Of a stretch of 53,632 bases of DNA, positions 1-53,632 are shown in pieces. Where the stretch lies: assembly GCA_016930255.1 (NCBI GenBank), contig JAFGHB010000006.1, positions 1 through 53,632 on the forward strand, given 5' to 3'. Within the stretch, counting starts at the first letter, position 1; every line of letters begins with the position of its first letter. The translations under genes and the position numbers were made by a program. The DNA comes from Methanomicrobia archaeon (GTDB lineage Archaea > Halobacteriota > Syntropharchaeia > Alkanophagales > Methanospirareceae). The notes beneath the pieces were generated by a model. The model saw nothing but the letters and a program-made list of their open reading frames with translations, was not told the origin of the DNA and did no database searches.

Positions 1-142
1 AGTGAGTGAAGATGCGAGTCAGGCGCTGGCAGAGCTTTTAGAGGAATACGGCGAGAAAATAGCGAAAAAGGCCGTAAGCCTCGCGAAACATGCCGGAAGG
101 AAGACGGTAAAAGCGGAAGATATTGCCGAAGCAGTAGCATAA
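1..142 (+). CDS. Archaeal histone, C-terminal part (cut by window edge)
   Basis: The reading frame enters from the left edge (first full codon at base 2) and stops with TAA at 140-142. The visible 46 residues start VSEDAS and include [12 protein letters not shown] and [13 protein letters not shown]. These match the second half of the histone fold of archaeal HMf-type histones, which wrap and compact chromosomal DNA as dimers and longer assemblies. Family members are about 67 residues, so roughly 20 N-terminal residues lie outside the window. The ending AEAVA is shorter than in some homologues but normal. Confidence 0.9.
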
Positions 143-179
143 ACTAAATAAACTAAAAAAATAACGTGAAGGGGGGAAC

Positions 180-214
180 ACATACATTTACACAATTCAC
201 CCCTCTTTTTTTCC
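180..214 (+). terminator. T-tract terminator after the histone gene
   Basis: A C-rich stretch is followed by a run of seven T (CCCCTCTTTTTTTCCC) about 60 bases after the histone stop. A weak AGGGG/CCCCT pairing precedes it. This suits archaeal U-tract termination; the hairpin is poor. Confidence 0.45.
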
Positions 215-396
215 CATTCTATACGATCACCTCACTCAGGGTCCGCACAAGGATCCGCATCGCATAGTGAATGCCGAGAAGGCGCACTAGGAAGATTTTT
301 AGCTCCCTCCCCCTATCATTTTTCGGATGCGACCTACCTCTTTTTAAAGACAGCGCTATTACATGAGAATGGGAGTTGTTAAGGAGCGAGAAACGC

Positions 397-1077
397 ATGA
401 AAGTCGTGATTTCGTTGGGTGGTATCTTCTTCACGGATGCTGAGAAGCTGAAGAACGTGGCTGCGATACTCGATGAACTTGCGCACTCGTACGATCTCTG
501 TGTCGTTACCGGCGGCGGTGTAAAAGCGCGCGAATATATAGAACTCGCACGTGAGCTGGGTGCGAACGAAGCGCTCTGCGATTATATGGGCATAGCCCTG
601 ACGCGAATAAATGCGAAATTGCTTATCGCGGCGTTGGAACGCGCGTATCCAGAACCGTTTTTGGATTATAAAGACGTTGCGGTGGCAAAGGCAATCGGCG
701 GCGAGGGTGCTGCGCGGATAGCAGTTATGGGTGGAGTGAGTCCCGGCTATACCACAGATGCCGTGGCTGCGATTCTCGCAGAATACGTCAATGCGGACTT
801 GATCCTCATCGTGACCTCGGTCGACGGTGTTTACGATGCGGACCCGCGTACGAACTCAAACGCAAAGAAATACAACAAGCTCTCGCCGAAGGAACTCGTC
901 GCGGTTACCATGAAGGGTGAATTAAAAGCCGGCTCACGAATTGTTATTGACCCGGTTGCCGCGAAGATAATCGAACGAAGCGGAATAAAGACCATAGTCA
1001 TCGACGGCAGAAGCGATCCACGTGTAATTATCGATGCCATTCACGGCACGCATAACGGCACGGAGATAGCGAAGTAA
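397..1077 (+). CDS. pyrH: UMP kinase (archaeal type)
   Basis: Phosphorylates UMP to UDP in pyrimidine nucleotide synthesis in the cytoplasm. The 226-residue product has the amino-acid-kinase fold: N-terminal MKVVISLGG nucleotide loop, VVTGGGVKAREYI near residue 40, and SVDGVYDADPR with KAGSRIVIDP in the second half. It has the length of the short archaeal PyrH. A TTG lies in frame 21 bases upstream, but ATG at 397 fits the family start and has AAGGAG about ten bases before it. The gene stands alone between the histone gene and the convergent rpl32e. No oddities are seen. Confidence 0.93.
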   Translation: MKVVISLGGIFFTDAEKLKNVAAILDELAHSYDLCVVTGGGVKAREYIELARELGANEALCDYMGIALTRINAKLLIAALERAYPEPFLDYKDVAVAKAIGGEGAARIAVMGGVSPGYTTDAVAAILAEYVNADLILIVTSVDGVYDADPRTNSNAKKYNKLSPKELVAVTMKGELKAGSRIVIDPVAAKIIERSGIKTIVIDGRSDPRVIIDAIHGTHNGTEIAK

Positions 1078-1083
1078 AATCAC

Positions 1084-1446
1084 TCACGTTAGGTTCGTTC
1101 GCATCGGATTGAGCACTTTCAGTCCGATTTTTGCAGCTTCGGCCTCTATCGCACCCCGTTTCCGCTTACCAACAGTGGCGGCGATGCGCACTGCCATCTC
1201 CTCGCTCGCGGCCTCCGCCTGAGCAAGATCGTTCGGATTAAAAACGAGCATTTCTCGCACGCCCGAAGGATGCAATCCCCGTTCTTCCTTCTTCCTCCGG
1301 TAGCCTACCTGGACCCGTGCACCTTTCGCCGCTATATGCTCCCGCATCTTATTATCATGTCCGCGAGGCCGTCTCCAGCTCTTGCTCAGCTTCTTCTTCG
1401 TCCGCCATCCGTATCGCTCGAATTTTATCCTTCTTCGCCTCATCAT
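1084..1446 (-). CDS. rpl32e: 50S ribosomal protein L32e
   Basis: Large-subunit ribosomal protein of archaea and eukaryotes. The 120-residue product carries the L32e core: KSWRRPRGHDNKMR, then RGLHPSGVREMLVFN, then ATVGKRKRGAIEAEA and a KVLNP ending. The start is the first of two adjacent ATG codons, with a weak GAAGGG about nine bases upstream. The same frame stays open for at least 38 codons above this ATG with no ATG, GTG or TTG visible, so the N-terminus is short and a little uncertain. L32e usually sits in the spc ribosomal operon between L6 and L19e; here it follows serA by 115 bases, with no ribosomal neighbours. Confidence 0.93.
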   Translation of the reverse strand: MMRRRRIKFERYGWRTKKKLSKSWRRPRGHDNKMREHIAAKGARVQVGYRRKKEERGLHPSGVREMLVFNPNDLAQAEAASEEMAVRIAATVGKRKRGAIEAEAAKIGLKVLNPMRTNLT

Positions 1447-1561
1447 CTTGCCGAACCCTTCTTTTAAGAAAGACGTTTTACTAAAGAATCTTAGTCCCCT
1501 TTCGGCTTGTCCGCGGTGACACTCATATTCTGCAACAGCTTTTGTGACGCGGAATTGTCGC

Positions 1562-3178
1562 TTAAAGTTTCACGAGGGTCACGTCGAATATGTTCTGCAC
1601 GTCCTTTATCTCGTCGATACACCCTTCGCTGACCAGACTGTCTATGTTAATCACCATCACCGCTTCCCCGCCGACCTTCTCTCGGCCCACCTGCATCCCT
1701 GCGATGTTAATGCCCTTGTCGCCTAGAACCGTGCACACCGGGCCGATTACCCGCGGTTTGTCAAGGAAGGAGCAGATGAGCATGTAGCCAGAAGGAACTG
1801 CGTCCACACGATACCCGTTTATTTGCACTATTCGCGGATCGTCTTTCCCGAATAGCGTGCCCGCAACGGTCTTCGCCTTCTCTTCGCCTTCCATCTGTGT
1901 CGTTGTGGTAACGCTAATCAACGAGTTGAAGTTCTCTATCTCATCCGTCTTGCTCTCCGTGATTTTTATCCCGAACTTCTTCGCGATCGCCTCGGCGTTC
2001 ACGTAATTCACACCGTCGGTGAAGAGCGAGAGGAAGCTCTTCAGGATCGCACGGGTTATCACTCGCGTGTTCTTCCCCACGCCTGCTTCGGCCGAGCCCA
2101 ATTCGCCTTCATAGGTGACTTTAAATTCCTCGATCCTACCAGATTTTGGCACGAGCTGCGCAGCGAGCAAACCCAATTTCTCCCCCAATTTCAGATATGG
2201 CTTTAGGGAGTTCAATATCTCCTCTTCCACGTAGAGCATGTTCACGGTGTTCTTCACCGGCTTGTTCTGCAACGCATCAATTATCTGGTCTGCAATAACC
2301 GTAGCAGCAGCCTTCTGCGCTTCTTTTGTGGACGCGCCTAAATGCGGCGTGGTAATCACTTGATCCAGCTCCACCAATTCGCGGTCTTCCGGTGGCTCCT
2401 GCTCGAAGACGTCCAGAGCCGCTCCGGCTACTTTACCGCTCTTTATCGCCTCTCGCAACGCATTCTCGTCTATTACTCCTCCGCGTGCACAATTCACCAC
2501 GCGAACGCCATCCTTCATCAAAGCGAACTCCTTATCGCTGATCAGGTGCCGGGTGTCCTTCGTCAGCGGTGTGTGGAGCGTGATAAAGTCCGCGACCTTG
2601 AGCGTTTCGTTCAAACTGGCGAGCGAAATGCCAAGATCCTGTGCCTTCTCTTCGGTAATAAACGGGTCGTAGGCAACGACTTTCATCTCCAGCCCTTTCG
2701 CTCGCTTCGCCACTTCTCCGCCCACGCGTCCCAGACCAATGACGCCAAGGACCTTGCCATTCACTTCCACGCCCATGTACTTCTTTCGGTCCCACTTACC
2801 GGATTTGAGTGATACGTTCGCATCGGGTATTTTCCGCGACAGGCTGAGCATCATCGCGATCGTGTGCTCCGCCGCGGAGATCGTATTCGCCTCTGGCGAG
2901 TTCACCACCAGGATCCCCTTCTCCGTCGCGGTTTCCACGGCTATATTATCCACGCCGACACCCGCGCGGCCTATCACCTTTAACCTGCCAGTGCTTCCGG
3001 CTTCTACTATCTCCTTCGTCACTTTCGTGCCGCTTCGTATGACGATCGCATCGTAGTTTGGAATACGCTTTTTTAATTCCTCAGGGCTTAAGTCTAATTC
3101 AACATCAACTTCTGCGAACTCACGCAGCCGTTTTATCCCCTCTTCCGAGAGATTATCGGTTACAATTACTCGTTTCAT
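1562..3178 (-). CDS. serA: D-3-phosphoglycerate dehydrogenase
   Basis: Oxidises 3-phosphoglycerate to 3-phosphohydroxypyruvate with NAD, the first step of serine synthesis. The 538-residue protein is the long SerA form: a split catalytic domain at both ends of the dehydrogenase core (residues 1-315), an NAD-binding fold with GLGRVGGEVAKRA near 145, the substrate segment CARGGVIDENAL near 230, and the catalytic histidine in TTPHLGAST near 280. An intervening ASB domain (about 320-455) and a C-terminal ACT domain (about 465-538, PRVIGPVCTVLGDKGINI) follow; in the family the ACT domain senses serine. ATG at 3178 has GGTGA upstream. It is divergent from eno. Confidence 0.95.
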   Translation of the reverse strand: MKRVIVTDNLSEEGIKRLREFAEVDVELDLSPEELKKRIPNYDAIVIRSGTKVTKEIVEAGSTGRLKVIGRAGVGVDNIAVETATEKGILVVNSPEANTISAAEHTIAMMLSLSRKIPDANVSLKSGKWDRKKYMGVEVNGKVLGVIGLGRVGGEVAKRAKGLEMKVVAYDPFITEEKAQDLGISLASLNETLKVADFITLHTPLTKDTRHLISDKEFALMKDGVRVVNCARGGVIDENALREAIKSGKVAGAALDVFEQEPPEDRELVELDQVITTPHLGASTKEAQKAAATVIADQIIDALQNKPVKNTVNMLYVEEEILNSLKPYLKLGEKLGLLAAQLVPKSGRIEEFKVTYEGELGSAEAGVGKNTRVITRAILKSFLSLFTDGVNYVNAEAIAKKFGIKITESKTDEIENFNSLISVTTTTQMEGEEKAKTVAGTLFGKDDPRIVQINGYRVDAVPSGYMLICSFLDKPRVIGPVCTVLGDKGINIAGMQVGREKVGGEAVMVINIDSLVSEGCIDEIKDVQNIFDVTLVKL

Positions 3179-3425
3179 TTTCCCACTTTTTCACCTTTGA
3201 TACCTTCTACCGCTCTTCTACCTTACCGTCTGAGCGTACTCAACCACCTATAGGGTATCGCTAAATATAAGGTAAGAGTAGAAAAAAAACTGTCGATCTT
3301 TGCGACTGAAACAAACGATTCGGGATACGCGATATCGCGCGGATATTTTCGGTGAATGGGAAATGGCAAAAGATAAGGTGATTGGGGTAGAAGTAGTATT
3401 ATATTACAATTGACGTGAGGTGGAT

Positions 3426-4721
3426 ATGACAATGACGGTAATAGAGATAAGAGGCGTAAAAGGCCGGGAAATTCTGGATTCGCGCGGCAACCCTACCGTA
3501 GAAGTGGAGGTGCGCACCGCGAACGGGTTTGGTAGGGCGAGCGTGCCTTCAGGAGCATCAACCGGCAGTAAAGAGGCGGTGGAGAAGCGCGATGGGGACC
3601 CTAAGAGGTTCAACGGCAAGGGCACGCTCAAAGCGGTTAACGCTGTGAATACCGCGATAAAAGATGCACTCATTGGCATGAACGCTTTGGAACAGCGCGC
3701 GATAGATGAGCTGCTGATAGACCTGGATGGTACGGAGAACAAGTCGAATTTTGGCGCGAATGCGATTGTCGGAACTTCGATGGGGGTCTGTAAAGCCGCT
3801 GCGGATTCGTTAAAGAAGCCGCTCTTTGAATACATCTGCGAGGACGTTGCGGGTATGACATTGGCGTACGAGCTTCCCGTACCGATGATGAACGTGATAA
3901 ACGGCGGGCAGCATGCGGGCAACGACCTGAGCATCCAGGAGTTTCTTGTCTTGCCCCTGGGCTTTGACCGGTTCCGTGACGGTTTACGCGCAGGAGTCGA
4001 GACGTATCATGCACTTAAGAAGGTGGTTGCGGCTAAATACGGGAATATCGCCACGAACGTCGGGGATGAGGGTGGCTACGCACCGCCCATGCGTGAGACG
4101 ACTCAACCGCTCGATGCGATAACCAAAGCGATAGCAGAAGCAGGCTATTCGGAAGTTGAGATACGGCTGGGAATGGACGGCGCGGCGTCTTCTTTCTACG
4201 ACGTAAAAGCCCGGAAGTACCGGATCGATGGCACGCTGAAAGACGGCTCCGAACTCGTCGAGTTCTATAAAGATCTTGTGAAAACGTATCCGATAGCACT
4301 GCTCGAAGACCCGTTTGAGGAGGAATCCTTCGAGTTCTTCGCGGAACTCACCGCTCAGATACCGGAACAAATAATCGTCGGCGATGACCTGTTTGTGACG
4401 AATGTCAAGCGATTGGAAGAGGGGATAAAGCGCAAAGCGGCAAATGCGGTTCTGCTGAAGTTGAACCAAATCGGCAGCATCTCAGAAACGCTGGATACGA
4501 TCAATCTGGCGAATCAAAACGGCTACAAAAAGGTGGTCAGCCACCGATCAGGCGAGACCGAAGATTCGTTCATCGCGGACTTCTCCGTCGCAGTCAATGC
4601 CGAGATCATCAAAACCGGCGCGCCCGCACGAAGCGAACGAGCGAGTAAGTACAACCAATTACTGCGGATCGAAGAGGCAATGGGCGATACGGCACGAAGT
4701 AAAGGGCCCTCAATGCTGTGA
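3426..4721 (+). CDS. eno: Enolase
   Basis: Interconverts 2-phosphoglycerate and phosphoenolpyruvate in glycolysis and gluconeogenesis. The product of about 431 residues is standard length. It has REILDSRGNPTVEVEV at the N-terminus, GGQHAGNDLSIQEF, the metal ligands in GMDGAASSFYD, ALLEDPFEEES and VGDDLFVTN, the catalytic lysine in LLKLNQIGS, and SHRSGETEDSFIAD. Possible starts are GTG at 3420, ATG at 3426 and ATG at 3432. GAGGTG at 3417-3422 favours 3432 by spacing, and 3426 is used here as the first ATG. A TATA-like ATTATATTA lies around 3399-3406. It is divergent from serA. Confidence 0.95.
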   Translation: MTMTVIEIRGVKGREILDSRGNPTVEVEVRTANGFGRASVPSGASTGSKEAVEKRDGDPKRFNGKGTLKAVNAVNTAIKDALIGMNALEQRAIDELLIDLDGTENKSNFGANAIVGTSMGVCKAAADSLKKPLFEYICEDVAGMTLAYELPVPMMNVINGGQHAGNDLSIQEFLVLPLGFDRFRDGLRAGVETYHALKKVVAAKYGNIATNVGDEGGYAPPMRETTQPLDAITKAIAEAGYSEVEIRLGMDGAASSFYDVKARKYRIDGTLKDGSELVEFYKDLVKTYPIALLEDPFEEESFEFFAELTAQIPEQIIVGDDLFVTNVKRLEEGIKRKAANAVLLKLNQIGSISETLDTINLANQNGYKKVVSHRSGETEDSFIADFSVAVNAEIIKTGAPARSERASKYNQLLRIEEAMGDTARSKGPSML

Positions 4722-4768
4722 TTTGCGTTTGATCCGAGGTCATTCCTTCTGGCAGAGTATGAAGAGGT

Positions 4769-5551
4769 ATGCACACTGAATATCCCTTTGACGGCAAGAA
4801 GTACGAAAAGGCATCTCAGTGCCAGCGTGGATGGGGTACTGAACTGGTCGACGAGTTGCGTCTGAACGGTGACGAAGCCATTCTCGATCTCGGCTGTGGC
4901 AGCGGCGTACTAACACGAGCGCTTGCGGAACGAGTCCCTCGAGGGCGCGTTGTAGGCATTGACAGCTCCCGGTCGATGCTCGAAGCTGCAAGAGCACATA
5001 AGACGGAGAATATGGAATTCGAGCTTCTTGACATAACTGAGCTAATGTTCGATGCTGAATTTGACGTGGTATTCTCAAATGCAGTGCTTCATTGGGTGTT
5101 GAACCACGAGCAACTCCTGAGGAGGATTTATAATGCCTTGAAGCCTGGAGGGTTCTTGCGCGTGCAATTTGGCGCTGATGGCAATGTCATCAATTTTATC
5201 GAGGTAGCCAGAGACGTTATGAAACTGCCGGCGTACACACCGTACTTTATAGGTTTTCGTTGGCCGTGGTACATGCCCACGCCCGCGGAGTACGAAAAGG
5301 TGCTGTCGCGTACCGAATTCAGGAATTACCGCGTTTGGGGTGAGAACAAGGATCGCTATTTTTCAGAGGAACGCACGCTGATCAGCATGGTAGAAGAGGC
5401 CGGTATAGTTCCTTTTCTCGCGGTGCTTCCGGAAGACGTGAAGCAGGTCTTCAGTAAAGCGGTTTTTGAGCGCTTAATAGCGAAGACGAAGCAGCCAGAC
5501 GGACGCTGTTTCGAAACGTTTCGCAGGATAAATGTGTATGCGGAGAAATGA
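4769..5551 (+). CDS. Class I SAM-dependent methyltransferase
   Basis: A 260-residue methyltransferase of the class I (Rossmann) fold. Motif I is ILDLGCGSG at residues 38-46, the acidic strand-2 end is VVGIDSSRSM near 65, and a motif like VVFSNAVLHW lies near 100, followed by LKPGGFLRVQFG. The pattern and length resemble trans-aconitate methyltransferase and related small-molecule enzymes, but the substrate cannot be read from the sequence. The ATG has GAGG only one base upstream, so the ribosome site is poor and the start is not certain. It follows eno by 47 bases and precedes the rad50-like gene by 33 on the same strand. Confidence 0.82.
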   Translation: MHTEYPFDGKKYEKASQCQRGWGTELVDELRLNGDEAILDLGCGSGVLTRALAERVPRGRVVGIDSSRSMLEAARAHKTENMEFELLDITELMFDAEFDVVFSNAVLHWVLNHEQLLRRIYNALKPGGFLRVQFGADGNVINFIEVARDVMKLPAYTPYFIGFRWPWYMPTPAEYEKVLSRTEFRNYRVWGENKDRYFSEERTLISMVEEAGIVPFLAVLPEDVKQVFSKAVFERLIAKTKQPDGRCFETFRRINVYAEK

Positions 5552-5584
5552 TGATGGAAGGGAGGGAAATGAAGCCGGGATGAA

Positions 5585-7999
5585 ATGCTCTTAAAAACGC
5601 TCACACTGAGGAATTACCGTAAGTATAAGGACGCGTCTGTCGAGTTCCCTGACGGTGTCATTGGTATTATCGGGCTCAACGGCGTTGGGAAGACCACGCT
5701 GGTGGAGGCGATCGGCTGGGCTCTCTTCGGGCATAACGCAGCGCGAACAACGAAAGAACTGATAAAACGGGACGGCGCATCGCAAAATGAACCGTGCAGC
5801 GTGAATCTGGAGTTCGAGCTGGAGGGCGATCAATACAACGTGGTACGGGAGATGGTGGGCAAGAATTTAGTGCCGAAGGCCCGCCTCGTGTTGAATGGCA
5901 GGCTCGTAACGAACAATGCTGATGACGTAACTGCAGTAATAAAGGACAAGATAGGCATGGATTACCAGGCCTTCTTCACGTCGGTCTTCGCGCGGCAGAA
6001 AGAGCTGAACGCACTCTCTATCATGAAAGCTGCGGAACGTAAGAAGCTTGTGCTCCGTATGCTCGGCGTAGAACGGATCGAAAAGAGCATACAGGCGATA
6101 CGAGAGGATAAGCGCGGTAAGGAGAAACGGATCGAGGGCATAAAAGCGGCAACGGTTGATAAAGAGGGCAGGAAGAAGGTCGACGTGCTTACTGAGAAAC
6201 AGAAGGAGCTGGAGCAAGTACAAGAGGCACTGGTACCGATTATCAAAGAGATAGAATCCGCTACGAGCATGAAAGAGCAGAACGTAACGACTGCAAAAGA
6301 GGAATTAGCCCTCGCTACGAGCACTTATGAACGCTACACGACCTTAAACACGAAGCTGAGCGAGCAGCGACGCGATTTGGAGAATACGAAGAAGCGGCGG
6401 GAAGAGAAGGAGCAGGAACTTGCGAACTTGCGCGTAAAGAGCAAACGGCTTGAGGAGATTGCGGATGACGAAATGCGGTATTTCCAGTTTCGCGAGCAGA
6501 AAGAGAAACTGGAAGACCAGCGGGAAAAGCATCAGCGAAAGCTGGAGTTATTAAAACGTGAGAAGAGGAGCTCGCAGGAGTTCCAGAAGCGCACGGAGCA
6601 CATAAGCGAGTTGAAGCAGAAGCGTGCGGAATTCAAAGGCATTGAGGAACAGGTGGAATCAACAAAACGAGAAATGGAAGCGCTAAAGAGACAAAAGGAA
6701 CGCATATACGATTCGCTCGGTGCTCTAAAATCGCAGGTCTTACAGGCTAAGAAGGAAATAGAAGAGCATACTAGGAAGAAGCAGCGAATAGCTGATTTGG
6801 GTCCTGAAAGCGAATGTCCATTGTGCGAACGTGAATTAGGGTCACATTACGAGAGTTTGCTAACGAAGCTGCAGGATGAGCTTCGAACCAAGAAGGACGA
6901 GCTTCAATCGGTCTTCACGAAGTATAAACGAAAGAAAGAGGAGCTCGCTTCTGCGGAACGAGCGGAAGAAACACTTGCAAAGCAGGCGAAAGAACTGGAG
7001 ACGCGTGTAACAGCACTGCACGCCCTGGAGACGCGCGTCACGCACGAAGAGCGTGAGTTAGTGCATTGGCAGACGGAATTGGAACAGATAAGAGCCGATT
7101 TGACGCCGCTTAGAGATGTGACGTTCGATGCTGCGGCTTACAAAGAGGTTATTGCTACTTTGGAGGAGCTTGAAGCGGTGTATCGCGAAATACTCGGATT
7201 ACGAGCCGAGATCGGACGTTTAGAGAATGTGAAGAATAACGTGCAAACGTTACGTGAATTGGAACGAGCGACGTCTGATGATCTCGCAGCGTTGCAGCGG
7301 CTGATAGTGGATTTAGCGTTTAACAAGCAGGATTACGAGGAGAAGAAGGCGCGATACGAGCGTAAGAAGGAGGAGCTGACCGAATCGAAGCTGCAACTTT
7401 TGGAGCAGCGAAACGAGTTTGAAAACGTACGCAGAGATAAAGAGCACGTTATAGGGGAGATAAAGGAGCAAGAGCGGTTACAAGCTGAGAAGGAGAAGGA
7501 AGAGACGGAAATTCTGTATCTCACTGTGCTGGAGAAGCTCATGAACGATTTCAAGGTGTATATGGTCGGCAGGATTCGCCCAATGCTCTCTGATTACGCG
7601 TCTGACATGCTCAGACGGCTAACGGACGGCAAATACAGCACGATGGAGCTGGATGAGAACTATGATATCTTCATTTATGACGACGGTGCACCGTATGAAC
7701 TCAATCGGTTCTCCGGTGGTGAGGAGGACCTGGCGAATCTCTGTTTGAGATTGGCCATCTCCGCCGTGGTGACCGAACGCAGTGCGATCCAGACGAATTT
7801 TATCATCCTCGATGAGATCTTTGGCTCGCAGGACGCGTATCGTAAACGGAACATTATTCAGGCGTTAAATGCGCTCTCGAAGAAGTTCCGGCAGATATTC
7901 TTGATTACGCACATCGAAGACGTGCGGGATTATATGGAGTACGTACTGCGGGTGACGGAAGACGAAGAGGGCGTAAGCTGGGTAAAGGTGGGGGAATAG
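5585..7999 (+). CDS. rad50: Rad50-like ABC ATPase with zinc hook
   Basis: An SMC/Rad50-family DNA repair ATPase; with Mre11, Rad50 tethers and processes double-strand breaks. The 804-residue protein begins with an ATPase lobe (Walker A GLNGVGKTT at 30-38, Q-loop region FARQKEL near 138). Two long coiled-coil arms flank a zinc hook CPLC at 411-414. It ends with the second lobe: signature NRFSGGEEDLANL near 706 and Walker B IILDEIFGSQD with D743-E744. Archaeal Rad50 is usually about 850-880 residues, so the arms are slightly short. ATG at 5585 follows GGGATGA. No mre11 is adjacent, although archaeal rad50 usually pairs with mre11, so an SbcC- or SMC-like relative remains possible. Confidence 0.85.
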   Translation: MLLKTLTLRNYRKYKDASVEFPDGVIGIIGLNGVGKTTLVEAIGWALFGHNAARTTKELIKRDGASQNEPCSVNLEFELEGDQYNVVREMVGKNLVPKARLVLNGRLVTNNADDVTAVIKDKIGMDYQAFFTSVFARQKELNALSIMKAAERKKLVLRMLGVERIEKSIQAIREDKRGKEKRIEGIKAATVDKEGRKKVDVLTEKQKELEQVQEALVPIIKEIESATSMKEQNVTTAKEELALATSTYERYTTLNTKLSEQRRDLENTKKRREEKEQELANLRVKSKRLEEIADDEMRYFQFREQKEKLEDQREKHQRKLELLKREKRSSQEFQKRTEHISELKQKRAEFKGIEEQVESTKREMEALKRQKERIYDSLGALKSQVLQAKKEIEEHTRKKQRIADLGPESECPLCERELGSHYESLLTKLQDELRTKKDELQSVFTKYKRKKEELASAERAEETLAKQAKELETRVTALHALETRVTHEERELVHWQTELEQIRADLTPLRDVTFDAAAYKEVIATLEELEAVYREILGLRAEIGRLENVKNNVQTLRELERATSDDLAALQRLIVDLAFNKQDYEEKKARYERKKEELTESKLQLLEQRNEFENVRRDKEHVIGEIKEQERLQAEKEKEETEILYLTVLEKLMNDFKVYMVGRIRPMLSDYASDMLRRLTDGKYSTMELDENYDIFIYDDGAPYELNRFSGGEEDLANLCLRLAISAVVTERSAIQTNFIILDEIFGSQDAYRKRNIIQALNALSKKFRQIFLITHIEDVRDYMEYVLRVTEDEEGVSWVKVGE

Positions 8000-8111
8000 G
8001 CGTCGAATAGCCGTTTTCTCATGGATCGACATTCCGAGCAAGCCAGTCAGGCAGACAAAGATTGTTTTGATAACTCGTTTCTTAAATTAAAGAAAGAGAG
8101 ATTATTGAACC

Positions 8112-9371
8112 ATGGCTACGATAGCGGAGAAGATACTGGGCGAAAAAGCCGGGAAAGCGAAGCCGGCGAAGACCGGCGAGATCGTGGAATGCGACGTCGA
8201 CTACATCATGGTGAACGATGTAACGGGCGTGCCTGCTTTTGAGGTCTTCGAGGAGCTTGGCCGCGATGAGGAGATAAAGTGGGAGAAAGTGGTCGTGATA
8301 CAGGACCACTACGTCCCTAACAAAGATGTAGCCTCTGCGGAGCAGGCGAAAGCATTACGGGAGTATGCGCGGCGATATGGGATCGAGCACTATTATGAGA
8401 TCGGGCGAGGCGGAGTCTGCCATCAGGTGATGATCGAGGACGGCTTTGCTGCACCCGGGCGGTTGATCATCGGTGCGGATTCACATACCTGCTCGTACGG
8501 CGCGTTAGGGGCATTTTCCACCGGCGTTGGCTCGACTGAGGCGGCTGCGGCAATGGCCACCGGGCGGTTGTGGTTCAAGGTGCCGGAGACGCAGAAGTTT
8601 GTGATTAACGGTGCATTGCAGCGATACGTTATGGGAAAGGACATAATTCTGCACATCATTGGCGATATCTGCGTCTCTGGCTCGCTGTACAAGGCGCAGG
8701 AGTTTTACGGGACCGCGATCGAAAGTTTGAGCCTCTCTGACAGGATAACCATCTCGAACATGGCGATTGAAGCCGGCGGTAAAGCAGGCATCATCCCGCC
8801 AGATGATAAGGTCTTTGATTTCCTGAACGGGCGAGTACGCGGTGAGTATAAAGCGGTGTATGCCGATGGTAACGAAGAGGACTACGAGGCGGTATTTGAA
8901 TACGATGCAGCAGTGATCGTTCCGACGGTTGCAAAGCCCTTTGTTCCTGAGAATACCGCGCCTGCGCGCGACGTGGATGTGGTAATTGACCAGGCGTATC
9001 TTGGCTCGTGCACCAATGGCCGAATCGAGGATCTACGGGTTGCGGCAGAGCTTTTGAAGGGTAAAACGGTGCATCCTGACGTGCGCATGATTGTCGTGCC
9101 AGCCAGTGAGAAGGTCTTCCAGCAAGCGATAGCGGAAGGGGTGATCCAGACGTTCCTTACAGCAGGCGCTTTTGTGTGCGGGGCTACCTGTGGCGCCTGT
9201 TTGGGCGGACACATGGGCGTACTCGCGGCGGGAGAACGCTGCGTGAGCACAACTAACCGGAACTTTATCGGACGGATGGGACACAAGGATTCCGAGGTGT
9301 ATCTTGCGAGTCCTGCAGTCGTCGCCGCATCGGCACTTACCGGGCGGATAACCGACCCGACGGCGTTGTAG
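8112..9371 (+). CDS. leuC: 3-isopropylmalate dehydratase / homoaconitase large subunit
   Basis: The large, iron-sulfur subunit of an aconitase-family isomerase. In methanogens two such enzymes exist: LeuCD for leucine, and homoaconitase (HacAB) for the 2-oxosuberate part of coenzyme B. The 419-residue product has IGADSHTCSYGALGAF near 120, the first cluster cysteine in YLGSCTNGR near 300, the other two in CGACLGGHMG near 355, and the STTNRNFIGRMG loop. All cluster ligands are present. The small subunit lies 740 bases downstream, interrupted by a secreted-protein gene. The large subunit alone does not decide the substrate. Confidence 0.92.
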   Translation: MATIAEKILGEKAGKAKPAKTGEIVECDVDYIMVNDVTGVPAFEVFEELGRDEEIKWEKVVVIQDHYVPNKDVASAEQAKALREYARRYGIEHYYEIGRGGVCHQVMIEDGFAAPGRLIIGADSHTCSYGALGAFSTGVGSTEAAAAMATGRLWFKVPETQKFVINGALQRYVMGKDIILHIIGDICVSGSLYKAQEFYGTAIESLSLSDRITISNMAIEAGGKAGIIPPDDKVFDFLNGRVRGEYKAVYADGNEEDYEAVFEYDAAVIVPTVAKPFVPENTAPARDVDVVIDQAYLGSCTNGRIEDLRVAAELLKGKTVHPDVRMIVVPASEKVFQQAIAEGVIQTFLTAGAFVCGATCGACLGGHMGVLAAGERCVSTTNRNFIGRMGHKDSEVYLASPAVVAASALTGRITDPTAL

Positions 9372-9416
9372 TACGCATGCAAACAGCTTTGGCTGCGGCT
9401 TCACTCACACCACCGG

Positions 9417-9432
9417 ACACGTACTGACGTGT
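9417..9432. other. Perfect hairpin after leuC
   Basis: ACACGT, four bases ACTG, ACGTGT: a perfect six-base-pair stem 45 bases after the leuC stop, without a following T run. It could protect the leuC transcript end or be a protein-binding palindrome. Confidence 0.4.
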
Positions 9433-9473
9433 AGTCTGTTCAAATCCCGCACAAAGCCCATCCAACCAGAAGG

Positions 9474-9482
9474 TTTAAATAG
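9474..9482 (+). promoter_or_regulatory. TATA box of the SCP2-like gene
   Basis: TTTAAATAG lies about 45 bases before the ATG at 9524, and a strong ribosome site AAAGGAGGAG lies between them. This gives the inserted gene its own promoter, separate from leuC. Confidence 0.6.
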
Positions 9483-9523
9483 GGCAAAAAAGAAGTACTA
9501 CTGCAATAAAGGAGGAGAAAACC

Positions 9524-10009
9524 ATGAAACAAATGAGAGTTACTTCCGTATTTGTTACAGCTTTTTTGGTAACCGCAGTCCTTGCTGGCCTCGTCCCAGC
9601 GGCAGTGGGAGCAGACGGGGGAGATGCGCTCTTCGCTGCTCTACAGCCCTACGTTGATATCTACAACGCAAACGTTGAGAATATACCGGTTATCAATAGT
9701 CTCATTGGCGCGGAGCGAATTCGCGGTGAAATTGCACTGAACGATGGATCTTCGCTTGTCGTCAGTATAGTAACCGACGCTGATGCAAAGGTAACAAGCT
9801 TTGAAAAGGGCGAGATTAGCGATCCGACGATTAAGGCGTCTACCGACGAGAACACCGTTCGCAGTATCATAACTGCAGCCGATCCGATTGCTGCATTTCA
9901 GGATGCGTTAAATAGCGGGGCGATACACTTTAAAGGCGTGGGAATGGGTAGCAAAGTAAAGGTCGGCCTGCTGAAAGTCGGATTAAAACTAGCGGGTTTC
10001 TTTACGTGA
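9524..10009 (+). CDS. Secreted SCP2-like lipid-binding protein (putative)
   Basis: A 161-residue exported protein. Residues 1-30 form a classic signal peptide: basic start KQMR, hydrophobic core VFVTAFLVTAVLAGLV, and a likely cleavage after AVGA. The mature part has a charged alternating-strand segment (GSSLVVSIVTDADAKVTSFEKG), then DPTIKASTDENTVRSI and a helical tail AIHFKGVGMGSKVKVGLLKV. This order resembles the SCP2 sterol-carrier fold, in which the tail helix helps close a lipid tunnel. That assignment rests on pattern only. It sits between leuC and leuD with its own promoter and AAAGGAGGAG ribosome site. Lipid transport outside the membrane is an inference. Confidence 0.65.
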   Translation: MKQMRVTSVFVTAFLVTAVLAGLVPAAVGADGGDALFAALQPYVDIYNANVENIPVINSLIGAERIRGEIALNDGSSLVVSIVTDADAKVTSFEKGEISDPTIKASTDENTVRSIITAADPIAAFQDALNSGAIHFKGVGMGSKVKVGLLKVGLKLAGFFT

Positions 10010-10112
10010 TTACGCATACAGGTGAAGACACGAGGGGTCAGTTAGTAGTTTGAACTATTTAGAGGAAGATAGAGAGAACTAGGTGAATAAACGACAGACA
10101 GGTGAACGAGAA

Positions 10113-10604
10113 ATGAGAATCTGGAAGTTTGGCGACAACGTGGATACCGATCAGATCATTCCTGCGGAATACCTGACGACGGGCGACGCGAAGAAGCTCG
10201 CAGCGCATGCGTTCGTTAATATGCGACCCGAATTCGCGAGAGAGGTGCAGGAGGGCGATATCATTGTAGCCGCGGAGAACTTCGGCTGCGGCAGCTCGCG
10301 AGAGCATGCGCCACGCGCATTAATCGGCGCGGGCGTACGGTGCGTGATTGCAAAGAGCTTTGCACGGATCTTCTTCAGGAATTCGATTAATATCGGGCTG
10401 CCGGTGATTGAAGCGGACGTCTTCAATAAGATAGACGAAGGAGATCAAATAGAAATCCGGTTTGACGACGGTATAATAAAGAACCTCACGAAAGATGAAG
10501 AATACCACTTCAACCCGCTGCCTGAGTTTATGCAGAAACTCCTGGAGAGCGGAGGCTTGATTAATTATATAAAGAGGCAGATACCATCAGCGGAAGGGAG
10601 ATAG
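10113..10604 (+). CDS. leuD: 3-isopropylmalate dehydratase / homoaconitase small subunit
   Basis: The small swivelling subunit that pairs with the large subunit at 8112. The 163-residue product has the N-terminal GDNVDTDQIIPAEYL, the core NFGCGSSREHAP with its substrate-contacting arginine, and FARIFFRNSINIGLP. ATG at 10113 is chosen over GTG at 10083 because AGGTGA lies nine bases before it and MRIWKFG is the family start. The loop after the first helix reads EYLTT. In methanogens this loop is reported to separate homoaconitase (YLRT type) from isopropylmalate isomerase (YLV type); YLTT is closer to the first but not decisive. argC follows with no gap. Confidence 0.92.
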   Translation: MRIWKFGDNVDTDQIIPAEYLTTGDAKKLAAHAFVNMRPEFAREVQEGDIIVAAENFGCGSSREHAPRALIGAGVRCVIAKSFARIFFRNSINIGLPVIEADVFNKIDEGDQIEIRFDDGIIKNLTKDEEYHFNPLPEFMQKLLESGGLINYIKRQIPSAEGR

Positions 10605-11612
10605 ATGATAAAAGCAGGGATAATAGGCGGAACGGGGTATACTGGTCTCGAGTTGATCCGATTGCTGGTGCAGCATCCACAGGTGCGCATCTCGGTTGTG
10701 ACGTCTCGGCGATACAAAGGGAAGACGGTAAGCGAGGTTAATCCGTACCTATTCCCGTTTATCGAACTCGAATATGAAGACGTTGATACCAAAGAGATTG
10801 CGGATAGAAGTGATATTGTCTTTGTCGCAACCCCGCACGGCAGTGCAATGGATTACGTGCCCGCGTTGATGGAGCGAGGCACGCGGGTAATAGATCTGAG
10901 CGCAGACTATCGATTGACGCGATCGGAATACGAACGGGTATATAAACGCGAGCATAAGGACAAAGAGGAGCGCAATGCGGTTTATGGGCTGACGGAATTG
11001 CATCCCGAAGTAGCGGATGCGACCTTGGTGGGCAATCCCGGTTGCTACCCCACCGGAGCGGTACTCGCGGTTGTACCGCTGGTAAAAGCCGGACTGGTCC
11101 GGCAGGTACTCTTCGATTCGAAATCAGGCATATCCGGTGCCGGAGCAGAGCCAACAGAGACCTCACATTACCCGAACCTCGCGGAGAATATTGTTCCGTA
11201 CCAGATAACGTCGCACCGGCACGTTGCGGAGATGCGACAGGAATTGGGTGTGAATCTCAGCTTCACGCCGCACGTCCTTCCCGCCATTCGCGGCATACTC
11301 ACCACCGCACACGTCTTCCTGCACGAACGCGTCTCAAAGTCACGTGAAGAGATTGAGGAGATCTACACGCAGTTTTATAACGGCAAACGGTTCGTGAGGC
11401 TCAGGACGGGCGTGCCATCGCTGGGCGCGGTGAGAGGCACGAACTTCTGCGATATCGGCTTTGAAATCGAGGAGGGGAGCGACAGGATCGTGGTGATGTC
11501 GACTATTGATAACCTCGTTAAAGGCGGCTCCGGCCAAGCGGTCCAGAACATGAACCTGATGTTCGGCTTGGATGAAGCAGAGGGGCTGTGGTTCCCGGGA
11601 TTGGCGCCGTGA
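10605..11612 (+). CDS. argC: N-acetyl-gamma-glutamyl-phosphate reductase
   Basis: Reduces N-acetylglutamyl phosphate to the semialdehyde with NADPH in arginine synthesis. The 335-residue protein has the dinucleotide loop GGTGYTGLELIRLL at residues 6-19, the catalytic cysteine C147 in VGNPGCYPTGA, SKSGISGAG just after it, and HRHVAEM near 205. Its ATG directly abuts the leuD stop, so the two are surely co-transcribed, with GGAAGGGA as ribosome site. Next to aconitase-type genes it could be read as a LysY-like enzyme of the alpha-aminoadipate route. DapL and DapF elsewhere in the window argue for lysine by the diaminopimelate route, so ArgC is preferred. Confidence 0.92.
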   Translation: MIKAGIIGGTGYTGLELIRLLVQHPQVRISVVTSRRYKGKTVSEVNPYLFPFIELEYEDVDTKEIADRSDIVFVATPHGSAMDYVPALMERGTRVIDLSADYRLTRSEYERVYKREHKDKEERNAVYGLTELHPEVADATLVGNPGCYPTGAVLAVVPLVKAGLVRQVLFDSKSGISGAGAEPTETSHYPNLAENIVPYQITSHRHVAEMRQELGVNLSFTPHVLPAIRGILTTAHVFLHERVSKSREEIEEIYTQFYNGKRFVRLRTGVPSLGAVRGTNFCDIGFEIEEGSDRIVVMSTIDNLVKGGSGQAVQNMNLMFGLDEAEGLWFPGLAP

Positions 11613-11678
11613 TTTTCGTGGTTTGTTTTATTGATACATAACACATCACATAACAAAACGGAGGTGACCATAACAGAG

Positions 11679-12269
11679 ATGAGCACGGAGGGCGATACGA
11701 AAAGCAGGTCGTTGTCCATTTATCTCGCGATCTTCGTGGTGCTCGTACTGCTGAATACACTGCTCGTTGCCTACGGTGAGATCCCTTATTCAGACGCCCC
11801 GGGAGGTGTCGGCTTGTACACCGCAGCGGCATTCATGATCGCCTTTGCATTATGGTTTGGTGGGTGGGGTGTGCTCGCCGCCTACCTTGGCTGTTTCATC
11901 GGCGCCGGGCTGCTCATGGACTTACCCGTGGAAGTGAACCTCCTCTGGTCGTTTGCGGATCTCTGGCAGGCCTTGATACCTCTGGCCGCATTCAGAGCAT
12001 TTGATGCTGACGTCGGCCTCAAGACGAAGCGCGACCTCGGGATATTCCTCTGTTTCGGCTGGCTGGTCAATAATGTGATTGGTGCAGGCTGGGGCGCGAG
12101 TATGCTGGCAGTAGGCGGATTTGCTTCGTGGGCTGAGGTCCCGGGCATCTTCTCCGGCTGGCTTATCGGCAATCTGATCGTAACCATTGCGATTACACCG
12201 CTGCTCCTCCATTATGTCACGCCGTATCTACAGCGGGCAGGCGTCTGCGTTCAGCGGTACTGGGCCTAG
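11679..12269 (+). CDS. Polytopic membrane protein, MASE1-like
   Basis: A 196-residue membrane protein with a short charged N-terminus (STEGDTKSRS) and about five to six hydrophobic segments: IYLAIFVVLVLLNTLLVAY, FMIAFALWFGGWGVLAAYLG, a turn with LPVEVNLLWSFADLWQALIPL, then FGWLVNNVIGAGWGASML and WLIGNLIVTIAITPLLL. The order of motifs (G-G-WGV, pair of N residues, GN-I) resembles MASE1-type membrane sensing domains, but no kinase or cyclase domain follows. ATG at 11679 is used because GGAGGTGA lies about 12 bases upstream. It follows argC by 66 bases. An ECF-type transporter S-component is an alternative. Function unknown. Confidence 0.65.
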   Translation: MSTEGDTKSRSLSIYLAIFVVLVLLNTLLVAYGEIPYSDAPGGVGLYTAAAFMIAFALWFGGWGVLAAYLGCFIGAGLLMDLPVEVNLLWSFADLWQALIPLAAFRAFDADVGLKTKRDLGIFLCFGWLVNNVIGAGWGASMLAVGGFASWAEVPGIFSGWLIGNLIVTIAITPLLLHYVTPYLQRAGVCVQRYWA

Positions 12270-12371
12270 TTGAGCTGGTGAGAGACGCGGAGAAGCCCAC
12301 TGAATTCCGATTCGATTCTTGAAACACCAAACCAACCGGCTTTAAGTCCTCCATCCACCTATTTTTGATCT

Positions 12372-13169
12372 ATGAACAGGATTGGAAAAGCGATTAGGCT
12401 GGAGCGAATCCTCGATCGGAGGACTCGCAAGACGGTCATCGTGCCTATGGATCACGGTGTAACGGTCGGTCCGATTCCGGGGCTGATTGATCTCCGTGAG
12501 GCGGTGGACAAGGTGGCTGAGGGCGGTGCAAATGCAGTTCTTGGCCATATGGGGCTGCCGCTCCATGGCCACCGCGGCTACGGTCGAGATATCGGTCTCA
12601 TCATCCATTTATCGGCCAGCACCAGCCTCGGGCCGGACCCGAACCACAAGGTTCTGGTGACCACGGTAGAAGACGCGATCAAGATCGGAGCAGACGCAGT
12701 GAGCATACACGTCAATATCGGAGCAGATGACGAGGCTGAGATGCTCGCGGATCTCGGCTGGGTAGCGCGAACGTGCGATAACTGGGGCATGCCACTTCTG
12801 GCAATGGTGTACCCGCGCGGTCCAAAGGTAAAGTCAGAGCACGATGTGGAGTACGTCAAGCACGCCGCACGGATTGGTGCGGAGCTCGGTGTCGACCTCA
12901 TCAAGACCAACTACACGGGCGCGCCCGATACCTTCAAGGAAGTGGTAGACGGATGCCAGATACCCGTGGTGATCGCAGGCGGGCCGAAGATGGGCACGGA
13001 GCACGAGCTATTCGAGATGATCTATGATGCGATACAGGTGGGAGCGGCTGGCGTTTCTATCGGTCGAAACGTCTTCCAAGCAGAGAATCCAACGCTGCTT
13101 GTCAGGAAGATCTCGAAGATCGTGCACGAGGACTACACCGTCGAGGAAGCGGAGAAGCTCGAGCTGTGA
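12372..13169 (+). CDS. DeoC/FbaB-family aldolase, probable ADH synthase
   Basis: A 265-residue class I aldolase of the archaeal FbaB/DhnA family. Visible are [17 protein letters not shown] at residues 21-37, [12 protein letters not shown] near 115, MVYPRGP near 147, the expected Schiff-base lysine in DLIKTNYTG near 177, and IAGGPKMGT near 200 with [10 protein letters not shown] as phosphate loop. Its closest archaeal meaning is 2-amino-3,7-dideoxy-D-threo-hept-6-ulosonate synthase (MJ0400 type), the first step of the archaeal route to dehydroquinate. Fructose-bisphosphate aldolase is the main alternative. aroE, of the same pathway, lies 4.4 kb away. The start lacks a clear ribosome site, so the message may be nearly leaderless. 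Confidence 0.82.
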
Positions 13170-13379
13170 TTCGTGTGAGTAGAGTAAAGCAGCTCGCATC
13201 AGATTATGTTTAGTTCCGCGTATCCTTTCCTTCCGATTGGCATAGTGAAAACGGTGAAGATAGCTGGTAGTGCACCTGCTCGTGTGCTGTACACCGAGGG
13301 TAGCTCGGCTTTTCCACGCCTGGTTCACCATGATTTCACAGGGAATTAGAGCCCCCTCGTTATTGTCGCACTGGTATTA

Positions 13380-14135
13380 TCAGCTACAAGTTAAAATATA
13401 CTGGCACGATAATAGTATAATAATACCTATAGCAACCCACAAAACCAATAATTTTGTAAGTAACACTGCCGGGTTATAAAACTTGTATTTCATTCTGACG
13501 AGTTGAAGGGTAATATAATGCGTTTTTTCATAATTTTCTTTGATTATTGATAGATCAAATTTATTTATTTTGTTAGTGTAATCGTCTAATTCTGCTGGAA
13601 AATATTTTCTGTGCAACATAACGTAGTTTTCGTTATTCTTATATCTGTCTATAATTGGTAGTTCTAAACAAAAAAACCATTTAGTAGGACGAATAGTTTG
13701 GAGTAACAGTAACACATCAATTATAAAAAATACAAAAGCAATACCTAACCATATATGGATACTCTTGTTTATGTCTGATGATTCCAGGGTAAAGAATTCT
13801 CCTTGTATCATGTAGGTAAGCAAAGTAAAAAATACGCCTAGACCTGCAATCAAAATACTCGCTTTCCTATCTACCATAGAAATACGATTTTCGAGATAGG
13901 ATATCGCATATTTTAGGAATTCTATCACTTGCTTATCTTTATCATCCCTCGGTGCAGCATCACCTGGTGTTCCTCCATTATCGCTATTTGCCGGTTGGTC
14001 CCTAACTTCAGGTGTTTGCGGCGGTGTCGTTTCCCCGGCCGTATTACCTTCCCCCGAAGATTCCTTTTTCCGACAACAGACTAAACAAGAGATTAGACAA
14101 ATGATAAGAAAGGGTATTATAATCCACAAAAGCAT
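13380..14135 (-). CDS. Membrane protein resembling Pycsar effector (PycTM/DUF5706-like)
   Basis: A 251-residue AT-rich gene. ATG at 14135 is chosen because GAGGGG lies about six bases upstream and MLLWIIIPFLIICLISC then forms the first membrane helix. A Pro/Gly/Asp-rich linker (about 25-70) follows, then a helical segment with ISMVDRKASILIAGLG leading straight into a second helix (FFTLLTYMI). A third membrane helix is WLGIAFVFFIIDVLLLL and a fourth, VLWVAIGIIILLS, closes the protein. The D-x-K-A-S signature before membrane helices resembles PycTM effectors of cyclic-pyrimidine (Pycsar) phage defence. No cyclase gene is nearby. Function is inferred from pattern only. A TATA-like TTAAGTATATG lies upstream. 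Confidence 0.55.
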   Translation of the reverse strand: MLLWIIIPFLIICLISCLVCCRKKESSGEGNTAGETTPPQTPEVRDQPANSDNGGTPGDAAPRDDKDKQVIEFLKYAISYLENRISMVDRKASILIAGLGVFFTLLTYMIQGEFFTLESSDINKSIHIWLGIAFVFFIIDVLLLLQTIRPTKWFFCLELPIIDRYKNNENYVMLHRKYFPAELDDYTNKINKFDLSIIKENYEKTHYITLQLVRMKYKFYNPAVLLTKLLVLWVAIGIIILLSCQYILTCS

Positions 14136-14320
14136 TCCAAGCCCCTCACAACTACCACTCACTGACCACATAGTGTATACGCACACATTAGCACTCTCAT
14201 ATACTTAAGCCTTATCCTTTTTGCCAAAATTCTTGAAACTTCGTGAGTCTCCTGAGGGGTTCAGCCACGAGTTCCATACAATCGGCGGAGAATATTGGGG
14301 CTTTAAGGGTTTAAGAAAGA

Positions 14321-14393
14321 GCCCCGGGAGGGATTTGAACCCTCGACCTATTGATTACAAGTCAATCGCTCGACCGGGCTAAGCTACCGAGGC
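14321..14393 (-). tRNA. tRNA-Thr(UGU)
   Basis: On the minus strand the cloverleaf is complete: acceptor GCCTCGG with CCGGGGC (one G-U pair), D stem GCTT/GAGC, anticodon stem ATTGA/TCAAT with loop CTTGTAA (anticodon TGT), variable AGGTC, and T arm GAGGG-TTCAAAT-CCCTC. It is 73 bases long. No CCA is encoded, so it must be added afterwards. No intron. Confidence 0.95.
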
Positions 14394-14420
14394 ACTCGTT
14401 CTACTAGTTCTTTTTTGCTA

Positions 14421-14431
14421 GGTATAAATAA
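14421..14431 (-). promoter_or_regulatory. TATA box of tRNA-Thr
   Basis: On the minus strand TTATTTATACC lies 29-38 bases before the mature 5' end, the expected place for an archaeal promoter. Confidence 0.6.
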
Positions 14432-14482
14432 ATAAACAAATCCTTTCTCACGCTGGGCCGTTGCATGCATACATGCATGACG

Positions 14483-15106
14483 TCACACCAGGCTGAGCTG
14501 ATACATTCCGATTATCCCGGTGCCGATGAACTCTATCGCAATGGCGGCAACGATGATTCCTATCACACGGCTCAATACTTCCGTTCCCACCACACCCATC
14601 ATATCAAAAAGCCGGTCTGATTGCCCCAGTACGAGCCGTGTCGCGATGATCGCGGAAAAGATGGCAACAAGGACCACGAAAACGCCGGACGATTGGATGA
14701 TCACCATGACTGCGGTTATAGCACCGGGCCCGGCGAGCAGTGGCGTCCCTATCGGAACTGCGCCTACTCCGGCCCCTGCACCGTCTTTTCCCAGCACGCC
14801 GCACTGCTGCTCCCCCTTTAACAGATCAAACGAGACGAGCAGCAGCAGAATACCGCCCGCGATCATGAAGCTATTCAGGCTGATGCCCAACAGCTCGAAG
14901 ATCAGCTTGCCGAGGAACGCGAAGAGCAGCAGGAGGATCGTAGCCACGATAACCGCATGATTCAGTTCCCTCCGCCGCTCCTCTCCCCGCATACCCTTCG
15001 TTACTGCGAGGAATACCGGAATACTGGCCGGCGGGTCCATTACCACAATGAGGATGATAAACGCCTTCACCAGGAGCAACGCTGAATTCGAATCGAACGA
15101 AACCAT
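14483..15106 (-). CDS. marC: MarC/NAAT-family membrane protein
   Basis: A 207-residue integral membrane protein with six predicted helices. The family hallmarks are present in both halves: VVMDPPASIPVFLAVT near residue 20 and VPIGTPLLAGPGAITAV near 118. The loop between the halves (KGEQQCGVLGKDGAGAG) is short. The family was named after a multiple-antibiotic-resistance locus, but that role was not confirmed; relatives include an archaeal neutral amino-acid transporter (SnatA), so small amino-acid movement is possible. It is transcribed away from rfcS and towards tRNA-Thr. ATG at 15106. Confidence 0.88.
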   Translation of the reverse strand: MVSFDSNSALLLVKAFIILIVVMDPPASIPVFLAVTKGMRGEERRRELNHAVIVATILLLLFAFLGKLIFELLGISLNSFMIAGGILLLLVSFDLLKGEQQCGVLGKDGAGAGVGAVPIGTPLLAGPGAITAVMVIIQSSGVFVVLVAIFSAIIATRLVLGQSDRLFDMMGVVGTEVLSRVIGIIVAAIAIEFIGTGIIGMYQLSLV

Positions 15107-15165
15107 GGTATAATACCTTTATGATACATGAAGATGTAAAAGGGTATGTAAGTGAGTGAGCGCCG

Positions 15166-16125
15166 ATGCAGCGAGAGGAGATCTGGACCGAGAAATACCG
15201 GCCGAGAAAGCTCAGCGAGGTGGCCGGGCAAGACGCGATCATAAAGAACCTTCAGTCCTATGTCAAACGCAGGAACTTGCCGCATCTCATCTTCTCCGGG
15301 CCTGCCGGTGTTGGTAAGACCGCTGCGGCGGTCGCCATGTCACGGGAGTTCTACGGCGATACCTGGTCCGAGAACTTCACTGAGCTCAACGCCAGTGACG
15401 AGCGCGGCATCGACGTGGTTCGCAGCACCATCAAGAACTTCGCACGGACCATGCCGATTGGTAACGCCTCCTTCAAAATCATCTTCCTCGACGAGGCCGA
15501 CGCGTTGACCGATGCCGCGCAGTCCGCACTGAGAAGGACTATGGAGCGCTATTCTGGCACGTGCAGGTTCATTCTCAGTTGTAATTACTCATCCAAGATA
15601 ATCGAGCCTATACAATCGCGATGTTCCGTGTATCGGTTCAAATCGCTCGCTTACGAGGCAATCGCAGCGCGTATACAGTACATTGCGGGTATGGAGGGTT
15701 TGAAGCTCTCCGAAGAGGTCATTCGCGCGATTAACTACGTCTCGATGGGCGATATGCGACGTGCGGTAAACGCATTGCAAAGTGCTGCGGTGCTCAGCAG
15801 CGTAATCCAGCCGGAGATGATTTATGAGATTACAGCAACAGCACGGCCTGAAGAGATAGAAGGACTGATAACCAAGGCTTTGGACGGAAAATTCTTTGAG
15901 GCGCTCGATATCCTGGAGGAGTTGATGGACAAAGGGATCTCAGGCGACGAAATAGTGGCGCAGATGCATCGACTCGTGATAACCCTGGACATTCCTGCTC
16001 GTAAGAAGGTGGAATTGATGGATCGCATCGGAGAAGCGGACTACCGGATTACCGAGGGCGCTCATGAGCGAATTCAATTGGATGCGCTGATTGCTTCTTT
16101 TTGTTTGGCTGCAGATAAGGAATAA
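15166..16125 (+). CDS. rfcS: Replication factor C small subunit
   Basis: The clamp-loader small subunit that, with RfcL, places PCNA on primed DNA. The 319-residue product has the RFC boxes in order: WTEKYRPRKLSEV at the N-terminus, Walker A GPAGVGKT at 45-52, NASDERGIDVVR near 77, Walker B IIFLDEADAL near 105, SALRRTMERYS, the sensor FILSCNYSSKII, and the SRC arginine finger in PIQSRCSVYRF. The usual collar domain fills the C-terminal third. Length is normal and no intein is inserted. It starts 60 bases from the divergent marC. Confidence 0.96.
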   Translation: MQREEIWTEKYRPRKLSEVAGQDAIIKNLQSYVKRRNLPHLIFSGPAGVGKTAAAVAMSREFYGDTWSENFTELNASDERGIDVVRSTIKNFARTMPIGNASFKIIFLDEADALTDAAQSALRRTMERYSGTCRFILSCNYSSKIIEPIQSRCSVYRFKSLAYEAIAARIQYIAGMEGLKLSEEVIRAINYVSMGDMRRAVNALQSAAVLSSVIQPEMIYEITATARPEEIEGLITKALDGKFFEALDILEELMDKGISGDEIVAQMHRLVITLDIPARKKVELMDRIGEADYRITEGAHERIQLDALIASFCLAADKE

Positions 16126-16232
16126 ATGGTGGGATATACAATATTTTGTTAGATATACCGGCGTGCCACCATCTTCTCTAAAGTATAGCGAATGAGGAGA
16201 GCCAAAAATAAGGGGTGAAAGGTGATGAAAAG

Positions 16233-17054
16233 ATGAAGAGTACATTCTCGATGTGGGGAGAGCGAGGGTTGATCGCTACGTTCTTTGGTGATTTACACCA
16301 ACTTGCTGAACCGGAGGCGTTCAACAACTTCTTGCAGATTGTGGAATTTCCTGAGAAACCGCCGATTAGTAGCTTGTCCCCGGTAGCAATCCACTATATT
16401 ATAGAACCGGACTTTGCAGAGTTTGGGCAGCCCGATGCCGTAATCGCACTTGAGTATCATGATAGCCGCGCTGTTATTATCATCGAAGCAAAGCGAAGGG
16501 ACCTCGTGCATGCATGTAAGCCATGTTCGCAGCGTGGACAAAATGGCTTCAATAGTACACTCAACGGACAGTTGGAACTTGACTACCGTTTGGCGATGGC
16601 GTTATCCGAATATCACACCGGATCCAAAGAGCTCGTTGAACCGAAATGGGTATTACGCAGTCCCTATAAAAATGAACGGAAAGGGACGCTTCGGCGACTG
16701 AAGAAGCGAGCTGTGTTAGAAGATGTGGTGTCCTTGATAGGAGGGGTTCCATTGGATCGGGACTACTTTCTCGTGATCACAAATGAGGAACAGAATCCCT
16801 TCCTTCGCGTGAGTGCCGACCTTCTACTCGAGTTATTCAAGCCGGAGTTATCCGGATCGTTCACGAACAGTTGGTCAGAATATCGCAGCAGATTTGGCTG
16901 GCTCAACTATACGAAGATGAAGACGTTTATCGATAGTGTACAAAATCGCCTGACTACTGGTTCTTTGTTTCTACAATCACTCACATCAATCATCGCAATA
17001 TGCCGCAAGAAAGACTCGATGTTGACCATCTTGCCGGCCACGGTAGAAGCTTAA
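16233..17054 (+). CDS. PD-(D/E)XK nuclease-like protein, probably frameshifted at its end
   Basis: A 273-residue protein of unknown function. ATG at 16233 follows AAGGTGAT by seven bases; an upstream GTG at 16215 is less likely. A nuclease-like core is visible: FGQPDAVIALEYHDSRAVII then IEAKRRD, which gives the PD ... E-x-K layout of the PD-(D/E)XK fold (residues about 65-92). The rest has no motif I recognise. After residue about 250 another frame (17000-17296) continues with protein-like sequence, so the annotated end may be the result of a frameshift. Defence, DNA repair or a stand-alone restriction-like role are all open. Confidence 0.6.
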   Translation: MKSTFSMWGERGLIATFFGDLHQLAEPEAFNNFLQIVEFPEKPPISSLSPVAIHYIIEPDFAEFGQPDAVIALEYHDSRAVIIIEAKRRDLVHACKPCSQRGQNGFNSTLNGQLELDYRLAMALSEYHTGSKELVEPKWVLRSPYKNERKGTLRRLKKRAVLEDVVSLIGGVPLDRDYFLVITNEEQNPFLRVSADLLLELFKPELSGSFTNSWSEYRSRFGWLNYTKMKTFIDSVQNRLTTGSLFLQSLTSIIAICRKKDSMLTILPATVEA

Positions 17055-17296
17055 TCTACGCACCACGAATCAATCATCGCACATTTCTCCATTTCTCTTG
17101 GAAGAAGAAAAGCTGTGCCTTGCGAGATTATAGCAAAAGTGATACCAGAGACCCGTCACCTGACCGGAAGTATCAGACATCTGATGTTGAACGCATGGTT
17201 GATATGGAATTTAAAGTTCCTAACAAAAATGTGCATGACATATCGTTTTGGTATCAACTGATTCTTGAGACGAACAACACAAATTTGAAAAGATGA
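17000..17296 (+). pseudogene. Possible frameshifted C-terminal part of the preceding gene
   Basis: In the next frame, overlapping the end of the gene at 16233, a run of about 98 codons reads like a real domain: HGRSLIYAPRINHRTFLHFS, then SCALRDYSKSDTRDPSPDRK and VPNKNVHDISFWYQLIL, ending in TGA at 17294-17296. It has no ribosome site of its own. I infer that it is the original C-terminus of the nuclease-like protein, displaced by one base somewhere near 16940-17000. It could also be chance, since no homologue can be checked here. Confidence 0.4.
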
Positions 17297-17544
17297 TGCC
17301 GATGCTGGCAAACAGCAGGGGAAAATAAGTAGGAGGCGAGGTGACTTAAGATAATGTGGGCTTTATGGCTCAGTATGTTCGTCAAAATGATTTACACTTA
17401 TCATACTTTATAGCATTTTCTCAAATTCTTCCATCGTTACTATTTTAAAATCCTTCAAAGAACCTTCACCAGTCCATGATTAAAAATATGTCCTAATAGT
17501 TTTTATTTGCTTTTTCGTTGCCTTCTTCAAGAGCAGCTAAGCTT
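17297..17544. other. AT-rich intergenic stretch with a possible gene remnant
   Basis: Together with 17055-17296 this is the longest gene-poor stretch on this side of the window. On the minus strand 17408-17479 reads TGEGSLKDFKIVTMEEFEKM followed by L and a stop. The ending recalls the C-terminus of PIN-domain toxins (I-V-T-x-E-E-F-x-x-L). No longer frame joins it, so it is at most a fragment. Confidence 0.25.
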
Positions 17545-18372
17545 TTACAAACCCCGGCTCAACGCATCCGTAACAGCCCGTTCCATCACGTCAATCGGCG
17601 GCTCCACCCCAGTCCATATCTTGAACGACGCAGCACCCTGATAGACCAGCATCTTCACACCATGTATTATCTTTGTTACACCTGCGTGCTTCGCCTCTTT
17701 TAGCAATCGCGTCTCCAGCGGATTGTACACGATATCGAAGACCACCAGATCTGGGTGCAGCATGTCCGCAGTGACTACCGTAGCATCTTCATGTGGATGC
17801 ATTCCTACCGAGGTTGCATTGATCAATATATCCGAAGCCTGGATGTGCTTCTTGAGCTCGGCGTCCAATCCAATACCAGCCGCATTAGTGAGCTGAGCAG
17901 CTAACTGAGCAGCTCGTTCCTTCGTCCGGTTTGCCAGCGTTACGTTTGCACCTTCTTCGTCGAGATAAAAGGCAATTGCTCGTGCCGCACCGCCTGCACC
18001 AAGAATAAGCACGTTTTTACCGGTTAAGTCGCCTACTGCCTCCTGCAACACCTGCATTGAGCCGATACCGTCGGTATTAAAGCCAACCGGCGTGCCACTG
18101 CTGAAATCAATGGTATTTATCGCCCCGATTTTCTTTGCCACGTCGTCTGCGTCTACTAAGACGAGTGCCTTCTCTTTTAACGGTATCGTAACGTTAAGAC
18201 CCGCGATGCCGAGACTTTTCGCGCCCTTTATCGCATCCTCAAGCTCGGGCGTTCTTACTCGGAATGCAAGATAAACAGCATCCATGCCAAGTTTCTCAAA
18301 CGCGGCATTATGCATAACCGGGGAGAGGCTCTGCGCTACCGGATCGCCGAGAATGCCGTAGATCTTTTTCAT
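17545..18372 (-). CDS. aroE: Shikimate dehydrogenase
   Basis: Reduces 3-dehydroshikimate to shikimate with NADPH in aromatic amino-acid synthesis. The 275-residue product has GDPVAQSLSPVMHNAAF near the start, NVTIPLKEKAL with the catalytic lysine near 65, the aspartate in GFNTDGIGS, the NADP loop LGAGGAARAIAFYL near 127, and NATSVGMHPH. ATG at 18372 (MKKIYGILGDP) is preferred over ATG at 18393. A TATA box CGTTTAAATG is centred about 23 bases before it, which implies a leaderless message. It is divergent from fwdD. Confidence 0.93.
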   Translation of the reverse strand: MKKIYGILGDPVAQSLSPVMHNAAFEKLGMDAVYLAFRVRTPELEDAIKGAKSLGIAGLNVTIPLKEKALVLVDADDVAKKIGAINTIDFSSGTPVGFNTDGIGSMQVLQEAVGDLTGKNVLILGAGGAARAIAFYLDEEGANVTLANRTKERAAQLAAQLTNAAGIGLDAELKKHIQASDILINATSVGMHPHEDATVVTADMLHPDLVVFDIVYNPLETRLLKEAKHAGVTKIIHGVKMLVYQGAASFKIWTGVEPPIDVMERAVTDALSRGL

Positions 18373-18390
18373 TGCTACAAGTAGTACCAA

Positions 18391-18400
18391 CATTTAAACG
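18391..18400 (-). promoter_or_regulatory. TATA box of aroE
   Basis: CGTTTAAATG on the minus strand, centred 23 bases before ATG at 18372. Transcription would begin at or next to the start codon. Confidence 0.5.
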
Positions 18401-18413
18401 TAAAAAAGCAAAA

Positions 18414-18459
18414 GGCTTAAGTAGAGTGCGGGCATTATTGAGTAAATAATTAGAAGGAG
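18414..18459 (+). promoter_or_regulatory. Promoter and ribosome site of the fwd operon
   Basis: CTTAAGTA at 18416-18423 is a TATA-like box about 45 bases before fwdD, and GAAGGAG at 18453-18459 is a strong ribosome site six bases before ATG. It is separated from the aroE promoter by only about 20 bases. Confidence 0.5.
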
Positions 18460-18464
18460 TAAAA

Positions 18465-18848
18465 ATGGAGGGAATTAGCGTTAGACTGATAAGTGGGAGA
18501 ACGGCCGTGCAGGGCCAAAATCTGGACAGCAAACTTACGGACGAATACTTCGCCGAAGTGGCTCGCTGCGATCTGAACGGCGCTGACATGGAGAAACTCG
18601 GTGTTGCTAAAGAAGACCCTGTGAAAGTCACGACTGCGTACGGAAAGGTGGTCGTCAGGGCAAAACAGGACGATGGTCTTCCCGAGGGTATGGCTTTCAT
18701 TCCCATGGGTCCCTGGTGCAATGCGGTGGTGGACGGAGATACAAATGGTAACGGCATGCCCTCGTTTAAGGGTATCGATGGAACGGTAGAGAAGACTGCG
18801 GAACCAGTATTGTCAGTAAAGGAACTGATGCGTACGTATATGACCTAA
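18465..18848 (+). CDS. fwdD: Formylmethanofuran dehydrogenase subunit D
   Basis: The molybdopterin-dinucleotide-binding small subunit that completes the FwdB active site. The 127-residue product matches the beta-barrel domain found at the C-terminus of other molybdopterin enzymes: MEKLGVAKEDPVKVTTAYG, VVVRAKQDDGLPEGMAFIPM, then GPWCNAVVDGDTNGNGMPSF. It opens the fwdD-B-A-C operon, with 16 bases to fwdB. The enzyme reduces CO2 to formylmethanofuran, or runs in reverse as the last step of methyl-group oxidation, at the cytoplasmic side. Confidence 0.93.
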   Translation: MEGISVRLISGRTAVQGQNLDSKLTDEYFAEVARCDLNGADMEKLGVAKEDPVKVTTAYGKVVVRAKQDDGLPEGMAFIPMGPWCNAVVDGDTNGNGMPSFKGIDGTVEKTAEPVLSVKELMRTYMT

Positions 18849-18864
18849 AAGGAGGGGGTAAAAA

Positions 18865-20169
18865 ATGGCTGAAATAACAGATGTTGTATGCTCATTGTGT
18901 GGATGTGTATGCGATGACATCGTGCTCGAGGTAGAGAATAACCAGGTGACGAAGGTAAAGCGCGGCGCGTGTTCCGTAGGAAAAGCCAAGTTAATGGGAC
19001 ACCATCGGATAGAAAGCCCGATGATACGAGAGAATGGCGAGCTAAAAGAGGTCTCATATGATGAAGCGATAAAGAAAGCCGCGGAAATCCTTTACAAGTC
19101 GCGAAGACCGCTTCTGTACGGGTGGAGTTCAACGGTTTGTGAGGCTGATAAAGTCGGCGTTGCGCTTGCCGAGGAACTCGGTGCGGTTATTGACAATACT
19201 GCTTCGGTCTGCCACGGGCCATCGGTGCTGGCGATCCAGGATGTGGGACTACCCTCGTGTACGCTCGGAGAAGTGAAGAACCGAGCAGATCTCATCATCT
19301 ACTGGGGTGCGAACCCGGCGCAGGCGCATGCGAACCACATGAAACGATATTCGTATGTTTCGAAGGGCTACTGGACAGAAGAAGGTAAGAAAGACAAGAA
19401 ACTGGTTGTTGTGGACCCGCGAAAGACGATGACGACGAAGATGGCGGATGTTTTCGTGCAGATAAAGCAGGGATATGATTATCCGGTGTTTTCAGCGCTG
19501 CGAGCCATCCTCCGTGGCTATGAGGACGTGGTACCCGATGAAGTCGGTGGTGTACCGAAAGAAACCCTGTTAGAGCTTGCGAAGATGGTAAAAGAGGCAA
19601 AGTTCGTGATGACCTTCTTCGGTATGGGTGTGACACACACGGGCGCGCGCCACAATAATATTGTGAACGCGATCCAGTTCACACGAGCGGCTCACTTGCA
19701 CACCAAAGCGAGTATTATGCCACTCCGAGGTCATTACAATGTGGCTGGCATTAACCAGGTACTAACGTGGGAGACCGGCTTCCCGTTCGCTATTGACATG
19801 GCTCGAGGTTATCCGTGGTACAATCCTGGTGAGGATTCGGCAACCGATTGTCTCTGGCGAGAGGACTGCGACTCGGCAATGATCATCGCTTCAGATCCAG
19901 GTGCGCACTTCCCGGGGCCATCGCTCAAGCACATGGCAAAGATTCCCGTCATTCAGATTGACCCATTCGCGAACCCGACGACAGAATTTGCGGATATTAT
20001 TATCCCGGTGGCAGTGAGCGGAATCGATGCTGAGGGCAGCGTCTATCGAATGGACAACATACCAATTCGACTGCGCAAGATAATTGATTCTGACATCCCG
20101 ACCGATGAAGAGATTGTGGGGCAGATACTGACGGAGGTCAGAGCATTAAAAGCGAAGGAGGGGCAGTAA
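18865..20169 (+). CDS. fwdB: Formylmethanofuran dehydrogenase subunit B (Mo/W catalytic)
   Basis: The 434-residue subunit carrying the tungsten or molybdenum bis-pterin site and a [4Fe-4S] cluster. Cluster cysteines are C9, C12, C16 and C36 (CSLCGCVCDD, then RGACSVGKAK). The metal ligand is a cysteine, C116 in ASVCHGPS, not selenocysteine. Further pterin contacts are VVVDPRKTMT near 180, FFGMGVTHTGARHNN near 250 and IQIDPFANPTTEFADI near 370. AAGGAGGGGG precedes the ATG. Sequence alone does not tell tungsten from molybdenum. Confidence 0.95.
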   Translation: MAEITDVVCSLCGCVCDDIVLEVENNQVTKVKRGACSVGKAKLMGHHRIESPMIRENGELKEVSYDEAIKKAAEILYKSRRPLLYGWSSTVCEADKVGVALAEELGAVIDNTASVCHGPSVLAIQDVGLPSCTLGEVKNRADLIIYWGANPAQAHANHMKRYSYVSKGYWTEEGKKDKKLVVVDPRKTMTTKMADVFVQIKQGYDYPVFSALRAILRGYEDVVPDEVGGVPKETLLELAKMVKEAKFVMTFFGMGVTHTGARHNNIVNAIQFTRAAHLHTKASIMPLRGHYNVAGINQVLTWETGFPFAIDMARGYPWYNPGEDSATDCLWREDCDSAMIIASDPGAHFPGPSLKHMAKIPVIQIDPFANPTTEFADIIIPVAVSGIDAEGSVYRMDNIPIRLRKIIDSDIPTDEEIVGQILTEVRALKAKEGQ

Positions 20170-20170
20170 A

Positions 20171-21859
20171 ATGGCGGAGCTATTGATTAAGAACGGTGTG
20201 GTTTACGATCCACTAAACGGCGTAAAAGGCGAGAAGAAAGATATTTGCATCCGTGATGGCAAGATCGTCGAATCTGTTTCGAACCCGAAGGTGATTGATG
20301 CGGAAGGACGCGTGGTCATGCCTGGCGGTGTTGATATCCATGCGCACATTGCAGGTGGCAAGGTTAACTCAGGGCGGTTGATGCGACCAGAAGACGGTCG
20401 AAAAGGGTTAGAGCCGAAGACGAAGGTATGCAGAGCGCAATCCGGCTATTCAGTGCCCAACACGTTTGCGACGGGCTATCGGTATGCGAGAATGGGATAC
20501 ACCTTTGTGATGGAGGCGGCGATGCCACCGCTTGCAGCACGACACACGCACGAGGAGATGATAGATATCCCGATTCTGGACAACGCGGCAATGCCGCTCA
20601 TTGACAACAACTGGATGACACTGGAGTACATCAAGAGCGGCAATACAGACTTGCTTGCTGCGTACATTGCCTGGATGATCAAGGCGACCAAGGGTTACGG
20701 CGTTAAAGTGGTGAATCCCGGTGGGACGGAAGCATGGGCGTGGGGAAAGAACTGTGACCTCAATGACGCAGTGCCTTACTTCGACGTCACTCCCGCAGAG
20801 ATCGTAAAGGGTTTAGCAGAGGCGAACGAGAAGTTCGAGATGCCGCACAGTATTCACGTGCACCCAAATATGCTGGGACATCCGGGCAACTTCGAAGTAA
20901 CAACGGACACGTACGACCTTGTGAAAGGAATAAAACCGTATAGAGACCGCCCAACGATGCACGCGACACACACGCAGTTCCATTCGTACGGTGGCACGAC
21001 CTGGGGAGATTTCGAGTCGCAAGCGAAGCATATTACGGATTATATCAACGCCAATGACCACATGAGCATTGACATTGGCTCGATTATTCTGGGTGATACC
21101 ACGACGATGACCGCCGACGGTCCGATGGAATACAGTTTGTACCAGATCACCGGCCGAAAATGGACGAATTGCGATGTAGAGCTCGAGACAGGGTCAGGGA
21201 TCACGCCTTTCTTGTATTCGGGAAAATCACCGGTAAATACCATTCAGTGGGCAATCGGTCAGGAGCTGGCGCTGCTGACAAAGGACCCCTGGAAGGTCGC
21301 CATGACGACCGACCATCCAAACGCCGGACCGTTCATCGGGTATCCAATAGTCATTTCGATGCTCATGAGCAAGAAGCGGCGAGATGAGCTGGCTGAAGAC
21401 GTACATAAGGTGATCTTCGACCGAACGGAGCTACCGTCAATCGACCGCGAATATGATCTGTATGAAATTGCAATCATCACGCGTGGCATGGCGGCAAAGA
21501 CGTTGGGACTGCATGAGCATGGCAAAGGACATCTCGGCGTTGGTGCGGACGCAGATCTTGCGATTTACGACATGTCGCCTGAGGAACGCGACGCAGGAAA
21601 GATCCAGAAGGCATTCTTGAATACGAAGTACACGATCAAGGCAGGAGAGATCGTGGTGAAGGACGGCGAGGTCGTTGCGGCACCGGATGGGAAGACGATT
21701 TTCGTGACGCCGGAATGCGACCAGACGCTGATGGACGAGATGCTTGTGACCTTGAAGGACAAGTTCGATAAGTACTACTCGGTAACGTTCAACAACTATC
21801 CGGTTCAGGACCATTATCTGCCGAATCCATATGAGATAAAGGCGCCAATGCGAGGTTAA
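20171..21859 (+). CDS. fwdA: Formylmethanofuran dehydrogenase subunit A (amidohydrolase)
   Basis: The 562-residue amidohydrolase-fold subunit that joins formate, made at FwdB, to methanofuran. Zinc ligands are visible: H57 and H59 in VDIHAHIAGG, the lysine expected to be carboxylated in GYGVKVVNPGG near 177, histidines in SIHVHPNMLGH near 230, and the catalytic aspartate in TTDHPNAGPF near 380. The C-terminal beta region includes GHLGVGADADLAIYD. Its ATG follows the fwdB stop by one base, so translation is coupled. Length matches family members. Confidence 0.96.
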   Translation: MAELLIKNGVVYDPLNGVKGEKKDICIRDGKIVESVSNPKVIDAEGRVVMPGGVDIHAHIAGGKVNSGRLMRPEDGRKGLEPKTKVCRAQSGYSVPNTFATGYRYARMGYTFVMEAAMPPLAARHTHEEMIDIPILDNAAMPLIDNNWMTLEYIKSGNTDLLAAYIAWMIKATKGYGVKVVNPGGTEAWAWGKNCDLNDAVPYFDVTPAEIVKGLAEANEKFEMPHSIHVHPNMLGHPGNFEVTTDTYDLVKGIKPYRDRPTMHATHTQFHSYGGTTWGDFESQAKHITDYINANDHMSIDIGSIILGDTTTMTADGPMEYSLYQITGRKWTNCDVELETGSGITPFLYSGKSPVNTIQWAIGQELALLTKDPWKVAMTTDHPNAGPFIGYPIVISMLMSKKRRDELAEDVHKVIFDRTELPSIDREYDLYEIAIITRGMAAKTLGLHEHGKGHLGVGADADLAIYDMSPEERDAGKIQKAFLNTKYTIKAGEIVVKDGEVVAAPDGKTIFVTPECDQTLMDEMLVTLKDKFDKYYSVTFNNYPVQDHYLPNPYEIKAPMRG

Positions 21860-21879
21860 AAAGGGAGGAGGAAAGAAAA

Positions 21880-22662
21880 ATGCAGACCATAACGTTAAAG
21901 TTGAAAGACTCTGTTACGAGCGGAATCGCGAAAGTGCCGGTTGAATTGGACGCGTTAACGCCGGATCAGCTCTTTGGCAAGAGCGAGGCTGAGATCAAAG
22001 CGGTGAAGGTCTGGTGGGGCAACCGCCAAGAGAACACCAGTGATCTGTTCGATGTGAGCGTGGCAGGCGATGCTGCGAGTGCGGACGACGTAAAAATCGT
22101 GCTCGAAGGCAATTTAGCACGGGTGAAGCGCATCGGTGAGGGCATGAAAGCCGGCGAGATCGAGGCACGGGGCGACGTTGACATGCATGTCGGCGCGATG
22201 ATGGAAGGCGGCAAGATCACGGTCAAGGGCAATGCAGGCTGCTGGGCAGGTCGAGAAATGCGCGGTGGCGAGCTGATCATCGAAGGTGACGCGGACGACA
22301 ACTTCTGCGCGATGTACCGCGGCGAAGAGAAGGGTATGACCGGCGGCAAAGTCACCGTTTTCGGCAATGTAGGTGAACTGACCGCTCAGTACATGGCAGG
22401 TGGCGAGATCCTGATCAAAGGGAACGCGGACAGACTCGCAGGCCTGAACATGAAAGGCGGCAAGATAACGATCGAAGGCGACGCACAGTGGCCGGGTGCT
22501 GACATGACCGGTGGCGAGATTACCGTGAAGGGCACGACCGAGATGATGCCGTCGTTCAGATTCGTCGAGACCGCAGCTGTGGATGGCGCAGAATACAAGA
22601 AATACCTCGGCGATCTCGCCATGGGCGAGCGGAAAGCAAAAGGAACACTGTACGTAAAGTAA
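21880..22662 (+). CDS. fwdC: Formylmethanofuran dehydrogenase subunit C
   Basis: The structural beta-helix subunit of the complex. The 260-residue product has seven or more short repeats of the form GG-x-I-x-V-x-G-(N/D)-A, for example GGKITVKGNAG, GGELIIEGDADD, GGKVTVFGNVG, GGEILIKGNADR and GGKITIEGDA. They belong to the GXGXG family shared with the C-terminus of glutamate synthase. AAAGGGAGGAGG precedes the ATG. It closes the operon, and a hairpin terminator follows the stop. The ferredoxin-type subunits (E, F, G, H) are not in this window. Confidence 0.95.
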   Translation: MQTITLKLKDSVTSGIAKVPVELDALTPDQLFGKSEAEIKAVKVWWGNRQENTSDLFDVSVAGDAASADDVKIVLEGNLARVKRIGEGMKAGEIEARGDVDMHVGAMMEGGKITVKGNAGCWAGREMRGGELIIEGDADDNFCAMYRGEEKGMTGGKVTVFGNVGELTAQYMAGGEILIKGNADRLAGLNMKGGKITIEGDAQWPGADMTGGEITVKGTTEMMPSFRFVETAAVDGAEYKKYLGDLAMGERKAKGTLYVK

Positions 22663-22675
22663 ACCGAAGCAAATC

Positions 22676-22712
22676 GAGGTGATTTTTCACCTCTCTTTTT
22701 CTTTATTTTTTG
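22676..22712 (+). terminator. Hairpin terminator of the fwd operon
   Basis: GAGGTGA, loop TTTT, TCACCTC (22676-22693) followed by a long T-rich tract. The stem is seven perfect base pairs and begins 13 bases after the fwdC stop. Confidence 0.8.
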
Positions 22713-22816
22713 CTTGTTTTTTATGCCTCTCTGGCAGAGATCGCATTGAATTTCACTCTTGTTCCGTATTAAGGCGACTCCTAGCAACTCCTGAGATTTT
22801 GAACTTACCCGAAACG

Positions 22817-22825
22817 TTTAAATAA
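22817..22825 (+). promoter_or_regulatory. TATA box of the giant DUF11 gene
   Basis: TTTAAATAA lies about 20-28 bases before the ATG at 22845, with no ribosome site between. The message is probably leaderless or nearly so. Confidence 0.55.
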
Positions 22826-22844
22826 CGCTTCCACTTCATAATAA

Positions 22845-23078
22845 ATGATACGTATGAGAAGAATAGAAGGCCCTTTAGGTGGCGATTATTACTCATCTGC
22901 GTGCGCTGCAGATCATGATGGCGAAGCAACTCGAAGGTCGATTTCACCTTGGTATATCGGTTTACTGGTGCTTTTCGCGCTCTCTCTTGCTTCACCCGGT
23001 ATTACTGTTTCCGTGACGGTACCGACGCCGGTAAACGGTCTGCGAAAGTTGGGAATATCAGGTCACGTTAGAGAATGA
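22845..23078 (+). pseudogene. N-terminal piece of giant DUF11 surface protein (signal region)
   Basis: The true start of the large surface protein. After a charged start (MIRMRRIEG) comes a hydrophobic export helix WYIGLLVLFALSLASPGITV at residues about 36-56. The frame then leaves the protein-like path: after TPVNG it reads LRKLGISGHVRE and stops. One base later the sequence CESWEYQVTLENDGSNPAGN begins in the frame of the next piece (open from 23035). One extra base near 23040 therefore separates the signal region from the repeats. It may be a real mutation, programmed shift, or sequencing error. Confidence 0.7.
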
Positions 23079-23235
23079 CGGCTCCAATCCCGCGGGCAAC
23101 ATAACGCTGAACGTCACGATACCTACTGACTTCTCGTACGATGCAAACTCAACCAGCATCACCTATCCCAACGGCACCTCAAATTCGGAACCTGCCGTTA
23201 ACGGCCGGCATCTGGAATGGAACCTGAGCGCGGTC

Positions 23236-25536
23236 ATGATCGCCGGTGGCCAGAACGGTAGTTTGAATGCCTCTGAAAATATCACGCTCACCTTCAATCT
23301 GACCACCAATTGCCAAGCGCTCAGCGGGCAGCGTCTGCGAGCTAACATTACGTATGACGGTGGCACTCCTTACAGTAAATCCCGCTCGATTGTGGTAAAC
23401 GAAGGGCACCTGAAGATCCTCAAGTTGCCAGCCGTGGTCGAGGCGCACCTCGGCGAGGTCGTCAACTGGACTATCACTATTGCGAATACCGGTGACGGGC
23501 CTGCGTACAATGTTGTGCTCAACGATACGCTCAGCTCAGGACTCGAGTTCCTGAGCATCGATTCGCCCGGCGGCGGGATGAACTGGAGCTACCCGCAGAT
23601 CGATGCGGGCGATACCAAGACCGTCAATATTTCAGTACGCGTAATCGCCTGTGAGGGGCTCGATAATCATGTGGATGGCCGCTGGGGCTGCAGCGACGGC
23701 AGCTCATGCCAGGTACCGGAGCCCTACGCGGAGGGTTGTGTAGAATTCATCTATCGCGAGCCTGAGCTCGATTATGACCTCTCACCGGATCCGATTGTCG
23801 TACCGTATTGCGGTAACACAACCGTGAATATCACCTTTACCAATGCCGGCGAGGGAAATGCGACCAATGTCAGTCTTGCACTGATCGGGATGCCCCCGGA
23901 GTATGCGATCACCAACGTATCCGGCGCCACCTACGACCAGGGCAATACTTCCTTCGCCGTGGGGAGCGTTGCAAATAACTCTGTGCACACTGTGCTCTTT
24001 GATTTTGGACTACCCTACGGCACCTGCAATGCCTCCAGTGGTGTGATAGCGCTTATGCCGACCTACGAGGACGAGTGTAAGAACGTGTGGGCACCGCCGA
24101 CGAAGCTCATCTCATACTCACTTGACTCGGCAACCGTCCCGGGCATCTCAGCGAGCAAAACCGGCATCGGTCAGCTGTATCTCGGTGAGACGGGCACCTA
24201 TAATCTCTCGGTTACCTTCACGAACGGGAGCTGCCCTGATGCGAACGTCACCGTGGACATCACGGATACGTACCTGGCGAATTTCTCCGTGATCGATAAT
24301 GCCAGCGGAACTGTGGATGGCAGCGCGCATACCATTACCTGGTCAAACCAGGTACTCGAAGACGGGGTGCCCTGGAATAAGACGATCCCGCTCCAAGCTT
24401 CGAATGATCCCTGTGACTGCGGTCACGTCTTCACCAACGCGCTGGCCGTGGAGCAGGTGACGGACTGCTGCGGCTGTAACCTCTCCGGGAGCGCTTCGGT
24501 CTCTATCCTCGTCGAATGTTACAACGGCACGATCTTCAGCTCTCATAAAATTGCAGTCCCTGATTCGCAGAAGAACTGCCGGAATATCACCTACACCACC
24601 CACTATAACTTCAGCACCGTGGGCGCGCTCACCTGGAGCGATATTAACTTCACCGAGCGTGGCGGGAACGGCCAGACCTTCCCCGGTGGCTCAACTACGG
24701 GCACCGCGAGCTTTACCGTGAACGACTCGTGCATTCAAAATTCGTCAATTACCATTGGTACGCCCATCAATCTCAGCTTTCTCTCGACCCCCTGTGGCAA
24801 TCTCTCCGATGGCACTACCCTCGCCATCTCCTATACGCTTTATCAATGGGACACCGGGAGTTTCGTCGATTGGTCTGATCTTGATCTGACCGGCGCGCCC
24901 TCAGACTGTGGGGCCGATACCAGTTTCCACGAGGCGGTTGGCGTGACGGTGGGAAGATCAGATTTCTCGATCGGCATGACGTTCCCCAACAAGATGGAGT
25001 CCTGCGGCATCTATAATTTCACGCTCACGCTGAGCAAGAACGGCCCTTATAACGGCGACACGATGAATATTACCTACAACGATACGGACTTCAGATACAT
25101 CGGACCGGCGAACATCACTGGGATCGTCAACGAATCGGGTACCTTGGTGCAGTCCTTTGAGCCGAATCGGACGGGGAACAATCTCACCTGGTATCTCGGG
25201 AACAACGTCAGCAGCGGCGGCACGATACGCTTCAAGGTAGAGAAGACTTGCGCGCAGAACAAAAGCGTCCGGGCGTTCCTTACTTACAGGGACAACTGCG
25301 GTAATCCGCTGAACGACAGCTTCACCGACGCGCCACTGCTGCTCGACAAGGGTGATATCGTCATCTTCAAGACGCCGGAGGTGGTGTATGCCATCGAGCG
25401 GAACGTGAGCTGGAAGATCTATGTGACGAACAAGGGAGACGGCACAGCCTACAATGTCTCGGTCGTCGATACACACACTCGATCCCGATATGGCCTATCT
25501 CAGCTCTTCGATCGATGGCAGTGCAGATCCCGGTAA
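23236..25536 (+). pseudogene. Second piece of giant DUF11 surface protein
   Basis: Continues the same protein; the frame is open from 23035, and 23236 is only the first ATG. The roughly 830 residues are made of DUF11-type beta-sandwich repeats, recognised by GEVVNWTITIANTGDGPAYN, VVLNDTLSSGLEF and N-x-T-rich sheets with paired cysteines (CDCGHVF, DCCGCNLSG), typical of extracellular domains. The frame is lost inside an ACACACAC run at 25472-25479: YNVSVVDT continues as HTRSRYG here, but as LDPDMAYLSSS in the next piece. The dinucleotide run is a natural slippage site. Confidence 0.75.
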
Positions 25537-28500
25537 TACCTCGAATGTCTCCGTTGGCGGCCACGATATCATCACCTGGCAGCTCCACAATATGACTCCG
25601 AACCAGCAGCACATCATCGAGTTGAATGCGACCCTGATCGGCTGCGAAGATCGCACTAATAGCGTCATCGCAAGATGGGGCTGCGGCGGCGAGGAGTGCC
25701 AGAACGTGAGCGATACCTCGCAGGTCGCAATCCCCCGGACCTGGATCGCAGTGACGCGCCACGAAGCGGATCTGGTGGACGAATGCGGCGCGAATGCCAG
25801 TTTCTTCATCGAGGTGAAGAACCGTGGCAAGACCTATGCCTACAACATCAATGTCTCCGAGCTGCTGCCTGACGGGCTCCAATACGTGGCAGGTTCGGCA
25901 AACGTTACGGGCGCGATACCGTCGTCCGAGAACCTGAGCGGGAACCCCTTGGCCTGGTACTTTGACCAGTGGGCGCCCGGCACGGCCGTTACCATCACCT
26001 TTAACGCGACGGTCACCGGGCCCTGCGATTTCACCGGAGGTCCAGCGACGACCGGGGTGAATTACACAAAACTGTGCGGCGATTTCGGGATAGAGCGCAA
26101 GAACGATTTAACGGTCGATTTGGCGAATCCACAGTTGAGCATCACCAAGACGTCGGCCTTCACCATAGCGGATAACAGCAGCTACGTCAACTGGACGATT
26201 ACGATAACGAGCGACGGCGATTACGAGGCGAAGAATATCACGCTTCAGGATGTGCTGCCGAGTAATACCGTCTATGATGCCGCAAACACAAGTCCTGCTG
26301 CTACTAGTGGAACGGGAACGGTAGGTGACCCGCTCGTCTGGAACCTTGGAAATATGAATATTGGAAACGTCACCACGATTAACGTATCTGCTCGGGTAAC
26401 GGGCTGCACTAATGATACCGAGAACAATGCAACGATCTTCTGGGGCTGCTGTCCCCCCAAGGAGAGCGTATCCGCGCTCGCAGAGTTGCGCACGCAGCCG
26501 GTGTTGGTGCTCGATAAAGTCTCTGAACTCGATACCTGTAGTGGCAATATGACACTCACGATTGAGAACGAGGGCTCCACCGCTACAATTTTGAATATAA
26601 CGGAATACTTACCGAACGGGTATGATTACGTTCCCACCTCAGCGACCATTTCGAGCGATAATGCAAGTCACACGATTACCAACCCCGAACCGGTCGTTAT
26701 AGATCTCAATTACATCCTGTGGAACTCTACAAACGTTGAGGTCATCTATCCTAATGAACTCCTTACCATTAATTTGAGTGTAAATAACACGAAATGCAGC
26801 CAATCCTACTGCGAGAAGGTCTATCACACCAACGAGACGCTCGTGGTGAACTATACAGATTCGTGCTTGAATCCGCTTACTATAAACCAAACGTGGGACG
26901 TTGACCCGGTAATCATGGAGATACGCGTTCACAAGGAGCCGCCAACACAAGTCGTTGGCTTCGCGAGCTGGACGATCAATGTCAGCAGCTACAACGCAAC
27001 GGCGTATAACGTCACGGTTGAGGACGTGCTCGGCACGGCATTCCATTCCATCGCCACCTATTACCTTAACGGGAGTCCAGACAACTCAGCGACGAACATC
27101 ACTTTACCCAGCGGAAATAAAGAGATCCTATGGACGGGACAGAACATACCCCAAGGCACAGATACCTGGGTGCGACGGATCACGGCGCAGGTTAACGCCA
27201 CCGGTACCGTGGAGAACAACGTAACGGTCACCGGCTACTGCACGTGTGGCTGTATATACAGCATGCACGGCGATTTGGTGTACGCTTCGCGGCTCAACTT
27301 CACCAAGGTGCCGAACGGGACGCTTACGATCGGCGAATATGCGAACTTCACGCTCACCGCAGAGTACTGGGGCGCCGAGAATTACAGCGCCGTGACGATC
27401 ACTGACGTGCTCCCCGAGAACCTTGTCTATATCGATTCGAATATCACCGACGATGGCGGCATCTCCTACGATGCCAATCTCTCGATCAGCACCGCTACGA
27501 ACATCACGTACCTCACGTGGGACGTGGGCAACTTCACGGGCCCCAAGATCTTCACCATCAACCTCACGACCATCGTTGCCAATATTGAGGGCAATCAGAA
27601 CGGTAGCACCGTCTGGAACAATGCGTACTCGACCCATAAGAACGATTACAATGAGACCTTTTCTGCCTATGATAGCGCGTGGGTCGGCGTCATTGAACCG
27701 GATCTCATTATCGAAAAATCGACCAACAAGACGATTGTGGTAGCGGGCGATGTGGTCGAGTACACCGTTAAAGTCTATCATACCGCGCAAAGCACGCACG
27801 ATGCCTATGATGTATGGATCAACGATACCGTTCCTGCTAAGCTGGATATCCTTTCCAATACCTCCTCTCCCACTGCAGATCTCTCGATCCAAGCCGGGCA
27901 TAACTTCAGTTGGTTCTACGGGTACGTACCGCTCTCGTATAATGCATCCAATCCGGTCAATATAACCTATGCAGTACGTGTCAATGCGAGTGTGATCATC
28001 GGTGAGGAGCTGAGGAACAACGCAACGGTGACGTGGACGAGTGTCAATGAGACAACGGGCAACGAGAGTTTCGAGCGGTTCGGGAACTACACCGACCTGG
28101 ACGATTACAACGATACCGCAGAGGCTCCGCTAACCGCGAACACCACGCGATCGATGGAGAAACTGCCGCAGGAGACGCGGTATCGCACGATCGGAGAGGG
28201 TGTGAACTTCACCATCAAGGTCTATCTACCGCTGACGAATGTTTTAGCGGTCTGGGTGAACGATACACTTTCCACCGGCATGATTTATGATAACACATCA
28301 GTCGCACTGACGGCGAACAACGACACGTTCCAGGAAATCATCAGCGAACCGAATAACGGCACGCAGCCAACGACGGTGAGCTGGTATCTCGGCACCGTGA
28401 ACAACACCGACGGAACCGACATAACCTTAGACTTCACCGCGATTATCGCGGACGTTCCGAGCAACCAGAACGGGACGATCCTCAACAACAGCGCCATGGT

Positions 28501-31500
28501 CTCCTGGAAGTTCGCGAACGGGACCTCCGGGATGCTCAGTAACACCTCGGGCGACATAATCGTTCTCGAACCGGACCTCCAGGTTTCGAAGCGGTTCAAC
28601 GTCTCCGTGATCGAAGCGGGTGACCTTATCAACTTCACCGTTGTCGTGAATCACACCGCTGCAAGTGCCTGGGATGCCTTCGATCTCTGGATCAATGATA
28701 CCGCACCTGATAAGCTCGCGGATATCAGTTGTTCTTTCGTCCCAGCGCCAAATCAAACTGCGGACCATGCATGGTATTTCACGCGGCTTAATCTCTCGGA
28801 TACTATTACAGTTACCTGCACAGCACGGATTAACGAGACGATTGAACTGAATGAGACGCTGGAAAACATTGTTAACCTCACCTGGACGAGCACGCCCGAA
28901 ACGAATCCCTATGAAGACAACGAACGCTTTGGCAACCGGACTGACCTGGACGATTATAACCGAACGGATTCAGATACCGTCACGGCCAGCGATTTCATCT
29001 TGCTCGCGAAGACCGTGAACAAGCAGAATGCAACGATCGGCGAATATCTCACCTACACCATTACCGTCGGCTTACCAAAAGTGACGGTGAACAACGTCTC
29101 GCTAAACGATACGCTGCCCTCTGATTTGGCCTATGACCGGTTCATCTCACTGGATGCGGGCGGCAACAACGAGACGCTCGTGGAGACCGTTGCCGGGCAA
29201 AACATCTCCTGGTATCTCGGCGATGTGAACAACTCGGACGGGAGTAACATAACAATTGTGTTTAGAGCGGTGGTGCGCGACATCATGGCGAACCAGAACG
29301 GTCAGTACGTGGAGAACAACAGCGTCCAGTTCACAGGCTACGATGCTAACGACACGGAATACCGTGAAGAAGCCGCGTCTGATACCGTGCTCATTGTCGA
29401 GCCTGACCTGGCGATCGAGAAATCCGTGAATGCATCAGTCGTCGAAGCGGGTGATGTCGTTACCTACACGCTCAACGTCTCACATACCGTGCAAAGCGCT
29501 GCTGATGCGTTTGACGTGTGGGTGAACGATACGCTGCCTGAGCACCTTAATTTCCTCGCAGAGACCTCTACGGGTACGTTCAACCAAGCTGGAAAGAACT
29601 TGAGCTGGGTCTATTCGTACATCCCCTTATCGAATAATACCTTGAATCCCACTATTACGTACACTGCACGGGTGACGGGCGAAGTTATTGCTAATGAAAG
29701 CCTCCGAAACCTCGTTAACCTTACCTGGACGAGCGTAGACGAGACGATTGGGAACGAAAGCCACGAGCGATTCGGCAACGAGACACCACTTGATGACTAT
29801 AATGCAGTAAATGCAACTACTTTAACCGGTGCGACCAACTGGAGCATCAATAAAACGGTAGATAAACCAAAAGCAACCATTGGCGAATATATCAATTATA
29901 CGGTGCAGGTTGACTTGCCGAGAGTTCACGTCTTGAATTTGACGGTGGCGGATGTTCTTCAAAGGGGACTGATATATCATGATAATAGTTCTCCCGTGGA
30001 CCCGGACAACTTCACGGTCTCGTCGCCAAACGACGGCTCGCAAGATGTCACGGTTACCTTCGAATATAACGACTTCAACAACTCTCTCGGTGACGATTTA
30101 ACCATTACTATAACCGCTATCGTAGCAGACGTATATGGCAATCAAAATGGAACAGAACTAAACAATACGGTGAATGTTTCGTGGATTGATGCTGGAGACA
30201 GTGAATATCGCAACGGAACAAATGTTTCGAGTACCATAATCGAACCGGATTTAGAATTAAACAAAACGGCGAACGTAACGCATGTTGAAGCGGGCGATCT
30301 CATCGCCTTTAATATCACGGTCACGCACACACCGAGTAGCACGGCCGACGCGTACGACGTCTGGATAAATGACACGATCCCCGTTCGAACGGATTTGGTT
30401 GACACTGCTTCAAATCCCCCGGAAGATAACTTCAGCCAGGTCGGTAGAGATCTGAGTTGGTACTACGCTCATGTGCCCCCTGCTCAGATACTCAATATCA
30501 CCTATACCGTTCGAGTAAACGAGAGTGTCAGTCCGCTCGATATCCTCACAAACAATGCCTCGCTCACATGGACGAGTGTCACTGCGACAATGGGGAATGA
30601 AAGCCAAGAACGATTCGGAGGACGGACCGTCTTGGATGAGTATAATGACTCCGACAGCCAGAACGTTACCGTTTGGGAAGCAGAACTATACAAGGAACCT
30701 GACTTTAATAGGAGCCATTGGATTAACGATTCCGTCTGGTATCGGATCTCTCTCGTACTGCCCTATGCGACGGTTTTGAATACAACGGTTAATGATACGT
30801 TACCGCAAGGCTTAATCTTTGATAACGCGAGCGTTGTTGTTGACCCGAACCACACGTATAACCTCTCATTCTCGGAACCGAACAACGGAACGCAACCGGT
30901 CAACATCACCTTCGATTTCGGCAATCTTTTAGGTGGAACGATTGTCAACGTCACCTTCACGGCGATCGTTGCTGATATCCCGGCCAATCAAAACGGTACG
31001 ATACTGACGCAGAATTTCGCGCAGCTCTTTTGGAATGACAATGGAGGCGGGCTCCACAATGATTCGGACACCTCAGGAAACATAACCGTTATCAGGTTAC
31101 CACGGATCAACCTGACGGACGGCGTGATCAAGATTGTCGAACCAGCGTATGTCATTCCCGGTGCCTTTGTTAACTATACCATATACATCATGAATGACGG
31201 ATTCGCACCCGCGTACAATGTAACACTCTTCGATATGCTGCCAAACTATGTGAGCTATATTCCCAATACGACGATGGTGCATGGGGTGCCGGGGCCAAAT
31301 CCCGATACTATCACGTTGTATCCGAATGGAACGACAAAGATCGCGTGGGCGAATGTGATTGACGTACTTAACGCAAGCGAGACTAAATGGGTGCGTTATG
31401 CGTGTTCAGTATCGTCAGCTACGCCGTTTGAGGAGGTATTGATAAATAACGCGACCGTAGAAAAGTTTGAGGATGAAGAGGGCAAGGAATATCCGGGCGC

Positions 31501-31645
31501 AAGCGATTCGGCAATTCTTACGGTTATCACTCCCGTCCCGGTGTTAAATGCCGTGGGGTTGATTATCCTGACCGGGTCCTTGATGGTTATCGCGATTGGT
31601 CGGATGCGAAAAGGGAGAAAGGAAGGAAGAAGGGAATTTGAGTGA
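25454..31645 (+). CDS. Giant DUF11-repeat surface protein, main part with membrane anchor
   Basis: A frame of 2,063 codons that holds most of the surface protein; its first ATG overlaps the previous piece and is not a real start. Repeated extracellular beta-sandwich domains fill nearly all of it. Four long modules begin with EPDL (near 27695, 28567, 29399, 30241) and contain ERFGN-x-T-x-LDDYN. The C-terminus PVPVLNAVGLIILTGSLMVI followed by GRMRKGRK is a tripartite anchor: short motif, membrane helix, basic tail, as in archaeal sorting signals. N-x-S/T sites are very dense, so heavy glycosylation is likely. Role in cell-surface contact or sheath is inferred. Confidence 0.8.
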   Translation: MSRSSIHTLDPDMAYLSSSIDGSADPGNTSNVSVGGHDIITWQLHNMTPNQQHIIELNATLIGCEDRTNSVIARWGCGGEECQNVSDTSQVAIPRTWIAVTRHEADLVDECGANASFFIEVKNRGKTYAYNINVSELLPDGLQYVAGSANVTGAIPSSENLSGNPLAWYFDQWAPGTAVTITFNATVTGPCDFTGGPATTGVNYTKLCGDFGIERKNDLTVDLANPQLSITKTSAFTIADNSSYVNWTITITSDGDYEAKNITLQDVLPSNTVYDAANTSPAATSGTGTVGDPLVWNLGNMNIGNVTTINVSARVTGCTNDTENNATIFWGCCPPKESVSALAELRTQPVLVLDKVSELDTCSGNMTLTIENEGSTATILNITEYLPNGYDYVPTSATISSDNASHTITNPEPVVIDLNYILWNSTNVEVIYPNELLTINLSVNNTKCSQSYCEKVYHTNETLVVNYTDSCLNPLTINQTWDVDPVIMEIRVHKEPPTQVVGFASWTINVSSYNATAYNVTVEDVLGTAFHSIATYYLNGSPDNSATNITLPSGNKEILWTGQNIPQGTDTWVRRITAQVNATGTVENNVTVTGYCTCGCIYSMHGDLVYASRLNFTKVPNGTLTIGEYANFTLTAEYWGAENYSAVTITDVLPENLVYIDSNITDDGGISYDANLSISTATNITYLTWDVGNFTGPKIFTINLTTIVANIEGNQNGSTVWNNAYSTHKNDYNETFSAYDSAWVGVIEPDLIIEKSTNKTIVVAGDVVEYTVKVYHTAQSTHDAYDVWINDTVPAKLDILSNTSSPTADLSIQAGHNFSWFYGYVPLSYNASNPVNITYAVRVNASVIIGEELRNNATVTWTSVNETTGNESFERFGNYTDLDDYNDTAEAPLTANTTRSMEKLPQETRYRTIGEGVNFTIKVYLPLTNVLAVWVNDTLSTGMIYDNTSVALTANNDTFQEIISEPNNGTQPTTVSWYLGTVNNTDGTDITLDFTAIIADVPSNQNGTILNNSAMVSWKFANGTSGMLSNTSGDIIVLEPDLQVSKRFNVSVIEAGDLINFTVVVNHTAASAWDAFDLWINDTAPDKLADISCSFVPAPNQTADHAWYFTRLNLSDTITVTCTARINETIELNETLENIVNLTWTSTPETNPYEDNERFGNRTDLDDYNRTDSDTVTASDFILLAKTVNKQNATIGEYLTYTITVGLPKVTVNNVSLNDTLPSDLAYDRFISLDAGGNNETLVETVAGQNISWYLGDVNNSDGSNITIVFRAVVRDIMANQNGQYVENNSVQFTGYDANDTEYREEAASDTVLIVEPDLAIEKSVNASVVEAGDVVTYTLNVSHTVQSAADAFDVWVNDTLPEHLNFLAETSTGTFNQAGKNLSWVYSYIPLSNNTLNPTITYTARVTGEVIANESLRNLVNLTWTSVDETIGNESHERFGNETPLDDYNAVNATTLTGATNWSINKTVDKPKATIGEYINYTVQVDLPRVHVLNLTVADVLQRGLIYHDNSSPVDPDNFTVSSPNDGSQDVTVTFEYNDFNNSLGDDLTITITAIVADVYGNQNGTELNNTVNVSWIDAGDSEYRNGTNVSSTIIEPDLELNKTANVTHVEAGDLIAFNITVTHTPSSTADAYDVWINDTIPVRTDLVDTASNPPEDNFSQVGRDLSWYYAHVPPAQILNITYTVRVNESVSPLDILTNNASLTWTSVTATMGNESQERFGGRTVLDEYNDSDSQNVTVWEAELYKEPDFNRSHWINDSVWYRISLVLPYATVLNTTVNDTLPQGLIFDNASVVVDPNHTYNLSFSEPNNGTQPVNITFDFGNLLGGTIVNVTFTAIVADIPANQNGTILTQNFAQLFWNDNGGGLHNDSDTSGNITVIRLPRINLTDGVIKIVEPAYVIPGAFVNYTIYIMNDGFAPAYNVTLFDMLPNYVSYIPNTTMVHGVPGPNPDTITLYPNGTTKIAWANVIDVLNASETKWVRYACSVSSATPFEEVLINNATVEKFEDEEGKEYPGASDSAILTVITPVPVLNAVGLIILTGSLMVIAIGRMRKGRKEGRREFE
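27695..31090 (+). repeat. Four tandem ~280-residue modules in the DUF11 protein
   Basis: The start motif EPDL is spaced 872, 832 and 842 bases apart. Each module has DA-(Y/F)-D-(V/L)-W-(I/V)-NDT early and ERFG(N/G)-x-T-x-LD(D/E)YN later, then a second subdomain opening with TIGE-Y or similar and A-x-QNGT. The modules differ enough at base level to be old duplications, not recent copies. Confidence 0.75.
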
Positions 31646-31702
31646 CTGTCTTCACACACGCACCGGATCCGTTATTCTTGTTACGTGAAGGTTACGTGAA
31701 GG

Positions 31703-32038
31703 TCAGCGCACGCGGCTGCCTGCCGGCACCTCTTTATCAGGGTGCAATAGAATCGGCTTCCCGGCGACATCCACCGCCAGGATCATCCCCTGACTCTCAA
31801 CACCCCTGAGCTTCGCAGGCTTCAAATTAGCCAGAATGGGGACGAGTTTGCCGATTAAATCCTCCGGCGCGTACTCTTCCGCAATACCGGCGACAAGCTG
31901 TCGCGTCTCATCACCAACATCAACATCGAGTTTGATCAACTTTTTGCTGCCTTCTATCCGCTCTGCACTCACGATCTTCCCGATACGCACATCGAGTCGT
32001 GCAAACTCACTCATGTTTATTAGCTCGTTATCTGCCAT
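31703..32038 (-). CDS. Stand-alone tRNA-binding protein (MetRS C-terminal domain-like)
   Basis: A 111-residue OB-fold protein of the EMAP/Trbp111 family, like the beta chain of archaeal methionyl-tRNA synthetase. Visible: FARLDVRIGKIVSAERIEGS near residue 12, KLIKLDVDVGDETRQLVAG, then PILANLKPAKLRGVESQGM with the expected SQGM turn, and LLHPDKEVPAGSRVR. It binds tRNA and may help the synthetase. The synthetase itself is not in the window. It is convergent with the DUF11 gene. Confidence 0.88.
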   Translation of the reverse strand: MADNELINMSEFARLDVRIGKIVSAERIEGSKKLIKLDVDVGDETRQLVAGIAEEYAPEDLIGKLVPILANLKPAKLRGVESQGMILAVDVAGKPILLHPDKEVPAGSRVR

Positions 32039-32100
32039 GGTATCATCACTCTTTATCGCTAACTAAGAGAGCTTGAAGATCAATAAAGGTTATCCTTTTA

Positions 32101-32115
32101 CGGTACGGTACGGTA
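32101..32115. repeat. Short CGGTA tandem repeat
   Basis: Three head-to-tail CGGTA units between two minus-strand genes. Forty bases further a seven-base inverted repeat TCAATCA/TGATTGA with a nine-base loop is seen (about 32142-32164). Either may be part of the promoter region of the 31703 gene or an end signal for the DUF106 gene. Confidence 0.4.
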
Positions 32116-32274
32116 CGTAGATAACGCGTCCTGACGGCACTCAATCAATAAGGCTTTGATTGACGTATTACACGACGGTAGAGTATTACAAAGGTGGGTG
32201 AATCCAAAAACGGGTACGTGCGTGCGTCCGGTGGGTGGGACTCAGCTCAGTTTAGACACAACCGTACGCGCTAC

Positions 32275-32943
32275 TTACATACTGCTCTGTATGCCGATCG
32301 CTTTTCGAATCACCTGTGCGATGGGTATCGAGCAGACCATATACCAGAGCACCCAGTACGGGAGGCCTAATGCAAACCGTGCCACAAGCTCCCGCTCGCC
32401 GAGCAGGGGGAACATCACCGTGCCCAGTTGGTTCACGCCTACGTAGCTCCAGATCCACATGAATATCGGGATCGTGATGATACCGATGTACGCCATGGGC
32501 TTCATCTGCTGCCGGAACATCTCGCCGGAAAATTGCGTTTGTTTCCGCATTATCTCTTCCTTCTTCTTATCCAGTTTCTTTATCAGAGTCTTGTTGTTCG
32601 CACGCTTCGCCTCCATCAGCTCTTTCTGCAGCTCGCGAATCTGCTTCTGGTACTGCTTCGACTTCTCCATTAGCTCCCAATTCGTCGTGTATTTCTGCAC
32701 GACGGACGTGTAAATGCCGGTAACCACCGATAAGATGAGGATGGTGATCAAGAAATTCTCGAGACCTATGGCATTGGCGAGCGGATCGAGAACGACGCCC
32801 AACGCGCTGCCCAGTCCCTCACGGAGTCCTGGAATAATAACAATGCCAAACAGGATGAAAAAGCCCAAAGCCATGAGCATGGTTTCCAAAATCTTCTTCA
32901 TCCTTTCCTTTTGCTGCTGCAGAACTCGCTCTTTGTTCACCAT
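32275..32943 (-). CDS. DUF106 / EMC3-TMCO1-like membrane protein insertase
   Basis: A 222-residue archaeal member of the Oxa1/YidC/EMC3 superfamily that helps insert membrane proteins next to SecYEG. An N-terminal helix (MLMALGFFILFGIVIIPGL) is followed by a second (FLITILILSVVTGIYTSVV). A charged coiled coil near 90-140 (KQIRELQKELMEAKRANNKT) and two or three C-terminal helices (PMAYIGIITIPIFMWIWSYV, ALGLPYWVLWYMVCSIPIA) complete it. This layout is the DUF106 pattern. No odd features. Confidence 0.87.
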   Translation of the reverse strand: MVNKERVLQQQKERMKKILETMLMALGFFILFGIVIIPGLREGLGSALGVVLDPLANAIGLENFLITILILSVVTGIYTSVVQKYTTNWELMEKSKQYQKQIRELQKELMEAKRANNKTLIKKLDKKKEEIMRKQTQFSGEMFRQQMKPMAYIGIITIPIFMWIWSYVGVNQLGTVMFPLLGERELVARFALGLPYWVLWYMVCSIPIAQVIRKAIGIQSSM

Positions 32944-33025
32944 TTCGCGTACCTCTCTCGCCCTATAGGAACAACAGACATGGGGTAATATAAAGTTTCG
33001 CTGCTTTTGAGGGGTGTTTCCGTGA

Positions 33026-33877
33026 TTATCCTACATACCTGCGTACCATCTCATCCAACACTGCTGAGGTGGTGGCGTGAAAAGCCAACGCCTCTTTCAG
33101 TCGTGCTGCTATTCTCAGCTTCGCATACTCGTCTGCTACGAATTCAGCATCACGATACGAGACCTCGTTGAGAATGAGCCCGAATGCGGGTGCGGGTTCA
33201 ACTTGCTCCGTTATCCGCCGTTCCACGAGGTTCTCCACCCACTGCGTATCCTTCGTGCCACTGCCAACCAGTTTCAGCGCTGAGACGATCTTGCGCACCA
33301 TTTTACGGAGAAAGCTGTTTGCTTCTATATCCAGGGCAATAAACGATCTGTTTCTGTCCGTCACGATCTCTAGCCGTTTTATCTCCCGGATCGGCGAGTA
33401 ATACTGGGCTTCTTGCTCGTTCTGGCCCGGCGGCTGCGAGAAAATGGAGAAATCGTGCGTGCCGATAAACAGTTCCGCGGCCTCTTGCATACGCGCCACG
33501 TCCAGATTCTCATCGGGCTGCAGCCACAAGAAATAGCGGTATGCACGACTGATCGCATCCCGGCGCGCGTTAAACTCAGAAGCGGGTTTTGCAAGTGCGA
33601 ATACCCATATATCGTCAGGAAGCAGGCTGTTTATCATCCGGGGAGTTACTTTGGGGTTCGCGGTGTCAAAGGAGACCACCTGAGAGAGCGCATGTGCGCC
33701 TTTATCAGTCCGACCCGCAGCGGCGTAATTCGATACTGCGCGATCTTCAACGATGTTGAGTCTCTGTAATGCCGTGAAGAGCTCCCCTTCTATCGTTGGG
33801 CCCGCGAACTGGGGCTGAACCTGAAAGCCGTGGTAGTTCGTGCCGAGGTAACCAAGTTTAAGCGCTATTCGTTCCAT
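33026..33877 (-). CDS. truA: tRNA pseudouridine synthase A
   Basis: Makes pseudouridine at positions 38-40 of the tRNA anticodon arm. The 283-residue form starting at ATG 33877 (MERIALKLGYLG) has YHGFQVQP near residue 15, the catalytic D58 in AAGRTDKGAHA, AYRYFLW near 125, THDFSIFSQP near 155 and FLRKMVRKIVSALK near 200. The frame is open to 34012, but the added residues do not resemble the family, so the inner start is preferred. It has only a weak ribosome site. The thymidylate synthase gene is divergent. Confidence 0.93.
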   Translation of the reverse strand: MERIALKLGYLGTNYHGFQVQPQFAGPTIEGELFTALQRLNIVEDRAVSNYAAAGRTDKGAHALSQVVSFDTANPKVTPRMINSLLPDDIWVFALAKPASEFNARRDAISRAYRYFLWLQPDENLDVARMQEAAELFIGTHDFSIFSQPPGQNEQEAQYYSPIREIKRLEIVTDRNRSFIALDIEANSFLRKMVRKIVSALKLVGSGTKDTQWVENLVERRITEQVEPAPAFGLILNEVSYRDAEFVADEYAKLRIAARLKEALAFHATTSAVLDEMVRRYVG

Positions 33878-34309
33878 TTCCGTTCGTTCTATTCCTGTCT
33901 TCGTGAGACGGTATGTGGATAAGGGTAGGTTAGATAATGGGTTTAGTGTAGGTAGTATATCAAGATGTGTGGTGATGCAGAGTCCCGAAATTATTTCGTC
34001 AGGAAGCACCACTAAAGCTCATGGTGTACGCTACGCCGATTGAGTGGCTCGACTATGAGACGGGCTCCAGATGATCGCATCGCGTTCGATTCGAGGATGA
34101 TACCTCGATAAGGAAGGCGCCTCTCGATCTGGCAGGTGAATTCGCTCGCACGCGCAAGGCAGACAACTGCGACGAGAGGATTCTCGGGATGTTCTTCGCG
34201 TGGCGGGGAACGAAAGTGAGGTACGTTTATGAATGTGAAAAGTCTTATGGATAGTAAGCGAAATAATAGTAGGACTCAACATCTTGATTGATGAGAGAAA
34301 GCCACATAA
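33878..34309. other. Intergenic region between truA and the thymidylate synthase gene
   Basis: No convincing gene. Two pairings stand out: CGAGG with CCTCG around 34093-34107, and CCTCTCG near 34120 with CGAGAGG near 34173. They could be a small structured RNA or chance in a GC-rich stretch. The last 80 bases are AT-rich and should hold the promoter of the gene at 34310. Confidence 0.3.
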
Positions 34310-35041
34310 ATGAAACTGCTTGCGCAGCTAATCGAAGAACGGAACTTCCATAACGCATGGGCTAAAGCAATCCGCTCGATCCTCCGTGAGGGACCGGATC
34401 TGGTCATCGGCGGTGGTGACGAGCGGAAACCGATAAAAGATGCGTGCATGCTGATCAGTATGACGGGAAACGCGATCAAGCAAATAGAAGCACACGAATT
34501 ACACCCCCAGTATCCCTTCAGGCGAGTCGAGGAATACTGTAATGAGTTCACGAGACCATTCTTAGAGGAGTACCGGTCGAAGCCCGTAAAGGAGCGGTTC
34601 ACGTATCTTTATTTCGAACGGTTGGCCCATTATGAAGCCCTTTCCGGTTTAAACAGTTCGGATCAGATAGCGTTATTGAAAGACGCGTTAGCTGACCAGA
34701 TCAGGCAGCATATAACCTCAAATAGAGCCCAGGCAATTACCTGGTATGTGCCCGTTGATATAGGGCGGAGTTCACCGCCCTGCTTACAGCGGATACAAAT
34801 TCGCTATATCCCTGTGGATATGGTGGATATTCATCTTACCTGGCGATCACGGGATCTGTTCACCGCGTGGCAATCGAATATCGTCTGCATTATCGAGATG
34901 CTTAACCGTGAAGTAATCAAGCCGAATAACTGCCAGATCGTACGAATAATCGATTACAGCGATTCATTGCACATTTATGCACGCGATATCGAAGATGCAA
35001 AGAAGGTCAACTTAGTACCGGTAAGCCCACAGGAACTGTAG
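34310..35041 (+). CDS. Thymidylate synthase, archaeal ThyA type (putative)
   Basis: A 243-residue protein whose second half matches archaeal thymidylate synthase, which methylates dUMP to dTMP. Evidence: PPCLQRIQIRYI with the expected catalytic cysteine C158, LTWRSRDLFTAWQSN near 178 (the R-S-x-D ... A ... N pattern), and IIDYSDSLHIYARD near 214 (compare S-x-S-x-H-I-Y-x-x-D). The N-terminal half is divergent, with REGPDLVIGGGDERKPIKDA near 25. Length fits the short archaeal form, which probably uses a pterin of the methanogen type as carbon donor. The start ATG has only a weak ribosome site. Confidence 0.75.
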   Translation: MKLLAQLIEERNFHNAWAKAIRSILREGPDLVIGGGDERKPIKDACMLISMTGNAIKQIEAHELHPQYPFRRVEEYCNEFTRPFLEEYRSKPVKERFTYLYFERLAHYEALSGLNSSDQIALLKDALADQIRQHITSNRAQAITWYVPVDIGRSSPPCLQRIQIRYIPVDMVDIHLTWRSRDLFTAWQSNIVCIIEMLNREVIKPNNCQIVRIIDYSDSLHIYARDIEDAKKVNLVPVSPQEL

Positions 35042-35287
35042 CGCTGTTCTACAATTGCGCATGGTTTGACACGGAGTTGAAACCCGAAACAGTTAATGGA
35101 ATAGAAAGGATTGAGTGGGCGGGGCTCTGATTTTGAGCGTACTTCGAGCTAAGCCGCTTTGTTCCTTCCCCCACCTAACCCCTCCAGCCTTTACTCGCTT
35201 TGGCGATCTTCAGAAGTTTTCTGAACGGTTCTCAAATAGCTTAATGTTGAGGTCGCACTTCAAGATCCTGCAGTGAGTGAGTAAAAG

Positions 35288-36019
35288 ATGGCGCAATTAG
35301 CAAAGACGAATGGTACGGTAGCGGGAGCGAGCGAGAAGCGTAAAAAAGGGAACGTAGTGGCATCGTGGACGGGCGGCAAAGACGGGTGTTTCGCATGCTA
35401 TAACGCACTGTTAGACGGTTTCAACGTCACGCATCTCTTGAATTTCAAAGATCTGAAGAAACACGCACCCCATAACCTGAACCACGACGTGCTCGCCGCG
35501 CAGTCAGAGGCGATGGGCGTTCCGATTATTCAGCGGGAATTTGTATCCTACGAAGCGGAATTTAAAAAGGTGATACGCACGTTAAACGAGAACGGTGCGG
35601 AGATAAAAGGCGCGATATTCGGGCATATCGGCATGCACGAGCACCTGGTGCAGCGAATCTGCAGCGATCTGGATATCGAGTCGATCATGCCGCTCTGGAA
35701 CCGCGATTCCGAGCAACTCGTAACGGACTTCATCGCCGCAGGATTCGAGGCGATTGTGATCACGACGAAAGCTGATTTAATGGGTAAAGAGTGGCTCGGG
35801 CGGACGATAAACGAGGAATTTGTAGCACAGTTACGTACGTTCAACAGCGCGATTGATCCCTGTGGCGAGTTTGGCGAGTTCCATTCGCTTGTCATCGACG
35901 GCCCGCTGTTCAAGAATCGGATAGAGCTGGGCGAGAGCGAACCGATACTGGAGGATGGCTATTGGCGCCTAGATATTTTTGACTATACGCTTGGCGAGAA
36001 GAAAAGAGATACGCAGTGA
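35288..36019 (+). CDS. PP-loop ATP pyrophosphatase, Dph6/MJ0570-like
   Basis: A 243-residue enzyme of the adenine-nucleotide alpha-hydrolase family. The PP-loop is VASWTGGKDGCFACYNAL at residues 25-42, followed by HNLNHDVLAAQSEAMGVP near 62, IFGHIGMHEH near 110 and the family ending EFGEFHSLVIDGPLF near 205. Close relatives include diphthine-ammonia ligase, which finishes diphthamide on elongation factor 2, so that is the likely role. Residues 1-20 are a polar extension. TTCTCAAATA at 35229-35238 upstream is also found in the spacer before 36767. It is convergent with the RHH gene. Confidence 0.8.
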   Translation: MAQLAKTNGTVAGASEKRKKGNVVASWTGGKDGCFACYNALLDGFNVTHLLNFKDLKKHAPHNLNHDVLAAQSEAMGVPIIQREFVSYEAEFKKVIRTLNENGAEIKGAIFGHIGMHEHLVQRICSDLDIESIMPLWNRDSEQLVTDFIAAGFEAIVITTKADLMGKEWLGRTINEEFVAQLRTFNSAIDPCGEFGEFHSLVIDGPLFKNRIELGESEPILEDGYWRLDIFDYTLGEKKRDTQ

Positions 36020-36029
36020 AGTCCGCTTC

Positions 36030-36575
36030 TCAATCGTGAACAACCTTCACCCGCAGTTTCGCAAAGTCTTCTTTTATACTCACTTGGAACCCCATCCGCT
36101 CGAAGGTCTCTTCAAGAAGCGTTTTTACGAAGCCCTTGAGCACGTCAGAACCCATAATCAACGTGTAGTCGTTCTCTGACGCCTGGTTCACGGTAAAGTA
36201 ATTGCACGCTTCCAGTCGCTTGAGCACATCCTCTACGCTGTATCCTTGTTGCCCGAACTGCTCGGCATGCGCTTCGTATATCGGCTTGTTCAATTCCCAG
36301 AACTGCTCTTTCGCGGGATGCGACTCAATAAACTTCAGGAAGAGGATCCAGTGATCGATATCGACGATGATATGCTCCCCCACGCGAAGCATCTCGGTAT
36401 GCGTGTACATCTTGTCATCTTCAACGGACTCGATCAACACACGATATTTGCTGTAAAATCGCAACGCTTCGCGGATGAGTTCGCTCTGTGAAATCTTCAA
36501 TTCATCCTGCAGTGTCTTAAACCGCGAAAACGTGTCTTCATCCAGAGCCACCGTGATTCTCTCGAGTGTCCCCAT
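36030..36575 (-). CDS. Ribbon-helix-helix regulator with uncharacterised C-terminal domain (copy 1)
   Basis: A 181-residue DNA-binding protein. Residues 4-45 form a CopG/MetJ-type ribbon-helix-helix: beta strand RITVALDEDTF, then RFKTLQDELKISQSELIREAL. The rest (about 55-181) is a domain I do not recognise, with GEHIIVDIDHWILFLKFIES, FWELNKPIYEAHAEQF, and LKRLEACNYFTVNQ. Over most of its length it is clearly homologous to the protein at 52940. It is divergent from the FrhB-like operon across 191 bases that hold three TTCTCAAA copies, so it is a likely regulator of that operon and of itself. The ligand is unknown. Confidence 0.8.
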   Translation of the reverse strand: MGTLERITVALDEDTFSRFKTLQDELKISQSELIREALRFYSKYRVLIESVEDDKMYTHTEMLRVGEHIIVDIDHWILFLKFIESHPAKEQFWELNKPIYEAHAEQFGQQGYSVEDVLKRLEACNYFTVNQASENDYTLIMGSDVLKGFVKTLLEETFERMGFQVSIKEDFAKLRVKVVHD

Positions 36576-36607
36576 CTTATCTCATAAGAGATGTTCCTGT
36601 CAGAACA
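36575..36607. promoter_or_regulatory. Palindromes at the start of RHH copy 1
   Basis: TCTTAT-CTC-ATAAGA and TGTTC-CTGTCA-GAACA lie side by side at the RHH start codon. They are candidate autoregulatory operators. Confidence 0.4.
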
Positions 36608-36617
36608 TATAGTTCTT

Positions 36618-36711
36618 TTTGAGAAACTTTCTGCTAATTTCATATCGCTTCAGAAGACTTATTAAGAGCGCTTAAAAGTTCTCAAATACTCGTTTAAAGG
36701 CTCTTCTCAAA
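36618..36711. promoter_or_regulatory. Three TTCTCAAA sites between RHH copy 1 and the FrhB-like operon
   Basis: TTCTCAAA occurs at 36679-36686 and 36704-36711 on the plus strand and as TTTGAGAA at 36618-36625. Three copies of an eight-base word within 94 bases is far above chance. They suit ribbon-helix-helix half sites, although one or more may overlap TATA/BRE elements. Confidence 0.5.
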
Positions 36712-36766
36712 ACAAAGTACCAACAAAAGGACGGATGTCGAGCAACTAGGAGAAGATCTATAACAC

Positions 36767-37885
36767 ATGGGGGATATACGGAACTTTCCGGTATGCTGCT
36801 ATTGCGGTGCGTGTGCCGCGTTTATACCGGATTTTGAGAAGTATCAGGATGATGAAGTAGTGTTTGATAAGGGCTGTGGCGGAACGGCCGCAAAGGGCTT
36901 CTGTTTCAGTTTCTGTCCACGCGGATTCGCAGTGTGTCGGTTATGTGAGGAGGAGTGCCCGCGGTTGGAATACGGCGTCTGTGATTTCAGTCCCTGCGCC
37001 TCTTCGCCTGAAAAGCGGATTCTGGGTTACTATAAAGAGATACTGAGCGCACGAGCAACGGATAAGGGCATTAGAAGCGGTGGACAGGATGGTGGATTCA
37101 CGACGGCGTTACTGTACCACGCGTTAGAGGCGGGCTTCATCGATGCCGCAGTCATTGCGACGCGGACAGAAGAGTGGAAAGCCGAGCCTTTTGTCGCTAC
37201 CACAGCCGAGGAAGTGTTGCTCGGTCGTGGCTCAAAATACACCGCGTGCCCTATGGTCAAAGGCGTATGGGATGCAATTGACAGTGGTTACGAAACTATC
37301 GCCATGGTCGGCACGGGCTGTAATGTAGAGGCCGTGAGACGTTTGCAAGCGTTGCGAGACCCCGCTTTAGAGTTAGATCGGGTAAAACTACTGGTTGGCG
37401 TCTTTAGCTTCGAGGCGTTCTGGCATCGTAAGCTGGTCTCTTTTCTAGCAGAACGCAAAGGGATTGACATCAGGGATGTGGAGCGCTTTTACGTTTCGAA
37501 TGGCAACATGTGCGTGATGACCAAGGACGGAGAGGTCCCTATCCCGCTTAAAGAGATAGAGCCCTGCAGGCGGGATACCTGCCTGATCTGCGAAGATGCT
37601 ACCTCACAACTCGCGGATATATCTGTGGGCCACGTTGGCTCGCCTGACGGATGGACGACGATAATTATTCGAACAGAGGTAGGGGAGAAGCTCGTCAAGG
37701 CGGCTGAAGCGGCAGAGGTAATAGAAACGCAGAAGCTCGATGCGGACGCACTGGAAGAGCTCGAACGATTTGCGTTCAATAAGAAGCGGTGGAATTACGG
37801 CGCGATATTAGACCAAATGAAGATCTGTTCCGGGTGTTTCACGGTTCCTTATCCTTTTGCCATGCAATTAAGAGGAGGTATTTGA
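36767..37885 (+). CDS. FrhB-like F420 oxidoreductase subunit
   Basis: A 372-residue flavin/iron-sulfur protein of the coenzyme F420 hydrogenase/dehydrogenase beta family, which passes electrons between F420H2 and a partner. The hallmark is SGGQDGGFTTALLYHALE near residue 107. GTGCNVEAVRRLQ near 183 and CLICEDATSQLADISVG near 275 also match the family. Cysteines are numerous: CCYCGAC at 10-16, FCFSFCPRGF, CRLCEEEC and CDFSPC in the first 85 residues, and CSGCF at the end, enough for two or three clusters. AGGAGAAG precedes the ATG. The next gene begins one base after the stop, so a complex with it is expected. Confidence 0.85.
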   Translation: MGDIRNFPVCCYCGACAAFIPDFEKYQDDEVVFDKGCGGTAAKGFCFSFCPRGFAVCRLCEEECPRLEYGVCDFSPCASSPEKRILGYYKEILSARATDKGIRSGGQDGGFTTALLYHALEAGFIDAAVIATRTEEWKAEPFVATTAEEVLLGRGSKYTACPMVKGVWDAIDSGYETIAMVGTGCNVEAVRRLQALRDPALELDRVKLLVGVFSFEAFWHRKLVSFLAERKGIDIRDVERFYVSNGNMCVMTKDGEVPIPLKEIEPCRRDTCLICEDATSQLADISVGHVGSPDGWTTIIIRTEVGEKLVKAAEAAEVIETQKLDADALEELERFAFNKKRWNYGAILDQMKICSGCFTVPYPFAMQLRGGI

Positions 37886-37886
37886 A

Positions 37887-39485
37887 ATGCCAGATATCTA
37901 TGCAAATGCGAGATCTACCACAGGAACATCTGTGAGAAGACGAGATGTGAACACACAGAGCGGCATGTGTCCGATCTGTGTGAAGGAGTGTACAGTGCTC
38001 TGCGAGATAGGGAAGTCAGCGTTTAGAGGTCGAGAAGTATTGTATCCTGAGCCCGAGCAGTTTGGCTGGAGTACAGCAGCGTCGAACAAGGATTATCGAC
38101 TCGATTGGTCAGATTTTAATATTCTCTCGCGCCTACGAGGTGCGGAAGGGATAGAACCGGACCCGGATGTTGCCTTGTTCCATAATGTGGATATAGAATC
38201 GAAGATAGGTGGAATCCCGTTAAAAATGCCCCTGGCAAGCGGTGCCTTCGGCTCTACGGATGTGGGCATGAACAACTGGGATGCGCTTGCCATCGGTGCT
38301 GCGCTCTCGGGGATAATAATCATCATCGGAGAGAACGTCTGCGGCGTTGACAAGGATTCAATGTTTACAAACGGAAAAGTGACGAAATCGCCTGAGCTGG
38401 AACGGCGAGTTCGAGTCTTCCAGGAATACTGGGATGGCAAATACGGTGACATAGCGGTGCAGACGAATGTTGAAGACCAGCGATTCGGCGTCGATGAATA
38501 TGCGATCTCGAAGCTTGATGTAAACATCATAGAGCGGAAGTGGGGCCAGGGCGCGAAGGCGATCGGCGGTGAAATACGCGTATCTTCGCTGGATCGTGCA
38601 GTAGAATTGAAGAAGCGAGGGTATTATGTGCTACCGGATCCTGAGAATGAAACGGTAAAAGAAGCGTTTAAAGATGGGCTCTTCAAGACCTTCGAGCGCC
38701 ACAGCCGCGTGGGATTCCCGGAAGAAAATGGATTTATAGAGGATGTCGAATGGCTCCGGGATATCGGCACAAAGTATGTATCGATAAAGACAGGTGCGTA
38801 TCGGCCCGTGGACGTAGCGTGGACAATGAAAGTAGCGTCCGAGGCGAAGGTGGATTACATAACGTTTGACGGTGCCGGCGGCGGGACGGGTATGAGCCCC
38901 GTGCCGATGATGAACGAAATGAGCACGCCCACGGTCTATTTAGAAGCCCAGATATTGCAGTGCGCTCAGATCCTGGAGCGTGCAGGGAAATACGTTCCTG
39001 ATATGAGTATGGCCGGAGGGATCATTAACGAAACGCAGATGTTCAAGGCGATAGCACTGAGCAACTTTGATGGCTCGAAGCCCTACGTGAAATCAATCAC
39101 CATGGCACGATCGCCGTTAACAGCAGCGATGAAAGCCTGTTATTTCTCCGATCTCGCAGCCAGGGGTAGATTACCGCGCGATTTTGCCAATAAATATGGA
39201 AACAGTCCAGATAAATTCTTTATCGCCGCTGATGAGCTCAAAACGAAATTCGGTGAGAATTTGGGAACGAAGATACCGTGGTCTGCTGTTGGTGTCTATA
39301 CCTATCTCAGCGAACGGCTCGGTTTAGGATTGAAGCAGTTACTTGCAGGAACTCGAAAATTCAAGCTGGATTTGATAGACCGGACAGATCTTGCATCGCT
39401 CAGTGAGCTGGCGTCCGAAGTTACCGGTATACCCATGATGCATGAAGTAGAGCGGGAGTTGTTGGAAGGTATTTTGCTTGGTTGA
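37887..39485 (+). CDS. FMN-binding glutamate synthase-like protein (GltB domain)
   Basis: A 532-residue protein with the FMN (beta/alpha)8 barrel of glutamate synthase. An N-terminal cysteine set, C28-x2-C31-x3-C35-x3-C39 (CPICVKECTVLC), probably holds a cluster. The barrel shows PLKMPLASGAFGSTDVGM near 110, GENVCGVDKD near 150 and the FMN-phosphate region FDGAGGGTGMSPVPM near 330. The usual glutaminase domain and the C-terminal GXGXG helix are absent. GGAGG precedes the ATG, and translation is coupled to the FrhB-like gene. I infer F420H2-driven glutamate formation from 2-oxoglutarate and ammonia from a separate source; another aminated product is possible. Confidence 0.82.
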   Translation: MPDIYANARSTTGTSVRRRDVNTQSGMCPICVKECTVLCEIGKSAFRGREVLYPEPEQFGWSTAASNKDYRLDWSDFNILSRLRGAEGIEPDPDVALFHNVDIESKIGGIPLKMPLASGAFGSTDVGMNNWDALAIGAALSGIIIIIGENVCGVDKDSMFTNGKVTKSPELERRVRVFQEYWDGKYGDIAVQTNVEDQRFGVDEYAISKLDVNIIERKWGQGAKAIGGEIRVSSLDRAVELKKRGYYVLPDPENETVKEAFKDGLFKTFERHSRVGFPEENGFIEDVEWLRDIGTKYVSIKTGAYRPVDVAWTMKVASEAKVDYITFDGAGGGTGMSPVPMMNEMSTPTVYLEAQILQCAQILERAGKYVPDMSMAGGIINETQMFKAIALSNFDGSKPYVKSITMARSPLTAAMKACYFSDLAARGRLPRDFANKYGNSPDKFFIAADELKTKFGENLGTKIPWSAVGVYTYLSERLGLGLKQLLAGTRKFKLDLIDRTDLASLSELASEVTGIPMMHEVERELLEGILLG

Positions 39486-39529
39486 GGTATTAGAAAGGGG
39501 AAAGAGAAATGGAGGTGAAAAACAAAAAA

Positions 39530-40150
39530 ATGTTCTATCCAGAAAAATTCGTAGAGGAGCAGGTTAAGACCATACGCGAGCAGATTCGGTATGGAAAAGT
39601 AGTCGTAGCTGTTTCAGGTGGCGTGGAATCAAGTGTGTGTGCGGTTCTTTCGCATCGTGCGATTGGAGATCAATTGGTAGCAGTTCTTATCGATGATGGC
39701 CTGATGCGAAAAGGCGAGAGGGAGAACATCATGAACTTCTTCACGGACTGTGGTGTGAATATACGGCAGGTCGATGCCACTCGTGAATTTTTTGATGCGT
39801 GTAAGGGGGTTAACGAACCAGAAGAGCAGAGGAGAGTGTATCGAAATGCATTCTACGCGGTCCTTGGAAGGATCGTACAAGAAGAGAAAGCGCATTATTT
39901 AATTAAAGGAACAACAGCAGCAGATGTTGTTAAGACCGAAGATGGAATCGAGGTTCAGGACAACATTTTCGAGGAGGTTGGTCTTATCGATTCACGAAAT
40001 AATGGCCTGACGGTTGTTGAGCCTCTGAGGGAGCTGTACAAACACGAGGTAAGTAGAGTTGCTAAGAGTTTAGGAGTGCCATCGGAACTCACCGATCGAG
40101 CGACCTTTCCTGTGGTCCTCGACCTGCTACGAGAAAACTTAGTGAAGTAA
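39530..40150 (+). CDS. Stand-alone PP-loop ATPase related to GMP synthase ATPase domain
   Basis: A protein of about 206 residues that matches the ATP-pyrophosphatase domain of GuaA but not the dimerisation domain. It has VVVAVSGGVESSVCAVLSHR near 24-43, LIDDGLMRKGE near 63 and LIKGTTAADVVKTED near 125, then VVEPLRELYKHEVSRVAKSLG, and stops soon after. The PP-loop has Glu where SGG-x-DSS is normal. A complete guaA exists at 51325, so this is a paralogue with another job, perhaps amidation of a metabolite made with the GltB-like partner. ATG 39530 follows GGAGGTGA by 11 bases; ATG 39509 is the alternative. Confidence 0.75.
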   Translation: MFYPEKFVEEQVKTIREQIRYGKVVVAVSGGVESSVCAVLSHRAIGDQLVAVLIDDGLMRKGERENIMNFFTDCGVNIRQVDATREFFDACKGVNEPEEQRRVYRNAFYAVLGRIVQEEKAHYLIKGTTAADVVKTEDGIEVQDNIFEEVGLIDSRNNGLTVVEPLRELYKHEVSRVAKSLGVPSELTDRATFPVVLDLLRENLVK

Positions 40151-40274
40151 CGCTTCTGCGTGTTGGATGAACGAGAAAGCAGCGCAATGAGGATATACTA
40201 GGATAGGGAACGCGCCAGTATTTCCTTGACTTATTAGCACAGAAGACCTATAAATGAATGGTGGATAAACAGGG

Positions 40275-40880
40275 ATGATCGCAATAATAGACTACGGAAT
40301 CGGCAACTTATTCAGCATATACAACGGGCTGAAGCGCGTGGATGATCATTCGAAGCTGGTTCCGACTGATGCGATTGCAGAGCTGAAAGAGGCAGACGGG
40401 ATAGTTGTGCCGGGTGTCGGTGCATTTGATGACTGTGTCCGCAACTTTCGCCCATTTTCCGCGACACTCATCGAGCGTGTGGAGTCAGGCGTCCCGATCC
40501 TCGGGATATGCGTGGGGATGCAGCTCCTGTTTAATGAGAGCGAGGAGGGCTCTGAAACAGGGTTGGGCTTGATACCGGGCAACGTTGTCCGGTTACCTGA
40601 GGATGTAAGAGTGCCGCACATGGGCTGGAACAACCTGCAGCTCAAACGGCATTCGGAACTACTAGCAGGTATAACCGGGGACGATTATTTCTATTTCGTG
40701 CATTCGTATTACTGCGTGCCTCAAGATGCTGAACGTATTGTAGCATCGGTAGAATACGGCGGACAGTTAGCGGCTGTTGTTCAAAGAGAAAATCTCTACG
40801 GCGTTCAGTTCCATCCAGAGAAATCATCAAAGCGAGGATTGCACATTTTAAGTAATTTCGTAAGAATTTGTAAATGTTAA
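40275..40880 (+). CDS. hisH: Imidazole glycerol phosphate synthase glutaminase subunit
   Basis: A class I glutamine amidotransferase that feeds ammonia to HisF in histidine synthesis. The 201-residue product has MIAIIDYGIGNLFSIYNGL at the start, the oxyanion region VVPGVGAFDDC, the nucleophile C79 in LGICVGMQLLF, PHMGWNNL near 117, and the His/Glu pair in GVQFHPEKSS near 180. All three catalytic residues are present. hisF follows 660 bases later, interrupted by an AT-rich gene. The gene begins 124 bases after the PP-loop gene, so it may or may not share its transcript. Confidence 0.95.
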   Translation: MIAIIDYGIGNLFSIYNGLKRVDDHSKLVPTDAIAELKEADGIVVPGVGAFDDCVRNFRPFSATLIERVESGVPILGICVGMQLLFNESEEGSETGLGLIPGNVVRLPEDVRVPHMGWNNLQLKRHSELLAGITGDDYFYFVHSYYCVPQDAERIVASVEYGGQLAAVVQRENLYGVQFHPEKSSKRGLHILSNFVRICKC

Positions 40881-40904
40881 GCAACATCAAGGAGAAATAA
40901 ATAA

Positions 40905-41444
40905 ATGAACGCGTTTGAAAACATAATAGCACAATATTTGGAGGAAGAAGAATACTGGGTTAGGCAGTCTGTTAAAGTGGATATTTCAAAAGCGGACAAA
41001 AAGGAGATTGGCACACCATCTATGCCCAGACCAGAGATTGATCTTGTAGCATTAAAGGTCAAGGAAAACGAATTATTTTTGATTGAGGCTAAGTCTTTCC
41101 TTGATTCTCCGGGTGTTAAATTTTCTGGTGTTTCCGGTGAGGATGATAAAGACGCAAAGCATTACAAATTATTCACTAATAACAAGTATAGAAATATTGT
41201 GACTAAGAGACTACGTGAAGAATATTTAAAGAAAGGCCTCATAAATGAAGAGACAAAAATAAATTATGCACTGGCCGCAGGTAATATTCACTTAAATGAT
41301 GAAGCAAAGATAATAAACTATTTCTCGGAAAAAGGATGGAAATTGGTTTCTCCAAACGAGATTAAAAATAAGATAAAAGAGTTATCGAGGAAAGGATGGG
41401 AAGATAATATGGTTACAATAACTGCAAAGTTAATAACGAAGTGA
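40905..41444 (+). CDS. AT-rich PD-(D/E)XK nuclease-like protein between hisH and hisF
   Basis: A 179-residue gene with far more A and T and more lysine and asparagine than its neighbours, which suggests recent arrival. It has a restriction-endonuclease-like core: MPRPEIDLVALKVKENELFL then IEAKSF, giving D-x(n)-E-x-K (D near 46, E-A-K near 62), preceded by a helix (FENIIAQYLEEEEYWVRQSV). The rest shows no known motif. It starts 24 bases after hisH with GGAGAAATAA upstream. A nine-base inverted repeat follows the stop. Stand-alone restriction-like or repair roles are open; no methyltransferase lies nearby. Confidence 0.6.
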   Translation: MNAFENIIAQYLEEEEYWVRQSVKVDISKADKKEIGTPSMPRPEIDLVALKVKENELFLIEAKSFLDSPGVKFSGVSGEDDKDAKHYKLFTNNKYRNIVTKRLREEYLKKGLINEETKINYALAAGNIHLNDEAKIINYFSEKGWKLVSPNEIKNKIKELSRKGWEDNMVTITAKLITK

Positions 41445-41463
41445 ATAATAATGTCACCTAACA

Positions 41464-41507
41464 GCGTGTTTGAGGGTCGCTTAGCGATTGGCACTTCGCA
41501 AACACGC
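41464..41507. repeat. Inverted repeat between the nuclease-like gene and hisF
   Basis: GCGTGTTTG at 41464-41472 and CAAACACGC at 41499-41507 are exact inverse copies, 26 bases apart. A smaller TCGC-TTA-GCGA palindrome lies between them. It lacks a T run, so an insertion scar or protein site is as likely as a terminator. Confidence 0.5.
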
Positions 41508-41542
41508 AGATTGTTAAATTAGGTTGGGAGATATGAACACAA

Positions 41543-42382
41543 ATGTTAACAAAACGAATCATCCCCTGTTTGGACTGCGACTTGAACGTTGCTGAGGGGC
41601 GGGTAGTCAAGGGAATAGAATTCAAACAGATAACGTACGCTGGCATTCCCTGGGAGCTTGCGGCTGTATACGACGAACAAGGTGCGGATGAACTCGTCTT
41701 TCTGGATATCACGGCATCGCACGAACGCCGGGAGACGATGGCACACGTGATCGAGAAGACAGCCAGTAATGTTTTCATACCGCTTACCATCGGTGGTGGG
41801 ATCCGCAGTGTCGAGGATGCACGACGGATGTTCAATGCGGGTGCAGACAAAGTATCGATAAACACCGCGGCATTGCAGAATCACGAACTGGTGAACGAGA
41901 TCGCCCGCATGTTCGGGAGTCAGGCGTGCGTCGTGGCGATCGACGCCAAACGGCGATACGTTCTTACCGAAGAGGCAGCGAACAAAGCCGCAGATGAGGG
42001 AAGAGAACTCATCGACACAAAAGAAGGGAAATGCTGGTTCGAGTGCTCGTTTTTCGGCGGGCGAACCTTCACCGGAGTTGATGCGTTGCAATGGGCCCAA
42101 GAAGTAGCAGAGCGCGGAGCAGGTGAGATACTGCTCACGAGCATGGACCGGGACGGCACGAAAGACGGGTTCGACCTCGAGTTAACGCAAGCGGTCTGTG
42201 ACCGCGTGAATATTCCGATGATCGCTTCCGGCGGGTGCGGGTTCCCGATGCACATACAAGAGGTGTTTGAGGCAACAGACGCGTCGGCGGCGCTCGCTGC
42301 GTCGATATTCCACTATAAGGAATATACCGTGGAGGAGGTAAAGCGGTATTTGCGGGAGCAGGGGGTTCACGTGCGGTTGTAA
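41543..42382 (+). CDS. hisF: Imidazole glycerol phosphate synthase cyclase subunit
   Basis: The (beta/alpha)8 lyase that joins ammonia from HisH to PRFAR and releases IGP and AICAR. The 279-residue product has the catalytic D11 in [22 protein letters not shown] near 50, [14 protein letters not shown] near 80, the second aspartate in VVAIDAKRR near 132, [13 protein letters not shown] near 190 and MIASGGCGF near 222. The loop after residue 135 ([20 protein letters not shown]) is about twenty residues longer than in the common 253-residue form. AT-rich sequence with TTAAATTA upstream could be the promoter. Confidence 0.95.
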
Positions 42383-42463
42383 GACGAGCTAGTTAGAGAA
42401 CACTTGAAGGTGATTTTAAGACTAACAAATACTTTTAATATATCTTTAAACATTATATTAGAT

Positions 42464-42724
42464 ATGAAAATGAATAAAGAAGAATACAAAACTATTCGCG
42501 AAGAAATGCTTATGAGATTCAAATGGACTTTTCAACTTAAAATATGGGCTATTATTGTAACCGGTGTCCTACTTTCTTGGATAGCTACGCAAAGATCGGG
42601 GACGTCATCCTTAAAGGAGTTAAATCCTTATCTTTTTATCGCAGTAGGATTAGGAATAGTGGGTTACATATTTTATGTTTATCATGATCTCCTAGAAGGA
42701 ATTTACAACCAGGGGTTTATTTAG
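42464..42724 (+). CDS. Small AT-rich membrane protein
   Basis: An 86-residue protein with two predicted membrane helices, FQLKIWAIIVTGVLLSWIAT and PYLFIAVGLGIVGYIFYVY, after a charged amphipathic start (MNKEEYKTIREEMLMRF). ATG at 42464 is chosen because a TATA-like TTTAAACATTATATTA lies directly upstream; ATG at 42470 is equally possible and no ribosome site is seen. Like the gene at 40905 it is AT-rich compared with its neighbours. It is convergent with the giant gene. No family recognised. Confidence 0.5.
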   Translation: MKMNKEEYKTIREEMLMRFKWTFQLKIWAIIVTGVLLSWIATQRSGTSSLKELNPYLFIAVGLGIVGYIFYVYHDLLEGIYNQGFI

Positions 42725-42788
42725 CAATTTTTCATGAGAGCAACGCAGAAGATTTTAAATTTCATCTTTTAAGCCGCTGACGAGAGAA

Positions 42789-42799
42789 AAAAGGAGGCT
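42789..42799 (-). terminator. T-run terminator of the giant secreted protein gene
   Basis: On the minus strand CCTCCTTTTTTCTC lies about 35 bases after the stop codon of the 42829 gene. It is a plain U-tract signal with no good hairpin. Confidence 0.4.
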
Positions 42800-42828
42800 T
42801 ATTATATTATATCTCTTCTCCCATCGTT

Positions 42829-45800
42829 TCAATACAACGCTATCGCAGGGATCCTGTTGTTATATCGCTTCCCGTTAGCGTCAACGAACTCCGTGCAGGT
42901 TATCCACCCTTTCGGCGTTAATAGTTCAGATTTGTGGTGAATCCGCGGATAAGAGCCGGTGCGGATAGTGTAGTTGTAGGTTTCATTTGCCAGCAGTGTA
43001 AACGGTTCGTTGAACGTGATGTTGTGCCAATCGCCCCGGTAGCCGTTCCACGTTGCCGTGACATTCCAACCGGAATTGTTCCAGAGCTTTACGTATTCCG
43101 TATGTCCTCCTGTTCCCGAAGAGGGATAGGTGTACAACGTGCTCACGTTGATAGTTTGTAAAGGCGTTATTGATCCATTGTGCGTGCCGGGAATACTTGG
43201 ATACGTGCCTTCTCCGGTATTGAAGCCTGGCAGTTCTACCGGCTGTAACACGACAAGAAGAGGATCACCGACATAGAGCCTCACAGTGACTGTTTTGTTA
43301 GCCACATCACGGGAGAACGCTGGCTCACCAGGCGGTTTCACGGTAGGAAGCGCAGTAACGTCAGCAACCTCTGGTAAGAACCCCATGCCCGCTTTGAAGA
43401 CCTTGCAGGTTCCGATATCCATGGTACCGACGTTGATCGTTATATCGGTGTATGCATCATCCGCAGAATTCGCTGGCGTACTGTCCAGCACGTTTACCGT
43501 AATGGCTATTACGTTGCTTAAATCCGTCCCCGGTGGTAGTTCAGGCTCCAAATCGCCGGGACTGGCAGGCTCGATATCAACCGTTACGCCGACATCCGCA
43601 TACGTATACGGCAATACCAAAGGTTGGTAATCGCCGCTGTCCCAAATTCTTCCAGAGCAGGTGTACGGAACAAGGGTATCACCGAGTAGATCATCGTCCT
43701 GATCTTCACCAGTGTAATCGCTCCAGTAATTACCGCCAAGGTACGGACCACCCAGGATGTTTGTCCCTGCTCTTGGTGTGATGTTCCAACGGTTCGTGCT
43801 GAAGTCTCTCGCGTTCCTCGTATTGTCAAAGTAGTTGTTGTAGATGGTGTTGTCGCTGGCAGAAGAGAGATAAATACCATAATAGAAATTATTCGAGATC
43901 CTGTTGCTCATGATCATACTACTCTCGACATAATCGAGATAGATGCCATACCCCGTGGTATACCCTCTGTTCGAGTGCACCGTGTTACCTGCGATGCTAT
44001 TGTTATGGGATAATTTATTCCAGGAACCGCTTATCCAAATGCCATAGCCGTTCGAAGCCACGGTGTTGGCGGTAACCTGATTATTGCTGGACTCCCCCAG
44101 GTATATGCCGCCGTGTTCGTTGTTCAAGAATGTATTGTTAGTTAACCTTATATTCGTTGAGTTAATAACTACAATACCTAAGAAGTTATTTGTTATTATT
44201 ATATCCTTGGCAGTAATATTATTGCATGACAGAAGCGCGACATACCCGGCATTTTTATCTATTATGATGTCAGATTTTCCCATTAAATGATACATAGGTC
44301 TGCTATTAATGGTGTTTGAGGTATCTATATCTTGATAAAAGTCAGAATCAGGAGAACCCGCTATACCGAAATTGTAGGTATTTTCTTGGAGTTTATTATC
44401 ATGCAGCTTATTGTTGCTGGATGAATCTAGATAGGCCCCATAGCCCTTATTTGAGGAGATGGTGTTGTTCGTAAGGTTGTTACTCCAAGACTCTTCAAGG
44501 TTGATGCCCGTACCAGTATTGTTTGCCAACAGGTTTCCCGTAATATTCAGCCCGGAAGATGATCGTAAGAGAATACCGTGGTTCTTATTGTCCGTTATGC
44601 GGTTATCGTAAATCGTCGCATTTGAGAATGATGCTGCTTCAATACCGCAGGAGTATCCCGTCGCCGTATTGTTCTGTATCGTGTTGTTGGCTACGGTTGC
44701 ATTTGCTCCGGACTTCAGATAAATGCCGTGCCCGTAAGTGCCGCCAGCTCCGTTATCGCTGATAACATTATCAGAAATGGTTAAATTGAACGTCTGTTCT
44801 GAAACGAGGCCGTGCTGATTATTCGACGTGATCGTGTTATCAGTGATAATACTATTGTTGGATGACCGGAGCAAAACCCCGTCACCCGTGCCATCGTCAC
44901 CATAATCGCCGCCGCCAGTACCGCCAGTTATACCCGAAATGGTACTGTTACATACGGTGGTGTTTGGTGACAAATGCAGATACACCCCGATGCCCTTGCC
45001 GCCATTCCCATCAGTGCTGAGCCAATCGTCTAAACTGCCACCAACACCACCGGAAACGGTTGAAATCGTGTTGATTGAGAGCAAGTTATTGACCCCTTTA
45101 TACACGTGGATCCCAGTGCCAAGCCCGCCCGTTCTCGTTAAATTAAAAAGCGATTCGTTGCCCGGCGCACCGGTTATGTGGGCTATGATCGTCTCATTTA
45201 CACGGTTGTTATCTGATGCCACATAGATCCCCGTAGATCCATTTATCACCGTAAACCCGCTGATAACGCAGTCATCGGCTATGACCCGGATGACCTCGCC
45301 GCTTCCGTTGCCCTCGATGATCGTCGTGTGTTTGTTCTCGCCAATGAGCGCTAAGGGTTTATTCACGACCACGTGTTCTCTGTACGTCCCGTTATGTACA
45401 TAAATAGTATCGCCAAGCTGCGCGGCATTCACCGCCTCCTGGATAGACGAGTAGGAGCTGGTATTGTGCACGGGAGCATCGCCGGTAAAAGCAAGCGTCG
45501 AGAATAGACCCGTAACATCGAGTGTCCCACCGGAAGCTCCGCCATAGGTCTCCACAAGCGAGATCGTACTACCCAGTGAGGTTACGTAATCACGAACCCA
45601 TTGCGGTACCTTGCCATCAAAGGCAAAGACGATCTCAACGGTAGAACCATATGCAGCCTGGCATGCAGTGATTATGTTACTTATTTCCTGCTTAAGCTCG
45701 TTCTGTTTCTGCGTGGATGCATAAGCGCTCCAATCATTGATATCAAACGGCACAACAACCTTGTAGCTCGAATCAGGATTCTGTATGATTATAATGATGG

Positions 45801-48800
45801 CTGCTATGCCGCCAATACTCGTTTTTATCTCGACTATCGTCTGTCCTTCATCTTTGTACTGCGACGCGATCTCCGCTGCGAATACCGCTTCTGACTCGCC
45901 ATTAGCAATTTGATCGGTTAACTCGTCCGAGCCCGGAATCCCTTCGATATTATTGAGATCGCCCAACAACTCGGCGGCATCGTCGCCCGTATTGACTCCA
46001 AGATCGTCGTAGCTGCCCGGATAAACGTTATGATTCTTGCCGAGGCCTTTTACCGTCGTTACATAGTCCTCTGCTGCCTGGGTGGGCAGTCCTTTCAACT
46101 CTGCGAGGAGTCCTTCAATACCCCACGAATAAACGTTAAAAATATTGTTAATCATCTTGCCCGTAAGGCCGCAGAAGGGGATTACTTCCATAACGCCCCG
46201 TATTAAGTTCATTCCATTATTTCCGGTAGCGACTTGATAGAGATAATAGGGCGTGTCTCTGATGAGCGTCAGAAATGGAACGAAATTTGATAAGAATGCT
46301 CCTAAGAGCCGTGATTGTTCGCTAACAGAATCGTCATAGGCGTCACTCCACGCCCCGTAGGCAAACCCTTTCCAAAAGGCGTCCCAATCTATGTCCCAGA
46401 AATCAGCCCAGGCGGAATCTGTTGGCATTCCCCCCGAATGGCCCGTGATGAGAAAGCCCGATGCGCCGGTCTCGGGATCGGTCACCATATACGCAATGCC
46501 GGTCCACCCGTTTATCTGCATCTCTCGTTTCGGAATGATCACAATTTTGTCCTGGTTTACCGCGTCCTCAATCCAGTCCCAGACGTACGAAGGGATCATA
46601 TACAGTTCTGAGCGCCGCGCAGCCAGGTTATACTGGGAGATTAAGTAAACGGGTATTGCTTGCCGGTTAGCCTCCTGCAGGACTTTGACGGTGGAGACGG
46701 AATCGATGCCATAGAGATGTTCAAATATACTGTGCTCTGCTCCTGAGGCCGCCATGCCGGTACCAAGCATGAAAGCGCGTGTGTCATTAACCGCACCCAC
46801 GGCGCCTAACGTATGCCTGCTGATGTCCATCACCATCCCGCCCTCATCCACCGAGCACAGGCCGAAGACGCAGGCTACTTGCAAGTCCAGCGCCGTTCTG
46901 CCATAGGCCGGCGACGAGCGGTAGCTTCTCACATCGAAGGCCGCAGCATAAATCTCCTCAAAATAATCACTTTCAAAGAACCAGCACATCCCGATAAGGT
47001 GCAACTGTCGCAGGACATTGTCGGCAAACGTTTCGTTCGCCGCGAAGTCACATTCGTTTATCTCGCTCTCGACCTGTGGAAGGGATACTGTACCCACATT
47101 GAAGAGCAGGGCATATAAGGCGCCGACGGTAAACGTATCGTTCACTGTTCGGGGCGTGGCATTCAGTGGCTGATAGAATTCGAGGGTAAGATCTGCAAAG
47201 CTGCCCAACGCTCGCGCCGAGCCATTGGCCACGGGCTCGCCATCGATGAGCAACACCGGCTGCATATCCGCCCAATCGGCCGCATTTTTCCAGCCCCACT
47301 GCTTCAGTATCGTACGATCATATTCGGTAGCGGGATTGAACTTGAGCATGACCTTCTTACTCGCAATCTCGGGTGCGTAGAGTGTATAATTGACGAAACC
47401 TTTGAGTTCTATCCGGTGATAGTAATCCTGCGGTATCTCTGCAGAGACATTCAAAATGGAAACGACTTCGTAAGGAAGTACGGTTGGCAACGAATCGGAA
47501 TACTCTTCTGTGAGATTCCAATAGCCAAAGAGCTGCCGCAACGTGAGATTCCGTAACTCAGGGTCAGCCATAATAGACGCAATCGTGTCATTTACCTGCG
47601 CTTCAAAACTCGCAGTAATAAAGGTCTCGTTCACCCCCGTTACCCACCCGTGCGGCTCATCGTACGTTGCTGTTGCTAACATCTCGGTCAGAATAGCGGA
47701 TACTTCAGTCGCATTGTACGTTAAATTCACGCCGGGCACGTATTCGTAGGTTTTATAGCTCGGATCCACGGGCACCCACGTCTCCGAGCCATTCTGCGTT
47801 ACGTACGCTTCAACCCACATGTGCTCGAGCCGTATCCCGAACTTATCTTCTGTAAGATTGTAGACGGTGGCCCCTGGAATACCAGTCTCATAGATGAGTC
47901 TCGAAACGTAGCGAGTGTCCTTAACACGCAGCCAGTTGGCGGCGTCTTCTTCAGAAACGTCAATCGTGCCGTACACATATCGGGCAGGTATTCCGGATTC
48001 GCGCAGTAACGCAACCAGGAGATTCGCCTGGTCGAACGAATTCCCTGCATGTTGCTGTAACGTCCAATCAGAGCCAGCCATCAACCCAAAATAAGGCTCA
48101 TAATCGGTAGTATTCCGCACGTAGTAGTAGATTTGGACCGGGTCATAATTCAGGTCTGCAGCCAGTTCTTTAATCGCGCTCGAGGCATTACCCGCCAGAT
48201 AATCAGATGGGTCTTGAGACGCGCCCAGGGCAGCATCAAGAGTCCCAACTACTTGTTCTTTATCTCGCAAGAGCCGGGGCTCCGGAGCCGTCGAATAGGA
48301 GGAGTCCTGAATCAAACCACTTAACGAGCGCTCTTCCGGGGAGCATGCAACTCCTTCAAGCACTGTCTTCAGATCTTCCAGTTCTGTTGTGCTGAGCGCG
48401 TTCGTTCTTGTCTCCGGGGGTTGGTGTGGTTCGATTGCCTGGAGTAAAACGGACGAACTCGACTCGAAATCCTCAACGCGTTTAAGGTGTTTAGTTAGAA
48501 TATCTTCAGAGAGCTCGCCTTCAGACACCAGTTCTTCAAATAATCTCGTGGTAGTGTCTAATGCGTGCCTCACATTGGCATGATTTTTCCGTACAGCGTC
48601 TGTAGCCTTTGTATATTTTACGATTAAATCCTCGGATACCGCGCCATCTTCCAAATCCTTTTCCAATTCTAAAGTGATACGGTAGAGAGTCGCTATAGAT
48701 GCATCTAATTCCTTTACTGCCTCATACGGTGAAAGTACCTGTAACTCTGCCAGTTCACCTCCGTTACTGTTTTCACTGGTATATACAAGTGAATTCGACA

Positions 48801-48912
48801 TCTTAGTAGAAACTTCATATTTTGAATCATCAATCGCAACACAAGGCATCACACAACTCCCAATTATCACCACGATAATTGCAAGTGTCATTAGTTTCAA
48901 AATCTTACTCAT
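42829..48912 (-). CDS. Giant secreted protein with transglutaminase-like and right-handed beta-helix regions
   Basis: A 2,027-residue exported protein. A signal peptide (MTLAIIVVIIGSCVMPCVA) leads. Helical sequence follows, then a transglutaminase-like domain at about 245-400: HAGNSFDQANLLVALLRESG, RLEHMWVEAYV and WVPVDPSYKTYEY. The usual nucleophile Cys (GDC) is replaced by Ser, while His and Asp remain. A middle part near 880-1140 has VPFLTLIRDTPYYLYQV and GQTIVEIKTSIGG. From about 1150 to 1700 a NosD-type right-handed beta-helix (N-N-x-I/V repeats) follows. The end (EGTYPSIPGTHNGSITPL, TGGHTEYVKLWN) is a C-terminal module common in archaeal secreted proteins. No membrane anchor is seen. 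Function unknown; polysaccharide or surface binding is likely. Confidence 0.75.
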   Translation of the reverse strand: MSKILKLMTLAIIVVIIGSCVMPCVAIDDSKYEVSTKMSNSLVYTSENSNGGELAELQVLSPYEAVKELDASIATLYRITLELEKDLEDGAVSEDLIVKYTKATDAVRKNHANVRHALDTTTRLFEELVSEGELSEDILTKHLKRVEDFESSSSVLLQAIEPHQPPETRTNALSTTELEDLKTVLEGVACSPEERSLSGLIQDSSYSTAPEPRLLRDKEQVVGTLDAALGASQDPSDYLAGNASSAIKELAADLNYDPVQIYYYVRNTTDYEPYFGLMAGSDWTLQQHAGNSFDQANLLVALLRESGIPARYVYGTIDVSEEDAANWLRVKDTRYVSRLIYETGIPGATVYNLTEDKFGIRLEHMWVEAYVTQNGSETWVPVDPSYKTYEYVPGVNLTYNATEVSAILTEMLATATYDEPHGWVTGVNETFITASFEAQVNDTIASIMADPELRNLTLRQLFGYWNLTEEYSDSLPTVLPYEVVSILNVSAEIPQDYYHRIELKGFVNYTLYAPEIASKKVMLKFNPATEYDRTILKQWGWKNAADWADMQPVLLIDGEPVANGSARALGSFADLTLEFYQPLNATPRTVNDTFTVGALYALLFNVGTVSLPQVESEINECDFAANETFADNVLRQLHLIGMCWFFESDYFEEIYAAAFDVRSYRSSPAYGRTALDLQVACVFGLCSVDEGGMVMDISRHTLGAVGAVNDTRAFMLGTGMAASGAEHSIFEHLYGIDSVSTVKVLQEANRQAIPVYLISQYNLAARRSELYMIPSYVWDWIEDAVNQDKIVIIPKREMQINGWTGIAYMVTDPETGASGFLITGHSGGMPTDSAWADFWDIDWDAFWKGFAYGAWSDAYDDSVSEQSRLLGAFLSNFVPFLTLIRDTPYYLYQVATGNNGMNLIRGVMEVIPFCGLTGKMINNIFNVYSWGIEGLLAELKGLPTQAAEDYVTTVKGLGKNHNVYPGSYDDLGVNTGDDAAELLGDLNNIEGIPGSDELTDQIANGESEAVFAAEIASQYKDEGQTIVEIKTSIGGIAAIIIIIQNPDSSYKVVVPFDINDWSAYASTQKQNELKQEISNIITACQAAYGSTVEIVFAFDGKVPQWVRDYVTSLGSTISLVETYGGASGGTLDVTGLFSTLAFTGDAPVHNTSSYSSIQEAVNAAQLGDTIYVHNGTYREHVVVNKPLALIGENKHTTIIEGNGSGEVIRVIADDCVISGFTVINGSTGIYVASDNNRVNETIIAHITGAPGNESLFNLTRTGGLGTGIHVYKGVNNLLSINTISTVSGGVGGSLDDWLSTDGNGGKGIGVYLHLSPNTTVCNSTISGITGGTGGGDYGDDGTGDGVLLRSSNNSIITDNTITSNNQHGLVSEQTFNLTISDNVISDNGAGGTYGHGIYLKSGANATVANNTIQNNTATGYSCGIEAASFSNATIYDNRITDNKNHGILLRSSSGLNITGNLLANNTGTGINLEESWSNNLTNNTISSNKGYGAYLDSSSNNKLHDNKLQENTYNFGIAGSPDSDFYQDIDTSNTINSRPMYHLMGKSDIIIDKNAGYVALLSCNNITAKDIIITNNFLGIVVINSTNIRLTNNTFLNNEHGGIYLGESSNNQVTANTVASNGYGIWISGSWNKLSHNNSIAGNTVHSNRGYTTGYGIYLDYVESSMIMSNRISNNFYYGIYLSSASDNTIYNNYFDNTRNARDFSTNRWNITPRAGTNILGGPYLGGNYWSDYTGEDQDDDLLGDTLVPYTCSGRIWDSGDYQPLVLPYTYADVGVTVDIEPASPGDLEPELPPGTDLSNVIAITVNVLDSTPANSADDAYTDITINVGTMDIGTCKVFKAGMGFLPEVADVTALPTVKPPGEPAFSRDVANKTVTVRLYVGDPLLVVLQPVELPGFNTGEGTYPSIPGTHNGSITPLQTINVSTLYTYPSSGTGGHTEYVKLWNNSGWNVTATWNGYRGDWHNITFNEPFTLLANETYNYTIRTGSYPRIHHKSELLTPKGWITCTEFVDANGKRYNNRIPAIALY

Positions 48913-49270
48913 CTGGGTATCAGCCTCCCTTTAAATTCCGTGTAAACTATACGCATAATCGCAATCAACGCTAAACATTCACCCTTTTCGCCTCCAATTT
49001 ACATTCATTTGAACAAAGGAGATGCATTACTAGCACGTATAAACTTTTCGTTTTTGCCCGTGGTTTCAGGTATAAAAGTCCTGTTTCCACTAGGAGGTAA
49101 AACCTTCCAGCATCCAAGTTTTAAACGAGAGAAGATGGCAGGCAGCCCTGCTATCAAAAAGGCACGGATAGCAAGAAGTTCTTTCGACCTGCAACCATAC
49201 TTTAGCCAATACGCATACCCCAAAAACCGTCAACTGCTCAATAAGAAAAGTTATCTTTTAACCTTGTGGA
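48913..49270. other. Intergenic region with an unexplained two-strand open frame
   Basis: The minus-strand ribosome site of the giant gene (GGGAGGCTGAT) is at its left edge. From 49009 a plus-strand frame beginning TTG runs on into dapF, with LARINFSFLPVVSGIKVLF and GGKTFQHPSFKREKMAGSPA, and the opposite strand is open too (49005-49223). Neither has a ribosome site or clear family. I leave both uncalled. Confidence 0.3.
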
Positions 49271-50119
49271 TTACTCTATCCCCACCTCAACCATGCCCTT
49301 ATATACCTCTTCCGCAGGACCCTGGAGGTACGCGCCTTCCTCCTTTACCTCGACGATCAGATCCCCACCGAGCGTATGCACGATAACGGGCTCGTTCAGG
49401 TGAACATCCCCCAGCTTATTAAGCGCCAGAACGGAAGCTGTTGAGCCGGTTCCACAGGATAACGTCTCCCCAACGCCGCGTTCATAGGTTCTTACGTAAA
49501 TCTCTTGTACTTTGCTCTCGTGGGGTCCATCATGTTTAACGAAATCAACATTCGTCCGGTTCGGAAACGCCTCGTGCGATTCGATGGCCTTTCCTATCTT
49601 ATCCACGTCGAATCCTTCAAACGAATCGAGAATAACCACAGCGTGCGGATTTCCGAGACTCAACGTCGTTAGCTTGATCTCACCGATTTCCTCGTTTACC
49701 AAAAACGGCTCGTCTATCTTGTCAAAGACGGGCTTTCCCATGAACACGCTCGTCGAGGTAACGACGCCGTCTCCATCAATTTCTACTTCGGGTACGATCG
49801 TTCCTGCCAGCGTTTCCACTTTTATTTCCCGTTTTCGCACTATACCGTGCTCGTACACGTATTTGGCGAAGCACCGCATGCCGTTGCCGCACATTTCCGC
49901 TTCCGAGCCATCGGGATTGAAGATGCGCATCCGCACGTCATACTCTTCCGAAGAGGAGTTACAAATGTACAGAACGCCGTCAGCACCGACCGAGAAGTTT
50001 CTTTGACAGAGTGATTGAGCGATTGCTGCTTTCTTCTCGTCAGGTATTCCACCGTCACGGTCGTCGATCAGAATGAAATCGTTACCGCAGCCGTGCATCT
50101 TGGTGAAGTTTATTTTCAT
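49271..50119 (-). CDS. dapF: Diaminopimelate epimerase
   Basis: Converts LL- to meso-diaminopimelate in lysine synthesis. The 282-residue product has MKINFTKMHGCGNDFILID at the start, the first catalytic cysteine C77 in AEMCGNGMRCFAKYV, GNPHAVVILD near 155, and the second in GETLSCGTGSTAS near 220. Both halves of the duplicated epimerase fold are complete. It is the last gene of the RHH-guaA-dapL-dapF operon, 18 bases after dapL. With DapL it gives the short transaminase route to lysine. Confidence 0.95.
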   Translation of the reverse strand: MKINFTKMHGCGNDFILIDDRDGGIPDEKKAAIAQSLCQRNFSVGADGVLYICNSSSEEYDVRMRIFNPDGSEAEMCGNGMRCFAKYVYEHGIVRKREIKVETLAGTIVPEVEIDGDGVVTSTSVFMGKPVFDKIDEPFLVNEEIGEIKLTTLSLGNPHAVVILDSFEGFDVDKIGKAIESHEAFPNRTNVDFVKHDGPHESKVQEIYVRTYERGVGETLSCGTGSTASVLALNKLGDVHLNEPVIVHTLGGDLIVEVKEEGAYLQGPAEEVYKGMVEVGIE

Positions 50120-50137
50120 TGTTTCCTCTTTTCGTTT

Positions 50138-51331
50138 CTACAAGTTCAACCCTTTTATCCGTTCGCACGCTTCCGTTAACCGCTTACCGCTCGTACAGAA
50201 CGTAATCCGGACAAACCCCTCGCCGTACGTTCCGAAGCCTACTCCAGGCGTCACGACAACGCCTGTTTGCTCTAGTAGATGCATCGAGAACTCGATAGAC
50301 GCTGAAGTAGAAGGATGAAAAGTGCGGGGAACCTTAACCCAGAGATAGAAGGTGGCTTTTGGCTCGTTCACCTCGAATCCCGCAGATCGCAATCCCGCAA
50401 CTAAAATATCCCTTCGTTCCCGATAAATTGCGACGTTCTGCTTTGCACAGTCCTGGGGGCCCGTCAATGCCGCTATGCCCGCTTCTTGTACCGCCTGGAA
50501 CGCGCCTGAATCTATGTTGCTCTTCACACTTCCGATACCCTGTAAGATCTCCGCATTGCCGATGGCAAAGCCGATGCGCCAGCCGGTCATATTGTACGTC
50601 TTGGAAAGCGAATTGAATTCAATTCCCACGTCTTTTGCACCGTTGACTGCCATGAAACTCGGCGATTCGTAGCCGTCAAATACAAGCTCTGAATACGGGT
50701 TATCGTGGAGAATGATGAGATCGTTGTCGTGCGCGAAATCGATTACCTCCTTAAAGAACGATTCGTCCACGGTCGCTCCCGTGGGATTGTTGGGGTAACT
50801 CAAGAACATGAGCTTTGCTCGCTTCGCCACGTCTGTATCGATCGTTTCCAGATCAGGCTTAAAGTCGTGCTCTTCGGTTAATGGAACTGCATGCGGTACC
50901 GCATTCGCCAAGACCGTGGCATTGTGATAGACCGGATATGCCGGGTCCGGGACAAGCGCTGTATCGCCTGGATTTAAAAACGCGAACGCCGAATGCGCCA
51001 GCCCTTCTTTTGAGCCGATCAACGTCAGTACCTCGTCTTCTGGATTGACCGTAACGTGTTTGGTCTTTTTATACCATGCAGCCACCGCCTCACGGAACGA
51101 GAGCATGCCTTCATACGTAGGATAACGATGATTGTCCGGGTTCTGAGCAGCTTTGTACAATGCTTCAACGATATGCGGCGGTGTCGGCAAATCGGGATCG
51201 CCGATGCCCAAGTCGATTATATCCACACCCTTCTTTCGTGCCGCATCCTTCTTCCGATCTATTTCCGCAAACAGATACGGCGGAAGTGACCGTAGCCCCT
51301 GTGCGTACCGTTCAGTTATCCCAGTTAACAT
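50138..51331 (-). CDS. dapL: LL-diaminopimelate aminotransferase
   Basis: A 397-residue fold-type I PLP enzyme that makes LL-diaminopimelate directly from tetrahydrodipicolinate. Seen are IIDLGIGDPDLPTPPHIVEA near 38, YEGMLSFREAVAAWYK, the N/D/Y set in LSYPNNPTGA near 172 and LHDNPYSELVFDGYESPSF near 205, the PLP lysine in FNSLSKTYNMTGWRIGFAIG near 240, and the substrate arginine in GFVRITFC near the end. Related aspartate aminotransferases are hard to exclude by sequence, but the adjacent dapF supports DapL. Its ATG overlaps the guaA end by seven bases, so translation is coupled. Confidence 0.88.
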   Translation of the reverse strand: MLTGITERYAQGLRSLPPYLFAEIDRKKDAARKKGVDIIDLGIGDPDLPTPPHIVEALYKAAQNPDNHRYPTYEGMLSFREAVAAWYKKTKHVTVNPEDEVLTLIGSKEGLAHSAFAFLNPGDTALVPDPAYPVYHNATVLANAVPHAVPLTEEHDFKPDLETIDTDVAKRAKLMFLSYPNNPTGATVDESFFKEVIDFAHDNDLIILHDNPYSELVFDGYESPSFMAVNGAKDVGIEFNSLSKTYNMTGWRIGFAIGNAEILQGIGSVKSNIDSGAFQAVQEAGIAALTGPQDCAKQNVAIYRERRDILVAGLRSAGFEVNEPKATFYLWVKVPRTFHPSTSASIEFSMHLLEQTGVVVTPGVGFGTYGEGFVRITFCTSGKRLTEACERIKGLNL

Positions 51332-52917
51332 GGCTCTATCGTTGCTGGCGGCTTCGAGGAAATCGCATAGGTCACCCAGGTCACGCCCTTCACCTCGTTT
51401 GTTATTCGTTTACTCATCGTCTCCAGCAGGTCATACGGGAGTTTTACGAAATCCGCGGTCATCGCCTCCTTCGACTCGACCACGCGTATCGTAACGATTC
51501 GGCCTACTTTTCGCGCATCGCCCAGAACACCCGTGGCGACATCGTCACCCACTGTGGCAAACGCTTGCCAGACTTTCTCGTACCAGCCGCTCTTCTCCAA
51601 CTCCTCCTCCACAATATTGGATGCTTCACGGCATATCCGCAGTTTCTCTTCCGTAACTTCGCCCATTATGCGCGCCGCGAGACCGGGCCCGGGAAACGGA
51701 TGCTGGTCGAGGATCTGCGACGGCATGCCGAGTTCCTTCGCCACCTCCCGCACCTCGTCTTTATACAGATCCTTGATGGGCTCGATCAGCGTGAGTCCAA
51801 GTTTCTCGGGCAGCGCACCGACATTGTGATGCGATTTTATGCGTGATGACTTCTGTGAACTCGCCAGCGCACTCTCGATTCTATCAGGATAGATCGTGCC
51901 CTGCGCGAGGAAGTCCACGTCACCCAGCTTCTTCGCCTCCTCTTCAAAAATGGTTATGAACAGCTCGCCGATTACCTTCCTCTTGGCTTCGGAATCCGTA
52001 ACGCCTCGTAAACGCTCCAGAAATCGCCCCTTCGCATCCACCACCACCAGTCGCATCTTGAAGTTCTTTTCGAATAGCTCGATGACCTCCTCCTTTTCGC
52101 CTTCTCGCAATAGTCCATTGTCAACGAAGATGCACGTGAGCCGATCACCGATGGCGTTATGGACGAGCACGGCGGTAGTAGAAGAGTCAATGCCACCACT
52201 GAGTCCGCAGATCACTTTTCCCTCGTTACCAACCGCTTCTCTTATCCCCTTTATCGTATCGTCAATGAACGATTCCATCGTCCAATTTCGTTCGCAGCCA
52301 CAGATCGTGTACAAGAAATTCCAGAGGATCTTATCTCCCATCTCCGTATGATATACTTCTGGATGGAACTGCACGCCATAGATATGCTCTCTTACGTGAA
52401 ATGCGGCGACCGGGGAATTTGCCGCAGAGCCTAAAACCTCCGCGCCATCGAACCACTTTATCACATCTCCGTGCGACATCCATACGTTTATCTTTCCGTT
52501 TTCACGGACCCCTTCAAAAAGCTCTGAATCGTTAAAGGCAAATACTGTTCGCCCGAATTCGCCCTTTACCCCGGTTGTCACCTCACCGCCCAGGACATCC
52601 GCAATGAGCTGTGCGCCATAACAAATGCCGAGAATGGGTACGTTCAAATCAACAATCCCAGGACTGCAGTGCGGACTTCCTGGCTCGTGCACGCTAAACG
52701 GACTGCCGGAAAGGATAATCCCTCGAATCTTACTGTCCTCTCTCGCTCGTTCTGTTCCTTGCCTCAGCTCTTCAAAGGGCGTATCAAACGGAAGAAGCTC
52801 GGTATAGACGCCTAATTCTCTGCACCGCCGCACGATAAGGTGGCTGTACTGACCGCCGAAATCCAGGATCACCACGCGGTCTTTTTCCTTTTCTGTATCT
52901 GCTTCTCTCTGTGCCAT
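51325..52917 (-). CDS. guaA: GMP synthase (glutamine-hydrolysing), single-chain
   Basis: Aminates XMP to GMP. The 530-residue chain contains all three domains: class I glutaminase at the N-terminus (VVILDFGGQYSHLIVRR; nucleophile C99 in ILGICYGAQLI; GVQFHPEVYHTE near 182), the ATP-pyrophosphatase with VICGLSGGIDSSTTAVLVH near 238, and the dimerisation domain (HPFPGPGLAARI near 405, then a PPATIE-x end). Many methanogens keep GuaA as two separate proteins, so the fused bacterial-type chain is notable. It lies 22 bases after the RHH gene and overlaps dapL. Confidence 0.95.
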   Translation of the reverse strand: MAQREADTEKEKDRVVILDFGGQYSHLIVRRCRELGVYTELLPFDTPFEELRQGTERAREDSKIRGIILSGSPFSVHEPGSPHCSPGIVDLNVPILGICYGAQLIADVLGGEVTTGVKGEFGRTVFAFNDSELFEGVRENGKINVWMSHGDVIKWFDGAEVLGSAANSPVAAFHVREHIYGVQFHPEVYHTEMGDKILWNFLYTICGCERNWTMESFIDDTIKGIREAVGNEGKVICGLSGGIDSSTTAVLVHNAIGDRLTCIFVDNGLLREGEKEEVIELFEKNFKMRLVVVDAKGRFLERLRGVTDSEAKRKVIGELFITIFEEEAKKLGDVDFLAQGTIYPDRIESALASSQKSSRIKSHHNVGALPEKLGLTLIEPIKDLYKDEVREVAKELGMPSQILDQHPFPGPGLAARIMGEVTEEKLRICREASNIVEEELEKSGWYEKVWQAFATVGDDVATGVLGDARKVGRIVTIRVVESKEAMTADFVKLPYDLLETMSKRITNEVKGVTWVTYAISSKPPATIEPC

Positions 52918-52939
52918 TATCTCGTGCTTTTTCGATTCC

Positions 52940-53500
52940 CTATTCCCGCTCGCGGTGTTCGTTTAATACTCGCAACCGCAACTTTGCTAAATCCTCTTTT
53001 ATCCCCACCTCGAAGCCCATTCCAGTCAGTGTCTCTTCGAGAAGCGCTTTAACGAATGTCTTGAGCACGTCAGAACTTAACACCAAGGTAAACTCGTTCT
53101 TGGAGACCTGCGTTACGGTGAAGAAATTGCATGCTTCGAGTCGTTTGAGCACTGATTCTACGCGATAATATTTGTGTTTGAACTGCTCTGAATGTGCCTC
53201 ACAGATCGCCTTATTCAATTCCCAGAACTTCTCTTTCTCTGGATGCGAGTCGATAAACTTCAAGAAGAGAAGCCAGTGATCGATATCCATGATGACGTGC
53301 TCGCCCAGCTTGAGCATCTCGGCATGGGTATACACCTTCCGGTCTTCAATGGATTCAAAGAGCGTTCGATGTTTGCTATAAAACTTCAACGCTTCTCGCA
53401 CGAGTTCGCTCTGAGATATCCCTAGCTCCTCCTGCATCTTCTTGAACATCTTAAAGGTCTCCTGATCCATCGCTACCGTAATCCTTTCTGGTGCTGGCAT
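52940..53500 (-). CDS. Ribbon-helix-helix regulator with uncharacterised C-terminal domain (copy 2)
   Basis: A 186-residue paralogue of the protein at 36030. The N-terminal ribbon-helix-helix has RITVAMDQETF then MFKKMQEELGISQSELVREA. The shared C-terminal domain has GEHVIMDIDHWLLFLKFIDS, FWELNKAICEAHSEQF, LKRLEACNFFTVTQ and a tail with MGFEVGIKEDLAKLRLRV. It is the first gene of the guaA-dapL-dapF operon, so it may control purine and lysine genes or itself. Three GGTT(A/T)AC-like sites lie just upstream. What the C-terminal domain senses is unknown. Confidence 0.82.
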   Translation of the reverse strand: MPAPERITVAMDQETFKMFKKMQEELGISQSELVREALKFYSKHRTLFESIEDRKVYTHAEMLKLGEHVIMDIDHWLLFLKFIDSHPEKEKFWELNKAICEAHSEQFKHKYYRVESVLKRLEACNFFTVTQVSKNEFTLVLSSDVLKTFVKALLEETLTGMGFEVGIKEDLAKLRLRVLNEHRERE

Positions 53501-53530
53501 TTTATTACTAATAGTTATCGCATGTGTATA

Positions 53531-53574
53531 TTTAAAGGTTAACCCTCTGTTAAGTAAACCAAAAAAGGTTACAC
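53531..53574. promoter_or_regulatory. Three GGTT(A/T)AC-like sites before RHH copy 2
   Basis: GGTTAAC at 53537-53543, GTAAACC (reverse GGTTTAC) at 53554-53560 and GGTTACA at 53567-53573, next to a TATA-like TATATTTAAAG near 53526. Spacing between sites is about 13-17 bases. Candidate operator of the RHH-guaA-dapL-dapF operon. Confidence 0.45.
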
Positions 53575-53632
53575 ATCGATGTATTCGTTTTTATGAGTCC
53601 TCTTTTCTTTCTTTTTCTGTAAAGGAGGATTA

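What the first reader, a model, noticed from the sequence alone, without database searches (positions are those of the whole stretch)
36767..40150. FrhB-like, GltB-like and PP-loop genes form a tight operon: a candidate F420-linked glutamate (or amide) synthase
The FrhB-like subunit stops one base before the GltB-like start, and a PP-loop ATPase follows with 44 bases between. The GltB-like protein has the FMN barrel but no glutaminase domain and no GXGXG domain, and its cluster cysteines are at the N-terminus. An F420H2-driven glutamate synthase has been suggested for methane-oxidising archaea; the added PP-loop ATPase hints at ATP-dependent amidation as a further step. Where ammonia comes from is not visible.
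Basis: partly seen in the sequence, partly recalled or inferred. Interest (0 to 1): 0.72.

Follow-up and report, generated by a model that had tools for sequence, protein, structure and literature searches.

The report
F420-linked candidate glutamate synthase pair
Two neighbouring genes in a methane-oxidising archaeon very probably encode an enzyme that uses the electron carrier F420 to make glutamate; its catalytic half belongs to a barely described archaeal protein family that, in many other archaea, looks like the only way to make glutamate.

Summary
The genes are there as described. The FrhB-like and GltB-like genes are a conserved pair: 27 of 28 related Syntrophoarchaeia loci have it, plus one other family of the class. 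The PP-loop gene is not part of it: it directly follows the pair in only three relatives, and here it is a truncated, fast-evolving copy of the GMP-synthase ATPase subunit. The GltB-like protein is a distant member of the glutamate synthase FMN-barrel family. It keeps key motifs but has lost the 3Fe-4S cysteines, glutaminase and GXGXG domain, and has an invariant N-terminal four-cysteine motif. It occurs across many archaea, usually without FrhB; one ANME-1 paralogue is joined to NuoE/NuoF subunits instead. Neighbours are often glutamine synthetase, proline genes or canonical glutamate synthase. In one family (probably Archaeoglobaceae) it tends to replace canonical glutamate synthase, and in 23 genomes no other glutamate-forming enzyme was found. 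Best reading: an F420H2-dependent glutamate synthase, probably using free ammonium. Chadwick et al. 2022 already proposed F420-dependent glutamate synthases around an ANME-1 FrhB; the distinct catalytic family, its spread and its replacement role are added here. No activity has been shown.

The parts
36767..37885 (+). FrhB-like F420 oxidoreductase subunit (372 aa): N-terminal ferredoxin-like part plus F420-reductase domain; inferred electron entry from F420H2
   Evidence: Pfam FrhB_FdhB_N/C; closest solved structure 8riu_B, the F420-reductase subunit of an ethanotroph CO dehydrogenase, E 2.8e-67 over residues 9-348; conserved directly upstream of the GltB-like gene in Syntrophoarchaeia
37887..39485 (+). 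GltB-like FMN-barrel protein (532 aa): inferred catalytic subunit reducing 2-oxoglutarate plus ammonia to glutamate
   Evidence: HMM-HMM alignment to canonical archaeal GltB2, probability 97.8, E 7.3e-13; AlphaFold model pLDDT 80.5 matching the FMN barrels of lactate oxidase, IDI-2 and glutamate synthase
37968..38003 (+). C28-x2-C31-x3-C35-x3-C39 motif of the GltB-like protein: inferred [4Fe-4S] site that takes electrons from FrhB, replacing the lost 3Fe-4S site of canonical GltB
   Evidence: all four cysteines invariant in 40 diverse members and in alignment A1; the cluster itself is inferred
38331..38333 (+). E149 of the GEN motif, aligned with the Glu of the canonical GEGG motif
38532..38576 (+). 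E216 to R230/231 region, ERKWGQGAKAIGGE: K218, Q221 and K224 align with the canonical ELKxxQGAK motif
36030..36575 (-). divergent ribbon-helix-helix protein (181 aa), possible regulator; relatives lie near the GltB-like gene in 17 loci
   Evidence: Pfam RHH_1 E 4.6e-07; recurrence
39509..40150 (+). PP-loop gene: truncated paralogue of the GMP-synthase ATPase subunit; judged NOT part of the enzyme
   Evidence: lacks the dimerisation domain kept in 319-324 aa relatives; dN/dS 0.24-0.33; directly follows the pair in only three ANME-1 relatives

Best explanation
The FrhB-like and GltB-like proteins form a two-subunit F420H2-dependent glutamate synthase. F420H2 gives a hydride to FAD in the FrhB-like subunit; single electrons pass through its iron-sulfur clusters and the N-terminal four-cysteine cluster of the GltB-like subunit to FMN in the barrel; reduced FMN then reduces the imine formed from 2-oxoglutarate and ammonia to glutamate. 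No glutaminase is encoded with it, so ammonia most likely comes from free ammonium (or an unlinked glutaminase). The PP-loop gene is a bystander. Shown here: the conserved pair, homology, conserved motifs, N-metabolism neighbours, and an apparent replacement of canonical glutamate synthase elsewhere. Inferred: complex formation, cofactors, substrate, ammonia source, direction.
For: (1) 27 of 28 related Syntrophoarchaeia loci with upstream sequence have FrhB directly upstream of GltB-like (two only in part: cut by a contig end or a broken frame); in the exception (L144) the GltB-like gene itself is broken. A second family of the same class also has the pair. The linked FrhBs of ANME-1 and allies form one clade (96/99), and pairwise FrhB and GltB-like distances correlate at r 0.80 (shared ancestry not removed). 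(2) The GltB-like family aligns with canonical GltB2 and keeps K218/Q221/K224, E149, K301 and GGTG. (3) 34 of 97 loci have a glutamine/glutamate-linked gene within 4 kb: GlnA 13, ProAB 13, canonical GOGAT 6, GuaA 6 (three of these are the PP-loop gene or its relatives), HisHF 5, AmtB 1 (about 3% expected by a rough estimate). In five ANME-1 loci GlnA lies upstream of FrhB on the same strand, and L040 also has AmtB. (4) In GTDB family f7 (probably Archaeoglobaceae; 47 genomes) canonical GltB is in 33, GltB-like in 14, both in 4, neither in 4; Fisher p 1.3e-4, and exclusivity recurs within genera g20, g45 and g57. (5) 23 of the 41 genomes tested have GltB-like but no canonical GltB, no GltB glutaminase PF00310 above cut-off and no glutamate dehydrogenase PF02812; one search found no full-length relative of the ANME-1 glutaminase subunit in them. 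(6) Electron-input swap: a paralogue clade in ANME-1 sits with NuoE, NuoF and a Fer2/Fer4 subunit. (7) Precedent: related FrhB subunits are built into CO dehydrogenase and formylmethanofuran dehydrogenase (PMC11493965).
Against: No biochemical data. The window's own genome also encodes a canonical GOGAT locus (L113) and a glutamate dehydrogenase, so the pair is not its only route. A profile search against PDB sequences found no glutamate synthase, and the best structural hits by E-value are lactate oxidases, so homology alone does not fix the substrate. Most relatives outside Syntrophoarchaeia stand alone, without FrhB. Gene linkage to FrhB need not mean coupling: F420 reduction coupled to CO oxidation was not detected in ANME-1 extracts (PMC11493965), although an FrhB lies beside CODH genes in this genome. 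The exclusivity test is not corrected for relatedness. Aminotransferases and other amination routes were not searched.
Confidence: 0.6

Rival explanations
1. Same enzyme, but glutamine-dependent: a glutaminase encoded elsewhere docks onto the barrel and passes ammonia, as in canonical glutamate synthase.
For: Canonical enzymes work this way (PMC8097209); the window genome has a glutaminase plus GXGXG protein in its GOGAT locus; the pair lies near glutamine synthetase in several relatives.
Against: Genomes that have only the GltB-like type lack the GltB-type glutaminase; no glutaminase gene is linked to the pair other than HisH or GuaA, which have their own jobs.
Confidence: 0.25
2. The GltB-like protein is an FMN enzyme for a different substrate of nitrogen metabolism (another oxo acid, imine or hydroxy acid), using F420 as redox partner.
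For: Large divergence from GltB; Foldseek ranks lactate oxidase and IDI-2 barrels first by E-value; most genomes of the phylum that have it also carry canonical GltB (105 of 137); it has its own invariant residues such as R271-H272-S273-R274.
Against: Shared KxxQGAK and GGTG motifs with glutamate synthase; apparent replacement of canonical GltB in Archaeoglobaceae-like genomes; no other glutamate-forming enzyme found in 23 genomes.
Confidence: 0.2
3. The pair runs backwards as an F420-reducing glutamate dehydrogenase that breaks down glutamate.
For: F420 is reduced in ANME catabolism; FrhB paralogues in ANME-1 sit with oxidative enzymes such as PFOR and CODH (PMC9012536).
Against: The F420 couple is much lower in potential than 2-oxoglutarate/glutamate (textbook values, own knowledge), so the reductive direction is favoured; neighbours include GlnA and AmtB, which point to assimilation.
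Confidence: 0.06
4. All three genes form one amide- or amino-acid-making enzyme, the PP-loop ATPase activating a carboxylate.
For: Same strand, short spacing; the same order in three ANME-1 relatives.
Against: Absent after the pair in most Syntrophoarchaeia loci; truncated here and in L033; L033 has lost the PP-loop aspartate; dN/dS about five times that of GltB-like; full-length relatives keep the FPGPGLATR and KPPATIE motifs shared with GMP synthase.
Confidence: 0.03

Closest known systems
Putative F420-dependent glutamate synthases FGltS(I) and FGltS(II) of methanogens (Susanti and Mukhopadhyay 2012, PMC3448663) and the FrhB10 clusters of ANME-1 (Chadwick et al. 2022, PMC9012536)
   Same: FrhB-type F420 subunit encoded next to a glutamate-synthase-type FMN protein; FrhB10 is described as ANME-specific, with various glutamate synthase subunits, and none of the other FrhB paralogues of this genome lies beside glutamate synthase genes, so the window pair is very probably FrhB10 (inference; accession tables not readable here)
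   Different: Here the catalytic subunit belongs to a divergent family without the 3Fe-4S ligands, glutaminase or GXGXG domain; in 2022 it was only called 'various subunits of glutamate synthase'
Canonical glutamate synthase large subunit (GltB; archaeal GltB2; PDB 1EA0, 1OFD, 7MFM)
   Same: FMN barrel; GEGG/GEN Glu, KxxQGAK, GGTG and (S/A)GG motifs align
   Different: No 3Fe-4S cysteines, no glutaminase, no GXGXG domain; four-cysteine N-terminus; only a 107-residue Pfam Glu_synthase match
F420-reductase subunit of the CO dehydrogenase complex of Ca. Ethanoperedens (8RIU; PMC11493965)
   Same: Same domain plan (ferredoxin part, F420-reductase domain), closest solved relative of the window FrhB-like protein
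   Different: Feeds electrons from CO to F420; here the partner and probably the direction differ
GMP synthase ATP-pyrophosphatase subunit (GuaAb)
   Same: The PP-loop protein matches the ATPase half
   Different: C-terminal dimerisation domain missing in the window

Membership tests
F420-dependent glutamate synthase (as proposed in PMC3448663 and PMC9012536) | FrhB-type F420 subunit encoded with the synthase subunit | tested here: met
   Pair conserved in 27 of 28 related Syntrophoarchaeia loci and in a further family of the class
F420-dependent glutamate synthase (as proposed in PMC3448663 and PMC9012536) | Catalytic subunit of the glutamate synthase FMN-barrel family with its motifs | tested here: met
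   HMM-HMM probability 97.8, E 7.3e-13, motifs aligned; fold; the relation is distant
F420-dependent glutamate synthase (as proposed in PMC3448663 and PMC9012536) | F420H2- and 2-oxoglutarate-dependent glutamate formation | not testable with these tools
   needs purified protein
Canonical glutamate synthase GltB | 3Fe-4S cluster cysteines after the barrel | tested here: not met
   aligned region AAMKACYFSDLAARG lacks the canonical cysteine pattern
Canonical glutamate synthase GltB | Glutaminase domain or linked glutaminase subunit | tested here: not met
   no domain, none in the operon; GltB-type glutaminase also absent from genomes that have only the GltB-like type
Canonical glutamate synthase GltB | GXGXG domain | tested here: not met
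FrhB/FpoF-type F420 oxidoreductase subunit | FrhB_FdhB_N and _C domains plus N-terminal ferredoxin part | tested here: met
   F420 binding itself not tested
GMP synthase ATPase subunit (PP-loop gene) | PP-loop ATPase domain | tested here: met
   TIGR00884 positions 1-189, E 9.6e-54, below its curated cut-off
GMP synthase ATPase subunit (PP-loop gene) | C-terminal dimerisation/XMP-binding domain | tested here: not met

The most novel reading that the evidence does not exclude
The GltB-like family is a separate class of glutamate synthase that needs no glutaminase (an ammonium-dependent flavoenzyme), accepts electrons through a four-cysteine N-terminal cluster from interchangeable donors (FrhB/F420H2, NuoEF-type NAD(P)H subunits, or a soluble carrier where it stands alone), and is the only glutamate-forming enzyme in many archaea of several phyla, including gut-type Methanomassiliicoccales and Hadesarchaea.
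Probability: 0.35. Interest if true: 0.8.

Novelty: new variant of a known kind. Interest (0 to 1): 0.6.

Why it matters
Many archaea that live on alkanes, methyl compounds or in hydrothermal settings appear to lack every textbook enzyme for making glutamate. If this family fills that gap, it closes a hole in archaeal nitrogen metabolism, links ammonium assimilation in methane-oxidising archaea directly to F420, and gives a glutamate synthase stripped of glutaminase and 3Fe-4S cluster, useful for asking how the large canonical enzyme was assembled. It can be tested in cultured stand-alone hosts and by expressing the pair.

Tried and rejected
A link to methyl-coenzyme M reductase was tested: GltB-like and McrA co-occur more than expected in 296 genomes (103 both, Fisher p 1.4e-9), but well-assembled MCR-free genomes also carry it (e.g. 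G096, G055, G174), so it is not an MCR-dedicated gene. PDB profile search was uninformative: only designed TIM barrels. No open paper found names the GltB-like family, and sources for the 2-oxoglutarate-binding residues were not held, so motif roles are stated by alignment only. PF00310 alone misses the divergent glutaminase of the window genome, so a second query was added. A single gain of the FrhB pairing was not settled: the GltB-like partner in family f3 (L148) branches apart from the ANME-1 clade, while its FrhB placement is unresolved. The pair could not be modelled as a complex with the tools given. The PP-loop/HisH/HisF order recalled sugar-amidination clusters, but HisH and HisF here pass the curated histidine-biosynthesis cut-offs of TIGR01855 and TIGR00735, so that reading was dropped.
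Full report
OBSERVATION. The three ORFs are present on the + strand at 36767-37885, 37887-39485 and 39509-40150. One base separates the first two, and a strong ribosome-binding sequence precedes the second start. The 44-base gap quoted for the third gene assumes the second in-frame ATG (39530), which is also the start shared by relatives. Pfam and NCBIfam identify an FrhB-type F420 subunit, a protein with only a partial Glu_synthase match, and a GMP-synthase-type ATPase half. The window lies in an ANME-1 (Methanophagales) genome, judged by its nearest relatives.

CONSERVATION OF THE PAIR. Relatives of the GltB-like protein were collected from GTDB contigs (80 loci) and from 51 genomes of the same family (36 with a match). 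In Syntrophoarchaeia (ANME-1, Alkanophaga, Methanoxibalbensis) the FrhB-like gene lies directly upstream in 27 of 28 related loci with upstream sequence, counting two where only part of FrhB is present (L039, L046); the exception, L144, has a broken GltB-like gene. Another family of the class (L148) also has the pair, with FrhB at 48% identity. Outside these groups (Archaeoglobi, Hadesarchaea, Bathyarchaeota, Brockarchaeota, Methanomethyliaceae, Methanomassiliicoccales, other Halobacteriota) the GltB-like gene stands without FrhB. GltB-like is under strong purifying selection (dN/dS 0.03-0.07) and FrhB-like under moderate (0.09-0.20).

THE PP-LOOP GENE. It directly follows the pair in three relatives (L004/L033, L008, L017/L049) and lies at a distance in L144; it does not follow the pair in the others. 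Relatives in L008, L049 and L144 are 319-324 aa and carry the dimerisation domain with the FPGPGLATR and KPPATIE motifs shared with GMP synthase; the copies in the window and L033 end before it (213 and 212 aa), and L033 has SGGVGS instead of SGGVDS. dN/dS is 0.24-0.33. The genome has a full-length GMP synthase (window 51325-52917) and a further GuaAb-type gene (L134). The PP-loop gene is therefore a shortened paralogue under relaxed constraint, not an amidation subunit.

WHAT THE GltB-LIKE PROTEIN IS. Forty diverse members share 106 nearly invariant positions, including C28, C31, C35, C39, E149, K218-WGQGAK224, R271-H272-S273-R274, K301 and G332-GTG. HMM-HMM comparison with canonical archaeal GltB2 gives probability 97.8 and E 7.3e-13, placing KWGQGAKA-IGGE on KYAQGAKPGLGGH, GEN on GEGG, and GGTGMSP on GGTGAAP. 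The canonical cysteines after the barrel are absent; the canonical enzyme carries a 3Fe-4S cluster in its electron path (PMC8097209), and that these cysteines are its ligands is my own knowledge. The AlphaFold model (pLDDT 80.5; N-terminus low) matches FMN barrels; glutamate synthases score the highest query-normalised TM among the listed hits (0.47-0.49), though lactate oxidases have lower E-values. The family is thus a distant glutamate synthase relative with a different electron-entry site (the last point inferred).

SURROUNDINGS. Within 4 kb, 34 of 97 loci have a gene of glutamine/glutamate metabolism: glutamine synthetase (13 loci: ANME-1, several Archaeoglobi, a Hadesarchaeon and another Halobacteriota family), ProA/ProB (13, Methanomassiliicoccales), the three-gene canonical GOGAT (6, Methanomassiliicoccales), GMP synthase or its ATPase relative (6), HisH/HisF (5), ammonium transporter (1). 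These counts are not independent, because related genomes share gene order, but the signal recurs in separate lineages and with two different GlnA families. A paralogue clade in ANME-1 and one other family (100/100 support) lies with NuoE, NuoF and a Fer2/Fer4 subunit where the flanks reach that far; that Fer2/Fer4 subunit is 49% identical to the front part of an FrhB fusion in the window genome. This looks like exchange of electron-input parts around a common acceptor.

REPLACEMENT OF CANONICAL GLUTAMATE SYNTHASE. In 296 genomes of the phylum, 137 have GltB-like, 246 canonical GltB, 105 both, 18 neither. In family f7 (probably Archaeoglobaceae; 47 genomes) the two are largely exclusive: 29 canonical only, 10 GltB-like only, 4 both, 4 neither, Fisher p 1.3e-4, recurring inside three genera. 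Twenty-three of the 41 genomes tested carry GltB-like but no canonical GltB, no GltB-type glutaminase above cut-off and no glutamate dehydrogenase: G096, G182, G134, G249, G245, G063, G197, G213, G055, G053, G073, G110, G031, G020, G021, G324, G325, G326, G328, G330, G331, G335, G341. A second search with the divergent glutaminase of the window genome found only weak partial hits in G134 and G249. Several of these genomes are 97-99% complete (G096, G134, G063, G055, G053). Such organisms must make glutamate by this protein, by a route not searched, or import it. The window's own genome is not one of them: it keeps a canonical GOGAT locus and a glutamate dehydrogenase.

MECHANISM. F420H2 to FAD to Fe-S in the FrhB-like subunit, to the four-cysteine site, to FMN, to the imine of 2-oxoglutarate. 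The FrhB-like protein resembles in domain plan the subunit solved in the ethanotroph CO dehydrogenase, where an N-terminal ferredoxin domain docks onto the partner enzyme. Ammonia most likely comes from ammonium, because glutaminase is missing both here and in the genomes that have only this type. All steps after gene order, homology and distribution are inferred.

KNOWN OR NEW. F420-dependent glutamate synthases were proposed for methanogens in 2012 (PMC3448663), and the ANME-1 FrhB10 clusters as a third putative group in 2022 (PMC9012536). By elimination the window pair is very probably FrhB10. The electron-donor idea is therefore not new. New here are the identification of the catalytic subunit as a separate family, its wide and mostly FrhB-free distribution, its apparent replacement of canonical glutamate synthase, the NuoEF-linked variant, and the exclusion of the PP-loop gene.

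Noticed in passing
window 36030-36575 (-): Ribbon-helix-helix protein whose relatives lie near the GltB-like gene in 17 loci of ANME-1 and Hadesarchaea, sometimes on both sides; a candidate regulator.
   Followed up: partly
L130:642-6077 (G000 contig C46): Glutamate dehydrogenase gene divergent from a NuoE-NuoF-[Fer2/Fer4-FrhB fusion] cluster, which could pass electrons between F420 and NAD(P) beside a glutamate dehydrogenase.
   Followed up: partly
L114:1448-3070 (-): Rubredoxin domain fused to a canonical Glu_synthase FMN domain (541 aa).
   Followed up: no
L113:195-10494: Canonical GOGAT locus of the same genome: GlnA, FAD oxidase, a second divergent Glu_synthase protein with Fer4, GltB2, a glutaminase-GXGXG fusion, and PurF.
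   Followed up: partly
G002 contig C30, G006/G342 contig C19: Short remnants of the glutaminase-GXGXG gene (67-74% identical fragments) in ANME-1 genomes that carry the FrhB/GltB-like pair but no canonical GltB2 match, suggesting decay of canonical GOGAT there.
   Followed up: no
G000 and several other family f1 genomes: No McrA (PF02249) match although the assembly is 95% complete; could be an assembly gap or real absence.
   Followed up: no
window 34310-35041 and 35288-36019 (+): Thymidylate synthase-like and Dph6-like ATPase proteins, both well below the NCBIfam cut-offs of the named families.
   Followed up: no
window 42829-48912 (-) and 25454-31645 (+): Very large ORFs of 2027 and 2063 aa; the first has a signal-like start and repeat-rich stretches.
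   Followed up: no
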